Source: Legionella birminghamensis (lineage in GTDB: Bacteria > Pseudomonadota > Gammaproteobacteria > Legionellales > Legionellaceae). From it: DNA of 64,000 bases. The notes beneath the pieces are model-generated. The model was not told the origin of the DNA, did not search any database, and worked only from the letters and a program-made list of their open reading frames with translations. The position numbers and the translations under genes were made by a program. This document shows positions 1-64,000 of this stretch, piece after piece (within the stretch, counting starts at the first letter, position 1; every line of letters begins with the position of its first letter). The DNA is taken from contig NZ_UGNW01000001.1 of NCBI RefSeq assembly GCF_900452515.1, positions 1 through 64,000 of the forward strand, given 5' to 3'.

Positions 1-1392
1 GTGTCCGTATCACTTTGGCAGAGATGCGCTAAGCTTCTAGAAGAAGAATATCCGCCGCTGCTATTCAATACCTGGCTACGCCCATTGCAAGCCCAATACC
101 AGGACAATAATCTGGTTTTATTAGCGCCCAACAAGTTTATCGTCGAATGGATTAAACAGAATTTTTTCACAAGAATACGTGAGTTGGTGATGCAATTAGC
201 CGGCGACCAGATATCTTCGGTGACCATTGCAATTGGCAGCAGCGAACCTGCTTCTCCTCCAGCCTCTGTCCAGGTATCTGCTGGAGTAGATACCTCGTCA
301 CCAGCGCCTGACCGGGATGACAGCAAACAGGTTTATATAAAAACGGCTTCCAAGAAAACCGCGGACTATAAAAATAGCTATCTGAATAAGAAGTTTCATT
401 TTGGCAGTTTTGTGGAAGGCAACTCCAACCAATTAGCCAGAGCTGCATCTCTGCAGGTCGCTGAGCGGCCGGGTGATGCCTATAATCCTTTGTTTATATA
501 TGGGGGCGTGGGTTTAGGTAAAACGCATTTAATGCATGCAATTGGAAATATGATCCTTAAAAATAATCCTGAAGCAAAAGTGCTTTATTTGCATTCTGAG
601 CGTTTTGTTGCCGATATGGTTAAAGCTTTGCAAACCAACTCAATTAATGAATTCAAACGTTTTTATCGTTCCCTAAACGCTCTACTCATCGATGATATTC
701 AGTTTTTTGCCGGAAAGGATCGCTCCCAGGAAGAATTTTTCCATACTTTCAATGCTTTATTAGAAGGTCAGCAGCAAATTATTTTGACTAGTGATCGTTA
801 CCCGAAAGAAATTGAGGGTATGGAAGAACGACTTAAGTCCCGATTTGGTTGGGGGCTGACAGTTGCTGTGGAGCCGCCCGAACTCGAAACACGCGTTGCT
901 ATTTTAATGAGCAAAGCCGAACAATCCAGTATTGAGCTTCCCTATGAAGTGGCTTTTTTTATTGCCAAACGTATACGCTCCAATGTTAGGGAGTTGGAAG
1001 GTGCTTTGCGTCGGGTCATTGCGAATGCTCATTTTACTGGTAAACCCATCACTATTGACTTCGTTCATGAAGCCTTGCGAGATTTGCTCGCATTACAGGA
1101 TAAATTAGTAACTATTGAGAATATTCAAAAAACCGTAGCGGAATATTATAAGGTTAAGGTAGCTGATTTGCTTTCAAAACGACGCAGTAGATCCATTGCC
1201 CGTCCCCGGCAGATGGCAATGGCATTAGCGAAGGAATTAACAAATCACAGCTTGCCAGAAATAGGCGATCATTTTGGTGGCCGCGATCACACGACTGTAC
1301 TGCATGCGTGCCGGAAAGTGAAAGAGCTTTTACAGGATGAAAGCAGTTTTGCTGAGGATTATAAAAATCTTATGCGTATATTGTCTTCCTAA
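1..1392 (+). CDS. dnaA: Chromosomal replication initiator DnaA
   Basis: DnaA binds DnaA boxes at oriC, opens the duplex and loads the helicase. The 463-residue product has the expected order: N-terminal DnaB-interaction domain (about 1-80), a Ser/Pro-rich linker (80-115), an AAA+ ATPase with Walker [10 protein letters not shown] (168-176) and Walker B LIDDIQF (about 230), and the C-terminal helix-turn-helix with signature [11 protein letters not shown] (about 428-438). It starts with GTG at base 1, which suggests the replicon was numbered from this gene; oriC upstream is therefore not visible. dnaN follows after 9 bases, with AAGGA as its ribosome binding site. Length and motifs are those of an intact gammaproteobacterial DnaA. 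Confidence 0.98.
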
Positions 1393-1401
1393 GGAAAAAT
1401 T

Positions 1402-2511
1402 GTGCTCAGTTTTAATGTTGCTAAAAGTGAATTATTACCAAGATTATTAATTGTTTCCGGTGCTGTAGATAAACGGCAAAGCCTTGCAATTTTAGCTAAT
1501 ATTCTCCTTCGCCTGGAAAATAACCAGTTGACCATGATTGCAACAGATCTGGAAATGGAAATTGCCTCGTCTCTTCCTTGTAGTTTTGAAGCGCCGTTAA
1601 GTGAGCTGACTGTACCAGCAAAAAAATTTATTGATATCATACGCTCATTTGATGATGATGTAGCCCCTACGATCAGTCTGCAGGCAAATACTGTTCTGAT
1701 TAAATCTGGCCGTAGCCAGTTTAAATTGGCTACCTTACCTGCTGATCAGTTTCCCGCTTGTAATCAGGAGCAATCCGAGTATCAATTTTCTATTTCGCGA
1801 GCAGCGTTGATTCATTTATTCCAATCCACCCATTTCGCTATGTCGCAGCAAGACGTTCGCATTTTTTTAAATGGGCTTCTATTTAACGTCGACAAATCAT
1901 TAATTACCAGTGTTGCTACTGATGGGCATCGCATGGCGATTTGCAAGTTAGAATGTGATACTGGAATTTCTGATCAGCGGTTTTTGTTACCCAAAAAGGG
2001 TATTCAAGAAATGTTACGTCTTCTCAACTCAATAGAAGATGAGATGGTTACGGTTTTGGCTGGTAAGTCCCATTTTAGACTGAATACATCCGTTTATTCC
2101 TTTACCTCCAAGTTGATTGAAGCGCGATATCCTCCCTATGCGAAGGCCATTCCAGTCGATAATGATAAATTTGTCCTTATCGAGAAAGAACCTTTAAAAC
2201 GTGCCTTATCCCGTATCATTATTCTCGCTCACGAAAAATCGCGTGCCGTTTTAATGCATGTTCAACCGGGAGCCGGTCTGACCTTAATCGCTAATAATCA
2301 GGAGCAGGAAGAAGCCAGTGAACAATTGGAAGCCCAGGTGGACGGCGGTGAGTTAAAAATTGGGATTAATGCCAGTTATTTGCTGGACGTTTTAAATATT
2401 ATTTCTGATACGCACATCCGTTTATCTATGTCGAATACAGACAGGAGCATTTTGGTTGAGTCGCTAAGCGATGAGTATTATCAATATATTATTATGCCCA
2501 TGAAGCTATGA
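1402..2511 (+). CDS. dnaN: DNA polymerase III beta subunit (sliding clamp)
   Basis: The 369-residue product is the ring-shaped processivity clamp that tethers DNA polymerase III to DNA. It has the usual three-domain clamp length, an N-terminal domain typical of the family, and a C-terminal end reading YYQYIIMPMKL, close to the conserved clamp terminus. It starts with GTG at 1402 just after the dnaA stop, with AAGGA upstream. Its last bases overlap the recF start by 4 (ATGA), so dnaA, dnaN and recF are probably one transcript. Nothing is atypical. Confidence 0.97.
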   Translation: MLSFNVAKSELLPRLLIVSGAVDKRQSLAILANILLRLENNQLTMIATDLEMEIASSLPCSFEAPLSELTVPAKKFIDIIRSFDDDVAPTISLQANTVLIKSGRSQFKLATLPADQFPACNQEQSEYQFSISRAALIHLFQSTHFAMSQQDVRIFLNGLLFNVDKSLITSVATDGHRMAICKLECDTGISDQRFLLPKKGIQEMLRLLNSIEDEMVTVLAGKSHFRLNTSVYSFTSKLIEARYPPYAKAIPVDNDKFVLIEKEPLKRALSRIIILAHEKSRAVLMHVQPGAGLTLIANNQEQEEASEQLEAQVDGGELKIGINASYLLDVLNIISDTHIRLSMSNTDRSILVESLSDEYYQYIIMPMKL

Positions 2512-3554
2512 AACTGGCTGAATTAAATATCCATCATTTTCGTAATTTCCAATCCGAACAGTTTACCCTTCACCCTCAAATTAATATTATCTCAGGTAAT
2601 AATGGCAGTGGGAAAACGAGTTTTCTTGAAGCCATTCACCTACTTTCCACAGGGCATTCATTTCGTACACGAGAAACGTCCAGTATCGTCTCATTTGGTA
2701 ATGTTGAAACAGTCATTTTTGCAAGAACCATTGACGAGCAGTCGATCAGTATAAAAAAAATAATACGTGGTGCTGCAATTGCTAAAATTAATCAACAGCC
2801 TTGTTCCTCCTCTAGCCAATTAGCAAGCTTTCTACCTTGCCAGCTATTTTATCAGAGTATTTTTCAAATCATCGATGCGGGACCTTCTCATCGCCGCGAA
2901 CTCATCGATTGGGGCGTGTTTCACGTGGAACATTCCTATTTTCAGTTGTGGAAAGATTATTCTCAAGCGTTAAAACAACGTAATGCCTTGCTGCGTCAGT
3001 CAGCAAAAAGAGAATTGCTTGCCCCCTGGAATAAAATCATGAGTGATTTGGCTGATTTAATCGATGAGCATCGAACGCGATATTTTAAGCAATTACAGAA
3101 GCAATTTAGCGAATTGCTCTCTCAATTAACCCATTTCGATGCGAATATTACTTATTACAAAGGTTGGGATAAAAAAAACAACGGTCAGTCTTTGGAAGTG
3201 CTATTAAATGAAACTTATGAAAGTGATCTGTATCGTCAGTTCACTCAATATGGAATTCACAATGCCGATATAATAATAAATTCCGCAGATGCAAATCTGA
3301 AAGCGAAGTCCTTTTTTTCACGTGGTCAGCAAAAAATACTTTTATTTGCACTAAAGTTTGCTCAAACAAATTTGCTTAATAAATCCTGTGTTTTTTTGAT
3401 TGATGATTTAAGTGCTGAACTCGACCGATTTCATCTTGAAAAGATAATGAACTACATCAAAAATTCAGGCAATCAATTTTTTATTACAGCGCAACCCGAT
3501 GAAGATTACTCCCAGTATTTAAATACCGAACAAGTGCAGGAAATATTACTGTGA
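2508..3554 (+). CDS. recF: DNA replication and repair protein RecF
   Basis: RecF is an SMC-like ATPase that helps load RecA at gaps, with RecO and RecR. The 348-residue product has Walker A GNNGSGKT (30-37), an ABC-like signature FSRGQQKI (about 270) and a Walker B-like FLIDDLSAELD near residue 300. The start overlaps the dnaN stop by ATGA. A perfect parS-like 16-mer lies inside the coding sequence at 2917-2932, where it encodes part of GVFHVEH. Length is normal. Confidence 0.96.
   Translation: MKLAELNIHHFRNFQSEQFTLHPQINIISGNNGSGKTSFLEAIHLLSTGHSFRTRETSSIVSFGNVETVIFARTIDEQSISIKKIIRGAAIAKINQQPCSSSSQLASFLPCQLFYQSIFQIIDAGPSHRRELIDWGVFHVEHSYFQLWKDYSQALKQRNALLRQSAKRELLAPWNKIMSDLADLIDEHRTRYFKQLQKQFSELLSQLTHFDANITYYKGWDKKNNGQSLEVLLNETYESDLYRQFTQYGIHNADIIINSADANLKAKSFFSRGQQKILLFALKFAQTNLLNKSCVFLIDDLSAELDRFHLEKIMNYIKNSGNQFFITAQPDEDYSQYLNTEQVQEILL
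2917..2932 (+). promoter_or_regulatory. parS-like ParB-binding site inside recF
   Basis: The 16-mer TGTTTCACGTGGAACA is a near-perfect palindrome around CACGTG and matches the chromosomal parS consensus (TGTTNCACGTGAAACA read on the opposite strand). ParB binding to such sites near the origin directs chromosome segregation with ParA and SMC. The position close to dnaA fits. parA and parB are not in the window, so use of the site is inferred. Confidence 0.75.
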
Positions 3555-3560
3555 TGTGAA

Positions 3561-3576
3561 TGTTTCACGTGAAACT
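3561..3576 (+). promoter_or_regulatory. parS-like ParB-binding site between recF and gyrB
   Basis: TGTTTCACGTGAAACT lies 6 bases after the recF stop and differs from the perfect palindrome TGTTTCACGTGAAACA only at the last base. It is the second parS-like site within 660 bp, and the pair supports a ParB loading zone beside dnaA. Confidence 0.8.
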
Positions 3577-3598
3577 TTCTTTCATTCAATCCCAGGCA

Positions 3599-6081
<2,483 letters not shown>

Positions 6082-6664
6082 TTCAATGAACTTTCGGTAA
6101 GCAGATCCAAATGTCCTCGATCCTAGTGTGGTGGTACTCTCACGAATCCCCGCGCTGATACCTTCCCGAATCCCCGCGGCTTTGACCGCGGGGCCCATGC
6201 CTGTTGAAGTATGTGGTGCTCAGACAAGTTTCAATGTTGCCAAAAAATAGGATTTAACAGATAGTTATAAACATGTGTTCTTAATATTAAATTGGCTTCG
6301 TGTGGGCCCTGCGGTCGTTGCCGCGGGGATTCAGTGGTGTTTTCGTTGAGATTCGGGCCGGGTGATGCGGCGGTGATTTAAAAAGTATCTACTTCTAATC
6401 AGGAAAAATTCGTCTTGGGATTATAAGGTTTGTAAGATGTTTGAATTCAACGGGTATGAATTGATTGATTTGGATAAATAAGAGAGTAAAGCCACATCCC
6501 TGCGGCGAAGCACATTCCTTATGCTGGTCCCTTTGCTGACTTCCTGTCAGACAATCCCTGTCATCCCTTTAGATATAAGTATAATGAAACCTTGGCACAA
6601 CTCCTAACGTCAAATGATGACGTTGTTGTAAGAGATCTCTCAAAACAACGACAGCCACAACTCG
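6082..6664. other. Intergenic region of 583 bp with a MITE-like repeat
   Basis: Apart from the repeat element at 6144-6335, this stretch shows no convincing gene. The largest reading frames are tiny or run antisense through the end of gyrB. A 7-bp inverted repeat at 6606-6624 (AACGTCA, 5-base loop, TGACGTT) lies downstream of the minus-strand gene ending at 6665, but it lacks a T tract on that strand. Confidence 0.6.
6144..6335. repeat. MITE-like inverted-repeat element, copy A
   Basis: Two GC-rich arms face each other. The left arm reads GAATCCCCGCGGC..GACCGCGGGGCCCAT (ending about 6198). The right arm is the opposite orientation, GGGCCCTGCGGTC..GCCGCGGGGATTC (6304-6332). Each arm is itself a hairpin (for example CCCCGCGG 6172-6179 with CCGCGGGG 6186-6193). 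Read in reverse complement, the inner core of about 84 bp matches the core at 41516-41600 with about nine mismatches and one indel. Terminal inverted repeats, a shared core and no coding capacity give the structure of a non-autonomous mobile element. An extra partial arm lies at 6144-6152. Confidence 0.7.
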
Positions 6665-7813
6665 CTATTTGCTTGAGCCCCAACCGAAACAGGAACGTGA
6701 TTGCTGAGTCGCAGCTTCTTCTTCATCCGATTCATAAGCAGCCTCATCTTTAGGAGCAGCGGTTCTAGCTGATGAACCGAAACAGGAGAATCTGGATTTA
6801 CCGGGATTGACCTGCTCAGCTGACTTCGCAGAGGAAAATGCTGGCAGTGGGGTAACCTGGACCTCTTCGTCTGAATGATCACTCTGTGTAGATTGATGAT
6901 GAGTTTGGGCTGTATCCTCTTCTTCATGCTGATCGCCTACTGTTGCTGTACTTGCTTTTTCTTTAACCTCTTTCTCATCCGCTTGAGCTGGACGGTTTTT
7001 ATGAACAAAATCTGCAATATGTGCAAATACATTAGGCGCATCAGCATTTGGGGATAGCGCTGACAAATGCAAGCAGGCTTGGGCACAATGCTCTTCCTTC
7101 ATGCCGGCAACCCGTTTTGAAATTGTTTCCAAATGAGGGGTGATACGATTGGATAATCTTGGGAAGTGATGGAAATGGTGATGCAAATCCTGCAAATGAG
7201 AAAGGAATTCTTCATCATCTTTACAATCTATTAAGAAGTCCATATGAATCGCTGCATCAATAGCATTGCCAAGCAGCTTGCAAAATTCATGATCCTCATC
7301 AATTTTTGTACCTGCTTCAGTTGTTTTGGAAGCAAACGCATTACGCATATTGTTCAATACAACTGTAAGTTCTTCTGCAGGAGTCTTTTCAGCCAGGATA
7401 TGGGCAATTTTATTCTGATTCTCACTATCGCCCAACAGTTGATTCACAAATTCAGGATAAGGATGAAACAGCTTGGCATCGAATTTACCAGTCCATAGTT
7501 TGTGCGGTTTTGCATTATTGATGTCGGTAATAGAACGGATACGGCTATTGATTTCATAAACTGCTTGAAGCTTCTTTGCAAATACGGATGCAGCAGAAAC
7601 AGCTAATCCGGTAGTTTGTCTGCTAACATTGCGTAGTTCATCTTCGGGACAATGGCTGATAACGTTCGTGGCAAGCAGACGCTGTGTATCCTCGTCCAAT
7701 TCTGCAAGTGCTTCCTGGTTTTCACTTTCATCAATGGAATTATCAGCGAATAGTTTCTTATAAGCATCTTCTGTTTTGGCAATCTCAGCGAGCTCTGCAC
7801 TAGTGAATTTCAT
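6665..7813 (-). CDS. Unrecognised acidic-tailed protein, candidate Dot/Icm effector
   Basis: I do not recognise a family. The 382-residue product is mostly helical and polar through about residue 285, with a His-rich stretch near 220 (DLHHHFHHF). It then has a low-complexity Glu/Ser/Thr-rich region and a tail containing two similar motifs, SRFSCFG and SRSCFGWG, around an acidic block ESDEEEAA. Glu-rich C-termini of this kind occur in Legionella type IVB (Dot/Icm) substrates, so translocation is plausible but inferred. It has no signal peptide or membrane segment. The start at 7813 is chosen because AAGGAG lies 8 bases upstream; an in-frame extension to 7993 would overlap the hfq leader and has no such site. 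It is transcribed divergently from hfq. Confidence 0.75.
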   Translation of the reverse strand: MKFTSAELAEIAKTEDAYKKLFADNSIDESENQEALAELDEDTQRLLATNVISHCPEDELRNVSRQTTGLAVSAASVFAKKLQAVYEINSRIRSITDINNAKPHKLWTGKFDAKLFHPYPEFVNQLLGDSENQNKIAHILAEKTPAEELTVVLNNMRNAFASKTTEAGTKIDEDHEFCKLLGNAIDAAIHMDFLIDCKDDEEFLSHLQDLHHHFHHFPRLSNRITPHLETISKRVAGMKEEHCAQACLHLSALSPNADAPNVFAHIADFVHKNRPAQADEKEVKEKASTATVGDQHEEEDTAQTHHQSTQSDHSDEEVQVTPLPAFSSAKSAEQVNPGKSRFSCFGSSARTAAPKDEAAYESDEEEAATQQSRSCFGWGSSK

Positions 7814-7992
7814 ATAAACTCCTTTATATAGTTGGTTACTGGCCCAATTTAAGCAAACTGTCATATTGTCGGGCGATTTATAGTAACGTAAACACCAGCG
7901 GATGTAATGAAAAAAATTAAAGTTTTTTTTTGAAGGGTCGACATCAGTATTGAGTGTGCTTGGCCTCAATAATAAGAATAAGGAGAGGGGCA

Positions 7993-8238
7993 ATGTCTAA
8001 AAATTCATTACTGCAAGATCCATTTCTCAATGAACTGCGCAAGGAAAAAGTACCTGTGTCAGTGTTTCTGGTGAATGGCATTAAACTGCATGGGCTTGTT
8101 GATTCATTTGATCAATATGTCGTTATGTTGAAAAACTCAGTGACCCAAATGGTGTATAAGCATGCAATATCAACTGTCGTTCCTTCCAGGATGATTAAAA
8201 TTCCTGCTGGTGAGGAAGATGAAAATATGGCAGACTGA
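7993..8238 (+). CDS. hfq: RNA chaperone Hfq
   Basis: Hfq is the Sm-like hexameric RNA chaperone that promotes pairing of small RNAs with mRNAs. The 81-residue product has the Sm1 region ([25 protein letters not shown], in part) and the diagnostic Sm2 motif [10 protein letters not shown], followed by a short acidic tail. The ATG at 7993 is preceded by AAGGAG, which decides the start over an upstream in-frame ATG at 7954. hflX follows after 35 bases. The hfq-hflX pair is widespread in gammaproteobacteria. Confidence 0.97.
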
Positions 8239-8273
8239 TAAATTATGAATATATTGACTGATGGTAGAACTGA

Positions 8274-9518
8274 GTGTTTGAAAGACCGAAAGCTGGCGAG
8301 CGCGCCATTCTCGTGCAATTGGCTCTGCCTGGCCTAAACGCAGAAAGAGCATTACAGGAATTTAAAGAGTTAGCCACTTCCGCGCAAGCGGAGGTGGTCG
8401 CTGTTATTACCGGCAGCAGGGCTACCCCTGAAGCCAAATATTATGTGGGTCTCGGCAAAGCGGAGGAAATTCAGGAACAGGTCGCTTTCCATAAGGCTGA
8501 TCTGGTACTGGTGAATCATGAACTGTCGCCCTCTCAGGAAAGAAATCTTGAACGCTTGCTGCAATGTCGGGTGGTCGATCGAAGCGGCTTGATTCTTGAT
8601 ATTTTCGCCCAAAGAGCCCGCACTTTTGAGGGTAAATTACAGGTTGAGCTTGCCCAATTACAGCACTTATCGACCCGTTTGGTACGTGGATGGACTCATC
8701 TTGAGCGGCAAAAAGGCGGGATCGGCTTAAGGGGGCCTGGTGAAACCCAGCTTGAAACTGACCGCCGATTGCTACGCGAACGAATTCGTTACATCAATAA
8801 ACGCCTTGAAAAGGTTAGGCGCAGCCGTGATCAAAACCGACGGGCGCGGCAAAAGGCGGCTATGCCAACCGTCTCTTTAGTGGGCTATACCAATGCAGGA
8901 AAGTCGACCTTATTCAATGCATTGACTGGTGAACAAATTTACGCAGCGAATCAGCTCTTCGCAACGCTTGATCCAACCATGCGCAAGGTCGATTTACCGG
9001 GAGCAGGCGCTATTATTCTGGCGGATACAGTTGGTTTTATCCGTGACTTACCCCATCAATTGGTTGAAGCCTTTCGCGCCACACTCGAAGAAACGCAGGA
9101 GGCTGATCTCTTGCTGCATGTGGTCGATATTTCTGATCCCATCTGGCGTGAAAATGTGGAGGCCGTGGAACGGGTACTCGCAGAAATAGAGGTTGATGAT
9201 ATTCCCATCATTCAGGTCTTCAATAAAATTGATCAGCAGGAGGGATGGAGTCCCAGGCTGGATCAGCAAGAGGAAGGGACCAAAGTGTGGTTATCTGCAA
9301 AAACAGGCGCAGGGCTGGAAGGCTTGCGGGAAGCGATTGCTGCACAACTGCATGGCCAGGCGACTGATGAATTGCTTCATCTTGCACCTGATCAGGCAAA
9401 GCTGCGTGCCAATCTATATGAGCTTAATGCCGTGAAATCTGAAAAAATTAATGAAGAAGGAGGCTGGGACCTCAGTGTACGCCTGACGAAAGCGCAGCGC
9501 GATTTCTTATTTAAGTAG
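8274..9518 (+). CDS. hflX: Ribosome-associated GTPase HflX
   Basis: HflX is a GTPase that binds the 50S subunit and splits stalled or heat-damaged ribosomes. The 414-residue product has the N-terminal HflX domain, the glycine-rich helical linker (about 140-200, with RGPGETQLETDRR), then the G domain with G1 GYTNAGKST (about 203-211), G3 DTVGF (about 256) and NKID (about 322). The start is a GTG at 8274. It lies downstream of hfq, and the pair is probably co-transcribed. Length is normal. Confidence 0.95.
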   Translation: MFERPKAGERAILVQLALPGLNAERALQEFKELATSAQAEVVAVITGSRATPEAKYYVGLGKAEEIQEQVAFHKADLVLVNHELSPSQERNLERLLQCRVVDRSGLILDIFAQRARTFEGKLQVELAQLQHLSTRLVRGWTHLERQKGGIGLRGPGETQLETDRRLLRERIRYINKRLEKVRRSRDQNRRARQKAAMPTVSLVGYTNAGKSTLFNALTGEQIYAANQLFATLDPTMRKVDLPGAGAIILADTVGFIRDLPHQLVEAFRATLEETQEADLLLHVVDISDPIWRENVEAVERVLAEIEVDDIPIIQVFNKIDQQEGWSPRLDQQEEGTKVWLSAKTGAGLEGLREAIAAQLHGQATDELLHLAPDQAKLRANLYELNAVKSEKINEEGGWDLSVRLTKAQRDFLFK

Positions 9519-9580
9519 GCTGGACTGCAAAGCCCAGCGGACAACCAAATGCCGCACTTTACAGCCCAGCCTACATTTTT
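9516..9580 (+). terminator. Inverted repeat with T tract after hflX
   Basis: GTAGGCTGG (9516-9524) pairs with CCAGCCTAC (9566-9574), and the right arm is followed by ATTTTTT. A nested AAGCCCAG lies between them. It begins in the hflX stop codon and fits a rho-independent terminator, though the loop is long. The arms belong to the same AGCCCAGC hairpin family found at 43820 and 61934. Confidence 0.5.
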
Positions 9581-9617
9581 TACAATTCATGGCTTAACAC
9601 AGAATCCTGCGGGTTAT

Positions 9618-10739
9618 ATGCGTGTCCTTCATTTTTACAAAACATACATCACCGATACAAAAGGCGGTGTTGAGCAATTTATATATCAGTTAATCAACAG
9701 TGTAAGTGCCCTAGGGGTGTCCAGTGAGGTATTGGCCCTCAGTGCGGACAAATCAGCAGAGACGGTTCAATTTTCCGGGCATACAGTTCATCGCGCTCCC
9801 CTTGATCTTCAATTGGCATCCACCGGTTTTTCTTTTTCTGCCATACGCCGATTTAGTGAGCTGGCGAAGGATGCAGATGTAATCCATTATCATTTTCCAT
9901 GGCCCTTTATGGATGTGGTGCATTTTGCATCGCGAATAAAAAAGCCGACGGTAGTCACTTATCATTCCGATATAGTAAGGCAAAAGAATTTATTGAAGTT
10001 ATATCAACCCCTGATGCATGCCTTCCTGCGACGGGTGAATCGTATTGTGGCAACTTCGCCCAATTATCTCGCGAGCAGTAAAGTACTAAATCGGTATCAG
10101 AACAAGACCAGTATTGTACCGATTGGATTAGATGAAACAGTGTATCCCCTTCCCAGTGATGAAAGAATGAAGTACTGGCGGCAGCGTTTAGGGGAACGCT
10201 TTTTCCTCTTTGTTGGAATGCTGCGTTATTACAAAGGCTTGCACACCTTACTATCAGCATTGCCTGGGCTTGATTATCCGGTAGTCATTGTCGGAAATGG
10301 TCCAGAAGAGATGGCCTTAAAGCAGCAGGCAGAGGATCTTGGCTTAAAACAGCTTCATTTTGTGGGTTCTGTCAATGAAGAAGACAAAATGGCTTTACTC
10401 AAACTCTCCTATGCATTTGTTTTCCCCTCCCATCTGCGTTCGGAAGCATTCGGGATTTCACTGCTCGAGGCGGCAATGGCCGCCAAACCGTTGATTTCCT
10501 GTGAAATTGGCTCCGGAACCAGTTTCATAAACCAGAATGAGGAGACCGGCCTGGTCATTCCTCCCGAAAATCCCCAGGCATTGAAAAATGCGCTGCAATA
10601 CTTGTGGAATAACCAGCAGTCCGCTGAAATTATGGGCAGAAATGCAAGAAAGCGTTATCTTGACTGTTTTACTGCTGACAAAATGGCAGCGGATTACAGC
10701 ACTATCTATCACCAGGTCGTTAGCGATTCCAGCGTATAA
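9618..10739 (+). CDS. GT4-type glycosyltransferase of surface-glycan synthesis
   Basis: The 373-residue product is a retaining GT-B glycosyltransferase that would transfer an NDP-sugar in the cytoplasm. It begins MRVLHFYKTY, has the acceptor-side motif GGVEQFIYQL, the region FVGMLRYYKGLHTLL at the start of the donor domain, and the donor motif SEAFGISLLEAA (EX7E type, about residue 275). The ATG at 9618 is chosen because family members begin at this strand; an upstream ATG at 9549 would add 23 residues with no family character, from within the hflX terminator region. It is the first gene of the glycan locus, just before the GDP-mannose genes. A mannosyl or rhamnosyl-type substrate is likely but unproven. 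Confidence 0.85.
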   Translation: MRVLHFYKTYITDTKGGVEQFIYQLINSVSALGVSSEVLALSADKSAETVQFSGHTVHRAPLDLQLASTGFSFSAIRRFSELAKDADVIHYHFPWPFMDVVHFASRIKKPTVVTYHSDIVRQKNLLKLYQPLMHAFLRRVNRIVATSPNYLASSKVLNRYQNKTSIVPIGLDETVYPLPSDERMKYWRQRLGERFFLFVGMLRYYKGLHTLLSALPGLDYPVVIVGNGPEEMALKQQAEDLGLKQLHFVGSVNEEDKMALLKLSYAFVFPSHLRSEAFGISLLEAAMAAKPLISCEIGSGTSFINQNEETGLVIPPENPQALKNALQYLWNNQQSAEIMGRNARKRYLDCFTADKMAADYSTIYHQVVSDSSV

Positions 10740-10858
10740 TGTTCCATTCTGATACGGACTGAGGTAAACTCCCAGAAACTTTTTAACCATGTGTTCTTAA
10801 AAAGGCATGTCGACAGACAGTTCACCCTCGACGTTTTTCGGAATTCAGTGAGGATTTA

Positions 10859-12328
10859 ATGCAAATAATACCAACAATTTTATGCGGAGGAGCTGGTTCA
10901 CGTTTATGGCCTGTTTCCCGTGAATTACATCCCAAGCCTTTTATTCAACTTAGCGATGGCCAGACCTTATTGCAAAAGGCATTTCTTCGCGGTGCCTTAA
11001 TTCCGGGCGTCAAGGAAGTAATGACTGTTACCAACCGCGAATTATTCTTTAAGATTCAGGATAATTATCGCGAGGTGAATCAAGCGTCCCTTTATTCATC
11101 TTTCATCCTTGAACCTTTTGGCAGAAATACGACAGCCGCAGTGGCTGCCGCAGCCCTGGCTATCGCCCGGAAATATGGCGAAGAGGCTGTTATGCTGATT
11201 CTGGCTGCTGATCACCTGATTGAAAATCAGGATGCCTTCCAGACGGCTGTGGCCCAAGCCAGTGCTTTGGCTGCTGCTGGGCATCTGGTTACCTTTGGTA
11301 TTGAACCCAGCCATCCAGAAACCGGTTATGGGTATATTGAAGCCAATATTACAGCGCCGATTAACCTGCAGAGCAATAACGCCAAGCCTGAAGGCTATGC
11401 GGTAACCCGTTTTGTAGAAAAACCCTCTCGAGAAAATGCGCAGGCGTTTATTGAATCTGGTCATTACCTGTGGAATTCCGGCATGTTCTGCTTTACTGCT
11501 GGCCGTATCCTGGAAGCGCTGGAAGAATTCTGTCCCGACATTTTAAATGCGACCGCTTCTTGCATCGCTGCTTCAAAACATGAACAAAGCAAAGAGTTCG
11601 AGCAGATCCAGCTCGATTCAGGTTTATTTGCGCAGATACCGGATAATTCCATCGATTATGCTGTGATGGAGCCTGCTTCCCATGCGTCAAGGGTTGCTGT
11701 AGTCCCCTGTAATATTGGCTGGAGTGATATTGGTTCCTGGAGCGCAATCGGTGATTTGTCAATGCCCGATGAGGCCGGTAACCGCGTGGAAGGCCATGCC
11801 CTGATTCATGAAAGCAGCAATTGCTATATCCAAAGCAATGACCGTTTAGTCGGTGCTGTGGGTGTAGATGATTTGATTATCATTGACACGCCTGATGCCC
11901 TGCTGGTCGCTAACAAGCAACGTGCACAGGATGTCAAACACGTTTATGCGGAATTAAAAGCACAGGGTCATGAAGCGCATAAACTGCATCGAACAGTTCA
12001 TCGCCCCTGGGGAACCTTTACTGTTCTCGAAGAAGGCACGAACTTCAAAATCAAGCGGATTGAAGTAAAACCAGGAGCCAGTTTAAGTTTACAAATGCAC
12101 CATCATCGCAGCGAACACTGGATTGTGGTTAGCGGTATGGCAAAAGTGGTTAACGGTGATCAGGAAATGCTTGTAGGTACTAACCAGTCGACGTATATTC
12201 CTGCAGGGCACCGCCATCGCCTCGAAAACCCCGGCGTGTTGAATCTGGTCATGATTGAAGTACAGAGTGGAGAATATCTCGGGGAAGATGATATTATCCG
12301 TTTCGAAGATAATTATGGACGTGTGTAA
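10859..12328 (+). CDS. manC: Bifunctional mannose-1-phosphate guanylyltransferase / mannose-6-phosphate isomerase
   Basis: The 489-residue product combines a nucleotidyltransferase domain ([20 protein letters not shown], in part, residues 9-20 region) with a C-terminal cupin isomerase domain (about 345-480; [15 protein letters not shown]). It makes GDP-mannose from mannose 1-phosphate and, as in the XanB/AlgA class, converts fructose 6-phosphate to mannose 6-phosphate. No separate manA is seen nearby, which fits the bifunctional form. It overlaps manB by one base (TAATG), so the two are translationally coupled. Together with manB, gmd and the aminotransferase it supplies GDP-perosamine. Confidence 0.95.
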
Positions 12329-13713
12329 TGACTGGTTTAACCTGTTTTAAGGCCTATGATATTCGCGGCCAATTGGGTATTGATCTGGATGAAGGCATTG
12401 CTTATCGGATTGGACGGGCGTTTGCCCAATTCCTTTCCGCCAAGCGTCTTGTTGTCGGCGGGGACATCCGCTTATCAACAGAATCTTTGAAAGCAGCGCT
12501 TATCCGTGGGATCAATGATGCCGGCGCTGATGTGATTGATCTGGGCCTGACAGGGACGGAAGAAGTCTATTTTGCGTCTTTCCATCTCGATGTTGATGGC
12601 GGTATTGAAGTAACCGCCAGCCACAATCCGATGAATTATAATGGCATGAAGATGGTTGGACGAGGTGCTTTACCGATTAGTGGGGATAGCGGGCTTCGAG
12701 AAATCCAGCGTCTGGCCGAGCAGAATGAATTTATCACGCCGGTAAAAAAGGGAACCTGCATTAAGCAAAGTATCTTACAGGCATATTGCGATCATCTTCT
12801 TGGATATCTGGATCTGGCCACCATAACCCCTTGCACTTTGGTAGTGAATGCGGGTAATGGCGCAGCGGGTCATGTAATCGACGAGCTGGAAAAACGATTT
12901 AATAAACTTGAAATCCCTGTTCATTTCATCAAAATTAATCATGAACCGGATGGTCATTTTCCAAACGGTATTCCCAATCCCTTATTGCCGGAAAATCGAT
13001 CCTCAACTGCCAATGCAGTGATTCAGCATCAGGCGACTATGGGTATTGCCTGGGATGGTGATTTCGACCGCTGTTTTCTTTTTGATGAAAAAGGGCAGTT
13101 TATTGAGGGTTATTATATCGTAGGATTGTTAGCGGCAACGTTTCTTAATCAGCATCCCGCTGAAAAAATTATTTACGATCCACGCCTGACCTGGAACACC
13201 ATTGATGTGGTCAGCAATGCAGGCGGCCTGGCGATACAAAGTAAAACCGGCCATGCCTTTATCAAAGAAAGAATGCGGCAGGAAAATGCCATTTATGGTG
13301 GTGAGATGAGTGCTCATCACTATTTTCGCGATTTTGCCTATTGTGACAGCGGCATGATTCCCTGGCTGCTTGTTATTGAGTTGTTGTCCAAAACAGGTAA
13401 AACTTTGTCGCAGCTCGTTAAAGAGCGAATGTCTCTCTATCCTTGCAGCGGTGAACTGAATTACAAGGTAACCGATGTTAACCCGGTCCTTGAACGAGTG
13501 TTGAATTATTATTCGAACACTGTTAATACAGACGAGGAAGTTCCTCATATTGACAAAACCGATGGCCTAAGTCTCGAGTTCAGCAAATGGCGCATGAATA
13601 TTCGCGCCTCCAATACTGAACCCCTTTTACGGCTTAACATTGAGTCACGCGGTTGTCATTCATTGGTTAGCGAACGGGTACGTGAAGTCGAGTCATTAAT
13701 TAATGCAGACTAG
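12328..13713 (+). CDS. manB: Phosphomannomutase
   Basis: The 461-residue product interconverts mannose 6-phosphate and mannose 1-phosphate. It has the alpha-D-phosphohexomutase active-site serine loop [14 protein letters not shown] (about 95-108), the metal-binding DGDFDR (about 240) and the C-terminal phosphate-binding RASNTEP (about 427). Length is that of the bacterial ManB/AlgC class. It sits directly between manC (overlapping stop and start) and gmd, completing the route from fructose 6-phosphate to GDP-mannose. Confidence 0.95.
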
Positions 13714-13760
13714 CTCACGTTTGATCAGAAAATTACGAAAAGGTGTTTGAAGGAAATAGC

Positions 13761-14852
13761 ATGCAAAAGAAAGTCGCATTAATTACTGGTATCACTGGAC
13801 AAGATGGAGCTTATCTTGCTGAGTTACTTTTGGCAAAAGGCTATGAGGTTCATGGTATCAAACGCCGCTCTTCTTTATTTAATACGGACCGTATCGACCA
13901 TCTCTATCATGATCCGCACTGCAAGGGCTATGATCTGACCCTGCATCATGGCGATCTGACTGATTCCTCCAGCCTGATTCGTATTGTGCAACAGGTACAA
14001 CCTGATGAGATTTATAATCTCGCAGCCCAAAGTCACGTGGCTGTTTCTTTCGAAGAGCCTGAATACACCGCCAATTCGGATGCGCTTGGTGCATTAAGGC
14101 TGCTGGAAGCGATTCGAATTACGGGTTTAGAGAAAAAAACCCGCTTTTATCAGGCCAGTACCTCAGAGCTTTATGGTTTAGTACAGGAAGTACCGCAGCG
14201 TGAAACGACTCCCTTTTATCCGCGAAGCCCTTATGCAGTGGCGAAGCTGTATGCTTACTGGATTACCGTAAATTACCGCGAAGCCTACGGCATTTATGCC
14301 TGTAATGGCATTTTGTTTAACCACGAGTCGCCTATTCGTGGTGAAACCTTTGTGACCCGTAAAATTACCCGCGCCCTGGCAAGAATCAAATTAGGCTTCC
14401 AGGAACGCCTTTATCTGGGTAATTTAAATGCATTACGTGACTGGGGACATGCCCGCGATTACGTTGAAATGCAATGGCTTATGCTGCAGCAAAACCAGGC
14501 GGAAGACTTCGTTATTGCTACTGGTAAACAGCATTCTGTGCGTGAGTTCGTAGAAATTGCTGCTCGGCAAATTGGTATTGAAATGCAGTGGGAAGGCGAG
14601 AACGAGCAGGAAAAGGGCTACGATGTGAAGACTGGCCGTTGTATTGTAGAAGTCGATCCGCGCTATTTCCGCCCTGCTGAAGTGGAAACATTACTGGGCG
14701 ATGCGGCCAAGGCTAAAGAAAAATTAGGCTGGGAACCCCAGACAAGCTTTGAAGACCTGGTCACTGAAATGATGCGTGAAGATTTGAAGGAAGCGCAGCG
14801 TGATGATTTGATGCGTCAGCATGGCTTTAAGTACAGTAATTTTAATGAATAA
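13761..14852 (+). CDS. gmd: GDP-mannose 4,6-dehydratase
   Basis: The 363-residue product is a short-chain dehydrogenase-type enzyme converting GDP-mannose to GDP-4-keto-6-deoxymannose. It shows the NADP-binding [14 protein letters not shown] near the N-terminus, HHGDLTD, and the catalytic region QASTSELYG with YxxxK as [27 protein letters not shown] is characteristic of Gmd. I chose the ATG at 13761, preceded by AAGGAA; the GTG 18 bases upstream is possible but less well placed. The next gene aminates its product. Confidence 0.95.
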
Positions 14853-14873
14853 TGGCTTGCAGGTGATAAAACG

Positions 14874-15959
14874 ATGATTCCAGTCTATCAACCCTATTTC
14901 GGTGGCCGTGAAAAAGAGTATGTCAATCAATGCCTGGATTCTACCTGGATTTCTTCCAAGGGAGAGTTCATCGGCAGATTTGAAAAGGCCTTTGCTGAGT
15001 ACACCGGTTCGCCCTATGCTACTACCGTTTCCAATGGAACGGTCGCCATTCATTTAGCCTTGGAAGCTCTGGGCCTTGGCGAAGGGGATGAGGTTATTGT
15101 TCCCACGCTGACGTATGTTGCTTCAGTGAATACCATTATCCAGACAGGTGCTACTCCAGTCTACGTTGATTCTTTGGAACCCAGTCTGCAAATTGATCCG
15201 GCCGATGTCATACGCAAAATTACACCACGAACCAAAGCGGTGATGGCTGTGCACCTTTACGGCCTTCCCTGCGATATGGATCAGCTGATGGCTATCTGCA
15301 AAGCGCATCAGCTTTATTTGATTGAAGATTGCGCCGAAGCCTTCGGCACTTTCTATAAAGGCCAGCATGTGGGCACTTTTGGCGATGTTGCTACGTTCAG
15401 TTTTTTTGGCAATAAAACCATTACCACTGGTGAGGGGGGAATGGTTCTTTGCAAAACGAAAGCATTGCATGAGCGCGCTTACCATCTGAAAAACCAAGGG
15501 GTGTCTTCCGAACGCGAGTATTGGCATAACATCGTTGCCTATAATTATCGCATGACTAATATTTGTGCCGCGATTGGTTTGGCACAGCTAGAGCAGGCCG
15601 ATACCATCCTTGCTAAAAAGCGTGAGATCGCAGCATGGTATGAGGAAGCATTGTCTGATCTGCCCCTGTATTTCCATAAGGAAACGGAAGGCACCCGCCA
15701 TTCATTCTGGATGTGTTCCATCATTCTTAATGATGCAAAAGAAAGACAAGCGCTGCGTGATTTCCTGAAAGCCAGAGAAATTGAAACCCGACCCTTTTTC
15801 CATCCCTCACACCAGTTGCCGCATTGTGCGGCCGCGGGCGAGTTTCCTGTAGCTGTTTCCTTATCTGAGCGAGGCATTAATTTGCCCAGTTCACCGGTGC
15901 TGGAATATAAGGATGTGGCCTATATTTGCGAAGCTATCCGTGCTTTTTTTAGTAAATAA
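14874..15959 (+). CDS. per: GDP-perosamine synthase-like aminotransferase (DegT/DnrJ family)
   Basis: The 361-residue PLP enzyme of the DegT/DnrJ/EryC1 family has the aldimine lysine in FFGNKTITTGEGG (about 178-190) and the DCAEAFG motif (about 155). Its sequence character and its place directly after gmd point to 4-amination of GDP-4-keto-6-deoxymannose, giving GDP-perosamine. The NeuD-type acyltransferase at 20873 could then N-acylate it. The alternative, a different sugar 4-aminotransferase, is less likely given the gene order. Downstream lies a repeat array, so this may end the first transcript. Confidence 0.88.
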   Translation: MIPVYQPYFGGREKEYVNQCLDSTWISSKGEFIGRFEKAFAEYTGSPYATTVSNGTVAIHLALEALGLGEGDEVIVPTLTYVASVNTIIQTGATPVYVDSLEPSLQIDPADVIRKITPRTKAVMAVHLYGLPCDMDQLMAICKAHQLYLIEDCAEAFGTFYKGQHVGTFGDVATFSFFGNKTITTGEGGMVLCKTKALHERAYHLKNQGVSSEREYWHNIVAYNYRMTNICAAIGLAQLEQADTILAKKREIAAWYEEALSDLPLYFHKETEGTRHSFWMCSIILNDAKERQALRDFLKAREIETRPFFHPSHQLPHCAAAGEFPVAVSLSERGINLPSSPVLEYKDVAYICEAIRAFFSK

Positions 15960-16027
15960 GGTTTATTCGGGTGCGGCTGGCCTACAATGAGATTAAAATA
16001 GAGACTGATATTGTAACAGGGATAGGC

Positions 16028-16241
16028 GTGGGTCCCGCGGTCTACGCCGCGGGAATACGGAAGGTCTACGCCGCGGGAATACGGAAGGTCTACGCCGCGG
16101 GAATGCGGAAGGTCTACGCCGCGGGAATGCGGAAGGGCTACGCCGTGGGAATGCGGAAGGTCTACGCCGTGGGTATACGGTAAGTCGAATACCCGTGGCG
16201 CCGATTATCGAATCCCCGCGGCATCGACCGCGGGGCCCATG
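16028..16241. repeat. GC-rich arm array with 24-bp tandem units plus inverted arm
   Basis: A forward arm beginning GGGTCCCGCGGTC is followed by six tandem units of 24 bp (core GGTCTACGCCGCGGGAATAC, about 16040-16182). After a short spacer comes an arm in reverse orientation, GAATCCCCGCGGC..GACCGCGGGGCCCATG (16210-16241). Because 24 is divisible by three, one frame reads as repeated VYAAGIRK, but this is repeat read-through, not a gene. The 451-bp gap 15960-16410 holds this array and the wzm leader, and no gene. Confidence 0.75.
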
Positions 16242-16343
16242 TAGTTTGATGAGAGCAACTGTGCACGGCTGTATGTATTAAGCAATAATAAAACTCTTTT
16301 TTAGATTGCTTTATTTATAACCATAACTAGCGTATTATTCATC

Positions 16344-16388
16344 GCAAATCATTTGCATCACTTTATGAAGTACCGAATCAGTTCGGTA
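16344..16388 (+). promoter_or_regulatory. Two palindromes in the wzm leader
   Basis: GCAAATCATTTGC (16344-16356) is a perfect inverted repeat with a one-base centre. TACCGAA (16371-16377) pairs with TTCGGTA (16382-16388) around a 4-base loop, only 22 bases before the wzm ATG. They could be an operator and a leader hairpin. No T tract follows, so a terminator is unlikely. Function is inferred from position only. Confidence 0.3.
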
Positions 16389-16410
16389 AAACCTGGTTAA
16401 AAATTTGCGT

Positions 16411-17193
16411 ATGAACAATTATTTAAAAGGCATTTGGACTTCCCGCTTTTTTTGGTCTCACCTGGCAATGGCGGATTTAAGATCCCGCTGGCGCCGCTCC
16501 GCAATGGGCATTTTCTGGTCAATTATTCAACCGCTGGGAATGACGCTATTGCTGGCTTTAGTGTTCAGCCGCTTGTTTCATGTCAATATCACTTATTACG
16601 CCCCCTATATATTATCTGGATTGATCGTCTGGGAGTTTATTGGTTCTTCATTGACCGGTGGTGCACTTGCTTTTGTCCAGGCAGACGCCTATATCAAGCA
16701 GTGCAGGCATCCACTGGCCATATACACTTTGCGTCTGGTGCTCAGCAATTTGATAGTCCTGGCGCTTGCCAGTACCGTTCTTTGGGTTTGGGCTTTGATA
16801 GTAATGCCCGAAAACTTCGGCTTCAGCTGGATTGCAACGCTGACTGTATTCCCCTTGCTTGGATTGATCATCTGGCCATTGGCGAGTCTCCTGGCTTATG
16901 TGGGTACCCGGTTTCGAGATGTTTCACACGCAATGGGACTCATCCTGCAAGTGGTCTGGTTCATCTCGCCCGTTTATTTTGAAGCAAAAATGTTTCGCAA
17001 TGGCGGTTTGAGCGCCTTAGTGGATTACAATCCCCTATACCATTTGCTGCAGATTATTCGCGCCCCGGTACTGGAGGGGCAGTGGCCTACACTGGATAAT
17101 TATCTGGTATGCCTGGGGGCGGCAGCCGTTTGCACTCTCCTTGCTGTATGGGTTGGAAGCAAGGCGGAGCGTCGCGTTATTTTCTACTTATGA
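16411..17193 (+). CDS. wzm: O-polysaccharide ABC exporter, permease subunit (Wzm type)
   Basis: The 260-residue product is an ABC-2 family permease with about six membrane segments. It has the N-terminal amphipathic region (HLAMADLRSRWRRSAMGIFW) and the conserved late motif NPLYHLLQIIRAP typical of polysaccharide exporters. With the ATPase encoded 30 bases downstream it would carry finished, lipid-linked glycan across the inner membrane. The ATG at 16411 is preferred over a TTG two codons earlier. ABC-dependent export means no Wzx/Wzy pair is expected, and none is seen. Confidence 0.92.
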   Translation: MNNYLKGIWTSRFFWSHLAMADLRSRWRRSAMGIFWSIIQPLGMTLLLALVFSRLFHVNITYYAPYILSGLIVWEFIGSSLTGGALAFVQADAYIKQCRHPLAIYTLRLVLSNLIVLALASTVLWVWALIVMPENFGFSWIATLTVFPLLGLIIWPLASLLAYVGTRFRDVSHAMGLILQVVWFISPVYFEAKMFRNGGLSALVDYNPLYHLLQIIRAPVLEGQWPTLDNYLVCLGAAAVCTLLAVWVGSKAERRVIFYL

Positions 17194-17223
17194 AATAATT
17201 GTGAACCAATAGTTTTGAAATTT

Positions 17224-17973
17224 ATGAATAAAAATTATATTAACTTAGAAAATGTAAACCTGCATTATGCTTCAGTAGCTTATCAGGAGCGTTCGCTCAA
17301 AGCCTTACTAAGCCGCCTGGGGGACAGCAAAAAAAAGAAAAGGGTGACCGATATCCATGCGCTGAAAGACATTACCCTGAATATCAAGGCTGGGGAGCGT
17401 ATTGGATTAATTGGCCATAACGGCGCTGGGAAGAGCACTTTTCTAAAAACAGTTGCGGGTCTCTATCCTATTTCTTCTGGAAAATTGGATGTCAGAGGTG
17501 AAATCAGGTCATTATTTGATTTAAGCCTGGGATTTGAACCGGATGCTACCGGCAGGGAAAATATTCTCTACCGAGGTTTGCTTCTTGGGTTATCCCCAAA
17601 GTTCATGAAGAAAAGAGAGGAAGAAATTGTAGAGTTCGCGGGTCTCGGAGAGTTTATTGATTATCCAATAAAAACCTATTCTGCTGGAATGCAGGTGAGG
17701 CTTGCATTTGCAATATCTACGGCTGTAGGTGGAGACATCTTATTACTAGACGAAGTGATCGGTACTGGTGATGCCAATTTTATGCTAAAAGCAAAGGAAA
17801 GAATCAAAGGACTGATAGAGCAGGCAGAAATATTAGTGCTTGCTTCTCATGACTTTAATGCATTGAGGTCGCTTTGTGAAAGGGGATTAGTGTTCCATCA
17901 CGGTGTTTTAGTTTATGATGGTCCTGTTTCCGCTGCCATTACTCACTATGAGAAACTAAACCAAGTTGCGTAA
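17224..17973 (+). CDS. wzt: O-polysaccharide ABC exporter, ATPase subunit (Wzt type, short form)
   Basis: The 249-residue ATPase has Walker A GHNGAGKST (about 66-74), the family-typical YSAGMQVRLAFAIS signature and Walker B ILLLDEVIGTGD. It ends without the C-terminal carbohydrate-binding domain of Wzt proteins that recognise a capped O-antigen terminus. It therefore belongs to the short class, in which chain termination is not read by the ATPase. An ATG at 17224 is used; an in-frame TTG three codons earlier is also possible. The glycosyltransferase block follows 21 bases downstream. Confidence 0.92.
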   Translation: MNKNYINLENVNLHYASVAYQERSLKALLSRLGDSKKKKRVTDIHALKDITLNIKAGERIGLIGHNGAGKSTFLKTVAGLYPISSGKLDVRGEIRSLFDLSLGFEPDATGRENILYRGLLLGLSPKFMKKREEEIVEFAGLGEFIDYPIKTYSAGMQVRLAFAISTAVGGDILLLDEVIGTGDANFMLKAKERIKGLIEQAEILVLASHDFNALRSLCERGLVFHHGVLVYDGPVSAAITHYEKLNQVA

Positions 17974-17994
17974 ATAGCCTTAAGGATATAGCTA

Positions 17995-19239
17995 ATGCAA
18001 GCGTTTCATAATAGTTTTTCTCAATTCAAATCAGACAGCTGTTCTGGGAAGCCGAGTTATTGGCTCAGAAAAAAAAGAAAAATTGCTATAGTGCTGCCTT
18101 TAGCATATGGCGGCGGTAATTTAAAAGGCGCTTGCCTGCTCGCTGAAACCTTACTTAATGGCAGCAGACAATGTAATGAAGAAGCTGAAATTATTATAAC
18201 CTGTCTGAAAGAGCAGAAACTGTATGGGCAGGATTTAATCGAGGAATTGCCGGAAGAAATTAAAATCAGGCAGTATCAGTGGGATTTTATTGATGCATCT
18301 GCTGCTGAAAAGGCAATGTACTACGCAGGCCATACTCAATGGCAGCCCACTGAGTCCCTCTACTCCATTTTTGATGATAAGATGAATTTCTTAAGCGACT
18401 GCGATTTATGGTTAATTATTTCAGATCGAGTCCAGGCTCCCATTTTGCCGCTTAGACCTTATGTCATGATGATTTATAATTATATTGAGCGCTATATACC
18501 CGGGATTAACGCAGATAAACAGGTGCTGATTAGCAATGCCCAAAAAGCAAAAGCTGTTTTAACAACCACTAATCAAACTTATCAGGATGCAATGCAATAT
18601 GGGGGAATTTCCAAAGAAAAGCTCCATAAGTTGCCGATACTCCTCCCTCATTTTAAAATGAAACCGGAAGCATTAGTTGTCGACAGGAATTATTTCTTAT
18701 GGCCAACCAACGAGGGTGCCCATAAAAATAATTTCAATGGGTTTCAAGCATTAAAATACTATTATGAAGAATTGGAGGGATCGCTTGAGTGCCATATCAC
18801 CGGCATCAATTCAGCGCAATTGGCAGAGCAGGCCAGTATTTCCAGTCTGATTGAACAAAGTGACAGTTTAAAATCAAATATTCATTTCTTTTCAAACTTA
18901 AATGAGAAAAAATATCAGGCTAAGCTAGTAAATGCTTCTTTTCTATGGCATCCAACCAAAATTGATAATGGTGCTTTTTCAGTAATCGAAGCGGCTTTGT
19001 ATAATGTTCCATCTTTATCCAGCAGTTATCCAGCAATGCAGGAAATTGATAATGATCTTAAATTACATCTGACCTGGATGGATGCCAATAATCCGAATGA
19101 TATGGGGCGGCAACTGAAATGGATGGAAGCCAATCGAGAGGAGCTCAAGAATAATGTCGAATCTGCAAACGCCATTTCAAACTCTCACTCAGGCAATTTT
19201 GCTGTTAAATATTGGAAGGTAATTCGCGAATGTCTATGA
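17995..19239 (+). CDS. Glycosyltransferase-like protein, module A copy 1
   Basis: The 414-residue product looks like a GT-B glycosyltransferase: an N-terminal Rossmann start (RKIAIVLPLAYGGGN, about residue 28) and a donor-like half with FLWHPTKIDNGAFSVIEAAL (about 317-336). The last third is strikingly similar to the C-terminal half of the product at 21493-23700 (shared NFLSDCDLW/CFLDCDLW, PILPLRPY/PILPIRPY, YYEELEG/YYEELGG, FLWHP, and W.MD near the end). It is the first gene of a two-gene module duplicated at 21493-25307. Its last bases overlap the next gene by 10. Substrate unknown; a perosamine or mannose transfer is plausible from context. Confidence 0.8.
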   Translation: MQAFHNSFSQFKSDSCSGKPSYWLRKKRKIAIVLPLAYGGGNLKGACLLAETLLNGSRQCNEEAEIIITCLKEQKLYGQDLIEELPEEIKIRQYQWDFIDASAAEKAMYYAGHTQWQPTESLYSIFDDKMNFLSDCDLWLIISDRVQAPILPLRPYVMMIYNYIERYIPGINADKQVLISNAQKAKAVLTTTNQTYQDAMQYGGISKEKLHKLPILLPHFKMKPEALVVDRNYFLWPTNEGAHKNNFNGFQALKYYYEELEGSLECHITGINSAQLAEQASISSLIEQSDSLKSNIHFFSNLNEKKYQAKLVNASFLWHPTKIDNGAFSVIEAALYNVPSLSSSYPAMQEIDNDLKLHLTWMDANNPNDMGRQLKWMEANREELKNNVESANAISNSHSGNFAVKYWKVIRECL

Positions 19240-20876
19240 AAAAAATCTATGGGATTTATTTGGCTTACCCGCCGACCATTGATTTGCGCGATCAGGGGTT
19301 AGGGCGCCACCTGGCAGCCTTTTTAAATGGCGCGATTGAAAGCAAAGGTGCCCATTTCATCATTGTTTGCCCAAGCTGGAGCAAGAAAAGCATTCTGGCT
19401 CTAATGAAGGCAGAATCAGTTCCAGAGAGCTCTTTTCAAATTATTGCCCCGGCAAAACCGATTATTAGCCTGCAGTTATTTGATTGGTACCAGCAAATTA
19501 TTTCGCGTCTCAAGCCAAAAAAAGAAAAGACAAAAAAAGTAACTTTTCTTGATCGGTTTAAGAAAACCAACTTTTATTTTAGAAAAAAAATTCTTACCGC
19601 AACCAATATTCTTCAATTCCTTTTATTAGGTGTTCCCGTTTTAATTAGCTTTTTGGTTATCAGTATATTTTCAGCAGTAGATAAAATAGTCAGATTTTTA
19701 AATGAATCATTTTTTAAACAAGGCTACATTAAAAAAAGTTGGTTTTTCAAGCGGATAATCAGACCGATTCTTGGAATCATTCGTAGCCCCAAAGATAGTT
19801 TTACTGTAACTGGCTGGTTTAAGGTAATTGAGCAGCAAGAAACTGATCTAATGCTTAAGCTGATTGAGGGCATGACTGAAGTGAGAGCCTGGTATTCTCC
19901 TACTGCATTCTGGCCCTCTTTCAATCAAATCTCAAGACCGCATCTTATGTGTGTTCCCGATGTTGTCCTCACCGAGTTTCCTATTGGTTTTGCCAATGTT
20001 GGCGGCAACCGCTTTTTAGATACATTTAAAACAATAGAGCACGCAATTGAAGGCGGGACTCATTTCGTTACATACAGTGACCATGTTAAGAAAACGATAT
20101 TAGTTAAACGTTATAAACGAAAGGAAAAACACGTTCGTGTGATTCCCCATGCTGCCAATACCCTCCATCAAATTATTGAACAACAGGCAATGAGCAGTAA
20201 GGAAATTGAAAACGCTTATCAACAGCATTTTTCAAACGCATTGACTAAAAGCTCGCTGCAAGAAAATGGCGGCACCGCGGCAAATGCAGATTTGAAGTTT
20301 ATTTTTTATGCCAGTCAGTTCAGGCCTTCCAAGAATGTAATAACATTGCTCCGTGCTTATCAGTATTTATTGAGGGAACGATTTGTAACCCATAAATTAA
20401 TCCTTACAGGAAAGCCCAAGGTGATGGAGGAGATTGACCAGTTTATTATTGACAACCAGCTTGGTCATGAAGTTTTATTATTGTCGGGCTTATCAGTAGC
20501 GGAACTTGCTGCTTGCTATAAACTAGCCGACTTGGCCGTTAACCCAAGCCTGAGCGAGGGTGGTTGTCCGTTTACGTTTACAGAGGCCTTGTCAGTAGGC
20601 ACCCCTGTGGTCATGGCTGATATTCCCGTCACGACCGAGATTATCAATGATCCTGGCTTGCAGCAGCAGATGTTATTTGATCCCTATAGTTGGAAATCGC
20701 TTGCCGACCGGATTGAGTGGGCTTTGACTAATCGGGACAAATTGTTAAAACAGCAAGTTCATTTCTTCGATAAGCTGGCTCAACGAACCTGGAAGGATGT
20801 AGTGAATGATTACATCAATGAGCTTGACAGGATTTCAGAGTCGGTTAATGTTGAAGCCAGTGGACAAGTTATATGA
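19230..20876 (+). CDS. GT4-type glycosyltransferase with membrane segment, module B copy 1
   Basis: The 548-residue product has an N-terminal domain beginning KKIYGIYLAYPP, a hydrophobic hairpin-like region (about 130-165) that probably anchors it to the inner membrane, and a C-terminal GT1-type donor domain (FIFYASQFRPSKNVITLL, about 362; SEGGCPFTFTEAL, about 450, a Glu-rich donor motif). The start at 19230 is chosen because GGAAGG lies 10 bases upstream and the same overlapping junction (AATGTCTAT) recurs at its paralogue (23691). The gene ends in an ATGA overlap with the acyltransferase. It probably acts with module A copy 1 in building the exported glycan. Confidence 0.82.
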   Translation: MSMKKIYGIYLAYPPTIDLRDQGLGRHLAAFLNGAIESKGAHFIIVCPSWSKKSILALMKAESVPESSFQIIAPAKPIISLQLFDWYQQIISRLKPKKEKTKKVTFLDRFKKTNFYFRKKILTATNILQFLLLGVPVLISFLVISIFSAVDKIVRFLNESFFKQGYIKKSWFFKRIIRPILGIIRSPKDSFTVTGWFKVIEQQETDLMLKLIEGMTEVRAWYSPTAFWPSFNQISRPHLMCVPDVVLTEFPIGFANVGGNRFLDTFKTIEHAIEGGTHFVTYSDHVKKTILVKRYKRKEKHVRVIPHAANTLHQIIEQQAMSSKEIENAYQQHFSNALTKSSLQENGGTAANADLKFIFYASQFRPSKNVITLLRAYQYLLRERFVTHKLILTGKPKVMEEIDQFIIDNQLGHEVLLLSGLSVAELAACYKLADLAVNPSLSEGGCPFTFTEALSVGTPVVMADIPVTTEIINDPGLQQQMLFDPYSWKSLADRIEWALTNRDKLLKQQVHFFDKLAQRTWKDVVNDYINELDRISESVNVEASGQVI

Positions 20877-21496
20877 AGCAATTAGTAATCCTGGGATTCG
20901 GTGGCCACGCACGCAGTGTGGCGGATATTGCTTTATCCAATGATATTGATTCCCTTGTTTTTATTGATGAAAATGCTGGAGAAAACGAGTATTTCCTTCA
21001 TTATCCCGTACTTAAGGTTTATACAGGAATGGTCGATGCCTGTATTCCGGCAGCAGGCGATAACCACCGACGCGAACGGCAATACCATTGGGCTATCAGG
21101 CAGCAGTGGCCGATGAGTAGAGTATTATCGTACTTGGCGAGACAAGGTGTAGGTTCAGTGGTTGGTGCAGGAACTATAGCTGGACACTATTCATTCGTTG
21201 GTCCTATGGCTATTGTGGGAAAGGCTTGTATCATTAACAATGGCGCAATTATTGAGCACGATTGCCATGTGGGTAATTTTTGCCATATTTCGGTCAATGC
21301 GACATTGGCAGGCAAGGTCAGTCTAGGGGATTATGTATTCGTTGGTGCTGGCGCTGTCGTCAAGGATGGTATAACGATTGGAAATAACATTATTATTGGT
21401 GCGGGGGCTACCGTAACCAGAGATTTGGATATAGCAGGGGTTTATACAGGCACACCTGCTCGGCTTCAAAGGAAATTTGCTGAGGATATGGAATGA
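20873..21496 (+). CDS. NeuD/PglD-type sugar acyltransferase (likely perosamine N-acyltransferase)
   Basis: The 207-residue product has an N-terminal nucleotide-sugar-binding Rossmann-like part (LVILGFGGHARSVADIA) and a C-terminal left-handed beta-helix built from hexapeptide repeats (about 95-195; for example VGAGAVVKDGITIGNN). The histidines in INNGAIIEHDCHVG fit the catalytic pattern of PglD, PerB and NeuD. In a locus making GDP-perosamine the likely reaction is acetyl-CoA-dependent N-acetylation of the 4-amino group. It is coupled by ATGA overlaps to the genes on both sides, lying between the two copies of the glycosyltransferase module. Confidence 0.88.
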   Translation: MKQLVILGFGGHARSVADIALSNDIDSLVFIDENAGENEYFLHYPVLKVYTGMVDACIPAAGDNHRRERQYHWAIRQQWPMSRVLSYLARQGVGSVVGAGTIAGHYSFVGPMAIVGKACIINNGAIIEHDCHVGNFCHISVNATLAGKVSLGDYVFVGAGAVVKDGITIGNNIIIGAGATVTRDLDIAGVYTGTPARLQRKFAEDME

Positions 21497-23700
21497 TAAA
21501 GAGATTAATGTGGCTATTAAATCATGGCACTGCCAGAAAATTTGAACTGGCCATAATGAAAAAGCTGGGCGTAGAAGAAATATATTTACCAAAAATATAC
21601 CCTTCCGATCCAAGGTTTCGCAGTGTATCTGTTGATCATTCTGAAGACCAGAATTTAACTATTCCAAAAAAAGAACTGGATATTTTAAATGCGCAGAACT
21701 GGTACATTAATCCAAGTGTTGAAGCCTGGGAAATCGCCAACAAATATTTTCCGGTAATCTTTTTTATTCTGTATGACTGTAATTTACTTAAACTTGTAGC
21801 AAAGCATTACAAGGGTATTGCTGTATGGCGGACTTATGGGCTCGATAAAACCCTCTCATACAGTATGATTATTGAACAGACAAACACTAAACGATATGCC
21901 GAGCTACTTGGCGAAAGATTAGTTTTTGGCCAGGCGTATCCTCATTTGCATACCATTGAACGCCCCTTCCTTGCCGAGCGGCGTGTGGATTTACCGGCTG
22001 GTATGTTTGATTGTGAAATGAATGATGAGTGGATTGGTACCAACAAGAAAATATATTTCGTGTGCCCGGATATTGGATTTAGTGTCTATTATCAACAGAT
22101 TTACCGGGAGTTTGTAGAACAACTCGGTGATTTTCCTCATGCAATCGCAGGCAGCCAACCTGTGTATGTTTCCGATCCCAATATTCTAGGTTTTGTCGCA
22201 AAAGAAGCCCATGAACGCAATATGCGTGAAATGCGGGTGATGTACTATCATAGCTCTGAACCAAACCATATCCACTATCATCCGTTCGAAGCTTTAAAAG
22301 CAGGTATGCCGTTGATTTTTATGGCAGGCGGAATCCTAGATCAGTTCGGCGGACATTCTTTACCAGGACGTTGCGAATCCATTGATGAAGCAAGAAAAAA
22401 AATAAAACGTATCCTTAATGATGATTGGAGCCTCATCGCTGATATACGAAAAAGTCAGGAAGTGTTGCTAAATCCAATGCGGCTGGAGACTTGCTATAAC
22501 GATTGGCTGAAAGGATTCCAGCGGATAGCCCAATTGGTGGAAGAGCATAAGAGTCGCCCTCCTGTCATAAAGAAAAAGAAGTTCCGCATCGCCCTTTTTT
22601 TCAATGATGCAATAAACTATGAACTTCAGCTAATGATTCAGATGCTAAAAGCCGGAGCTAAGCAGGCGGGTACAGAATTGGATTTAATATTCGCGTTTGA
22701 GCAAATACCTGTAATAAGTAAGGAAGAGCTTGCGGAATTCAATTATCGATTATTTAAATGGGTAACACTGGACAGTGAAGCATCATTCAGGGCTTTAAGC
22801 TATGAGGGTTGTCCAAAGCCATTGGTAAATGCCGATTTCTATGTTCCTGATGACGGGATTAACTGTTTTCTGGATTGTGACTTATGGATTTTCCCTGTGG
22901 ACTGTCTACGTTACCCGATCTTACCAATCAGACCCTACATCTTGAATTTACTGAATTTCTCTTCCTCTGCCGAAAAAAATGCCCAGAATCTTTTTGATGA
23001 TCAACTAATTCCTCATTGCCATATTGCTGAAGCAACGTTTACCACCTCCAGTTATCTGTCAGATAGTTTGGTGCGTGTGATTGGCATTCCGGAAAACAAG
23101 GTTGCTCGGTGGGTTGTATGCTCCGAACTTGATGAGATTGCACTGGAAAAAAAACCGGCATTGGATCGCTTCCTCTGGGTTGTTGATCAAAACTGGCAAA
23201 AGAACCTTGATATGGTATTAGATGGACTCAGGATTTATTATGAAGAGCTGGGTGGGCAAACTGACTGTTATGCCCTCGGCTTGATGCCTGAAGATGGAAT
23301 TCTTCTCACTGAGCAACAGCAGCAATGGCTGGATAATGAGAAGAGAATAGTCAGACATAGACGTTTATCTCAGGAAAAATACCAACAGTTACTGCCCACA
23401 TGTAAGTTTTTATGGCATCCCAGCTTAACAGACGGTAATTTATATACTATCCTTGATTGCTCAAGATTAAACATCAATGTTTTGGCGCTTAGGCAATCCG
23501 CACTTGAGTGTATAAATGATCAATTCAAATTAAATATAAAATGGATGGATAATGCGGGTGCGCGGGATTACGCTCATGCACTTAAGCAGATGGAAAGTGG
23601 TGTGGATAAAAGAAGCGCTTCCCTGCAAAAAAGGGAGTTTAATAAAAACATGGATCAATTGAAAAAGCATTACTGGGAACTGATAGAGCAATGTCTATAA
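21493..23700 (+). CDS. Two-domain glycosyltransferase-like protein, module A copy 2 with extra N-terminal domain
   Basis: The 735-residue product is a fusion. Residues about 1-360 form a glycosyltransferase-like region with YHPFEALKAGMPLIFMAGG (about 256-274) and QFGGHSLPGRC. Residues about 365-735 are paralogous to the whole product at 17995-19239 (shared FRIAL start, CDLW, PILPIRPY, YYEELGG, FLWHP, NIKWMD and a terminal QCL). The N-terminal half has no counterpart in copy 1. In the C-terminal half the copy 1 segment VIEAAL reads ILDCSR, so the donor-site glutamate seen there is lost, and that half may be non-catalytic. ATGA overlap with the preceding gene and a 10-base overlap with the next show tight coupling. 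Confidence 0.78.
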   Translation: MIKRLMWLLNHGTARKFELAIMKKLGVEEIYLPKIYPSDPRFRSVSVDHSEDQNLTIPKKELDILNAQNWYINPSVEAWEIANKYFPVIFFILYDCNLLKLVAKHYKGIAVWRTYGLDKTLSYSMIIEQTNTKRYAELLGERLVFGQAYPHLHTIERPFLAERRVDLPAGMFDCEMNDEWIGTNKKIYFVCPDIGFSVYYQQIYREFVEQLGDFPHAIAGSQPVYVSDPNILGFVAKEAHERNMREMRVMYYHSSEPNHIHYHPFEALKAGMPLIFMAGGILDQFGGHSLPGRCESIDEARKKIKRILNDDWSLIADIRKSQEVLLNPMRLETCYNDWLKGFQRIAQLVEEHKSRPPVIKKKKFRIALFFNDAINYELQLMIQMLKAGAKQAGTELDLIFAFEQIPVISKEELAEFNYRLFKWVTLDSEASFRALSYEGCPKPLVNADFYVPDDGINCFLDCDLWIFPVDCLRYPILPIRPYILNLLNFSSSAEKNAQNLFDDQLIPHCHIAEATFTTSSYLSDSLVRVIGIPENKVARWVVCSELDEIALEKKPALDRFLWVVDQNWQKNLDMVLDGLRIYYEELGGQTDCYALGLMPEDGILLTEQQQQWLDNEKRIVRHRRLSQEKYQQLLPTCKFLWHPSLTDGNLYTILDCSRLNINVLALRQSALECINDQFKLNIKWMDNAGARDYAHALKQMESGVDKRSASLQKREFNKNMDQLKKHYWELIEQCL

Positions 23701-25307
23701 AAAAATACGGAATATATTTTTCCCATCCTTCGAGATCTGGTTTATATCAAGATGATGAAACCAATCTACTCGCTTTTTTAAAAATTGCAGCAGTACAGGA
23801 TGAGATTAAGTTTGTAATTGCCTGCCCCAGCTGGGCAAGTGATTCATTAAAAGGGATCCTTCGACATCATTTAATAAATCCGAATGTTTTTGAATTTGTA
23901 AGCCCCTCCAGAGAACCATTGATTTGTACAGTAAATGATAGTTTGCAGCATCTGCTTAATAGATCGAAGAGTGGGCTTTGGCCACGTATAAAGGCAAAAA
24001 CGAAAGAAGCCCTATTGGCTGCTTTTAATGCCTTTATGCTGAGGTTGATATCATCGAGAAGCTGGGTCCATTTTCTGTTCATGGGATTGATAGCATTAGC
24101 CGGATGCCCATTCCTGTTTGCCGGCATTTTCCTGTTAAAAGTCAAGCGAGTGGTTTCACGACGGGTTCAACGTGTAAATAACTGGTTGAGAGGAAAATTC
24201 TTCGCCTGGTGTTCTAACCTGGACAAATCAATTTATCCTGTAATTATTGCAGCAGAAACACGGCGTATTAACAGGATTATCAATCAGCGCAAGGATATTG
24301 AATTATGGCTTATTCCCTCAACCAGCTGGGTTGACGTTAGCCGTATCAAAAAAGAGTGCATAGTACAGGTCATTGAGGAGTTTTATAAATACTCCCCCAT
24401 ACAATTTGCCCGGGATTCACTTTCGTCAATCGATCAACTGCGTCACAGCGGAAAACTAATTGCCAGTGCCAAGCATTTTCTTATTCATAATAAGGCTATG
24501 ATTGAGGTAATTAACCGGTTTTCCAGAAAAGATAAGAAAATTAGTCTAATTCCCCCTGCATTGTCCAATTTAAAACACTTAATCGATATTAGCGGTTTTG
24601 CAGATAATGAGACGGCAAGTAAAACGCTGGCACGAAATTTTATAAGAGTAATATCCTCTCGCAATCTGTTTGATTATTGTCCGATTCATCATTTTTCAAA
24701 TGAACTGGATTATTTCTTTTATACCAGTGGATCCAGGAAGCGTGGGAACCTGATTAATGTACTTAAAGCGTATAAGTTAATTCTGGGACAAGTGCCGCTA
24801 ACTACCAAGCTTATTATTAATCAATGTAAAAGCATTCACCAGGATGCCCTCGACTTCATCAAAAATAACGGCTTGTATCAGCATGTCATGTGGTTCGACA
24901 ATTTGTCCGAACAGGAGTTGGCGGCTTGTTATAAATTGTCCCTTTTTGTTATTGATTCTTCATTTGAATTTGATGATCCTCATACCGTATTATTACAATC
25001 ATTAGCCTTTAACAAGCCTGTGATTCTTTCAAAAACAATCGAGTCAGAAATGATGTTCGCTAACACAACTGTCTCTTCACACTCTTTATTCGATCCTTAT
25101 GATTACAAGGAAATTGCTGAGAAAATACGCTGGCTTCTGGGGAATACAGAAAGCCTGCTTTCAATGCAAAAAGAGGCGGCTAAAAATTTTGAGCAGAGGA
25201 CTGTAGAGCATTTTTTTCGCGATTTCTTACAGCTATTAAATAAACAGGAACCCGTATCAAAAAAGAAAGAAACTGTATCGGAGACGGTGGAATGTGTCGT
25301 TGATTAA
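23691..25307 (+). CDS. Divergent GT4-like protein with membrane segment, module B copy 2
   Basis: The 538-residue product is a paralogue of the product at 19230-20876. It shares the N-terminal K-K-YGIY start, the CPSW motif, a central hydrophobic segment (about 122-150) and the donor-domain start YTSGSRKRGNLINVL. The donor motif has decayed: where copy 1 reads SEGGCPFTFTEAL, this copy has FEFDDPHTVLLQSL, replacing the second glutamate by glutamine. It may be a partner subunit rather than an active transferase. The overlapping start (AATGTCTAT) matches the junction of copy 1, which supports duplication of the gene pair. Confidence 0.75.
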   Translation: MSIKKYGIYFSHPSRSGLYQDDETNLLAFLKIAAVQDEIKFVIACPSWASDSLKGILRHHLINPNVFEFVSPSREPLICTVNDSLQHLLNRSKSGLWPRIKAKTKEALLAAFNAFMLRLISSRSWVHFLFMGLIALAGCPFLFAGIFLLKVKRVVSRRVQRVNNWLRGKFFAWCSNLDKSIYPVIIAAETRRINRIINQRKDIELWLIPSTSWVDVSRIKKECIVQVIEEFYKYSPIQFARDSLSSIDQLRHSGKLIASAKHFLIHNKAMIEVINRFSRKDKKISLIPPALSNLKHLIDISGFADNETASKTLARNFIRVISSRNLFDYCPIHHFSNELDYFFYTSGSRKRGNLINVLKAYKLILGQVPLTTKLIINQCKSIHQDALDFIKNNGLYQHVMWFDNLSEQELAACYKLSLFVIDSSFEFDDPHTVLLQSLAFNKPVILSKTIESEMMFANTTVSSHSLFDPYDYKEIAEKIRWLLGNTESLLSMQKEAAKNFEQRTVEHFFRDFLQLLNKQEPVSKKKETVSETVECVVD

Positions 25308-25392
25308 TTCTGTTTATACCAGGTCAAAGAGTGGTGGTAATTAGTAATGATTAATATACCAAACGATAAATTTTCGAGAAGGATGCAAAAAG

Positions 25393-26922
25393 TTGAAAGC
25401 CTTAGTGTCTACTGTTAATAATATATTGCTTGTTGATCTTGAAACACGGCAAATAAATATAGTGGAGTCAGGCCGCCGTGAATACTATGGTATCTCATGG
25501 TGGGAGAACAATGATCAGCTAGTGTTAAGTCACTCCGGTGTAGAAAACGATCGCATGCTGGATCTTGAAAGCTATATTCACTCAGAGAAAGGCTATTTAT
25601 CGTATAATAACAAGCAGTCGGCATGCTTCCTCTCGCAGCCGCATCAAATTCTGTGTGCACCTGATAATATAATCATTGCTACCAATACAGGTAGAAATTG
25701 TATCAGTTTTTACAATGCAGAAAATGGCTATTATAAAGATCTTCGGATTAATGATATTTACTGGGACAGATTAGGCCCGGATAACGCCTGCGGCGAGCAT
25801 TTCAATTCCATTTTCCTAAAGAGAAACCGCTTGTATGTGCTGGCGCATCGATTCAAACGCGGTTCGCAGGTGCTGGTGTTCTCCTACCCTGAAGGAGAAT
25901 TAATCGATAAATACGAGGCTAATCATCGAAATGGAATGCACAATATTTGGGTGGATAATGAGGACAACCTCTTTGCCTGCCATTCCGAAGCAGGTGAGCT
26001 GGTGGACATCAAGGCTGATGAAACAGTTTGGGCGAGCGGGGCATCGCATTACTCCCGCGGCCTGGCTGTAAGTTCAGACTATATCCTCATTGGTGACAGT
26101 GAGATTGTAGCCCGCGTGCATCGAAAAAACCTGTTAAGCGAATTGTGGGTCATTGATCGTCATTCCTTAAAAACCCTGGATTATATCCCCCTGGGCAATT
26201 ACGGTGCCGTACATGAAGTCCGTTTGCTTGACGCGGTGGACGAAGCACACAATAGCAGCTTATTTAGCGGTTTGGACCTACTTGAGGCGCAAATCAAGTC
26301 GAATGAAGAGCAGAAAGAAATGCAGCGGCAAAAGAAATTAAGCGATAGCCAGCATTGGCAAGCGAACCGCCACTTATTAAATCAATTCAACTGTGTCTTA
26401 AATGGCTGGCAGGTGGTTGATGGGGGGTGGATAAAGCCGAAAAACGCGGGCATGACCGTTGGATTTTTCAAGAATGCAAGCAAAGGCGCTTACAATGTTT
26501 CTTTCGAATACTCTTTTGATCAGGAAGCGGATGGATCCCATTTAAGTTTTATCTTTAATTACTGCGGGCCTGATGACAGCAATATGTCCGCATTGCTCCT
26601 GCTGTATAACAAATCCCTTAAACAGGCGAGCCTGGGATACTGGGTTAATACGAACGACGCTTGGCAGAATACAGAATTGCTGCTTGCTGACCTGCCGATA
26701 ACTGGACAGTTGTCAATCAAGATCAGTGAAGAGCAGTTTACTGTTTCAGCAAAAGACCTCCCGGCGGTGAGTAAAGCAACTGGCTGGACACAAGGCCATA
26801 TTGGCTTTAGAGCCTATGGATCACAATTCAAAAATGTAGCACTTACCCTGGGTGAAGGAAGCGGTAAATCCGAGTTACGAAAAAAAGTTAAAACAATTTA
26901 TGAGAAATTAGGCATAAGCTAA
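25393..26922 (+). CDS. Unrecognised beta-propeller-like protein with C-terminal jelly-roll-like domain
   Basis: The 509-residue product has no assigned function. Residues about 1-290 look like a beta-propeller (repeated W/Y-rich strands such as GMHNIWVDNEDNLFACH and QVLVFSYPEGELIDKY). A charged coiled-coil-like linker follows (about 300-325). The C-terminal 180 residues are beta-rich, like a LamG or glucanase-fold carbohydrate-binding domain (KGAYNVSFEYSFDQ, HIGFRAYGSQFKNV). It has no signal peptide, so it would act in the cytoplasm or at the inner face of the membrane. The start is a TTG at 25393 with GAAGG 10 bases upstream; the nearest ATG is out of frame. As the last gene of the locus, it may bind or measure the glycan. 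Confidence 0.7.
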   Translation: MKALVSTVNNILLVDLETRQINIVESGRREYYGISWWENNDQLVLSHSGVENDRMLDLESYIHSEKGYLSYNNKQSACFLSQPHQILCAPDNIIIATNTGRNCISFYNAENGYYKDLRINDIYWDRLGPDNACGEHFNSIFLKRNRLYVLAHRFKRGSQVLVFSYPEGELIDKYEANHRNGMHNIWVDNEDNLFACHSEAGELVDIKADETVWASGASHYSRGLAVSSDYILIGDSEIVARVHRKNLLSELWVIDRHSLKTLDYIPLGNYGAVHEVRLLDAVDEAHNSSLFSGLDLLEAQIKSNEEQKEMQRQKKLSDSQHWQANRHLLNQFNCVLNGWQVVDGGWIKPKNAGMTVGFFKNASKGAYNVSFEYSFDQEADGSHLSFIFNYCGPDDSNMSALLLLYNKSLKQASLGYWVNTNDAWQNTELLLADLPITGQLSIKISEEQFTVSAKDLPAVSKATGWTQGHIGFRAYGSQFKNVALTLGEGSGKSELRKKVKTIYEKLGIS

Positions 26923-26934
26923 TATATGCGGATG

Positions 26935-26960
26935 TAGATCAATCCTCAAGGATTGATCTA
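26935..26960. terminator. Perfect 12-bp inverted repeat between convergent genes
   Basis: TAGATCAATCCT (26935-26946) pairs with AGGATTGATCTA (26949-26960) around two bases. It lies between the stop of the propeller gene and the stop of cysQ, which converge. The position and stem length suit a bidirectional terminator, but a clear T tract is missing on both sides. Confidence 0.5.
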
Positions 26961-26970
26961 CTAAACATTT

Positions 26971-27741
26971 CTAAGCGGCGATAAAGCCAGGGTTTACGAG
27001 TTCTCTTTTATTGTATTTTAAAGTTCGTGCAGTGCCGATTTCCGTAATTTGTTTTCCTGTTTCAAGAAGAATGGCATGCCCCGCAGCTGTATCCCATTCC
27101 ATCGTGGGTGAAAAGCGGGGATAGACGTCCGCTTTGCCCTCGGCCAGCAAGGCAAACTTCAATGCGCTTCCCGCCGTAATTAGCTGGAATGAATTCCCGT
27201 CTCTATTCAGTTTTTCCAGATATTCAGCGGTAGCTGGGCATTGGTGGGAACGGCTGAGAGTAATGGTTATAGTATCTTTCAAGTTGTTTTTCGCAACTAA
27301 TTGAGTCTGAAGCTGATTGTTAATTTTAAAAGCGCCCCTGCCTTTTTCCGCATAATAAATACTTTTGCTTACCGGTGCATGAACTACTCCAAGCACGGGA
27401 CTGTCCTTGTGAATCAAGGCAATATTGATAGTAAATTCGCCGTTGCGGTTCAGGAATTCTTTGGTACCATCAAGGGGGTCAACCAGAAAGAAAAAATCAA
27501 ATCTCTTTCGTGTCTCATACTCCATGTTGGTACTGGATTCCTCAGAAATAATGGGAATATGTGGATAAAGGGATTTGAGCCCCGCCGTGATAATATCATG
27601 GGAAATTTGATCGGCCTCCGTCAAGGGGGTTTTGTCTGTTTTGACCGTACTGGTCAGCTCCATTTTTTGATAAACCCTTAAAATTGCATTGGCAGCCTGG
27701 CTTGAGAGATTAATTATCTCCTGGATATCAACATGAGACAT
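26971..27741 (-). CDS. cysQ: 3'(2'),5'-bisphosphate nucleotidase CysQ
   Basis: CysQ removes the 3'-phosphate of PAP, the by-product of PAPS-dependent sulfation or reduction. The 256-residue product has the lithium-sensitive phosphatase motifs: IISEES (about 64-69), DPLDGTKEF (about 88-96) and EWDTAAGHAIL (about 218-228). It begins inside the end of the small gene upstream (14-base overlap), so translation is probably coupled. Its divergent neighbour makes PAPS, which gives CysQ an obvious substrate source here. Confidence 0.94.
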   Translation of the reverse strand: MSHVDIQEIINLSSQAANAILRVYQKMELTSTVKTDKTPLTEADQISHDIITAGLKSLYPHIPIISEESSTNMEYETRKRFDFFFLVDPLDGTKEFLNRNGEFTINIALIHKDSPVLGVVHAPVSKSIYYAEKGRGAFKINNQLQTQLVAKNNLKDTITITLSRSHQCPATAEYLEKLNRDGNSFQLITAGSALKFALLAEGKADVYPRFSPTMEWDTAAGHAILLETGKQITEIGTARTLKYNKRELVNPGFIAA

Positions 27742-27934
27742 TTTTTTCTTTCCTTTTTTTAATCCGCTGGCTTAGCGTATCGATTGTCTTACTCCCTGTG
27801 TTGACAAAGAGGTCTGGTATGATAGCGTGAATAAGACAGGCGAAGCCCGCAAAAATCAATTTAAAACCCAAGCATTGAGCAAACAGAAAATGCTCGGTAT
27901 AAGATTCATCAATTTCTTTAAGATGTTTGCTCAT
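27728..27934 (-). CDS. Small conserved membrane-associated protein, DUF6356-like
   Basis: The 68-residue product has one hydrophobic segment (about 18-42) and the pattern HAIIPDLFVNTGSKTI followed by a basic tail, which resembles small proteins grouped as DUF6356. Function unknown. It overlaps the start of cysQ by 14 bases on the same strand, and its stop lies inside the cysQ coding sequence. It faces the PAPS synthase gene across 81 bases. Confidence 0.65.
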   Translation of the reverse strand: MSKHLKEIDESYTEHFLFAQCLGFKLIFAGFACLIHAIIPDLFVNTGSKTIDTLSQRIKKRKEKNVSC

Positions 27935-28015
27935 ATTAAATCCCTAATGTTAATAACAAGTTCTCTAGTATATAACTTTGAATCCAAGGATAAAAATTTC
28001 ATTGTAATTGATTGA

Positions 28016-29755
28016 ATGATTAGCGCAGAAAAGAGTAATATGGCGGGATTAATGGTGTTTCTGGAGAATAAAATGTCACATAAATGGATTCTAACATCTC
28101 GTCAGCGCTGCGATCTGGAGATGCTGCTGGTAGGAGGGTTTAAGCCGCTGACAGGATTTTTAACAGAACACGATTATAATTCGGTTTTAAACGATATGCG
28201 TTTAGGCAGCGGCGAAGTCTGGCCCGTTCCAATTACTCTGGATGTCAATGAGGAATTTGCTTCGGCCATCGATTGCGGGCAAACAATCGGTTTATATGAT
28301 GAGGATAATACCTTGTTGGCCAATCTAACTGTCAGTGACAAGTGGATGCCGGATAAACAGTTTGAAGCCGAGCAGCTGTTTGCTACGACAGACCTGAAGC
28401 ACCCGGGTGTCAATTATCTGTTTAAACAGGCAGGCAGCTGGTACATAGGCGGACGCTTGGAATGCATTCAGTTCCCCCGCCATTATGATTTTGTCGATTA
28501 CCGCCATACCCCTGAGGCACTGAAAAAATTTTTTGAAACGAATAAGATTGAGCGTATTGTTGGCTTCCAGACACGAAATCCAATGCACCGGGCGCATATG
28601 GAACTTACTTTGCGCGCTTCCCAGGAATATGATGCGCACTTATTAATACATCCGGTAGTTGGTTTAACAAAGCCTGGCGATATTGATTATTTTACCCGGG
28701 TAAGATGCTACCAGAAAATACTGAAAGCATACCCAAGACGTAATGCCACTTTGGGGCTGCTGCCATTAGCCATGCGCATGGCCGGCCCGCGGGAAGCCTT
28801 ATGGCATGCACTGATTCGAAAAAACTATGGCTGCACCCATTTCATTGTAGGAAGAGACCATGCCGGTCCAGGCAATGATGCGGCGGGTAAGCCTTTTTAC
28901 GAACCCTATGCCGCACAAGACTTAGTCAGGCAGTTTAAGCAAGAAATAGGGATAGAGCCGGTCTTTTTTCAAGAGATGGTCTATGTGAAGGAGCGGCACA
29001 GTTTTTGTCCTGTTAATGAAATTAAAGCGGAAGAGACAGCCCTTAATGTATCTGGCACGCAACTGCGGCAAATGCTGCTATCTGATAAATCAATCCCGGA
29101 ATGGTTCTCTTTTCCCGGTATTATTAACGAGCTTCGCCAATCCTATCCTGCTAAATGCAAGCAAGGTTTTACGCTGTTTTTCACCGGCCTTTCGGGAGCG
29201 GGAAAAACCACATTGGCAAACGCGCTGATGGCCCGCTTAATGAGTCTCGGCAAGCGCAATATTACCTTGCTGGACGGGGATGTGGTGCGCAGGATACTTG
29301 CCAATGAATTAGGTTTTAGCAAGGCCGATCGCGATTTGAATATCCGACGAATAGGTTATGTGGCTTCTGAAGTAACGAAGGCGGGCGGTGTCGCAATTTG
29401 TGCCGCTATCGCCCCTTATCGCGATGCGCGCGAGCAGAATCGCCAGCTGATCGCTTCTTCAGGAGGCTATATTGAAGTGTACCTGTCCACCTCATTAGCG
29501 GCTTGCGAGGAACGGGATACAAAGGGCTTGTATGCGAAAGCACGCCGTGGGGAAATTAAAGGATTTACAGGCATTGATGACCCCTACGAGGCTCCGGAGC
29601 AGCCTGAAATAACGCTGGATACGAATAATCTGTCCATAGAGGCTGCCGTTGAAAAGATCGTCGCCTACCTGGTTAATGAGGGATATCTGATACTGGAAGA
29701 GGAAACAGAAGGATCAAATTCCCAAATCCGAAATGACGAGCTTGTCACGGGGTAG
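28016..29755 (+). CDS. Bifunctional sulfate adenylyltransferase / APS kinase
   Basis: The 579-residue fusion makes PAPS from sulfate in two ATP-dependent steps. The N-terminal ATP sulfurylase domain has the HxGH-like QTRNPMHRAHMEL (about 184-196) and GRDHAGPG (about 280). The C-terminal APS kinase has Walker A GLSGAGKTT (about 391-399), DGDVVRRIL (about 420) and the lid region around GGVAICAAIAPYRDAR. The start is uncertain: ATG at 28016 lacks a good ribosome binding site, while ATG at 28073 has GGAG 9 bases upstream and would remove 19 residues. It lies between two glycan gene groups and next to cysQ. No PAPS reductase or sulfotransferase is seen in the window. Confidence 0.95.
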   Translation: MISAEKSNMAGLMVFLENKMSHKWILTSRQRCDLEMLLVGGFKPLTGFLTEHDYNSVLNDMRLGSGEVWPVPITLDVNEEFASAIDCGQTIGLYDEDNTLLANLTVSDKWMPDKQFEAEQLFATTDLKHPGVNYLFKQAGSWYIGGRLECIQFPRHYDFVDYRHTPEALKKFFETNKIERIVGFQTRNPMHRAHMELTLRASQEYDAHLLIHPVVGLTKPGDIDYFTRVRCYQKILKAYPRRNATLGLLPLAMRMAGPREALWHALIRKNYGCTHFIVGRDHAGPGNDAAGKPFYEPYAAQDLVRQFKQEIGIEPVFFQEMVYVKERHSFCPVNEIKAEETALNVSGTQLRQMLLSDKSIPEWFSFPGIINELRQSYPAKCKQGFTLFFTGLSGAGKTTLANALMARLMSLGKRNITLLDGDVVRRILANELGFSKADRDLNIRRIGYVASEVTKAGGVAICAAIAPYRDAREQNRQLIASSGGYIEVYLSTSLAACEERDTKGLYAKARRGEIKGFTGIDDPYEAPEQPEITLDTNNLSIEAAVEKIVAYLVNEGYLILEEETEGSNSQIRNDELVTG

Positions 29756-29763
29756 GATAGGCG

Positions 29764-29979
29764 ATGAATGAATCCCATTTGAGAAGCTTTTTAAAATCAA
29801 TCAGCTGGCGGTTGTTTGCAACTGCCACAACAGTGCTGATTACCTTTCTCATTACTCATGAAACAAAGTTTGCGCTCTATGTTGGCTTTTTTGAATTCTT
29901 CTCAAAAATTTTTCTTTATTATCTGCATGAACGACTGTGGGGAAGTATCTCAATAGGGAAAAGGCTTAAGACCGGTTAA
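29764..29979 (+). CDS. DUF2061 small membrane protein
   Basis: The 71-residue product has two membrane segments and the DUF2061 pattern: SISWRLFATATTVLITFLIT near the start and ALYVGFFEFFSKIFLYYLHERLW at the end (quoted in part). It starts 8 bases after the PAPS synthase stop, so the two are co-transcribed. DUF2061 genes are recurrent neighbours of sulfate-activation genes; their role is unknown. Confidence 0.85.
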   Translation: MNESHLRSFLKSISWRLFATATTVLITFLITHETKFALYVGFFEFFSKIFLYYLHERLWGSISIGKRLKTG

Positions 29980-30025
29980 GCTCAATTTTTGGAGAGGTTA
30001 TTCAGGATCTGTCTAATTTTGATTG

Positions 30026-30053
30026 TTGAAATTCCTGTGGCTGAGCTGATAAT
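30026..30053 (+). promoter_or_regulatory. Candidate sigma-70 promoter for the membrane protein gene at 30087
   Basis: TTGAAA (30026-30031) and GATAAT (30048-30053) are separated by 16 bases and would start transcription near 30060. Each matches the consensus at four or five of six positions. Confidence 0.4.
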
Positions 30054-30086
30054 CTAGAGCCCTTTTATATTAAAGGCCCTTTTGAT

Positions 30087-31568
30087 ATGTCACGGCATTT
30101 GTTTATTCTCAATAAAAACACCCTTATTCGATTCTTATGGGGTACCAGTCTATTTTTTTTTAGTTTCTATTACATAGGTTCTCTAGGTTTCGGAGAACAA
30201 ATTCCAGTAAATGACGGCTTGGGTTGGGATGGGACAATCTATGCGGAAATGGCTCGTTTACATACAAAAGAGTTGTTTAACCATTACAACAGCTATTTGG
30301 TACAACGTATACTAACGCCAATGATTATACATAGAATAGCTTCTGTCGCGCATATTGATTTGATGGTGACCAAAAACCTGCTTAGTGTATTTTTACTGTA
30401 TAATTATTGTTTAATTATGGGTTGTGTGTATCTACTGTTTCGTATAGGAGCACGATTAAACTGGTCCTCCAATACCAAATATTTATGTACGGGATTGTTG
30501 CTATTTAATTTTGCAGTGCTAAAGATGAACACCTATTATCCGGTGTTAACGGATCCAAGCGGTATGTTTATGGGAATGTTGGGAGCTTATTTCTATATAG
30601 ACCGAAATCGATTGGGTTTGTGGATCACTGCATTACTAGGCTCATTTGTTTTTCCTTCGTTAATCTACAATTTTGCTTGCCTATTCTTATTTGCTTTTGA
30701 AGGAAGGGAAAAGCCCTCAATACGGCAAAGCAATGGCGCAATAGCATTGATAGTTGCTCTAATGGTGTGCTGCTGGTGTTTGCACTGTCTATTTCCATTG
30801 CCGGAATTTGCATCCAGATTTACCTCAGTTGATTGGAGATTATTACCACTTAGCTTAATGGCTTTGGGAGCTTATGTGTTTTATGGATTGCGTTATAGTT
30901 TGACTCCGCTAGAAATGCTTCGGGAGTTTCTAAAAAACTTTAACGTTAACGCGGCTCTTTTATTTGTAATCTTGTGGGTTGTAGTTAAATTAACCATTAA
31001 TGGGATCGCAAGTGATGCACCACCGAATATGGATCTGAATAGATATATTCATGCTGCACCTATTACCGCGGTAGTTGAGCCAGGAATTTCAATTGCACTC
31101 CATATATTTTACTTTGGTTTAGCACCAGTGCTGATGTTGTTGTTCTGGAGGCAGATCAATCAAAAAGCAATAGAGTTTGGTTTGGGATGTGTCCTTTTTC
31201 TACTGGTGACAGTCATATTTTCAATTTGCTCTGAGTCTCGGCAAATTATAACGGCGTTCCCCATGTTTCTAATCCTTTTAGGGTCTGTGTTGAACCGATA
31301 TCGAATAAGTTGGCCTGTGACCATTACTTTAATCCTGATGAATCTGATATTTTCCCGGTTCTGGTTCTCACTCAGTAAATCAGTCTCACTTTTCTTTATG
31401 AATATTGGTCCATGGGTTACACATTCTCAATATTTTGTGATAGTTGGTTTCGATCTTGTGATCCTCCTAATTGTTGGCTTCTTATTTAGAAAATATGTTT
31501 TTTCAGAAGTGCGTTCTCTGCCCTATGAAAAACAAAATTATAGTCAAGTTGTTTTTGAAATCCGATAA
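30087..31568 (+). CDS. Multi-pass membrane protein, GT-C glycosyltransferase-like
   Basis: The 493-residue product has ten or more membrane segments. An acidic loop follows the first one (VNDGLGWDGTIYAEMAR, about 40-56), matching the first-loop Asp pattern of GT-C enzymes that use polyprenyl-phosphate sugars in the periplasm. No closer family is recognised. It lies alone on the plus strand between the sulfate-activation genes and the convergent dTDP-sugar operon. A role in modifying exported glycan is plausible. The start has no strong ribosome binding site. Confidence 0.7.
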   Translation: MSRHLFILNKNTLIRFLWGTSLFFFSFYYIGSLGFGEQIPVNDGLGWDGTIYAEMARLHTKELFNHYNSYLVQRILTPMIIHRIASVAHIDLMVTKNLLSVFLLYNYCLIMGCVYLLFRIGARLNWSSNTKYLCTGLLLFNFAVLKMNTYYPVLTDPSGMFMGMLGAYFYIDRNRLGLWITALLGSFVFPSLIYNFACLFLFAFEGREKPSIRQSNGAIALIVALMVCCWCLHCLFPLPEFASRFTSVDWRLLPLSLMALGAYVFYGLRYSLTPLEMLREFLKNFNVNAALLFVILWVVVKLTINGIASDAPPNMDLNRYIHAAPITAVVEPGISIALHIFYFGLAPVLMLLFWRQINQKAIEFGLGCVLFLLVTVIFSICSESRQIITAFPMFLILLGSVLNRYRISWPVTITLILMNLIFSRFWFSLSKSVSLFFMNIGPWVTHSQYFVIVGFDLVILLIVGFLFRKYVFSEVRSLPYEKQNYSQVVFEIR

Positions 31569-31686
31569 TAATTAAGGAGGCTGCCTGCAGCCACTGTTAT
31601 ATCAGTGTTTGCAGGTTGAAACATTTATTAGAGGTCTTGGAACAGGTCGAGGCATCCAAGGTGTTCCAAAGAGTTATAAACACGAC

Positions 31687-33033
31687 CTAGCTTTTTTCAA
31701 ACCTATAGCCAAGTTCATAACGCTCGTATATTTTTGCTATATAGCTATTCCTCAATACACCGGATTTGATATCGAGTTCTACCAGGCAATGATTATATTC
31801 TATTGAAATTGTGAAAATGAAGGCAATAAAGGATGCGCTAAGAGCTTTCACCAGCTTCAATTTATTGTCTGCCCTCAGAGGTAAATAGTCACAGATTAAA
31901 TATATAACACTTAAATACAATAATGGCTGTAATATCTGGCTAATCATTGGAGATCGGCTTCCGGGGAAAAAGGTCCTGCTGGTCGCTTCAACCATGACAA
32001 CAGGAGCCGCGAAAGCTAATAGGACAATGAAGATTGACAGTTTAGGGATTTGAAGTGTTTGCCCATTAGTCCTGGCAAAACCAAATATCCAGAAAAACAG
32101 TGCATTAAAAAAAATGAGTGACAACAAAAAGACGGGGATAGTTAAAGAGCGATCAATTACAAGGGTTTTATAAAAAACGAAATTGTCGGGATGAAATAAG
32201 ACAAATTTTATGCTTTTAAAAAGAGCAGTCCATTTTAAACCCTCTTGAAGCGCTTGTGGGACGGGGCTAGTAGTATTCCAGATTAGATAAAAAATAATTA
32301 AGACAAACAGGAAAAAACTGCTGTCTATTAATGTGGCTCTTAGCCGCTCACTGAGGCGCTCTGGATTCTTTGAAAAAAAGAGGCTTAATAAGAAAACAGC
32401 TATTATCGCTCCTGAATGCAGAGTGTAGGTCGAAAGGGATACAAGATAAAATAGTAACGATAAAGCCAAATAATTTGCTTTGCTGCGATTGCTATTAAGG
32501 TACTTACAATAAAATAAAATCGTAAGCAAACTGCATACAGCGGCCATATGGAAGACCCAGATTAACTGACTATAGTTAATGAAAAAATTCCAAACCAGCA
32601 CGAGCAGTGCTGTCCCAAATGCAAAAAGGGGGTTGCGTTTATCATTCAGCTCCAGTAGAAGCAGAAACATTGAAACCGCCAACAGCAAATCGGTGACACA
32701 TCGAACGAAATAAAGCCAGCCAATGCTTTTACTAATTAAAGGCGATATGGCTGCCCAAAACCAGGGAGATAAGGGATTGCGGCCATCAATTTGCCAGAAA
32801 ACTCTTGCAAAAACAGTCGCTTTTCCTTTGGCATTGGCGATAAGATTTAGCCAGTTAGTATCTTCGCCCCTTGCTGTAATTCCAAATCCAAATGAAAATC
32901 CAGCCAATTGAAGGCTGAGCAATACTATTAATATCGCCACCCAAAGGGATACTAAAATAAATAATAATCGGTTTCTTTGATGATCGGCCTTGGCAGGCAT
33001 GGCGGAGGTTATTTCAATCATTTTTATTCCCAT
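31687..33033 (-). CDS. Multi-pass membrane protein, probable GT-C-like glycan-modifying protein
   Basis: The 448-residue product has about ten membrane segments and a soluble first loop with ITARGEDTNWLNLIAN (about 52-67). It is not clearly assignable to a family. It starts within the rmlA stop codon (TAATG), so it is the last gene of the minus-strand dTDP-sugar operon. In O-antigen Gtr systems the third component is a serotype-specific membrane glycosyltransferase encoded beside gtrA and gtrB, and this could be one of two such proteins here. Confidence 0.7.
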   Translation of the reverse strand: MGIKMIEITSAMPAKADHQRNRLLFILVSLWVAILIVLLSLQLAGFSFGFGITARGEDTNWLNLIANAKGKATVFARVFWQIDGRNPLSPWFWAAISPLISKSIGWLYFVRCVTDLLLAVSMFLLLLELNDKRNPLFAFGTALLVLVWNFFINYSQLIWVFHMAAVCSLLTILFYCKYLNSNRSKANYLALSLLFYLVSLSTYTLHSGAIIAVFLLSLFFSKNPERLSERLRATLIDSSFFLFVLIIFYLIWNTTSPVPQALQEGLKWTALFKSIKFVLFHPDNFVFYKTLVIDRSLTIPVFLLSLIFFNALFFWIFGFARTNGQTLQIPKLSIFIVLLAFAAPVVMVEATSRTFFPGSRSPMISQILQPLLYLSVIYLICDYLPLRADNKLKLVKALSASFIAFIFTISIEYNHCLVELDIKSGVLRNSYIAKIYERYELGYRFEKS

Positions 33034-33944
33034 TAAACAGTAAAATAAGAATCGACTTCCCTGTGTATTCCGGCGTCCTTTAAAATGCTTAATAAATAGC
33101 GGCCATAATCCGATTTTTGCAGCTGCTCCCCCATAAAGGCAAGTTGCGTATCATTGATCCATTTTTGTCGCCAGGCTATTTCTTCAGGACAGGCGATTTT
33201 AAATCCCTGCCGTTTTTCTAGTGTCGATACAAAGTGTGAGGCTTCGAGCATCGATTCATGCGTACCGGTATCCAGCCACGCGAATCCTCTTCCCATCACT
33301 TCAACATATAGTTTGCCGGTTTGGATATAATACTGATTAATATCCGTTATTTCATATTCACCACGTGCCGAAGGTTTAATCGATTTGGCAACCTCCACAA
33401 CTGAATTGTCATAAAAATAAATGCCGGTGATTGCATAACGTGATTTTGGTTGCCTGGGCTTCTCCTCTATCGCAATAGCCTGTCCATCCTGATCAAACTG
33501 GACAACCCCATATCGCTCAGGATCCTGAACCGGGTATGCAAAAACGGTATTAAACTCGGTGCGGGAATTAGCCTGGGAGAGTAATTGCTTTAAATTATGG
33601 CCATAGAAAATGTTATCCCCAAGGATTAACACAGAAGGAGAGCCATTAAGGAACTCTTCACCCAGTATGAAAGCTTGTGCTATCCCGTTGGGGAGCTCCT
33701 GGCAAACATAGTGCAGCTCAATTCCCCATTGACTGCCGTCACCTAATAACTGGCGGAAGTTAAATTGGTCATGGGGTGTGGTAATGATTAATATTTCCCT
33801 GATTCCTGCGAGCATTAAGGTGGTTAAGGGATAATAAATCATAGGCTTATCAAAAACAGGCAATAACTGTTTTGAAATGGATAGAGTAACCGGATGAAGG
33901 CGTGTACCTGACCCGCCTGCTAATATAATCCCTTTTCTGTTCAT
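33033..33944 (-). CDS. rmlA: Glucose-1-phosphate thymidylyltransferase
   Basis: The 303-residue enzyme makes dTDP-glucose from dTTP and glucose 1-phosphate. Seen: GIILAGGSGTRLHPVT (about 5-20), KPMIYYPL, and GDNIFYGH (about 110). Length is typical for RmlA/RfbA. It lies 3 bases after rmlB in a run of same-strand genes and provides the first step for the 3-amino-sugar made by the fdtA- and fdtB-like genes upstream. Confidence 0.95.
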   Translation of the reverse strand: MNRKGIILAGGSGTRLHPVTLSISKQLLPVFDKPMIYYPLTTLMLAGIREILIITTPHDQFNFRQLLGDGSQWGIELHYVCQELPNGIAQAFILGEEFLNGSPSVLILGDNIFYGHNLKQLLSQANSRTEFNTVFAYPVQDPERYGVVQFDQDGQAIAIEEKPRQPKSRYAITGIYFYDNSVVEVAKSIKPSARGEYEITDINQYYIQTGKLYVEVMGRGFAWLDTGTHESMLEASHFVSTLEKRQGFKIACPEEIAWRQKWINDTQLAFMGEQLQKSDYGRYLLSILKDAGIHREVDSYFTV

Positions 33945-33947
33945 AAT

Positions 33948-34991
33948 TTAAGCCATTATTGTAGATTGTTGAAGTTTATTAGTTAGATGAGAAGTCCAGT
34001 CCGTATTTTCAAGATACCAGGTTACCGTTTTGCTGATCCCGCTTTCAAAGGTCTCCATTGGTTTCCAACCCAGTTCTCTCTGAATTTTTCCTGAGTCGAT
34101 GGCATAACGTTTGTCATGTCCGGGCCTGTCTTTCACGAACTGTATCAGCTTGCGGTAATCTCCCTGAGCTGAAGGCCGATAGTTATTTAATAAGCAGCAC
34201 AATGTGTTAACAATTGTCAAGTTGTTAATTTCATTATTACCGCCAATATTGTAGGTGTTCCCCGGCACACCGGTTTCCAGGATAACTTCGAGCGCCTGAC
34301 AGTGATCGATGACATAAAGCCAATCCCGGATATTTTGGCCATCGCCATAAATGGGTAATGTTTGCTGTGAAAGAGCGCGTGTGATCATTAAAGGAATGAG
34401 CTTTTCCGGAAACTGAAAGGGGCCGTAATTATTAGAGCAATGCGTGATGATGGTCGGTAGGCCATAAGTATGAAACCATGCGCGCGCCAGGTGATCGCTT
34501 GCTGCTTTACTAGCCGAATAGGGACTATTGGGTTGATAAGGAGTGGTTTCTTTGAAGGCCGGCTCTGCGGGTTCCAGGGAACCGTATACCTCGTCGGTGG
34601 ATACATGAATAAAACGAAAAGCAGATTTTTCTGTTTCATTCATTGTATTCCAGTAATGATAAGCGGCGTCAAGCAGGCTAAAGCTGCCTTCAACATTGGT
34701 TTTGAGGAAAACACCCGGATCGGCAATGGAGCGATCGACATGGCTTTCTGCTGCCATGTGGATAATGGCGCGTGGCCGCATTTTCAAAAGCGTCGCAAAG
34801 ACCAGCTCCCGATTACAGATATTCCCGTGAATGAACTGATAGCGCGGATCGTTCTTTAATGAGATGAGATTTGCCGGATTTCCAGCATAGGTTAATGCGT
34901 CAAGGTTGATAACCGGTTCATTTCTTGTAAGAAGCCAATTCAAGATAAAATTGGAACCAATGAACCCCGAGCCGCCTGTTACTAAAATCAT
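33948..34991 (-). CDS. rmlB: dTDP-glucose 4,6-dehydratase
   Basis: The 347-residue short-chain dehydrogenase-type enzyme makes dTDP-4-keto-6-deoxyglucose. It has the nucleotide-binding GGSGFIGSNFI (about 6-16), HMAAESHVDRSI, the catalytic HVSTDEVYG and the YSASKAASDHL motif with the active-site YxxxK. No rmlC or rmlD is present, so the product is not headed to rhamnose here; it is the substrate of the FdtA-like isomerase in the same operon. The start overlaps the preceding gene by 4 bases. Confidence 0.95.
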   Translation of the reverse strand: MILVTGGSGFIGSNFILNWLLTRNEPVINLDALTYAGNPANLISLKNDPRYQFIHGNICNRELVFATLLKMRPRAIIHMAAESHVDRSIADPGVFLKTNVEGSFSLLDAAYHYWNTMNETEKSAFRFIHVSTDEVYGSLEPAEPAFKETTPYQPNSPYSASKAASDHLARAWFHTYGLPTIITHCSNNYGPFQFPEKLIPLMITRALSQQTLPIYGDGQNIRDWLYVIDHCQALEVILETGVPGNTYNIGGNNEINNLTIVNTLCCLLNNYRPSAQGDYRKLIQFVKDRPGHDKRYAIDSGKIQRELGWKPMETFESGISKTVTWYLENTDWTSHLTNKLQQSTIMA

Positions 34992-37213
34992 AATTGTTCC
35001 TTTTGTCTATCATCCATGGGGGCTAGTTCAATATTTAATAATCGAAAAGACAATCCAAAATAATCCATGTCAACTTTGGAAGAGATGACCAATAAGTTAC
35101 TTCCATTTTTTAAATAATCAGAAGGTAGATCGGCGATAAACTCATTCGTGTCGATCCACTCTGGTTTTATTGCATGTTTATTAATGACAAGCATGATGCT
35201 GGAACGAATTTCGTCACTTATGATACTGTCAACTAAACCCGCTAAGCGGTATCTATGTTTACTTGGCTCCAGTTGAAATCGCAGGGCAGAATTTTCCTGT
35301 GTTTTCCATGCTCCTGAGGAGTGCTTAAAATTACCAACAGTCCACTCAGCCCCCCGCCAGCCAATTCCTGCTGTGGGTAAATCCAAATTCCACCAGTCCC
35401 CAAAACCCCATTTATATCTATCTGGGGGAGTTGTGTTAAAAAATGAATTAAAATATTGTGGCCATCGTTGCTCTGCCAAAATCTTATTGTATTTTTTTAT
35501 GAAATGAGGGTTATTTTTTGTGTCATAATTTACGCTGCCAGCGGCTGGGCGGGTAGCTGCACTTGCATCAATCGTTATTGCTGTTATTCGTTCTTTAGGT
35601 ATTACAAGCACAGGTGGTTTAGAGCCAACTACTTTCCCATTGTAACGTACTGGTTCTGGATAGCTGAACACCCAACTCTGTTCTTTTTCAATGCACTGGC
35701 CAGGTCTGTTTACCGTATCGATTAACAGCCAATAGTGACCTGGCTCACTGCAAATCTGGAGATTCTCAAAGGGGTGCCCATACATGTAGGCCAGAGCCCC
35801 TTGCAGGTTTGTACTGTAGAACATCCAGATTTGATCGAGTAAATTACTTTTATCCCTTATCAACAGGGTGTTATCTTTTTCCATTTTTCCATCAAAATGG
35901 TCTACGATATCGGCCAGAATATGCGTTTGGACGGTGGAGAGTTGAACATAATGATGAAATTGAAAAAGTCCTGCTCCCAGGCCAATAAAAAGCATTATAA
36001 AAGAAAATCCATTGGCAAGCCTGGAGCTCGCTTTGCTAAGTAACAGAAGCAGAAAGATCCAAAACATAGCTGCTGCCGGTGTTGCAAAAAGGAATGTCCT
36101 CTGGCTTATATATAAATGCGATAAAGAAAATATATAAGGACTATACCCGCAAATAATAAGAAAGAGGCAAATTACTGACATTCGAATCAAAGTTCCGCCT
36201 GAACAATGTTCATGATTCACCTGTCTTAGTGTAGTTTGTGAGCCATACAGGAAAGCAAAAATCAGGCTGCAGGCTATAAAAAGATAAATGTATGCAGTCC
36301 AGCTAAGCTCCCGGAAGCAAATCAGCGTGGCATCAACCCAGCCTCCAAGCACACTGCGAAGTAAGCCGATAGAGAACAGTTTGGGAAAGTTAGCAATAAG
36401 GAGGTCTTGGTTGGCGGAAAAGCTTTGTTGATAGGTGTTGCCATGACTAACTACGTAAGTAGCATATACCAAATAGGCAAGAGGCGCCAATAGCCAGATT
36501 AATACCACATTTTTTTTTCTCCAAAAAATTTGGAAACCTGCAACAATGCCTTTTTGTCCGATAATCAGCGCAAACGGAAAAATGATATAAGCAAATGACG
36601 CTTCATACATAGCAAGTGCCATCAAAAATATCAGTGCAGAGACAGCTGAATGAAAAGTCTCTGTTGATCGACGCTTGGCATCCAGCGCCTTAAATAATAG
36701 GCAACAGCCTGAGAGCGATAGTGCTAACGCCCAATTGATATGCAGGGCGCGAAATGATAGCTGCATACTGTCTGCGGGATAAACCAGCATGAAGGGGCCC
36801 ATGAATAATGCCCAGCGAAAGGAGTTTGTAATTCGCCATACAATATAAGAGGCTGCCGTCCCTTTAAGAATCAATGATAAATACAACATTAAATTCCAAT
36901 AGACAAATGAATCAGAATCCAGAAAATAGGCGATTGCCTGAGGCAATAATGTTAATGGGCGCGCAGCATGACCAGAGAGCAGGCTGCCAGGCGTAGCAGC
37001 AAAAAAAACACCGTGGTTTGTAAAAACTCCAAGCAATCCCCATTCTTCAATTAAACCATTTAATCGAATACCGAATGGCAGCCAAAGCAATGAAGTCAGT
37101 ATGGTCGAGCAGAGCAGAAATGAAAAAATCGGCTGATTTGTAAAAGCAGAGGCTTTAGAAAGCTTGTTTTTTTTGTCGGTGGTCGTTCTAGTATTGCGAA
37201 AATAATCCAGCAT
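34988..37213 (-). CDS. Large membrane protein, GT-C-like, with C-terminal periplasmic beta domain
   Basis: The 741-residue product has about eleven membrane segments in its first 430 residues (first loop with LIEEWGLLGVFTNHG). A long soluble C-terminal part follows (about 440-740), whose last 120 residues are beta-rich (GIGWRGAEWTVGNFKHSSG; HRYRLAGLVDSI) and resemble a carbohydrate-binding jelly-roll. This fits a periplasmic glycosyltransferase using an undecaprenyl-phosphate sugar, with an attached glycan-binding domain. It sits between gtrA and rmlB, with an ATGA overlap to rmlB. The family is not confidently recognised. Confidence 0.72.
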   Translation of the reverse strand: MLDYFRNTRTTTDKKNKLSKASAFTNQPIFSFLLCSTILTSLLWLPFGIRLNGLIEEWGLLGVFTNHGVFFAATPGSLLSGHAARPLTLLPQAIAYFLDSDSFVYWNLMLYLSLILKGTAASYIVWRITNSFRWALFMGPFMLVYPADSMQLSFRALHINWALALSLSGCCLLFKALDAKRRSTETFHSAVSALIFLMALAMYEASFAYIIFPFALIIGQKGIVAGFQIFWRKKNVVLIWLLAPLAYLVYATYVVSHGNTYQQSFSANQDLLIANFPKLFSIGLLRSVLGGWVDATLICFRELSWTAYIYLFIACSLIFAFLYGSQTTLRQVNHEHCSGGTLIRMSVICLFLIICGYSPYIFSLSHLYISQRTFLFATPAAAMFWIFLLLLLSKASSRLANGFSFIMLFIGLGAGLFQFHHYVQLSTVQTHILADIVDHFDGKMEKDNTLLIRDKSNLLDQIWMFYSTNLQGALAYMYGHPFENLQICSEPGHYWLLIDTVNRPGQCIEKEQSWVFSYPEPVRYNGKVVGSKPPVLVIPKERITAITIDASAATRPAAGSVNYDTKNNPHFIKKYNKILAEQRWPQYFNSFFNTTPPDRYKWGFGDWWNLDLPTAGIGWRGAEWTVGNFKHSSGAWKTQENSALRFQLEPSKHRYRLAGLVDSIISDEIRSSIMLVINKHAIKPEWIDTNEFIADLPSDYLKNGSNLLVISSKVDMDYFGLSFRLLNIELAPMDDRQKEQL

Positions 37214-37241
37214 TTTTTTTCCATAAAAGATTAAATAAGGC

Positions 37242-37643
37242 CTATTTTTTATTTGGGCTAGACCACTCCAGCACCAGTTTGTTCATAAAATATGTAATAG
37301 GAAGTGTAGCGGCAATCACTAGCAAGGGCGCTATGCTGGGGCTTATGCCTAGTTTCTCCACGACTAAACCTAGTGAAAGGGCTGATACAGCATACTGGAA
37401 TAAATAAATAAGGGGATAGGTAAACAGGCCTTTAAATGATAATAACTTGCGGAATACAATAATAGTATTAAACCAGTAAGCAAATAAAACACCAAGGAAA
37501 TAAGCAACTCCGTAAGCCAGTTGATAATTTACCCAATTGCTTAAAAGTAGGTAAACTACATAAGTAAACCCAGTCGATAAGCCACCGCCGGCCACAAAGC
37601 GGCCCATGCGCAAAAAATCCACTCCACGAAAATTAATAACCAT
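37242..37643 (-). CDS. GtrA-family membrane protein (undecaprenyl-phosphate sugar flippase type)
   Basis: The 133-residue product has four membrane segments and the GtrA pattern: [19 protein letters not shown] near residue 17, [12 protein letters not shown] near 60, and [12 protein letters not shown] at the end. GtrA proteins are thought to flip undecaprenyl-phosphate-linked monosaccharides to the periplasm. The ATG at 37643 is chosen because AAAGG precedes it and it overlaps the fdtA stop by 11 bases; an upstream ATG at 37721 would run deep into fdtA. The GtrB-like GT2 is two genes upstream. Confidence 0.85.
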
Positions 37644-38103
37644 TGGCTGCCTTTTGAGCCAGTTCACAAAATTCTGTGTAGTCATAAATATAATCGTCTT
37701 TATCATAATAGTCTGATGCAAAAACCAGGAGAACTGCGTCCTGTGAGTATTTATACTGCTCTCCCCAGGTCAGAGGCGGTAAATAAATGCCTTTTGCCGG
37801 ACTATCGAGAGTAAGGTATTTGCGCTCCCTGCCGTTATCGACACTAACTGTGCAGGCGCCCTTGGCGCATATTATGAATTGATGGCATTGACGATGTGCA
37901 TGTTTCCCTCTAATTTCATTGGCCGGAACTCCGTGTACAAAAAAGAAGCGTTTGGCAATAAAGGGAATATCTCTCAAAAACTCGCCCACCACCAACTCGC
38001 CTCGTGAATCAGTGACTGATTTGAAGCAATGTAAGCTTACACCTTCGATAATGGTCTCTATGGCTGGCGCATTTAATTGTGGCTTCTGAAACTGGATGCT
38101 CAT
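37633..38103 (-). CDS. dTDP-4-keto-6-deoxyglucose 3,4-ketoisomerase, FdtA/QdtA-type cupin
   Basis: The 156-residue cupin has the family motif [17 protein letters not shown] (about 56-72) with the catalytic histidines, and a C-terminal [16 protein letters not shown]. These enzymes shift the keto group from C4 to C3 of dTDP-4-keto-6-deoxyglucose, preparing it for 3-amination. Whether the galacto (FdtA) or gluco (QdtA) epimer is made cannot be told from the motif alone. GGAG 7 bases upstream supports the ATG at 38103. Its partner aminotransferase is two genes upstream. Confidence 0.9.
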
Positions 38104-38104
38104 A

Positions 38105-39040
38105 TTAACTCCAATCATTGCTATGCTCAATGGCTATAATGGCTAAAGGACGCTGCTTGGTATTTTCATACCCCCGCCAGGCGTAAGTGCCGATTAAGCC
38201 AAGGCCTAATAAGTTAAGTGCGCCAAAAAAAAGGACGGTTAGAATGATAGCCGCATAACCAGGGACGGTAATCATGTCTGTAAGGCGCATGATAAAGATG
38301 AATAATCCGCCAAGGAAAGAAATCAAAGTGCCGATGGCACCCAGGCGAGTTAAGAGGCGTATCGGATAATCGGTGAAGGCAAAAATGCTGTCCATCATGT
38401 AATCCATTTTTTTACGGAATGTCCACGAGGACTTGCCAATCTTTCGCTCTTGCCTTTCGTAATTAACCAGTTTTCTCCGAAAACCCAGCCAGAATATTAA
38501 AGCAATCAGAGAGGAGCGCGATTCTTCAAGATTTAATAACTGATCACGAAATACCTGGTTACAGCCAAATATATCTACGCCTCCCTTGGGCATATCACGT
38601 ACTACCATACGCTTGTATATAGCCCAGAACAGGTTCGAGGTTAGGCGAGAAACGAAGGGATCTTTACGGCTATTTCTTGTACCAATCGCTACATCGCATT
38701 CGTTGTTGGCAAGACAGGAAAAAATACTGATTAACAGTTCAGGCGGTTCTTGCAAATCAGCTGCCATCACACTGAAATATTTGCCCCGTGCTGCGCGTAA
38801 ACCGGTTCGAATGGCAGAAAAAGCACCGAAATTTCGTGAGTGTGCAATTAATTTTGCCGGAAACTCAAGATGTTCAATCGCCGTTTTTAACAACTCATAG
38901 GACTGATCCGGGCTGCCGTCAACGACAAAAACAGCTTCCATATGCCCATTGAGCTGGCAATTCATCTCTTGCAGCGCCTTTAAGAGATCCGGAATATTTT
39001 TTTCGCTCTTGTAAATGGGGATAATGACTGAGTATTTCAT
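38105..39040 (-). CDS. GtrB/DPM1-type GT2 glycosyltransferase
   Basis: The 311-residue product has a GT2 domain ([14 protein letters not shown] at the start; VVDGSPD about 38; [11 protein letters not shown] about 93) and two C-terminal membrane segments (about 230-290). This architecture, as in GtrB and ArnC, loads a sugar from its nucleotide onto undecaprenyl phosphate at the cytoplasmic face. In this operon the donor would be the dTDP-3-amino sugar. The start overlaps the aminotransferase stop (ATGA). Confidence 0.88.
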
Positions 39041-40134
39041 GCTTGCCAGTTATTAATTGCGTGGATAACATTTTCCACTTCCCCTATAGTCATTTCCGGG
39101 TAACAGGGAAGGCTCAAACATTCATTACAAAGTACTTCTGTGTTTTTCAGGTTTACATTCGGAAAGCTGCCCCTTAAAAAAGGCTGCCTGTAATCGGGAA
39201 TTGGATAATGAACGTCAGAAGCAATCTGATTTTTGAGTAAGTGTTCACGAAGAGAGTCCCTCTGGGTTGTTCGGATAACATAGAGATGGGCCACATAACT
39301 GGAATTGTTTACTGCGGGGCACTGAATATTGGGAGATAGGATACCTTCACTATAATGTGCTGCTATTTTTCTCCGTTGTTCATTATCATTGTCGAGATGA
39401 GGCAGTAATTCACACAAAATAGATGCCTGGAGCTCATCCAGTCGACTGTTACGAGCCGCTCCCATCTCAATCTGGTATTTTTTACCCCAGCCATATTGTC
39501 TTAAAGAGCGGATTTTCTCAGCAATAGCCTTGTGTCGCGTGACTACAGCTCCGCCGTCTCCCAATGCGCCCAAATTTTTGGTGGGATAAAAGCTAAAGCT
39601 TGCTGCATCGCCAAAGGCTCCTACTTTCTTATTGTGGATGGCTGCACCGTGTGCCTGCGCGCAATCTTCTATTAAAGGAACCGCATGCTCTTTACAAAAG
39701 GCTGCAATTTCTGCTATTTCACTGACTGCCAGACCGTATAAATGTGTTACTACGATCGCTTTGGCTCCAGATGCGATAGCCTGGCTCACCTCCTGTAAGT
39801 TGGTATTATTGCTGTTTAAATCGACATCAAGAAAATAAGGTTTGGCGCCAATCGCCTGCAGGGCTGTAGTAGTATAGGCGCCGGCATTGGCAACAGTGGC
39901 GACCAGGTCGCCCGCAACGATACCGCAGGCCTTCAGTGCAAATTCAATGGCATCTGTGCCATTGGCCAGGCCTATGCAATGCTCCACTTGTAAGTAATCA
40001 GCAAACAGCTGCTCAAATCGCGTGCATTCTGGCCCCAGTATCAGCATCCCACTAGCGAGTACGCGCTGAACTGCAGTATTAATAAGGTCATGATGACGGC
40101 TAAGTCTGGCCAATTGATTGTTGATGAGCTGCAT
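39037..40134 (-). CDS. dTDP-3-amino-3,6-dideoxyhexose aminotransferase, FdtB/QdtB-type
   Basis: The 365-residue DegT/DnrJ PLP enzyme has the lysine in FYPTKNLGALGDGGAVV (about 186) and DCAQAHGA (about 160). Paired with the FdtA/QdtA cupin it would aminate the C3 keto group, giving dTDP-Fuc3N or dTDP-Qui3N. The ATG at 40134 has AAGGA 5 bases upstream and matches the family N-terminus; an upstream in-frame ATG at 40299 would overlap the acyltransferase gene. It differs from the GDP-perosamine synthase at 14874, its only other family member in the window. Confidence 0.9.
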   Translation of the reverse strand: MQLINNQLARLSRHHDLINTAVQRVLASGMLILGPECTRFEQLFADYLQVEHCIGLANGTDAIEFALKACGIVAGDLVATVANAGAYTTTALQAIGAKPYFLDVDLNSNNTNLQEVSQAIASGAKAIVVTHLYGLAVSEIAEIAAFCKEHAVPLIEDCAQAHGAAIHNKKVGAFGDAASFSFYPTKNLGALGDGGAVVTRHKAIAEKIRSLRQYGWGKKYQIEMGAARNSRLDELQASILCELLPHLDNDNEQRRKIAAHYSEGILSPNIQCPAVNNSSYVAHLYVIRTTQRDSLREHLLKNQIASDVHYPIPDYRQPFLRGSFPNVNLKNTEVLCNECLSLPCYPEMTIGEVENVIHAINNWQA

Positions 40135-40195
40135 TGTAATCCTTACTGCAAATGGAAATAAACCAAGGCATTTTAATCGTCCCGTAGCCAGAAGT

Positions 40196-41374
40196 CTATG
40201 GGTTGTCGCAGTTAAGTTTAGTGTCCGCCAGGCGCTTGCCAAAGTCATTGCTGGGCAGTTCAATCCAGCGATGCAGTAACAAAGCCATGCAGATTGCAAT
40301 AATGCTGGCCAGTAGAACGGCGATTGTTGCCGGGATGTGTTTCTGGTACGTCAGCCAGTAGATTAGGGCATAACTGGGTAATAGATGAACCGCGTAAAGG
40401 GGATAACTGATATTACCCAGCCAGATAAATATCGCAGGTGCTGAGCTCCGATGCCTGAATGAATAGGCAATGGCAAATATCATTAACGCGAGACCGTAGT
40501 TGAATGTGCCGGGATAAAATTGTGATTGATAATCACTCATTGACCATAAGAGCATGAATAAGAGGAAAAAAAACAGAAGAAAGGCCGAAAGCTGCCGGGT
40601 CGATAAAAATTTGCGGCAGTGCCAGTTAAAGCAGGTCCCCATCAGCATGTAAATAATGTAGAAGGCTGAATTGCCTAGTGCATGTGCCAGACCGTACCAG
40701 GAAACGCTGAGTGCCCATTTTTCAGGCTGGACATCAAGGCCCGACAGCGTTCGTAAAAGCAGAAATCCCGAAATGCTTAAACCAATAACCAAGGCAAGAA
40801 AATGGACTTTTTTTCCGGATACCAGCAGAGAGGAAAACAGAGCGCAAAGCAGATAAAATTTGATTTCGATTTGTAATGTCCAGCTGATTGCATCCAGACT
40901 GGGAACCCAGAATAGATCGCGGGTGAGTGTCAACTGCGCAAGAATGTCGAAGCTGCTAATCCATAATTGCCCGCGGTGGAACAGCAGGAGTGCGATAAGT
41001 GCGAAAAAAAAAGCGGCCCAATAGGTGGGATAAATTCTGAAAAAGCGAGTGATCAGGAATTGCTTTCTTGAATATTTAATCAGTGAGAAGGGTATCACAA
41101 AGCCGCTGATTAAGAAAAATAAGGACACGCCGAAATGGCTGTATCGAAACCAGCCGGTGTCATTTACGATAGAGACTAACTCTGGTGGATAAGGGGCGGC
41201 TTCGCAAACGTGCAGCCCCAGCAATTGACAGACTGCCGGGTGATTAAGCCAGAAGTGGCCGAGGAGATGGGCGCCTAAAAAAACAATTGCGGATGCCAGC
41301 CCCCTGAGCACATGTGCAAACAGGTAATAATGTTCAGATGGGAGATATTGGGGGGTATCAGCGCTCGAGGGCAT
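40196..41374 (-). CDS. Acyltransferase family 3 (OafA-like) membrane protein
   Basis: The 392-residue product has about ten membrane segments. The acyltransferase-3 hallmarks are seen: RGLASAIVFLGAH near residue 24, GVSLFFLISGFVI (about 82-94) and RFFRIYPTYWAA (about 111). These enzymes acylate exported sugars from the periplasmic side. As the first gene of the minus-strand dTDP-sugar operon, it may acetylate the transferred amino sugar or the polymer. Its C-terminus ends 61 bases before the aminotransferase start. Confidence 0.88.
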   Translation of the reverse strand: MPSSADTPQYLPSEHYYLFAHVLRGLASAIVFLGAHLLGHFWLNHPAVCQLLGLHVCEAAPYPPELVSIVNDTGWFRYSHFGVSLFFLISGFVIPFSLIKYSRKQFLITRFFRIYPTYWAAFFFALIALLLFHRGQLWISSFDILAQLTLTRDLFWVPSLDAISWTLQIEIKFYLLCALFSSLLVSGKKVHFLALVIGLSISGFLLLRTLSGLDVQPEKWALSVSWYGLAHALGNSAFYIIYMLMGTCFNWHCRKFLSTRQLSAFLLFFFLLFMLLWSMSDYQSQFYPGTFNYGLALMIFAIAYSFRHRSSAPAIFIWLGNISYPLYAVHLLPSYALIYWLTYQKHIPATIAVLLASIIAICMALLLHRWIELPSNDFGKRLADTKLNCDNP

Positions 41375-41483
41375 TCGCTCAACCTGAAAACCAATAAGAT
41401 CGGTTTTTCGATTTGATTAATAAATCATTTTTAGATATATGCGGGAAGCTGTCAAGTTTGGCAGTGTCCCGGTATCGAACATC

Positions 41484-41765
41484 CGAATCCCCGCGGCTTG
41501 CGACCGCGGAGCCCCCACGAAGCCAATTTAATGTTAAGCACACTTGCTTATACTACCTGTTAAATCTTATTTTTTGGAAACATTGAAACTTGTCTGAGGG
41601 CTATGCTACTCCTACAGGCATGGGCCCCGCGGTCGGTGCCGCGGGGATTCGGTGTCGGTGCCGCGGGGATTCGGTGTCGGTGCCGCGGGGATTCGGTGTC
41701 GGTGCCGCGGGGATTCGGTGTTGGTGCCGCGGGGATTCGGTGTTGGTGCCGCGGGGATTCGGAAG
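41484..41765. repeat. MITE-like inverted-repeat element, copy B, with expanded right arm
   Basis: The left arm (41485-41513) is GAATCCCCGCGGC..GACCGCGG. The core at 41516-41600 matches the core of the 6144-6335 element in opposite orientation. The right arm begins GCATGGGCCCCGCGGTC (about 41620) and is expanded to six GCCGCGGGGATTC units at a 22-bp period, up to 41765. The 400-bp gap 41375-41774 holds this element and no gene; frames running through the array are repeat read-through. Confidence 0.75.
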
Positions 41766-41774
41766 CTTCGCCCG

Positions 41775-42224
41775 TTAGCCTGCAACAATCGCTTCATTCA
41801 ATGAATCCCTGTTTTGCTCGCCATAGAGTATCTTCACCAGCTCGCCCTGGGGATTAATAATAAAGGTGGCAGGTACGGCGCGCGGGTGTTCAAAATTCAG
41901 GGAGCGGCCCGGGTCAATTGCCAGGCTTGGATAATTAATGCCAAATTGCTTGATCAATTTTTGCTGTTCGTACAGGGGAAGCGCATCATAATTAACGGCA
42001 AAAAGCGCTATTTTTTCTTTGTTATTCTTATAAAAATGATTCAGTTCACTGATTTCATTCAGGCAGGGCTGACACCAGCTGGCCCAATAGTTAATCAGCA
42101 CCCATTTGCCTTTCAGACTGTTGAGTTCAATTCGCTTGCCTTCCATGTCGGTCAATACGGCGGCCTGGGCCAGGGAGATAACAGAGGTCAGTAGCAGTGC
42201 TATAATGAATTTTGCAGCAGTCAC
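41775..42224 (-). CDS. Secreted thioredoxin-like protein (TlpA/ResA type)
   Basis: The 149-residue product has a signal peptide (about 1-21, ending AQA) and a thioredoxin-like fold with the redox motif WCQPC (about 51-55) and the cis-proline segment VPATF (about 116). This type reduces disulfides in the periplasm, often during cytochrome c maturation. The repeat element lies immediately downstream, only about 10 bases from the stop codon. The specific partner is unknown. Confidence 0.88.
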   Translation of the reverse strand: MTAAKFIIALLLTSVISLAQAAVLTDMEGKRIELNSLKGKWVLINYWASWCQPCLNEISELNHFYKNNKEKIALFAVNYDALPLYEQQKLIKQFGINYPSLAIDPGRSLNFEHPRAVPATFIINPQGELVKILYGEQNRDSLNEAIVAG

Positions 42225-42268
42225 GATGTCGTCCTAAAGGTTGAAACAGCCGCTAGTTTAACATAGGC

Positions 42269-42298
42269 TGTCTAAACAGAAAAAGCTGCAATTATAAT
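42269..42298 (+). promoter_or_regulatory. Candidate promoter for the pirin gene
   Basis: TATAAT at 42293-42298 is a perfect -10 box. TGTCTA 18 bases upstream is a poor -35. It would give a leader of about 18 bases before the ATG at 42323, which has GGGAG as its ribosome binding site. Confidence 0.4.
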
Positions 42299-42322
42299 TA
42301 AGCAACGCAGCGGGAGCTTCAC

Positions 42323-43150
42323 ATGAATCAACGTAAAGTGGCAAAGGTATTGACCGGTATGCTGGTTCGCGAAGGCGGCGGCGTTAAACTTCAGCGTTAT
42401 ATTGGGATGGAACGGGATAATCCTTATGAGCCAATGCTGTTATTTGATTTTTTTGACAGCGATAATCCCCTGGATTACATCGCCGGCTTTCCCTCTCATC
42501 CCCACCGCGGATTTGAAACGATAACCTATTTACTGGACGGGGAAATTGAACATCAGGACAATCATGGCCATCACGGTGTTATCGGCCCCGGGGGTGTTCA
42601 ATGGATGACGGCTGGCCGGGGTATTATTCATTCCGAAATGCCCAGGGAATCTGCGCGTCTGACCGGTCTGCAGCTCTGGCTTAATTTGCCGGCAGCAAAA
42701 AAAATGATTCCACCGGCTTACCAGGAGTATACTGCCGGGCAGCTGGCTTATGAAACCCTGCCAAATGGCGTCGAGATTAAATTAATTGCCGGTGAAACGG
42801 CTACTGCTTCATCCCCTGTCAAAGGCATTGCCACAGCCCCCCTTTTTTTTGATATAAAATTACCGCCGCACAGTATATTTGTACAACAAGTGCCATCTGG
42901 CCATCAATGCCTGGTATTTGTACTGCAGGGCGGATTATTGATTGATGCACAGGCGGTCGCCAGCAAAGAAATGGCAATCCTCAGCGACGGCGATGAGGTT
43001 AACCTGGGCACGCAAAGCGAAGCCTGCCATTGCATTTTAATTGCCGCCAGAAAGCTTGGCGAGCCTATTGCCCGTCTGGGGCCTTTTGTAATGAACACCC
43101 AGGAGGAAGTGTTCCAGGCGGTAGAGGATTTTCGAAACCAACGATTTTAA
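42323..43150 (+). CDS. Pirin family protein
   Basis: The 275-residue double-cupin protein has the pirin motif [20 protein letters not shown] (about 52-71) with metal-binding histidines, HQDNHGHHG and [18 protein letters not shown] (about 90-107). Related pirins act as iron-dependent quercetinases or redox-sensing proteins; the substrate here is unknown. wrbA follows 47 bases downstream, suggesting a redox-stress pair. Confidence 0.9.
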
Positions 43151-43197
43151 CCGGGTCTGCAGCCTGGTGGACGCTGAATATTACTAAGGAGAGCAAA

Positions 43198-43797
43198 ATG
43201 GCGAAGGTTTTAGTACTGTATTATTCAAGTTATGGACATGTTGAAGCCATGGCTGAAGAAGTAAGCAAGGGTGCAAAGGAGGTAGAGGGGGTTGAGGTTA
43301 CTTTGAAACGCGTACCTGAAACCATGCCAGAAGACATTGCTAAAAAAGCAGGGGTGAAGCTTAATCAGGAGGCGCCCATCGCCAGCCCCCAGGAGCTGGC
43401 TGATTATGACGCAATCATTTTTGGTACGCCAACGCGGTTTGGTAATATGGCAGCGCAGATGCGCAATTTCCTGGATCAGACAGGCGGCATGTGGGTTAAT
43501 GGCGGCCTGATTGGTAAAGTGGCTTCAGTCTTTGTGTCTACAGGCACCGGCGGGGGTAATGAATCGACCATCATGTCCTTCTGGAATACGCTGATCCATC
43601 ACGGCATGATCATAGTGGGAGTCCCGTATTCTGAAAAAGGATTAACCGATCTGAGTGAAATGCGCGGCAGTTCGCCCTATGGTGCGGGCACCATTGCCGG
43701 TGCAGATGGTAAACGGACGCCTTCAGAAATTGAACGGCAGATTGCAAGGTTTCAAGGTAAGCATGTCGCTTCAATTGCCAAGCGTTTGGTTGGGTAG
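43198..43797 (+). CDS. wrbA: NAD(P)H:quinone oxidoreductase WrbA
   Basis: The 199-residue flavodoxin-like protein reduces quinones to hydroquinones using FMN. Seen: [15 protein letters not shown] at the start (FMN-phosphate loop), [21 protein letters not shown] (about 77-97, quoted in part) and [14 protein letters not shown] (about 112). It starts at the ATG 43198 with AAGGAG upstream; frames extending further upstream run through the end of the pirin gene. Length is that of WrbA. Confidence 0.95.
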
Positions 43798-43819
43798 TCT
43801 GGTTCCTGCAGGCATTGGT

Positions 43820-43839
43820 GCTGGGCTTTATAGCCCAGC
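43820..43839. terminator. GCTGGGCT hairpin between wrbA and the kinase gene
   Basis: GCTGGGCT (43820-43827) pairs with AGCCCAGC (43832-43839) around a TTAT loop. It lies between two converging genes and can act in both directions. The same hairpin recurs at 61934-61957 and, split, at 9516-9574, so it belongs to a dispersed repeat family as well. Confidence 0.5.
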
Positions 43840-43845
43840 CTACCC

Positions 43846-45180
43846 TTAGCTATGGATTGAAGAGTCGGGTTTTTCTGGCGTTATGTCTTCCTTTTTTCCT
43901 TTGCCGATACTGTTTCGGCTGCGTCTTTTCTTTTTCTCCGAGTTTCTGCCAAAAAACATCGAGGCCATTTTGCGAAAAGCCCCTTTTTTTTCCCGAGGCG
44001 GACTGCTTTGCTCCGCAGGCACTGTTTCCTCTTTCTGCTTAAACTGCATATCGCTGGCTTTTTTCATATTGTTAATTGCATCATCAATATGGATACGCTT
44101 TTCCTGCTCAAAAGCGGTTAGCCCCTTCAATGTATCGGTAATAATCGTCCTCACCTCGGTCTTGAGACCATCCAGATTCATGAATAGATATTTGTAATCC
44201 TCAGCTTGTGCCGCTTTGATAACATTGCCCTTTAATGCTTCATCATAGAAAAAATTCGAATTCCACCAAATCGCTCCAATCATTCGCCCCAAAGCGAACA
44301 GATCAGAGCGATAATCAGTTGGTAGTGATTGCATTGCTTCAGGGCTTATATATCCGAAGGAGCCCACGTTCTCCGTAATGACCGTTTCACCCTCCAGTTT
44401 CGATAAGCCAAAATCGATTGTTTTTACGCTCCAATCCTTGTCAATGACAATATTTTCCGGTTTAAGATCCCGATGCACAATTTTGACAGCAAAAACCTGC
44501 TCCTTAAATGCCTCGAGCAAATTGATACAAAGCGCAAAGCGTTCTTCCAGGGTCAAATACCTTGATTTGGTTCGATCGCCGTCGAGAATATCACCCAGTG
44601 TTGAACCTTCCATCAGGCGCTCGACCATATAGGCATTTTTATCGTAAATCACAGGCTGCTTGGGAGAAACATGTGGGGTTCTGGCAGCAATGTGGTACTC
44701 TCGTCTAAGCCCCCTGAAGCCTTCATACCATTGCTCCTCTTTTCTGGGGTCAAATGCAGCTCGTTTGGCGATGCGTCTTTTCCCGCGAGGTTTGTCTTTA
44801 AAGCTTAAATCAGTCAAAGACTGAGTAAATTTATAAGTCACCTCAACCGGAATGGCGCTGCCAAACCCCCCTGCTCCTAAAAAGCCTTCGTTCAATACCG
44901 CGTAACGGTTATCTTCCATGCGATCTCTATTTGCCTGTGCATGCTTGCTTTTATAGCGAATTACTTTTTTAGTTAAACGAACTTCCACAACCACATTGCT
45001 ATAATAGACGTTGTCATTGTAGAAATTACTTAGAACGACATCATACGAATTAACTGTTCCCCATCCATAACGGACTTGTCCATTTTGAGATATTTGGGTT
45101 TGAAAAAAAAGGGCGGCTAGTATTCTTCTTTGATGTTCTTTCGGAGCGGAGGGATCAATGGGCTTAATGGTAATGCGCAT
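43846..45180 (-). CDS. Eukaryotic-like Ser/Thr protein kinase, candidate Dot/Icm effector
   Basis: The 444-residue product has an unassigned N-terminal region (1-95) followed by a kinase domain with glycine loop LGAGGFG (101-107), probable ATP lysine in RRIAKR (139), catalytic loop HRDLKPEN (236-243), DFG (256-258) and SPEAMQ (about 279). A basic, Ser-rich tail ends it (about 395-440, with EKKKRRSRN). It has no membrane anchor or PASTA repeats, unlike typical bacterial sensor kinases, and resembles Legionella LegK effectors in layout. Translocation is inferred. The ATG at 45180 has AAGGA upstream and an extended -10 promoter 40 bases away. Confidence 0.85.
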   Translation of the reverse strand: MRITIKPIDPSAPKEHQRRILAALFFQTQISQNGQVRYGWGTVNSYDVVLSNFYNDNVYYSNVVVEVRLTKKVIRYKSKHAQANRDRMEDNRYAVLNEGFLGAGGFGSAIPVEVTYKFTQSLTDLSFKDKPRGKRRIAKRAAFDPRKEEQWYEGFRGLRREYHIAARTPHVSPKQPVIYDKNAYMVERLMEGSTLGDILDGDRTKSRYLTLEERFALCINLLEAFKEQVFAVKIVHRDLKPENIVIDKDWSVKTIDFGLSKLEGETVITENVGSFGYISPEAMQSLPTDYRSDLFALGRMIGAIWWNSNFFYDEALKGNVIKAAQAEDYKYLFMNLDGLKTEVRTIITDTLKGLTAFEQEKRIHIDDAINNMKKASDMQFKQKEETVPAEQSSPPREKKGAFRKMASMFFGRNSEKKKRRSRNSIGKGKKEDITPEKPDSSIHS

Positions 45181-45216
45181 CAGCACATCCTTGCGTCTAA
45201 TTGTTTTCGTAAGTTT

Positions 45217-45225
45217 ATTATAGCA
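45217..45225 (-). promoter_or_regulatory. Extended -10 promoter for the kinase gene
   Basis: On the minus strand this reads TGCTATAAT, a perfect extended -10, giving a predicted start near 45210 and a 30-base leader. The 201-bp gap to the divergent transporter gene also holds a candidate promoter for that gene. Confidence 0.45.
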
Positions 45226-45274
45226 GAGTGGCAAAAAATAAATCATAAAGACACTTGTTTGTCCCAATTGTTGT

Positions 45275-45302
45275 TTGCTGTGCAAGTGAATTGCTGTATA
45301 AT
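45275..45302 (+). promoter_or_regulatory. Candidate promoter for the TauE-like transporter gene
   Basis: TTGCTG (45275-45280), 16 bases, then TATAAT (45297-45302). The -10 is perfect and the -35 matches three of six positions. The leader to the ATG at 45382 would be about 70 bases. Confidence 0.4.
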
Positions 45303-45381
45303 TTGCTTTTCCCTTGCTGCATGTGCAAATTCAAACCTTGTTGCCATTGCGAGTGCAAGGCTGATTTTTTTGGTGAGTGTT

Positions 45382-46293
45382 ATGGCAATTACCCTGATTA
45401 TTTATGTCATTCTGATGTTGAGTACTGTTTGTGTGATAGCGATGTTCTATCAGTTAAACCATCAGCAAAAAGCGCAGCTTGCCATCAGGGATTATTTTAA
45501 ACTGGGTATAAGCGGGGTGATCGCTTTTATCGCGGACACCCTGGGGATTGGCAGTTTTGCGGTCAATGTCGCGCTCGCCAAATTATTGGGTACATTTCCG
45601 GATGACGAATTGCCGGCTGTTAATAACGGCGCCCAGGTTATACCAGGAACCATCGAATCGCTTTTTTTCATGCAGTTGGTCGATGTTGATTTAACCACGA
45701 TGTTAACGATGGTCATTGGGACTTGTGTCGGCGGATTAATTGGGGGGGCAGTGGTCAGCCGCCTAAGCAAACAGGCTATTCGTTTAACCATGATGTGCTG
45801 CTTTGCCGGAATTATCCTTCTGTTGCTTGCCCATCAGTTTCGCTTAATGCCAGTGGGGGGCGATGTGGTTGAATTACAGGGTGCCAAACTGGTGATCGGT
45901 TTTGTGGCAATGGTGATCTGCGGTGCCTTAACTTCTGCCGGCATCGGCTTGTTTGTAATGATTCAGGGCGTCCTGTTTCTAATGAATGTTTCGCCCATTG
46001 TTGCCTTCCCGATTATGACAACCGCAGGTGCGATGCAACAGCCGTTGACCACGCTGGTCTTCTTGCAACAGGATAAAATTCCCCTGAAGAAGACAATGAT
46101 TTTAAGCCTTTCTGGTTGCGTAGGCGTACTGATTACCTTGCCTTTGTTTGCCCACCTGACTGTAACCTGGCTGCATACGCTCTTGTTACTGATTATCATT
46201 TATAACCTTTATGCGATTAGCCGGACTTATCTTAAAGTTCGTCTTTCAAACCGTAAAACGCCAGGGTTTGCCCCTGTGGCTGTTAGCAATTAA
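45382..46293 (+). CDS. TauE/SafE-type membrane transporter
   Basis: The 303-residue product has about eight membrane segments and two related halves typical of the family (LGISGVIAFIADTLGIGSFAV about 37-57; GALTSAGIGLFVMIQGVLFL about 180-199, each quoted in part). Family members export or import sulfite and organosulfur or other anions; the substrate cannot be read here. I chose the ATG at 45382; an upstream in-frame ATG at 45130 would overlap the divergent kinase gene and add sequence with no membrane character. Confidence 0.82.
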   Translation: MAITLIIYVILMLSTVCVIAMFYQLNHQQKAQLAIRDYFKLGISGVIAFIADTLGIGSFAVNVALAKLLGTFPDDELPAVNNGAQVIPGTIESLFFMQLVDVDLTTMLTMVIGTCVGGLIGGAVVSRLSKQAIRLTMMCCFAGIILLLLAHQFRLMPVGGDVVELQGAKLVIGFVAMVICGALTSAGIGLFVMIQGVLFLMNVSPIVAFPIMTTAGAMQQPLTTLVFLQQDKIPLKKTMILSLSGCVGVLITLPLFAHLTVTWLHTLLLLIIIYNLYAISRTYLKVRLSNRKTPGFAPVAVSN

Positions 46294-46337
46294 GTTTTTT
46301 ATACTCAGAGGGATTTTGAATTTTACAAGGAATGTTT

Positions 46338-47456
46338 ATGAAACTAATCAACAGATTGCGTGTTTTGCTGTGTACGATGCTCATTTCGCTCAGCGCTTAT
46401 GGGTTTAATCCTGCGTTTGATACGATGGTGATTTTTGGCGACAGCTTATCGGATAACGGTAACCTGTACCGCTATTTCCTCCATTTTCTGCCGGTGTCGC
46501 CACCCTATTACGAAGGGCATTTTTCAAATGGGCCTTTATGGGCTGAGTATCTCTACCAGAATTATTTTCCCTCCGATTACAGCATTGGTTTTCAGAATTA
46601 TGCGGTTGGCGGCGCTGGTGCGGTACTATCCTACAAGGAAAATTTACCCTTTACGCTGTCAGTCGAATTGAATGATTACCTTTACTGGAATACCTATGGC
46701 CACAAAGACACCAGCTTATACACGATCTGGATTGGCGCCAATAATTATGTGAATGGCCCCTCTAATGTAGAGGCACTTACCGATAGCGTAGTGGATGCAA
46801 TAGGCAATGCCGCCGAGCGGTTGATTGGCAAAGGCGGTAATAAATTTTTGATTATCAATCTGCCTGATTTGGCAAAGCTGCCGCAATCCAAGAAAATAAG
46901 CGATCCCTCTTTGTTAACGCGTTTGACACTGGCGCATAATCAAAAATTACAGCAACGGGTTGACAGCCTGCGTAACCAATACCCCGACGCCCTCTTTCTG
47001 TATTTTGATGCCTACAGCTTTTTCAATGAATCGATTACCCATCCTGCGGATTATGGGATCCATAACATTGAAGATCCCTGCTATCTCGGCAGTTACAGTG
47101 GCTGGTTAACGGCACTAACGCCCTCGCGCAATACACTGTATACTTACTTAAAACAGCAAAATCCAGGTTTAAGCGAAGCGCAATGGTCAATTATCCAGGC
47201 CAATCCGGCTTTGCATGAGGCTGCTGAAACAGCTTACATTTATTCGAAGCTGCCGCAGGCTGCCAAAGATGAGGCGCTGTACTGCGATAATTATTTATTC
47301 TGGGATCATGTGCATCCCACCACGGTTGTGCACCGTTTAATCGCGGAGCAAATTAGTAAACTGATTGAGGAGGCCGGTCTTGAAGCAAACTGGCCGGAAT
47401 CAATCTCGCAAAAGGTTAGTAATGGAAGAGATAAGCAAATCACAGAGAAAACGTGA
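46338..47456 (+). CDS. Secreted GDSL lipase/acyltransferase of the PlaA/PlaC/PlaD type
   Basis: The 372-residue product has a signal peptide (about 1-21) and the GDSL blocks: GDSLSDNGN (about 33-41), GGAGAV with GANNY (about 135), and DHVHP (about 323) supplying the Asp and His. Two cysteines, in DPCYLG and YCDNYLFWDHVHP, could form the disulfide-bounded loop that is processed in L. pneumophila PlaC. It would act on phospholipids or cholesterol after type II secretion; that role is inferred from the family. AAGGA supports the ATG at 46338. The C-terminus overlaps darP by 35 bases. Confidence 0.88.
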   Translation: MKLINRLRVLLCTMLISLSAYGFNPAFDTMVIFGDSLSDNGNLYRYFLHFLPVSPPYYEGHFSNGPLWAEYLYQNYFPSDYSIGFQNYAVGGAGAVLSYKENLPFTLSVELNDYLYWNTYGHKDTSLYTIWIGANNYVNGPSNVEALTDSVVDAIGNAAERLIGKGGNKFLIINLPDLAKLPQSKKISDPSLLTRLTLAHNQKLQQRVDSLRNQYPDALFLYFDAYSFFNESITHPADYGIHNIEDPCYLGSYSGWLTALTPSRNTLYTYLKQQNPGLSEAQWSIIQANPALHEAAETAYIYSKLPQAAKDEALYCDNYLFWDHVHPTTVVHRLIAEQISKLIEEAGLEANWPESISQKVSNGRDKQITEKT

Positions 47457-47907
47457 AGCAGACGCTTTACAGAAATTAGGGGTTAAGTTGGTTGAGTTAC
47501 CGGCTGACATCCTGGATCAGCTACCCCTGAATGAGGCATTACGGCAGGCAATTGATGCCGCAAAATCCATTCGCAGCCACGGGGCGGTGAGACGCCAGGC
47601 ACAGTTAATCGGCAAGTTAATGCGGGGGGCTGATCATGAGGCCATTAAAGAGGCCTATGAGGCATTAGAATCTGAGAAGAATGCCCAGACGGCTGCCTTT
47701 CATGAGCTGGAAGAGTGGCGGGATCGCCTGATCAATGATGGAAAAGAGGCTTTGACCGAATTTATCGACTATTACCAGCCAGCGGATGTGCAACAACTAA
47801 GGCAATTGATCAAAAAGGCTGTGGACGAGCGCAGGGCCAACCAGTCGCACGGTGCGTATAAAGCCCTTTTCCGTTTTATACGGGCCTCTGTTGAAGGACC
47901 TAAATGA
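47422..47907 (+). CDS. darP: Ribosome-associated protein DarP (YjgA)
   Basis: The 161-residue product belongs to the DUF615/YjgA family, which promotes peptidyl-transferase centre maturation of the 50S subunit. Seen: EEISKSQRKREADALQKLG at the start and the helical SIRSHGAVRRQAQLIGKLMR (about 48-67, quoted in part). It begins with ATG at 47422 within the end of the lipase gene, with AAAGG 7 bases upstream. The overlap with a secreted lipase gene is unusual because the functions are unrelated. Confidence 0.94.
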   Translation: MEEISKSQRKREADALQKLGVKLVELPADILDQLPLNEALRQAIDAAKSIRSHGAVRRQAQLIGKLMRGADHEAIKEAYEALESEKNAQTAAFHELEEWRDRLINDGKEALTEFIDYYQPADVQQLRQLIKKAVDERRANQSHGAYKALFRFIRASVEGPK

Positions 47908-47969
47908 TTTTGGACAAAGAAAGGCTGCTCGCCTAGAATACGACCTTAACACTTATTTAAGAGCATGGC

Positions 47970-50081
47970 ATGAATTATTCCCTGTTTATCAGTTGCGCCA
48001 AGGGATTGGAGTATTTGCTTGAGGCAGAGTTAAAAGTCCTGGGCCTTCACATTACCCGGGTTAACCCGCAAGGTGTTTATGGGGAGGCCAGCCTCCAGGT
48101 GGTTTATCAGATTTGTATCTGGTCGCGCCTTGCAAACCGGGTACAGTTAGTCCTGTTTAGCGGGCAGGCGCATAATGAGCAGAGTCTGTACCAGCTTTGT
48201 AACCAATTTCCATGGCAAACTGTATTCAAAGCCGACAAAACATTGGCCATTGAATTTCATGGTTCCTCGGGTCATATCCGTAATTCCATGTTTGGCGCCC
48301 AAGTGGTTAAAGATGCCATTGCCGATCATTTTCGAAAATTACAGGGTCAAAGGCCCTCAGTAGACCGCGAAAAACCACAAATCAGGATTCATGCCCATCT
48401 GAAGCTGGACGTCATCACTGTCAGTTTTGATTTAAGCGGTTATAGTCTGCACCAGCGCGGCTACCGGCAGCAGGCTGGCGAAGCGCCTTTGAAAGAAACC
48501 CTGGCGGCGGCGATGCTGATTAGAGCCAAATGGCCCGAACTGGCGGAGAAAGGCTACAGTTTCCAGGATCCCTTCTGCGGTTCCGGAACATTGGTTATCG
48601 AAGCCGCGATGATGGCAGCCAATATTGCCCCCGGGTTATTACGCAATGACCAATCCTTAATCCACTGGGTACAGCACCAGGAATCCCTGTGGGATAAATT
48701 AAGGGCCTTGGCCTTGCAACAGGTAAAACCGGCCCATGGCCGTATCAAGGGAAGCGACAATAACAGCAAGCTCATCCACATGGCCCTGGCCAACGCCGAA
48801 AAAGCAGGAGTGGCCCGCCTGGTGGAATTTGAGCGCCAGCCTTTACAGGATGCCCGTCCCGTTGCAAAAAAAGGCTTGTTGCTGTGTAACCCGCCCTATG
48901 GGGAACGAATGGGTGAAGCAACCCAGCTGGTTCCTTTATACCAGCAGCTGGGCCTGGTTTGCCACCAGTATTTTCAAGGCTGGGAGGCCGCTTTTTTAAC
49001 TACGAATCCGCTTTTGGCGAAAGCGGTAGGATTGCGTTCGAGTAAGCAGTACACCTTATTTAACGGTCCGCTAGAATGTAAATTATATTGTGTTAGTATC
49101 AATGCGGAAAATCAGTTAAAAAATAAAGATAAAGAATCGCTTTCTTCCGGGGCGCAAATGCTGGCCAATCGTTTGCAGAAGAATATGCAGCATCTGCAGA
49201 AATGGGCGAAAAAAAACAATATCAGCTGTTATCGCGTCTATGATGCCGATTTGCCCGAATATGCTTACGCGATTGATCTTTACAAAGATTATGCTGTGCT
49301 CCAGGAGTATGCCGCACCTTCCTCAATCGCTGCACACAAGGTGGAAAAGCGAAGCCTTGAGGTGATGCAGGTTGTGCCGCTGGCCTTGAATATTTCACCG
49401 GATAAACTGGTCGTTAAATTAAGAAAGCAGCAGAAGGGCAGCGAACAGTATCAAAAAGTGAAGCAGACACAGCATACTATGATTGTGGAAGAGGGACGGG
49501 CGAAACTCAAAGTCAATTTATACGATTATCTGGATACAGGCCTGTTTCTTGATCACCGCCCCTTGCGTTTGCGCTTCGCTTCATTGCCAGCCCAAACCCG
49601 TTTTTTAAACTGTTTTTGCTATACTGCCAGCGCCAGTGTGCATGCAGCTTTAGCCGGTGCATTGACAACTAATGTCGACTTGTCAAAAACCTATTTAAAC
49701 TGGGCTGAAGATAATTTCCGCCTGAATCACATTGATTTATCCCGCCATCAGTTTGTTCATTTTGACTGTATGGAATGGCTTGCCATCAGCAAAGACAAAT
49801 ATGATGTTATTTTTCTTGATCCGCCCAGTTTTTCAAATTCCAAGCGGATGAAAACAACGCTGGATGTACAAAGGGATCAGATTAATTTGGTGGAAGCCGC
49901 AATGCGCTTGTTAAACAGGCGAGGCGTGCTTTATTTTTCGACTAATTTACGGCAGTTTAAACTCGCGCCGCAGATTACTGAAAAATTTGTGGTGAAAGAT
50001 ATCAGCGCGGAAACGATCGATTTGGATTTCAAGCGAAACAAGCGCATTCATCAGTGTTTTATGATTAGCCATCGGGATTAG
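47970..50081 (+). CDS. rlmKL: Bifunctional 23S rRNA methyltransferase RlmKL
   Basis: The 703-residue fusion methylates 23S rRNA at G2445 (RlmL part) and G2069 (RlmK part) by E. coli numbering. Order: THUMP domain (about 40-155), first methyltransferase with DPFCGSGTLVIEAA (about 200) and NPPYGERMG (about 309), then the second with FLNCFCYTASASVHAA (about 546) and DPPSFSNSKRM (about 617). Length and motifs are those of the gammaproteobacterial fusion. It follows darP, another ribosome factor, by 62 bases. Confidence 0.96.
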   Translation: MNYSLFISCAKGLEYLLEAELKVLGLHITRVNPQGVYGEASLQVVYQICIWSRLANRVQLVLFSGQAHNEQSLYQLCNQFPWQTVFKADKTLAIEFHGSSGHIRNSMFGAQVVKDAIADHFRKLQGQRPSVDREKPQIRIHAHLKLDVITVSFDLSGYSLHQRGYRQQAGEAPLKETLAAAMLIRAKWPELAEKGYSFQDPFCGSGTLVIEAAMMAANIAPGLLRNDQSLIHWVQHQESLWDKLRALALQQVKPAHGRIKGSDNNSKLIHMALANAEKAGVARLVEFERQPLQDARPVAKKGLLLCNPPYGERMGEATQLVPLYQQLGLVCHQYFQGWEAAFLTTNPLLAKAVGLRSSKQYTLFNGPLECKLYCVSINAENQLKNKDKESLSSGAQMLANRLQKNMQHLQKWAKKNNISCYRVYDADLPEYAYAIDLYKDYAVLQEYAAPSSIAAHKVEKRSLEVMQVVPLALNISPDKLVVKLRKQQKGSEQYQKVKQTQHTMIVEEGRAKLKVNLYDYLDTGLFLDHRPLRLRFASLPAQTRFLNCFCYTASASVHAALAGALTTNVDLSKTYLNWAEDNFRLNHIDLSRHQFVHFDCMEWLAISKDKYDVIFLDPPSFSNSKRMKTTLDVQRDQINLVEAAMRLLNRRGVLYFSTNLRQFKLAPQITEKFVVKDISAETIDLDFKRNKRIHQCFMISHRD

Positions 50082-50146
50082 GTAGCTTAGCGAACTGAGA
50101 GATTAACCCGCCGTGAAGACTCATAGCTATCTATACAAATCCAGTC

Positions 50147-50303
50147 GAATCCCCGCGGCTTCGACCGCGGGGCCCATGGTGGCCTTAAACAGCGCTTAGA
50201 ACAACTACAATCCTGCAGAAGTAAAGATTGAATGAACTGCTTAGTAAATTGAAGCTCCGAATAAGATTCATTAGGCCCCGCGGTCAAAGCCGCGGGGATT
50301 CGG
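50147..50303. repeat. Inverted GC-rich arms with a different core
   Basis: A left arm CGAATCCCCGCGGC..GACCGCGGGGCCCATG (50147-50178) faces a right arm GGCCCCGCGGTC..GCCGCGGGGATTCGG (50276-50303). The inner 95 bp do not resemble the core shared by the elements at 6144 and 41484. It lies downstream of rlmKL and holds no gene. Confidence 0.65.
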
Positions 50304-50368
50304 AGCGGAAAAACATGTGTGTAGATATCTTTGCCGCGGGAAATACAGGGCCTTCGCCGGTGGTTGGA

Positions 50369-50947
50369 TTAAATATTAGGTGGATTCTTCTCGTCCTCAC
50401 TATCCAGCGTGGGCGGGGGAGTGACTGGCGAAACCGGCTCCGTGACGACAATCGTTTCTGGCCCATGGAGCTCCTCTCGCAGTTTTGGCATGTAGCCTGC
50501 CATAAAGCAAAGCTCGGCAATTAAAAACAGAGGGGCAACCAGTGCCTGCTGGGCATTTGTCATAAATGCTGGTTTTGTTCCTTCCATAAAATGACCGGCA
50601 AGTTGTAAAGCCCAGCCAATAACAAAACAAATAACAAAAACCCATAAATTAAGGCCATCAGGTCCGTGGTTGCTTAAAACCGCGCTAATCCATAATAAAA
50701 TAGCCAGTATGGGCAGCAGCAATAAGGCCAGGCGCCAGTTTAGTTTTAAATAATAAATAAACAAAACGGCAGTCAGGATCTCAGCTAAAGTGACGTCAAA
50801 TATCCCGGGTACAATTACATGAAAGTAACCGAAAAAAATCATCAAGCTGAAAATAATAAGGGGAACACCCGCGAGATGGGTGTAAAGTGTAGTTTTCTCC
50901 TGATGGTATTGGCGATACAAATAGGCTTGTTCGAGAAACGTTTTCAT
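50369..50947 (-). CDS. Mpo1/YGL010w-like (DUF962) membrane protein
   Basis: The 192-residue product has four or more membrane segments and the DUF962 pattern: YRQYHQEKTTLYTHLAGVP (about 12-30) with paired histidines, NLWVFVICFVIGWALQLAGH (about 99-118) and EGTKPA. Relatives are iron-dependent dioxygenases that shorten 2-hydroxy fatty acids. The C-terminal 30 residues are Pro/Glu-rich and probably cytoplasmic. No operon partner is apparent. Confidence 0.85.
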   Translation of the reverse strand: MKTFLEQAYLYRQYHQEKTTLYTHLAGVPLIIFSLMIFFGYFHVIVPGIFDVTLAEILTAVLFIYYLKLNWRLALLLLPILAILLWISAVLSNHGPDGLNLWVFVICFVIGWALQLAGHFMEGTKPAFMTNAQQALVAPLFLIAELCFMAGYMPKLREELHGPETIVVTEPVSPVTPPPTLDSEDEKNPPNI

Positions 50948-51008
50948 CCTGAATTCCTTGCTGTTTTTTCATAAACTTAGCATAAATTGACCAAAATCAC
51001 CAACCTCG

Positions 51009-51105
51009 ATACCGCGAACGGGTCGCGGTACGTGGCAAGTATATACGTAGCAGAGTATAGCAGTGCATTGACCTGGGCCTATGTACTGCGGCCTGTCCGC
51101 AGTAT
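51009..51105. repeat. Pair of inverted, covarying 8-bp hairpins
   Basis: Two 25-base segments, 51009-51033 and 51081-51105, are inverted copies of each other. They agree at 19 of 25 positions, and all six differences are transitions. Each forms an 8-bp stem with a 5-base loop (TACCGCGA/TCGCGGTA and TACTGCGG/CCGCAGTA). Two of the base-pair differences are compensated (C-G to T-A and A-T to G-C). The pair lies between the DUF962 gene start and the transporter stop, upstream of the DUF962 gene. Confidence 0.6.
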
Positions 51106-51153
51106 CCAAGCTGTACCGGCCAATAAACGGAGCTAAGCTCCTCACACAAGGCC

Positions 51154-52446
51154 TTATAAAAGGTTGTAAAGAATAGCTGAAATAGCCACTAAGCCCATGA
51201 TTGTGATAAACGCATTAACCAGCGGACGTTTATATTTTTGCATAGCCGGAATTGTGGCAATCGCATACATTGGCATCAGGAACAAAATGATGGCAATCAC
51301 CGGGCCGCCCAGGGTTTCGATCATCCCCAGGATGCTGGGATTGACTGTTGCCACCAGCCAGCAGGTCAGGATCATAAAGATTTCAATGACAAGCTGAATC
51401 TTCTTATAGGAAACCGCTTTATTTTTCTTTTGCAGGGCCTTGGCGATTAATCCATGCATGCCTTCACTCGCGCCCAGATAATGACCCAGAAAAGACTTGG
51501 AAATTGCAATAAAGGCGATGAAAGGGGCAATATAAGCAATTATCGGTGTTTTAAAATGATTCGCTAAATAGGATAGAATCGAGATATTTTGCTGCTTGGC
51601 CAACATTAAATCCTGTGCTGACAGGCTGAGTACGCAGCTGAATACAAAAAACATGACCGTGGCAACCATCATCAAATGGCTGTATTTCAAAATAGTGGAG
51701 CTTTTGGTATCCGCCTGCTTCTCATAGTCTTTTTTCTGGGCCACGGCAAAAGAAGAGATAATAGGCGAGTGGTTAAATGAGAATACCATCACTGGGATAA
51801 CCAGCCACAGCGTTTTCCAGAAACTTCCGCTAGCGGCAACCTGACCCAGACTGCTGCTTCCGGCAAAAATCGCAGTATTCCAATGTGGAATCAGATAAAG
51901 CGATAACAGGATCAATACCGTCACGAAAGGGTAAACCAGAAGGCTCATCGACCTTACAATCATTTGCTGCCCAAAGCGGACTATGGCCATCAAGGCAAGA
52001 ATCAATACCAATGCCAAAACTGCGCGCGGAGGAGGGGCAATACCCAGTTGATTTAATAAAAAGCTTTGCGTGGTATTGGTAATAGCCACGCTGTACATTA
52101 GCAATATCGGATAGATGGCAAAGAAATATAGCAGGGTCAGAATGCGTCCTGCACTGGCGCCAAAGTGCTCATCGACCACTTCGGTAATATCACTGGTTTT
52201 GCTTGTACCTGACAAAACAAAGCGGCATAAAGCCTGATGCGAAAAATAAGTCATCGGAAAAGCCAGCAGGGCCATGATAATTAAAGGCCAAATACCATGT
52301 AAGCCGGCATCGATTGGAAGAAAAAGGGTGCCCGCACCAATCGCGGTGCCGTATAGACTGAGCATCCATATCGTATCTTGCTTATTCCATTCAGAAACAC
52401 GGCTTTCTTCTGAGGGAAAGGATACAACTATTCCTTCTACAGACAT
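51154..52446 (-). CDS. HAAAP-family amino acid permease (aromatic or serine/threonine type)
   Basis: The 430-residue product has eleven membrane segments and the HAAAP pattern: TIWMLSLYGTAIGAGTLFLP near residue 25, FSNHSP-like FSFNHSPIISSFAV (about 221-234), and FLGHYLGASEG (about 328). Members import aromatic amino acids, serine or threonine with protons. Amino-acid transporters are abundant in Legionella, which uses amino acids as carbon sources. The exact substrate is not determinable here. Confidence 0.88.
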   Translation of the reverse strand: MSVEGIVVSFPSEESRVSEWNKQDTIWMLSLYGTAIGAGTLFLPIDAGLHGIWPLIIMALLAFPMTYFSHQALCRFVLSGTSKTSDITEVVDEHFGASAGRILTLLYFFAIYPILLMYSVAITNTTQSFLLNQLGIAPPPRAVLALVLILALMAIVRFGQQMIVRSMSLLVYPFVTVLILLSLYLIPHWNTAIFAGSSSLGQVAASGSFWKTLWLVIPVMVFSFNHSPIISSFAVAQKKDYEKQADTKSSTILKYSHLMMVATVMFFVFSCVLSLSAQDLMLAKQQNISILSYLANHFKTPIIAYIAPFIAFIAISKSFLGHYLGASEGMHGLIAKALQKKNKAVSYKKIQLVIEIFMILTCWLVATVNPSILGMIETLGGPVIAIILFLMPMYAIATIPAMQKYKRPLVNAFITIMGLVAISAILYNLL

Positions 52447-52589
52447 AACACATCCTCGTTGGGTGATAAGTTAGCATGATTCTGCTCATTTCCTGCGAAT
52501 TTTAAAGCACTCCGTTCCTCAGAAAATCATACAGCAATTTGTACTATTTTTAGGCAAGCAATCTATCTTATCGAATCTGAACTGACAAA

Positions 52590-53177
52590 TCAAGTAGCAG
52601 CTTGTGCAATAAGTTCATTATATCGATAACAAGAGCGCAGATGATCATTGACCATGCCCACAGACTGCATAAATGCATAACAGCTGATTGGGCCAAGAAA
52701 AACAAAACCGTCCTGACGCAATTGTTTAGCCATGGCGCGCGATTGACTCGATTCTGTAGGGATTTCAGACAAATCCCGCCATTTATTGACAATAACCTGT
52801 CCTTGAGTAAATTGCCAGAGGTAATCAACAACCGATTGCTTTTCATCAATAGAAAGAAAGGCCTGTGCATTTTGCCTGACCGAAAAGATTTTGCGGCGAT
52901 TACGAATCAATGCCTCATTGCCGAGAAATGCATTAAGTTCCTCATCGCCTAAAGCCGCAAGAGCCTCTGGGGAAAAGTGATGAAAGGCTTCCCGCATAGC
53001 CTCGCGCCTTTTCAGGATAATATGCCAGCTTAATCCGGCCTGCATGCTTTCAAGAATGATCATTTCAAAAAGTTTGCGGCGGTCTTTCAGGGGGGCTCCC
53101 CACTCCTGATCGTGATAATTTTGATAGAGTTCGTCTTTCAGGCACCAGGCGCAACGAATGAGTTCAGAGTTTTTCAA
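52590..53177 (-). CDS. tag: DNA-3-methyladenine glycosylase I
   Basis: The 195-residue enzyme excises 3-methyladenine from alkylated DNA. Seen: RCAWC (zinc-binding cysteines), YHDQEWGAPL (about 20-29), the catalytic-region ESMQAGLSWHIILKRR (about 44-59) and FLGPISCYAFMQSVGMVNDH (about 155-174, quoted in part). Family members begin a few residues before the first Cys, so I place the start at the TTG 53177, which overlaps the end of pagP by 14 bases; an ATG at 53216 inside pagP is an alternative. Overlap suggests co-translation with pagP. Confidence 0.92.
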   Translation of the reverse strand: MKNSELIRCAWCLKDELYQNYHDQEWGAPLKDRRKLFEMIILESMQAGLSWHIILKRREAMREAFHHFSPEALAALGDEELNAFLGNEALIRNRRKIFSVRQNAQAFLSIDEKQSVVDYLWQFTQGQVIVNKWRDLSEIPTESSQSRAMAKQLRQDGFVFLGPISCYAFMQSVGMVNDHLRSCYRYNELIAQAAT

Positions 53178-53730
53178 AAGTCCATTTTCCAAAGATGAAT
53201 AAAACGTTTCCAGCATCCTGGGCGCCTGGTATATACGTGGCGCCAATACTCAGCTGACGATAGTTTATCGACACCCATGGAAGGATGCCTGGGAAGGGAA
53301 TGCCTTTGAAGATGTCGGGACGGGCAGTGACCAGCACGCTATAACCGCCGCCAATCCGAAGGTTTTCCCCCAGATGAGCCATTTTTAAGAAAGCATAACC
53401 CACTGCAGGCTCGATATTTTTATGTGAGTCAAGAAATGCTATAGCATAAAGTCCATGCCAGTCCTTGTCTTCATCGTAGAATCCCTTGCCGAGCCCGCCG
53501 CCCCAGGCCAGCTCATTGTAAGTTTTCAGGCGTTCTTTATCATAGGTGTAGCGGTTATGCCAGGCATAGCCTGTTCCATAAAGTTCGTTATTGCCGTCAT
53601 ACCATATCTGGTGCAAACGCTGGCATGCTTTATGAATTAAAAAGGGAAGGCCTTCACAGGAAGAAGTGGTTTCAGTGGCGTGAGCAGTAGAAACACCCAC
53701 AATTAATAAGAATATTAGTAAACGATTCAT
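53164..53730 (-). CDS. pagP: Lipid A palmitoyltransferase PagP
   Basis: The 188-residue outer-membrane beta-barrel enzyme transfers palmitate from phospholipid to lipid A, raising resistance to cationic peptides. It has a signal peptide (1-18), then IWYDGNNELYGTGYAWHNRYTY (about 41, quoted in part), GGGLGKGFYDEDKDWHGLYAIAFLDSH (about 75, quoted in part) and the terminal phenylalanine/tryptophan-rich strand FGKWTFEKL, all PagP-like. The relative in L. pneumophila is called Rcp. ATG at 53730 is chosen from the signal peptide; a GTG at 53760 lies in frame. Confidence 0.93.
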   Translation of the reverse strand: MNRLLIFLLIVGVSTAHATETTSSCEGLPFLIHKACQRLHQIWYDGNNELYGTGYAWHNRYTYDKERLKTYNELAWGGGLGKGFYDEDKDWHGLYAIAFLDSHKNIEPAVGYAFLKMAHLGENLRIGGGYSVLVTARPDIFKGIPFPGILPWVSINYRQLSIGATYIPGAQDAGNVLFIFGKWTFEKL

Positions 53731-53843
53731 TGATATAAATGCGAGGGGTTTAGCCAGCACTTGTTTAATGCTAAAGTGAATTCAAGTCGGGTGCCTAGCT
53801 TTATCACCACTATTAAATTGTTATTTATTAAGAGCATACTAAC

Positions 53844-55232
53844 ATGGACTTGTTTCGTAAAAAAGCGATAAATTTGGAATGCGAGGACGATGCTTCGAGA
53901 TTGGCCAGGTGCCTATCCGCATTGGATCTGGTGTTTTTAGGGGTTGGCGCCATTATCGGTGCGGGAATTTTCGTACTGACCGGTATTGTAGCAGCAACAC
54001 ATGCCGGTCCCGGAATTGTGTTTTCCTATATCCTGGCCGGGTTGGCCTGTGCCTTTTCGGCTTATTCCTATGCGGAGCTGGCCGCGGCTGTAGGAGGCTG
54101 CGGCAGTGCTTATGGCTATGCTTACACAGGGTTCGGTGAACTGGTCGCATGGATTGTCGGCTGGGATCTTATATTGGAGTATGCGATATCGGTACCAGCG
54201 GTTTCAGTAGGTTGGAGCGGGTATTTTAATGATCTGCTTCGCGCAATGCATCTTATACTGCCGCCTGATCTTTTGCATGCACCACAGGCGGGTGGTGTAT
54301 TTAATATTTTGTCCATGTCGATTATTCTTTTTTTAATGCTGCTGTTGATTATCGGGATTAAATCCAGCTCGCGGGTTAATAATCTGATGGTATTTGTAAA
54401 ATTAATAATCCTTTGTGTATTTATTATCATTGCCAGCTCAAATGTGAATCCTGCCAACTGGAGCCCCTTCCTGCCTTTTGGTTGGCAAGGAGTTGTACAG
54501 GGTGGAGCCCTGATATTTTTTGCCTATATTGGTTTTGATGCGGTGTCCACAGCTGCGGAAGAAGCAATTAATCCACAGCGTGACCTGCCAGTTGGCATTC
54601 TGGGTTCACTGATTCTTTGTACCCTGTTCTATATTATTGTCTCAGGACTGCTCACCGGAATTGTTCCTTATTCTTCGCTGAATGTTTCCTCACCCGTCAC
54701 CCATGCCATGCTCTTGCTGGGATACCGGGCGGCCGCCGGGTTTATTGGTGTTGGCGCTGTGGCCGGCTTAACGACAGTGATGCTGGTATTGTTCTATGGT
54801 CTGACACGCATTATCCTGGCCATGTCCAGGGACGGCTTATTGCCGCGTTTTTTTGCCCATACCTCGCCAAGAACCAAAGCTCCCGTTCGAATTATTGTTA
54901 TTTGTGGTATTCTCATGTCGTTGATTGCTGCTTTGCTGCCGATCAACGAATTGGCGGAATTGGTCAATATCGGAACTCTTTTCGCATTCATAACGGTTTG
55001 TGTTGGCGTCATTGTGATGCGTTATACCCATCCCGAGTTGCCTCGACCGTTTAGAACCCCGTTTATGCCCGTAGTGCCGATTTTGGGGGTGATATCCTGC
55101 CTCTATCTCATATTTAATCTACCCACTCTCTCGCTTTTACGGTTTGTGATCTGGATGGTGATAGGCTTGGTTGTCTATTTTAGTTATAGTTATGCGCATA
55201 GCGGGCTGAATGGGGTTAAGGTTGAAAAATGA
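53844..55232 (+). CDS. APC-family amino acid permease (cationic amino acid transporter type)
   Basis: The 462-residue product has twelve membrane segments with the APC signature GVGAIIGAGIFVLTG (about 34-48), the segment SYAELAAAVGGCGSAYGYAYTG (about 76, quoted in part) and FFAYIGFDAVSTAAEE (about 227-242), as in YfnA/CAT-type carriers. The C-terminus overlaps exoD by 23 bases. Substrate unknown; probably an amino-acid importer or exchanger. Confidence 0.9.
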   Translation: MDLFRKKAINLECEDDASRLARCLSALDLVFLGVGAIIGAGIFVLTGIVAATHAGPGIVFSYILAGLACAFSAYSYAELAAAVGGCGSAYGYAYTGFGELVAWIVGWDLILEYAISVPAVSVGWSGYFNDLLRAMHLILPPDLLHAPQAGGVFNILSMSIILFLMLLLIIGIKSSSRVNNLMVFVKLIILCVFIIIASSNVNPANWSPFLPFGWQGVVQGGALIFFAYIGFDAVSTAAEEAINPQRDLPVGILGSLILCTLFYIIVSGLLTGIVPYSSLNVSSPVTHAMLLLGYRAAAGFIGVGAVAGLTTVMLVLFYGLTRIILAMSRDGLLPRFFAHTSPRTKAPVRIIVICGILMSLIAALLPINELAELVNIGTLFAFITVCVGVIVMRYTHPELPRPFRTPFMPVVPILGVISCLYLIFNLPTLSLLRFVIWMVIGLVVYFSYSYAHSGLNGVKVEK

Positions 55233-55857
55233 TTTGAAACAATCAAGGCCAGTAAAAAAAGCCAGGGCAAAGGAGTCGGTTTCACGGTTATTGCGAAAAA
55301 TTGTGTTGCTTCATCGCCACGAGAAGTCGATCAGTTTTGGTGAGTTGATTAAATCCATGGGAGAGCGGGCATTCGGTTTAATCACAGTCCTGTTTGCTTT
55401 GCCGAGCGGTTTGCCAATCGCAGTAATTCCCGGTTTTTCATTTGTTTTTGGGTTGCCGATTGTTTTTATTGCGCTGCATTTGCTGATTGGCAGGAAAAGC
55501 CTGTGGCTGCCTGCACGCCTGGCCGGGCAAACCGTTGATATTCAGACACTTGAAAAAATGTTGGCAAAGACAAGGCCTTACTTATTGTTTGTTGAACGTT
55601 TGCTAAAACCCCGGCTGTTATTTTTTTCCTCCAACATCGCTGAGCATGTTCACGGTATCCTTTTGCTGTTTATGAGCCTGCTATTATTGCTGCCGATCCC
55701 TTTTAGCAATTTTATATTTGCCAGTCTTATTATTTGTTTAGGTTTGGGGCTGATTGAAAAAGACGGCCTGCTAATCCTGCTGGCTTATCTTGGATTTATT
55801 GTTTATGCCATTTTTCTTAATCAGGTGATTGAACAGCTGTGGGCACTGTTCGTTTGA
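55210..55857 (+). CDS. ExoD-family membrane protein
   Basis: The 215-residue product matches the ExoD pattern: ISFGELIKSMGERAFGLITVLFALP (about 40-60, quoted in part), IPGFSFVFGLPIV and three to four membrane segments. ExoD was named from rhizobial exopolysaccharide mutants, but its biochemical role is unknown. The ATG at 55210 lies inside the permease gene, so the two are coupled. A start a few codons later is possible. Confidence 0.85.
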   Translation: MGLRLKNDLKQSRPVKKARAKESVSRLLRKIVLLHRHEKSISFGELIKSMGERAFGLITVLFALPSGLPIAVIPGFSFVFGLPIVFIALHLLIGRKSLWLPARLAGQTVDIQTLEKMLAKTRPYLLFVERLLKPRLLFFSSNIAEHVHGILLLFMSLLLLLPIPFSNFIFASLIICLGLGLIEKDGLLILLAYLGFIVYAIFLNQVIEQLWALFV

Positions 55858-55893
55858 GAGTATTGGCGTATAAGCCTCAACAGGGCTTGGGTT

Positions 55894-56078
55894 GGGCCCC
55901 GCGGTCGAAGCCGCGGGGATACGTGCTAGTCGCAGTCGCGGGGATACGGGCTAGTTGAAGCTGGGGGGATGGGCTAGTCGAAGCCGCGGGGATGCGGGCT
56001 AGTTGAAGCTGGGGGATACGAGCCACCCTCGTCGAATTGCAGAAATCGTATCCCCGCGGCTGCGACCGCGGGGCCCAT
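55894..56078. repeat. GC-rich arm with degenerate array of about 25-bp units, closed by an inverted arm
   Basis: The forward arm GGGCCCCGCGGTCGAAG..CCGCGGGGATAC starts at 55894 and is followed by about four more degenerate units (period 24-27 bp) to about 56020. A reverse arm, GTATCCCCGCGGC..GACCGCGGGGCCCAT, lies at 56048-56078. The 463-bp gap 55858-56320 otherwise holds only the doubtful small frame at 56119-56274. Confidence 0.7.
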
Positions 56079-56118
56079 TAGGCGATACCGGTGTGTTTGC
56101 TTCGCTGCGATCCAGTTC

Positions 56119-56274
56119 TCAGAAAAACTGTGTACAAAGCGTGTGAGCTGTAGTATTATTAAACACCTTTTGGCTTTTGTGATGATAAAATTGTCTTTCA
56201 ATAAGCGTTATTTGTTTCTCCAGTGCTTTTCCTTGCGCATCTTCAATGTGGCCGTTAGGGCCTGTTAACGACAT
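56119..56274 (-). CDS. Doubtful small protein or gene remnant
   Basis: A 51-residue frame starts MSLTGPNGHIEDAQGKALEK and continues with a polar, helical sequence. Its amino-acid and codon composition looks coding rather than random. No ribosome binding site is evident, and it faces brnQ divergently across 46 bases. It could be a small unrecognised gene or the 5' remnant of a larger one cut by the neighbouring repeat. Confidence 0.25.
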   Translation of the reverse strand: MSLTGPNGHIEDAQGKALEKQITLIERQFYHHKSQKVFNNTTAHTLCTQFF

Positions 56275-56320
56275 ATAAAACAGAACTGCTCTCGCCCAAA
56301 CGCACATGAAGGAGAACTAA

Positions 56321-57475
56321 ATGCAAAATTACAAATCAATTTTTATTTATGGATTTGCCATCTTTGTTATGTTTTTTGGTTCAGGCAACCTGGTGTTCCC
56401 GCTGCAAATTGGTTTTGCCGGTGAAAATAACTGGTTGCTAGGATTTGCCGGACTTTTACTAACAGGCATTTTTTTGCCGCTCATGGGCTTATTTGTCATC
56501 AAGCTCTATCAAGGCAGCTACCAGCGCTTTTTTTCAGAAGCCGGAAAGACTGCGGGCGTGCTTCTACCGCTAATCATGCTGGCCTTACTAGGGTCGTTTG
56601 GCGTAGTTCCTCGCTGTATCACGGTAGCCTATGGTAGTGTCAATTTCCTGTTCCCGCAGATTTCGCTTTTACCCTTCAGCCTGATTTTCTGCCTAATCAC
56701 CTTCTTTTTCTGCCTTAATGATCGGGTAATGGTCAAATTATTGGGCAAATGGATGAGTCCTGTTTTGTTATTGACGCTTATTGCGTTAATCGGAATAGCG
56801 ATATGGAAATCGCCGGAAACCGGAGGCGACATTGCCGGGGCAAAGGCATTTAGCAATGGCTTTGTCACTGGTTATCAGACCATGGATTTGTTCGCTTCTT
56901 TTTTCTTTTCTGCCCTGATATTTCAACAAATTCAACAGCAATTTCCCAACGCCTCTTCGCGTGAAATTCTTCGCTTTGCAATTAAGCCCAGCATCATTGG
57001 CGCGGGCTTGCTGGCAATCATTTATTTAGGGCTAGTGTATTTGGGTGCCCATTATGCAAATCTGATTGGCAATATCTCTCCCGAATTAATGCTGCCGGCC
57101 ATTGCCTCGACTGCAATGGGTGATAAAGCGACTTTATTCATGGGTATTACAATGTTTTTCTCATGCCTGACTACGGCAGTGGCCTTGAATAATCTGTTTG
57201 CGCGTTACCTTTCTACCCTGTTCAGGCAGGAAGAAAAATTTCCGCTGTTTCTCTGTTTCACCAGCTTGACGGCTTTTGCGGTTTCTTTATTGGATTTCAA
57301 GGGAATTGCTGCTTTTCTTGCCCCAATTCTTCAGCTAACCTATCCCGCAGTCATTGTGCTGACCGCTTTATGCCTCCTGTTGCGCGGCCGTCAGCGAGTG
57401 AAGATGCTGGTATTTTATTTAATCACCGCATTGGTCGGCGGGCTCGCTTCTCTGCATTTGGTTAATATTGGTTGA
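56321..57475 (+). CDS. brnQ: Branched-chain amino acid transporter BrnQ/LivJ-type
   Basis: The 384-residue product has about twelve membrane segments and LIVCS-family features: FFGSGNLVFPLQIGFAGENNW (about 19, quoted in part), GVVPRCITVAYGS (about 93) and the middle QTMDLFASFFFSALIF (about 186-201). It imports leucine, isoleucine and valine with a cation. AAGGAG precedes the ATG at 56321. The length is slightly shorter than E. coli BrnQ (439), mainly at the C-terminus. Confidence 0.88.
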   Translation: MQNYKSIFIYGFAIFVMFFGSGNLVFPLQIGFAGENNWLLGFAGLLLTGIFLPLMGLFVIKLYQGSYQRFFSEAGKTAGVLLPLIMLALLGSFGVVPRCITVAYGSVNFLFPQISLLPFSLIFCLITFFFCLNDRVMVKLLGKWMSPVLLLTLIALIGIAIWKSPETGGDIAGAKAFSNGFVTGYQTMDLFASFFFSALIFQQIQQQFPNASSREILRFAIKPSIIGAGLLAIIYLGLVYLGAHYANLIGNISPELMLPAIASTAMGDKATLFMGITMFFSCLTTAVALNNLFARYLSTLFRQEEKFPLFLCFTSLTAFAVSLLDFKGIAAFLAPILQLTYPAVIVLTALCLLLRGRQRVKMLVFYLITALVGGLASLHLVNIG

Positions 57476-57503
57476 GATCAGGCTGGCAGGCCAACAGGCC
57501 AGG

Positions 57504-57538
57504 CCAGCGGCTTCTCGTCTCATAGAGCTGGTTTTTTT
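57504..57538 (+). terminator. Terminator after brnQ
   Basis: CCAGC (57504-57508) pairs with GCTGG (57527-57531), followed directly by seven Ts. A further GC-rich inverted repeat lies just upstream (about 57482-57508). This fits a rho-independent terminator for brnQ. Confidence 0.6.
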
Positions 57539-57641
57539 ATTCTAAGACTGGGCGAGCAAACGCAAAGGTGCTACCATTTAGACACGTTTCAATGGCTTGT
57601 TTTTTATATTGACAAGTTCTTTATTCACAGCAAGGATATTA

Positions 57642-58163
57642 ATGAGATCGTGGTTCTTCAGTGTGTTGATGTCTATCTTAATGTCAGGTTATTCCATGGC
57701 GGCTGAAAAGAAAATTGTGTATGGCTATGTTGAAAAAGCCCTTCTGGTTGATAAAAATCTCCTCGTATCTGCCAAACTAGACACGGGAGCAAAATCAGCT
57801 TCATTAAGTGCAATTAACATTCAACCGCTTATTAAGGATGGTAAACAATATCTGCAATTCACAGTTCCCAGCAAGCAGGGAAATGTTGATTTTATCGCTG
57901 AATATCTGGGCAAGGTCAGAATTAAAGTCAGGGCTGGTGAGCATCTTGCCGGTAAAATAGAGCCTATCAGGCGGCCAGTCGTATTGGTGCGTATTCGTAT
58001 GGGGAATGTGGAGCAAAACATTCCGGTTAATCTGACTAATCGAAAACGATTCATTTATCCGCTTCTTTTGGGTAGAGATGCCATCAACGCTTTTTCCGGT
58101 CTGGTTGATCCGTCCGCAGCGTTTAAAATAAAAATGGGTAAAGTAGGAAAAGATGAAGTCTAG
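57642..58163 (+). CDS. Retropepsin-like aspartic protease family protein (RimB/RloA type, Zn_protease-annotated)
   Basis: The 173-residue product has a signal peptide (about 1-22) and the retropepsin-like motif KLDTGAKSASLSA (about 45-57), with LLGRDAINAFSGLVDP near the C-terminus. The family is annotated as ATP-dependent zinc protease but looks like an aspartic protease fold. It is the first of three genes with overlapping ends (11 bases into the next) that recur together in gammaproteobacteria. The ATG at 57642 has AAGGA upstream; the longer frame from 57597 is disfavoured. Confidence 0.85.
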   Translation: MRSWFFSVLMSILMSGYSMAAEKKIVYGYVEKALLVDKNLLVSAKLDTGAKSASLSAINIQPLIKDGKQYLQFTVPSKQGNVDFIAEYLGKVRIKVRAGEHLAGKIEPIRRPVVLVRIRMGNVEQNIPVNLTNRKRFIYPLLLGRDAINAFSGLVDPSAAFKIKMGKVGKDEV

Positions 58164-59676
58164 GCAACGCCATGTGTATGGTTTAATTCTCTTTTTATTT
58201 CTATTAGGAACGGGTCTTTTTCTGTATAGGCATTTTATTCTCGATGTGCCCTTAACGGATACTGAAACGGTTAACAGTTGGATGGTTGAAGCCAATCTGC
58301 GCTTTACGGCAGACAAAAACACGCCCGTGAAGGCGAGTTTTATTATTCCTTACTTGCCGCCATATTATGCCATTCTCGATGAATATTTTGTTTCTCATAA
58401 TTACGGGGTAACCACCAATTTAAAAGGCTATAACCGCCAGACGGTCTGGTCGCTCCGCCGCGGGCATGGTGCACAGTCCTTGTATTATCGTGCCATTTTC
58501 CGCGAAACAGATAATAATGACTCCATTTTGCCCAAGCCCCCCATGGTCAAGGCACAAGCACTGGACGAAACTCAAAAATCAGCAGTAGATACCATTTCGA
58601 ATATTGTTCGCCCCACCTCTGCAGATATTCAGACATTTGCTCAGGAAACTGTAAAAGAACTTAATAAGAAAGATGGCAATGCCAAATTACTGGTGGGTAC
58701 TGATTTTACCGAGGACAGCCTGATTAAAGCAGCCATTCTGATTCTGAACCAGGCAAAGATTTATGCGATGCCGGTAAAGGGAATATACCTTAACCAGCAA
58801 AATCGGGCCGAATTTAAATTATTCATGGCGGTTTATAATGACAAGGAATGGTTTTACATCAATCCGCGCACTGGCGGAACCGGATTACCAAAAAACTTTT
58901 TAGTCTGGCAATATGGTTCAGAACCCTTATTTGAAGTGAATGGCGGTAAAAAGCCCAGTTTTAGTCTCACCGTTTCACCCACGCCGATTAATGCCTTATC
59001 CATTGCCAAAAGCCGCGGTTTGCAAACAGATTCTCAAATGCTGCGCTTTTCTTTGCTGCAACTACCGGTTAATGTGCAGGAAACTTATAAAATTTTACTG
59101 ACTGTGCCTATTGGGGCATTCATTATTTTGTTGTTGCGTAATTTTGTTGGCTTGAAAACCTTTGGTACCTTCATGCCTGTTTTAATTGCCTTGGCCTTTC
59201 GTGAAACCCATGTAATTTGGGGGATCCTTCTCTTTGTATTTATCGTCTCCTTTGGTTTACTGGCGCGTTTCTATCTGGATCAGCTCAAATTGTTGCTAGT
59301 GCCGCGCCTCGCCGCGATTCTTACCGTGGTGATTATGCTAATGATTTTCGTCAGCGTTATGAGCCAGAACCTCGGCCTTGAGTCGGGTTTGTCGGTTGCT
59401 TTATTCCCCATGGTTATTCTAACCATGACCATTGAACGAATGTGCATTACCTGGGATGAACGAGGCGCTTCTGAAGCAATAAGAGCCGGGGCGGGAAGCC
59501 TGATAGCAGCAGTCATTGCCTTTGGTGCGATGAACTACCCGCCAGTGCAATACCTTGTCTTTGCATTCCCTGAGTTGCTGCTGGTACTGCTGGCTTTGAT
59601 TTTACTCTTTGGCCAATATCGCGGATACCGCCTATTTGAGTTATTTCGCTTCAAGGTATTGGCTGGGGAACACTAA
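58153..59676 (+). CDS. Inactive-transglutaminase plus 7TM membrane protein
   Basis: The 507-residue product has one N-terminal membrane segment, a periplasmic transglutaminase-like domain without a clear catalytic cysteine (about 30-300), then about seven C-terminal membrane segments (about 310-500; LLTVPIGAFIILLLRNFVGLKTFGTFMPVLIALAF, quoted in part). It matches the architecture annotated as inactive transglutaminase with a 7TM domain. It overlaps both neighbours (start inside the protease gene; stop overlapping the ATP-grasp start as TAATG), so the three proteins probably form one system. Confidence 0.85.
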   Translation: MKSRQRHVYGLILFLFLLGTGLFLYRHFILDVPLTDTETVNSWMVEANLRFTADKNTPVKASFIIPYLPPYYAILDEYFVSHNYGVTTNLKGYNRQTVWSLRRGHGAQSLYYRAIFRETDNNDSILPKPPMVKAQALDETQKSAVDTISNIVRPTSADIQTFAQETVKELNKKDGNAKLLVGTDFTEDSLIKAAILILNQAKIYAMPVKGIYLNQQNRAEFKLFMAVYNDKEWFYINPRTGGTGLPKNFLVWQYGSEPLFEVNGGKKPSFSLTVSPTPINALSIAKSRGLQTDSQMLRFSLLQLPVNVQETYKILLTVPIGAFIILLLRNFVGLKTFGTFMPVLIALAFRETHVIWGILLFVFIVSFGLLARFYLDQLKLLLVPRLAAILTVVIMLMIFVSVMSQNLGLESGLSVALFPMVILTMTIERMCITWDERGASEAIRAGAGSLIAAVIAFGAMNYPPVQYLVFAFPELLLVLLALILLFGQYRGYRLFELFRFKVLAGEH

Positions 59677-60620
59677 TGTTTGGGATTTACCGGCGGCTTA
59701 AGCGCAAGCATGTACTGAGCATCAATCAGCGTAACAGCGATTTTGTCCTTAAGTATAATGATAGAAAGCGCTACCCGCTGGTCGATGATAAACTGAAAAC
59801 CAAGCGTTTGGCGGTGGCTGCAGGCATTGCCGTCCCCCAGCTTTATGAAATCATTGAAACCGAGCATCAAATCAAACAGCTTGATTCCATTCTCGCACCG
59901 TATAAGGATTTTGTGATTAAACCTGCCCATGGCGCTGGAGGGGACGGAATTCTGGTTATTACCGACCGGGTTTTTGGTCGTTACCGGCAAATTAACGGCA
60001 AGCTGCTCACAAATCAGGAAATGGATTATCATCTGTCCTGTTTGCTTTCCGGCGCCTATAGTCTGGGAGGCCATGCGGATTATGCGATTGTTGAACACCG
60101 TGTGGTTGTGGATCCCGTTTTTAAAGAAGTTAGTTATGAAGGGATCCCGGATATCCGCATAATTACCTTGCTGGGGTATCCGGCAATGGCTATGGTACGC
60201 CTGCCAACCCGTCAATCGGGTGGAAAAGCCAATTTACATCAGGGCGCCATTGGCGCCGGCATCAATCTGGGTACAGGAAAAACCCTGGGCGGTGTGTTCC
60301 ATAATGATGCTATTGACTTTCATCCCGACACCTTGATGCCTATTGTCGGCATTGAAGTGCCTTACTGGCAAAAGATCCTTGAAATTGCTGCCAGTTGCTA
60401 TGAGCTGACTGGCCTGGGTTATCTTGGGGTTGATATTGTTCTTGATAAAGACCATGGCCCCTTAATGCTGGAGCTTAATGCCCGGCCGGGCTTGAATATT
60501 CAAATTGCCAATCGCGAAGGCGGTTTACATCGTTACCGCACAATTGAAGCCAGGGCGGATGCCTGTCAGGAATCAGTGGAAGAGCGGGTAAAGTTTAGCC
60601 GCCAGATGTTTTTGCGTTAA
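59676..60620 (+). CDS. ATP-grasp protein, RimK/alpha-L-glutamate ligase-like
   Basis: The 314-residue product has an ATP-grasp domain: KPAHGAGGDGILVI (about 84-97), DIRIITLLG (about 154-162) and the metal-binding LMLELNARPGLNIQ (about 264-277). It is of the alpha-L-glutamate-ligase-like group found next to inactive-transglutaminase membrane proteins. It may add an amino acid to a peptide or tag; the substrate is unknown. The start overlaps the preceding stop by one base. Confidence 0.88.
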   Translation: MFGIYRRLKRKHVLSINQRNSDFVLKYNDRKRYPLVDDKLKTKRLAVAAGIAVPQLYEIIETEHQIKQLDSILAPYKDFVIKPAHGAGGDGILVITDRVFGRYRQINGKLLTNQEMDYHLSCLLSGAYSLGGHADYAIVEHRVVVDPVFKEVSYEGIPDIRIITLLGYPAMAMVRLPTRQSGGKANLHQGAIGAGINLGTGKTLGGVFHNDAIDFHPDTLMPIVGIEVPYWQKILEIAASCYELTGLGYLGVDIVLDKDHGPLMLELNARPGLNIQIANREGGLHRYRTIEARADACQESVEERVKFSRQMFLR

Positions 60621-60650
60621 GTTTTGATTTACGCGTTCTTTTTAATCTCC

Positions 60651-60737
60651 GTCTTCGCGAACAACGTGAAGCAACCAAGAACTCGGTGCCTCATTCAAGC
60701 CCCGATCTGGATTGCTTGGTGCTATGCTCGCAAAGGC
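60651..60737. repeat. Degenerate inverted pair of GAAGCAA..TTGCTT-type repeats
   Basis: CTTCGCGAACAACGTGAAGC (60653-60672) and CTGGATTGCTTGGTGCTATG (60707-60726) followed by CTCGCAAAGG (60727-60736) are imperfect inverted copies of a hairpin type (GCGARC..GAAGCAA) that is common in bacterial intergenic regions. The remaining gap 60621-60864 holds no gene; I see no strong promoter for the protease gene. Confidence 0.35.
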
Positions 60738-60864
60738 GCTTGCTAATTAAAGTTTTCTCCAGTTCGGGCGATACTAATTTATCTCATTTAATCATAGTGA
60801 TTAAATTTAATTCACATGGTAAAATCCTTTCGCCGTTTATTCAATGAATATTGGAGAAATAAAT

Positions 60865-61926
60865 ATGAAATATGCGCCGCTCGCTGCAGTCTCTCTGCTA
60901 TTAAGCAGTACTTTAGCTGCCCAGAATGTGTCAATTGTAGGAAGCATCACCAAAGAAATACCCGCCAGCAGCAAGGCACGCAGCCTGAATGCAACTCCTC
61001 CGCAAGAAATCAGCTTGATGAAAATTGAATTATCGGAGCAGGGGAGAAACTACCTAAGCCAGCAGATTCAAAATTTATCGACACAGAGCAAACAGTTTGC
61101 TCCGGCTGGCTCCTCTGGACAGTCTGCTGTAAATCTGGGCATGAATAATACGCCTGTTTTAAATCAGGGCAGCCATGGAAGCTGTGTGACTTTCGCTACC
61201 ACAGCGGCGATTGATGCGGCGTTGGGTAAAGGGGATTACGTCAGCCAATTATGCCAGCTTGAACTGGGCGCATATCTGGCAGATAACGGTTATAGCATGA
61301 GTGGTTGGGAGGGAACCTGGGGGCGTTATCTGCTGGGACAAATTGATAGCTTTGGCTTTGTAAGTAAAGAGAAGCAAAAGCGTTTCGGCTGTGGTGGATT
61401 AACCGAATATCCCACCAATAATTCCAACATTGGCAACCCCATGTCCCTGGAAAGCTTTCATCAATTAAGCGAACCCTTGAATGACAATCAGTTGACCTGG
61501 ACACCTGTTCTGGATGTCTTTGATGCCTTTACCGGAAATGTGGATGCTAATCGTACTCTGGCTGAAGTGAAAAAAGCATTAAACGCAGGCGACCGCGTAA
61601 CCTTTGGCGTTCTGTTGCTGGATTTTGACAAGGGAATCATGGGAGCCGTCGGTACTACTAAACAGAAATTCGATACTTGGGTAATTTCGCCTGAAATTGC
61701 CGATGATCTCAATAATAACCCTGAATTCGGCGGTCATGAAATGGTTATTATTGGTTACGACGATAATGCGGTTGCCGTTGACGACAAGAAAGGGAGCCAT
61801 CGCGGATTATTGAAGTTGAGGAACTCCTGGGGCGATAGAGTCGGCGACAGGGGTGATTTTTATATGTCCTATGATTATTTCAAATTACTAGTCATTGAAG
61901 CGCAGCGTATTAAAAAACTGAAATAA
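60865..61926 (+). CDS. Secreted papain-like (C1 family) cysteine peptidase
   Basis: The 353-residue product has a signal peptide (about 1-19, ending AA-QN), a propeptide-like region and the C1 triad in order: Cys in NQGSHGSCVTFATTAA (Cys about 105), His in GGHEMVIIGYDD (about 290) and Asn in LRNSWGDRVGDRGDFY (about 322). It is probably secreted and active outside the cell; type II export is inferred. GGAG lies 8 bases before the ATG at 60865, which decides it over an ATG at 60844. It faces the ABC exporter gene tail to tail. Confidence 0.88.
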   Translation: MKYAPLAAVSLLLSSTLAAQNVSIVGSITKEIPASSKARSLNATPPQEISLMKIELSEQGRNYLSQQIQNLSTQSKQFAPAGSSGQSAVNLGMNNTPVLNQGSHGSCVTFATTAAIDAALGKGDYVSQLCQLELGAYLADNGYSMSGWEGTWGRYLLGQIDSFGFVSKEKQKRFGCGGLTEYPTNNSNIGNPMSLESFHQLSEPLNDNQLTWTPVLDVFDAFTGNVDANRTLAEVKKALNAGDRVTFGVLLLDFDKGIMGAVGTTKQKFDTWVISPEIADDLNNNPEFGGHEMVIIGYDDNAVAVDDKKGSHRGLLKLRNSWGDRVGDRGDFYMSYDYFKLLVIEAQRIKKLK

Positions 61927-61933
61927 TTCTGGA

Positions 61934-61957
61934 TTGCTGGGCTTTATAGCCCAGCAA
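61934..61957. terminator. Bidirectional hairpin between convergent genes
   Basis: TTGCTGGGCT (61934-61943) pairs with AGCCCAGCAA (61948-61957) around TTAT, a 10-bp perfect stem between the stop of the peptidase gene and the stop of the ABC exporter gene. The stem matches the 43820 hairpin. No T tract is evident. Confidence 0.55.
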
Positions 61958-61962
61958 ACACG

Positions 61963-63987
61963 CTATAGCTGATGCTTAGCCATCTTGTGAAACAAACCCT
62001 GGCGTTGCATGAGTTCCTCATAATGGCCTGATTCAACACAGCGTCCATTATGAATGACATGAATGATATCCGCATTGATAATCGTGCTGAATCGATGGGC
62101 AATAACAATCCGGGTTAGTTTCATTGCTTCCAGGGTATCGTTAATTTGCGCCTGAACCTTATTATCCAGCGCACTGGTGGCTTCATCGAGAAGCAGAATT
62201 TTGGGGTTCACACTAATCGCACGGGCCAGGTTTATCCGCTGAATTTCGCCGCCGGAAAAGGTTTGGATGCCGTCGCTGATTAATGTGTCCATCCCCATGG
62301 GTAAATCCTGGATGAGCGTTTCAAGACCGGTTGCACGGGCAATGTCCCAGGCTTCGCGCCGGGTGAGCGCATTGTTATTGCCGGCAATATTTTCAAAAAT
62401 AGTTCCGGGGATAAGACGGGTAACCTGCATGACTACCCCCATCTGTGAGCGCAGATTACGCAGATGAATATTTTTTAAATCGATACCGCTAAACTTAATT
62501 TCACCAGACTCAATTGTTTCCAGGCCCAGCAACAGGCGAAAAAGAGTGGATTTGCCGGAGCCGGAGGGACCGACAATAGCGGTGAAGGAACCCGGTTGGA
62601 CTTCCATATTAAAATCGACAAATATAGGTTCTTCATGATCGGGATAACGAAAGACAATATCTTTCATGACGATATGGCCATTGAGTTCAACCGATGACTT
62701 GTCTTCTTCCTTTTCGGTTTCGGTCGAAAAAATAGGTTTCGCCATATTGAACAAAGGAATGATTTCCAGGCTTTCACTCACCACATTGCTTAAGGAAACG
62801 AAGGCGGCAAAAAATTGAATAAAGGCTGAGTTAAAAACAATGAATTGGCCAAAACTGATAGCATTATTCTGCCAGATGACCAGGCTATAAATAATTAAGG
62901 TGCTGATGCCGCCAAAAAAGATATTAAAAATATCCAGGCGATTCTGATACTTATGCGCGAGATTTTCTTCCCGCATCTTTTCGCCGTAATGTTTATTCCA
63001 GCTGGTAAACGCTGCATCCTCTTTGTGGGCAATACGCAGCTTCACAATCGCACTGATAATGCTTAGCAAAATACCGCTAAGCGTTGACTCCGCCTCGATC
63101 ACCCGACGTTCCTGACGCAAGATAATACGGTTAAAGATTAAACTGGTAATGGTTATAACCAATACAATGCCAACAGCAGCCAGTGACAGAAGTGAGTTAA
63201 TGTAAAACATTAAAAAGAAATTGATCAGGGACATCATGCCGTCCAGCATACTGCGTAAAATATTTGCACTTAAAATTTCCTGCACTTCATTGATGATACC
63301 TGAGCGGTAACTTAATTCACCGGCGCTGTAGCGATTGAAAAAGGAAAGCGGTAAACGCAAAAGCCGATCCATGATAGCCACTTGCAGGCGATGCTTGGAT
63401 TTAATTTGCAGCCGAATAATTGATTCGGTCTGTAAAAGGTATAATAACTGTGTAATAACGTTTGTTAGAATTAATAAAACGGCTGCCTGACCTAAGAGTG
63501 AAAGATTGGCAAAAGGGATAATTTCATCGAAAATCACGCCGGTCATGATTGGAACTATAAGCAAGCTCAGGCTAATCAGTAATTGAAAAATAATTATTTT
63601 CGCCTGATCTTTCTTTAACACTTTAAAGGTAAAGCGAAAGATATCTCTCAATGACAGACTTCTCTGCGGCAAAGTGGGATAAAATAAATAGGCTTCGGAT
63701 TTAATCTCCTTCTGATTCAGCTGCGTAATCCTGACCTGTTTTCCAGTCCTGCAATTAACCAGTTGATACCCTTTGTTGCCTTCGGGAATTAATGCGCAGA
63801 ACTGTTTTTTATAAAAAACTGCCATAGGTCCCATATCGCTGTGCCACCAATTGCGCTTTAAACGAATTTTTCTCATGCGCAGGCTATTGGCCGTTGCGAC
63901 TGAAGTCAGGTAATCGATGGGGTCGACCTGCTCGGTGGACGAGAGCGCCGGTTTATGAATTTCTATCCCCAGGTGTCTGGTAATCAT
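61963..63987 (-). CDS. NHLM-type ABC exporter with N-terminal extension, 5' end at window edge
   Basis: The visible 674 residues comprise an N-terminal domain (about 1-115; RKIRLKRNWWHSDMGPMAVF, in part), six membrane segments (about 120-430) and an ATPase domain with Walker A GPSGSGKST (about 470), the signature FSGGEIQRI (about 575) and Walker B ILLLDEATSALD. The N-terminal GP.A.F..WW..D pattern is typical of the NHLM/NHLP class that exports leader-peptide natural products without its own C39 peptidase. The ATG at 63987 may be internal: the frame stays open to base 64000, and relatives often carry another N-terminal domain. Precursor genes are not in the window. Confidence 0.85.
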   Translation of the reverse strand: MITRHLGIEIHKPALSSTEQVDPIDYLTSVATANSLRMRKIRLKRNWWHSDMGPMAVFYKKQFCALIPEGNKGYQLVNCRTGKQVRITQLNQKEIKSEAYLFYPTLPQRSLSLRDIFRFTFKVLKKDQAKIIIFQLLISLSLLIVPIMTGVIFDEIIPFANLSLLGQAAVLLILTNVITQLLYLLQTESIIRLQIKSKHRLQVAIMDRLLRLPLSFFNRYSAGELSYRSGIINEVQEILSANILRSMLDGMMSLINFFLMFYINSLLSLAAVGIVLVITITSLIFNRIILRQERRVIEAESTLSGILLSIISAIVKLRIAHKEDAAFTSWNKHYGEKMREENLAHKYQNRLDIFNIFFGGISTLIIYSLVIWQNNAISFGQFIVFNSAFIQFFAAFVSLSNVVSESLEIIPLFNMAKPIFSTETEKEEDKSSVELNGHIVMKDIVFRYPDHEEPIFVDFNMEVQPGSFTAIVGPSGSGKSTLFRLLLGLETIESGEIKFSGIDLKNIHLRNLRSQMGVVMQVTRLIPGTIFENIAGNNNALTRREAWDIARATGLETLIQDLPMGMDTLISDGIQTFSGGEIQRINLARAISVNPKILLLDEATSALDNKVQAQINDTLEAMKLTRIVIAHRFSTIINADIIHVIHNGRCVESGHYEELMQRQGLFHKMAKHQL

Positions 63988-64000
63988 GGAACAAACTGCA

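What the first reader, a model, noticed from the sequence alone, without database searches (positions are those of the whole stretch)
17995..25307. Duplicated two-gene glycosyltransferase module around a NeuD-type acyltransferase
The products of 17995 and of the second half of 21493 are paralogues, as are those of 19230 and 23691. The overlapping start between members of each pair is conserved (AATGTCTAT at both junctions). All five genes overlap end to end. A duplicated A-B module split by an N-acyltransferase gene suggests paired transferases acting on successive residues of a perosamine-type polymer. I know of no described system with this layout.
Basis: partly seen in the sequence, partly recalled or inferred. 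Interest (0 to 1): 0.72.

Follow-up and report, generated by a model that had tools for sequence, protein, structure and literature searches.

The report
Split sugar polymerase with dead domains
This Legionella surface-sugar gene cluster carries two copies of a linked pair of sugar-joining enzymes, but the copies look complementary rather than doubled: one seems to have lost one working part and the other two, so together they appear to hold a single full set of active sites plus two folded but apparently dead enzyme domains.

Summary
In detail: A1/A2-C-half and B1/B2 are clear homologues, all five genes overlap, both junctions read AATGTCTAT. The interpretation needs changing. A-B is a standard gene pair: in 56 of 73 AN-bearing proteins found, a B gene follows A directly, usually in a perosamine/Wzm-Wzt cluster. 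The usual A has two glycosyltransferase domains (AN+AC). Among the loci examined only the window genome and Legionella quinlivanii have two modules. There A1 has no AN; A2 keeps AN, but its AC has lost most motif residues, and B2 has lost most motif residues that are identical in all 56 other B proteins compared. So the locus seems to hold one AN, one AC and one B active centre, split over two A-B pairs, plus a pseudo-AC and a pseudo-B. These still fold (models), are constrained at codon position 2, and B2 keeps its hydrophobic segment. Dead or half-deleted AC domains also occur in 13 single-module systems, which suggests a structural job. Best reading: two complementary polymerase complexes making an N-acetylperosamine O-polysaccharide, dead domains serving as scaffold/anchor. 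Whether the second module was duplicated locally or acquired is unresolved. New variant of a known kind.

The parts
17995..19239 (+). A1: AC-only glycosyltransferase, 414 aa; AN domain absent; motifs GG, SDR, TN..HK and DNG...E kept
   Evidence: AC profile hit, no AN hit; Pfam Glycos_transf_1 25.6 bits, just under its cut-off of 26.4; residues 2-12 resemble the AN-AC linker of full A proteins (5 of 1000 shuffles reach it)
19230..20876 (+). B1: GT4 glycosyltransferase with hydrophobic helical insert, 548 aa; all motif residues kept
   Evidence: Pfam Glycos_transf_1 E 4.9e-24; 64 of 64 core-invariant sites kept
20873..21496 (+). NeuD/PerB-type sugar N-acyltransferase
   Evidence: TIGR03570 169.2 bits, cut-off 160.8; best PDB match perosamine N-acetyltransferase 4ea7, E 6e-20
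21493..22587 (+). A2, AN domain (residues 1-365): glycosyltransferase-like domain not reached by a Pfam model, apparently intact
   Evidence: 29 of 29 core-invariant sites kept; no Pfam model at its cut-off
22588..23700 (+). A2, pseudo-AC domain (residues 366-735): GT-B fold predicted, most motif residues lost (the K of HK and acidic residues at both ends of DNG...E remain)
23691..25307 (+). B2: pseudo-B, 538 aa; glycine loop, K and both E sites lost (R kept); hydrophobic insert kept
10859..12328 (+). ManC, GDP-mannose pyrophosphorylase/isomerase
   Evidence: TIGR01479 582.4 bits, cut-off 372.95
12328..13713 (+). ManB/CpsG phosphomannomutase
   Evidence: NF011943 702.4 bits, below its cut-off of 801; 62% identical to the cpsG of the E. 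coli plasmid locus
13743..14852 (+). Gmd, GDP-mannose 4,6-dehydratase
   Evidence: TIGR01472 593.7 bits, cut-off 415
14874..15959 (+). Per, GDP-perosamine synthase
   Evidence: best PDB match perosamine synthetase 3bn1, E 2.9e-100; best NCBIfam match is a LegC-type aminotransferase model below its cut-off
16405..17193 (+). Wzm-type ABC exporter permease
   Evidence: Pfam ABC2_membrane E 4.8e-9
17215..17973 (+). Wzt-type ABC exporter ATPase, 252 aa
   Evidence: Pfam ABC_tran E 6.6e-21
9549..10739 (+). GT4 glycosyltransferase, possibly adaptor or first transferase (inferred)
   Evidence: Pfam Glycos_transf_1 E 7.5e-37; homologue in many single-module loci

Best explanation
The locus makes an N-acylperosamine O-polysaccharide that is exported by Wzm/Wzt. 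Its polymerase belongs to a family in which protein A (two glycosyltransferase domains, AN and AC) works with protein B (a membrane-associated GT4 enzyme), as a three-centre complex. Here the family's set of centres is spread over two A-B pairs: A1 (AC only) with B1 supplies the AC and B activities, and A2 with B2 supplies AN. The AC half of A2 and B2 itself are pseudo-glycosyltransferases, kept because AN needs an AC-like and a B-like partner to fold, dock and reach the lipid-linked acceptor at the membrane. Shown from sequence: domain make-up, loss of most motif residues, constraint on the degenerate domains, A-B adjacency across the family. Predicted by models: the folds. Inferred: sugar transfer, A-B complexes, membrane anchoring, inactivity and the scaffold role.
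Against: No complex was modelled and no activity is known. Motif loss does not prove inactivity: the window's A2-AC still has the K of HK and D at both ends of the DNG...E site, and two single-module relatives (L097, L122) also have D at the E position. The AN-B fusion is a single MAG case, not seen in the other 297 genomes sampled in its class. With three of six domains lost, one intact copy of each kind would arise by chance in 8 of 20 arrangements, so the complementarity alone is not significant. Distant single-module AC domains also differ from the core at many sites (27-30 of 36 kept, against 24 and 27 in the two A2 proteins), so the case for AC rests on the motif sites. The rest of some B proteins reaches hydrophobicity of 1.5-1.7, close to the weakest insert. 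A tree test did not place B2 with B1, so the modules may not share a recent origin.
Confidence: 0.5

Rival explanations
1. Neofunctionalised second module: A2-AC and B2 are active transferases with new donor or acceptor specificity and unusual catalytic residues, so the polymer has extra linkages or side residues.
For: Predicted folds and protein-level constraint are kept; the window's A2-AC keeps a K and two acidic residues at motif sites; the second module stays with a functional-looking AN.
Against: In both species the glycine loops of B2 and A2-AC and the first E of B2 are gone, and the two species mostly have different residues at the lost sites; a shared new activity would be expected to fix shared new residues.
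Confidence: 0.26
2. Two separate polymers: module 1 (AC+B) and module 2 (AN with pseudo partners) each make their own perosamine chain, as in strains with two perosamine O-polysaccharides.
For: Citrobacter youngae and C. gillenii O9 have both an alpha1-2/alpha1-3 perosamine chain and an alpha1-2 homopolymer (PMC6562859, passages).
Against: One run of overlapping genes behind one exporter pair here; in the 54 single-module pairs the same module carries AN and a B with its motif residues, whereas here the intact AN and B sit in different modules.
Confidence: 0.13
3. The degenerate domains are transient remnants of an acquisition or duplication and have no role.
For: Long branches of B2 and A2-AC.
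Against: Intact frames and position-2 constraint between two species only 30% identical in B2; good fold confidence; hydrophobic segment kept.
Confidence: 0.11

Closest known systems
Single-module A-B-NeuD perosamine loci (E. coli pCP53-92k, Bradyrhizobium plasmids, Pseudomonas spp. and others)
   Same: Same kind of gene set, ManC-(ManB)-Gmd-Per-Wzm-Wzt-A-B-NeuD; homologous A and B.
   Different: One A, mostly with AN+AC, and one B; R/K and E..E of B never lost in the rows compared; no second module in the DNA held.
WbdA/WbdD and other Klebsiella/E. coli ABC-transporter O-polysaccharide polymerases
   Same: Several transferase modules, variably spread over single- and multi-module proteins, in a membrane-scaffolded complex (PMC11231755: outline with abstract, passages, part 1 of the Discussion).
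   Different: That text names a coiled-coil terminator protein; I did not search for one here. No dead transferase module is mentioned in what I read; 'inactive' and 'catalytically' do not occur in its main text.
Streptococcal GtfA-GtfB complex (pseudo-transferase partner; recalled, only a search listing seen)
   Same: A transferase-like partner without activity serves an active one.
   Different: Glycosylates a protein; no homology tested; here the degenerate domains would lie in a polysaccharide polymerase and on both subunits.

Membership tests
ABC transporter-dependent O-polysaccharide locus | Wzm/Wzt exporter pair with the transferase genes | tested here: met
ABC transporter-dependent O-polysaccharide locus | No Wzx/Wzy flippase-polymerase | tested here: inconclusive
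   Membrane-protein-like ORFs lie downstream (30087, 31687, 34988); only 30087 was scanned, without a Pfam hit up to E 0.1
N-acetylperosamine pathway | Gmd, GDP-perosamine synthase, perosamine N-acetyltransferase | tested here: met
   By sequence similarity:
Retaining GT4 transferase, B1 | GT4 C-domain with R/K and E..E sites | tested here: met
   (8 residues between the two E, not the textbook 7, which is recalled)
Retaining GT4 transferase, B2 | GT4 C-domain with R/K and E..E sites | tested here: not met
   Fold and Pfam Glycos_transf_1 match present (35.9 bits, cut-off 26.4); of the four sites only R remains
Retaining GT4 transferase, A2-AC | GG loop, SDR, TN..HK, DNG...E of the AC family | tested here: not met
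   the K and two acidic residues remain; fold predicted
WbdA-type multimodule polymerase | Sequence homology to WbdA beyond a generic GT4 domain | tested here: inconclusive
   B1 matches a plasmid wbdA only over 191 aa at 26.7%; A was not compared with WbdA
Recent tandem duplication | Both copies group together in trees | tested here: inconclusive
   B1s+B2s rejected p 0.007; A1s+A2-ACs not rejected p 0.395; AN of A2 with L086/L089 rejected p 2e-5

The most novel reading that the evidence does not exclude
A polysaccharide polymerase in which the active set is divided between two complementary heteromers, each completed by catalytically dead glycosyltransferase domains that serve as obligatory scaffold, membrane anchor or hand-over surface; more widely, a family in which dead AC domains are repeatedly kept as docking platforms for B.
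Probability: 0.37. Interest if true: 0.68.

Novelty: new variant of a known kind. Interest (0 to 1): 0.52.

Why it matters
What dictates how polymerase modules are shared between proteins in ABC-dependent glycan assembly is called unclear in PMC11231755 (Discussion part 1). This locus and its relatives offer a natural series: full AN+AC with B, AC half deleted, AC without motifs, AC separate with an AN-B fusion, and the set split over two modules. It makes testable whether dead transferase domains act as structural parts of a polymerase. It also outlines the architecture of a probable perosamine polymerase family found in E. coli, Pseudomonas, Bradyrhizobium, Legionella and several other phyla, whose AN domain is not reached by a Pfam model at its cut-off in the window or L. 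quinlivanii.

Tried and rejected
Equivalent duplicated modules: rejected because module 1 lacks AN and module 2 lacks most AC and B motif residues. Junction AATGTCTAT as evidence of duplication: rejected; overlapping A-B junctions are family-wide, though the exact ATGTCTA occurs in only 5 of 57. Pseudogene decay: disfavoured. Clean local duplication or clean acquisition: neither established.

Led nowhere: the viral contigs scan found no relative; papers pairing Legionella with perosamine, or L. quinlivanii with lipopolysaccharide, showed nothing on this locus (listings only); two searches for inactive transferase domains gave nothing matching by listing. A re-entrant membrane helix in B was considered: proline at the aligned position in 46 of 58, Ser-Pro within the hydrophobic run in 19 of 58, too weak to claim.

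Rows dropped before counts: the profiles AN, AC and B were built from seven single-module proteins, so degenerate copies score lower partly by construction. The counts leave out L015, L016, L051, L052, L053, L060, L061 (records held twice, or a partial locus); one search also misses L104, whose listed B frame starts far upstream. Trees left out the same seven and L073 (no B in reach) and L076 (B in two pieces); the AN tree also left out 15 AN-only or multi-domain rows. L085 and L124 had no closed AN frame and are not in the 73. The split of AC states rests on two motif patterns and a length limit that I chose. The SW score of 102 for A2N-A2C is inflated by a 20-residue overlap that I cut into both pieces.

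Full report
OBSERVATION. Five overlapping genes were confirmed: A1 17995-19239, B1 19230-20876, NeuD 20873-21496, A2 21493-23700, B2 23691-25307, with overlaps of 10, 4, 4 and 10 bases. A1 and the C-half of A2 are 26% identical over 375 aa (E 6e-39), B1 and B2 24% over 543 aa (E 2e-44); none of 100 shuffles of either comes near. With B2 as query the window's genome gives B2 and B1 only, at E <= 0.001; with B1 as query it adds one weak partial hit of 30% over 168 residues.

SETTING. Upstream lie ManC, ManB, Gmd, Per, Wzm and Wzt. Gmd and ManC pass NCBIfam cut-offs, NeuD passes TIGR03570, ManB and Per stay below the cut-offs of their best models. Per is closest in the PDB to perosamine synthetase (3bn1, E 2.9e-100), NeuD to perosamine N-acetyltransferase (4ea7, E 6e-20). 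So the sugar is very probably N-acetyl- or N-acyl-perosamine, exported by Wzm/Wzt. The genome belongs to the same genus-level group as Legionella quinlivanii: same-genus genome G006 has the contig length and coordinates of the L. quinlivanii record NZ_MVJN01000003.1.

THE FAMILY. A plasmid search found full-length B relatives (43-45%) in Bradyrhizobium, an E. coli plasmid and a Citrobacter plasmid, 8 records in all with at least 80% coverage; in the Bradyrhizobium and E. coli records opened, B directly follows an A of 761 and 778 aa. In E. coli the A-B stretch is in 4 of 5426 genomes, two on plasmids and two on chromosomes at 78% identity. A scan of genome contigs gave 68 loci. Over these and the other loci held, with seven duplicate or partial loci left out, 73 AN-bearing proteins were found; 56 have B directly downstream and one (L122, Pelolinea) is fused with B, its AC being a separate gene just upstream. 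The remaining 16 are AN-only or other multi-domain proteins, or lie at a contig end (L073). In wider samples the family is sparse: beyond the window genome, at E <= 1e-30, one of 369 genomes sampled from the class (G169) and three of 398 from the phylum (G547, G548, G822) match; G547 and G822 have one full A with one B, G169 and G548 an AN within an 822 or 830 aa protein.

TWO MODULES ARE RARE. In 143 genomes of the family, 7 have a B match at E <= 1e-30, one of them a short fragment (G092); only the window genome and G006 (L. quinlivanii) have two. Of the 68 named loci only L091, which is L. quinlivanii, shows two in the DNA held, up to 10 kb on each side. Its order is the same, with an Acyl_transf_3 gene between NeuD and A2.

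COMPLEMENTARY LOSS. A1 of both species has no AN. A2 of both has AN intact (29 of 29 sites invariant in 32 core rows), but its AC keeps 24 (window) and 27 (L. quinlivanii) of 36 sites and B2 keeps 24 and 28 of 64, against 64 and 63 in B1. Five distant single-module rows also keep only 27-30 of 36 AC sites and 41-53 of 64 B sites, so the decisive point is the motif residues. R and K of FRPnKN and the E..E pair are the same in 56 of 58 B rows; the window's B2 keeps only the R, L. quinlivanii's B2 only the second E. Of GG, SDR, TN..HK and DNG...E in AC, L. quinlivanii's A2 keeps single letters only; the window's A2 keeps the D of SDR, the K of HK and the first D, and has D for the last E, a change also seen in the single-module rows L097 and L122. 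The window's AC is thus the weaker case for a dead centre. Among 56 A proteins with adjacent B, AC has its motifs in 41, lacks the donor half in 7 (two Rhizobiales, five Planctomycetota), and is full length without the motif patterns in 8 (both Legionella A2, Pseudomonas subflava, five Paenibacillus) (a sample aligned). The half-deleted AC domains keep most of the first Rossmann half; in the two Rhizobiales proteins the extreme C-terminus (..ECL) is kept as well. This fits a structural role for AC towards B; that is inference.

DEGENERATE BUT KEPT. Between window and L. quinlivanii, AN of A2 is 63% identical, AC of A2 28%, A1 45%, B1 55%, B2 30%. Codon-position identities (position 2 highest, position 3 lowest) show protein-level constraint in A2-AC and B2. 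AlphaFold2 gives pLDDT 88.4 and pTM 0.60 for A2, 81.0 and 0.73 for B2; VIA matches A2 residues 361-735, and Foldseek matches B2, to GT4-type structures. The insert of B has a hydrophobic 19-mer (Kyte-Doolittle mean 1.66-3.68) in 58 of 58 rows, B2 included; the rest of the proteins reaches 0.89-1.71. So B may be the membrane-bound subunit; topology was not tested.

ORIGIN. B1 groups with the single-module Legionellaceae rows L086 and L089 (support 100/97), but AN of A2 does not group with theirs (p 2e-5) and sits weakly by Pseudomonas gingeri relatives (93/72). B1s with B2s as one clade is rejected (p 0.007); B2s with the P. gingeri group (p 0.10) and A1s with A2-ACs (p 0.395) are not. Long branches, and groups named after seeing trees, make all of these soft. 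A1's first residues resemble the AN-AC linker (5 of 1000 shuffles), as expected if A1 lost its AN domain.

MECHANISM. In a single-module system AN, AC and B would alternate on a lipid-linked chain, as the modules of WbdA do (PMC11231755). In the window, AN would act from the A2-B2 complex and AC plus B from A1-B1, the chain passing between them. Whether B2 and pseudo-AC anchor, dock or time this exchange is open.

LITERATURE. Seen beyond listings: PMC11231755 (outline with abstract, passages, Discussion part 1 of 2) and PMC6562859 (passages). All else is search listings. The ten searches showed no description of this two-module layout in their listings; the library holds only open-licence papers.

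Noticed in passing
window 25393-26922: 509 aa protein with a weak DUF4915 match (E 0.012) has homologues beside Wzm in L068, L072 and L075 and in the L094 cluster, so it may be a recurring accessory gene of these loci.
   Followed up: partly
L050:10656-12287: In another Legionellaceae genome AN is fused to DUF7024, next to a homologue of window ORF 34988.
   Followed up: no
L112:8774-12715, L116:8774-12739, L117, L125-L127: AN lies inside 1195-1402 aa proteins; in L112 and L116 further transferase domains flank it: probable multi-module polymerases in Chloroflexota and Planctomycetota.
   Followed up: no
L122:9971-14050: AC as a separate gene followed by an AN-B fusion of 938 aa; the only fusion seen, in a Pelolinea MAG.
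   Followed up: partly
L076:12241-13889: In one Pseudomonas genome the B gene is in two consecutive frames.
   Followed up: no
window 26971-29755: CysQ (TIGR01331 passes its cut-off) and a protein resembling a sulfate adenylyltransferase/APS kinase fusion stand next to the cluster, perhaps pointing to sulfate metabolism or sulfation; the second name is my reading of the sequence, not searched.
   Followed up: no
L014: A galF-flanked perosamine-type O-antigen cluster sits on an E. coli plasmid; 4 of 5426 E. coli genomes carry its A-B stretch.
   Followed up: partly
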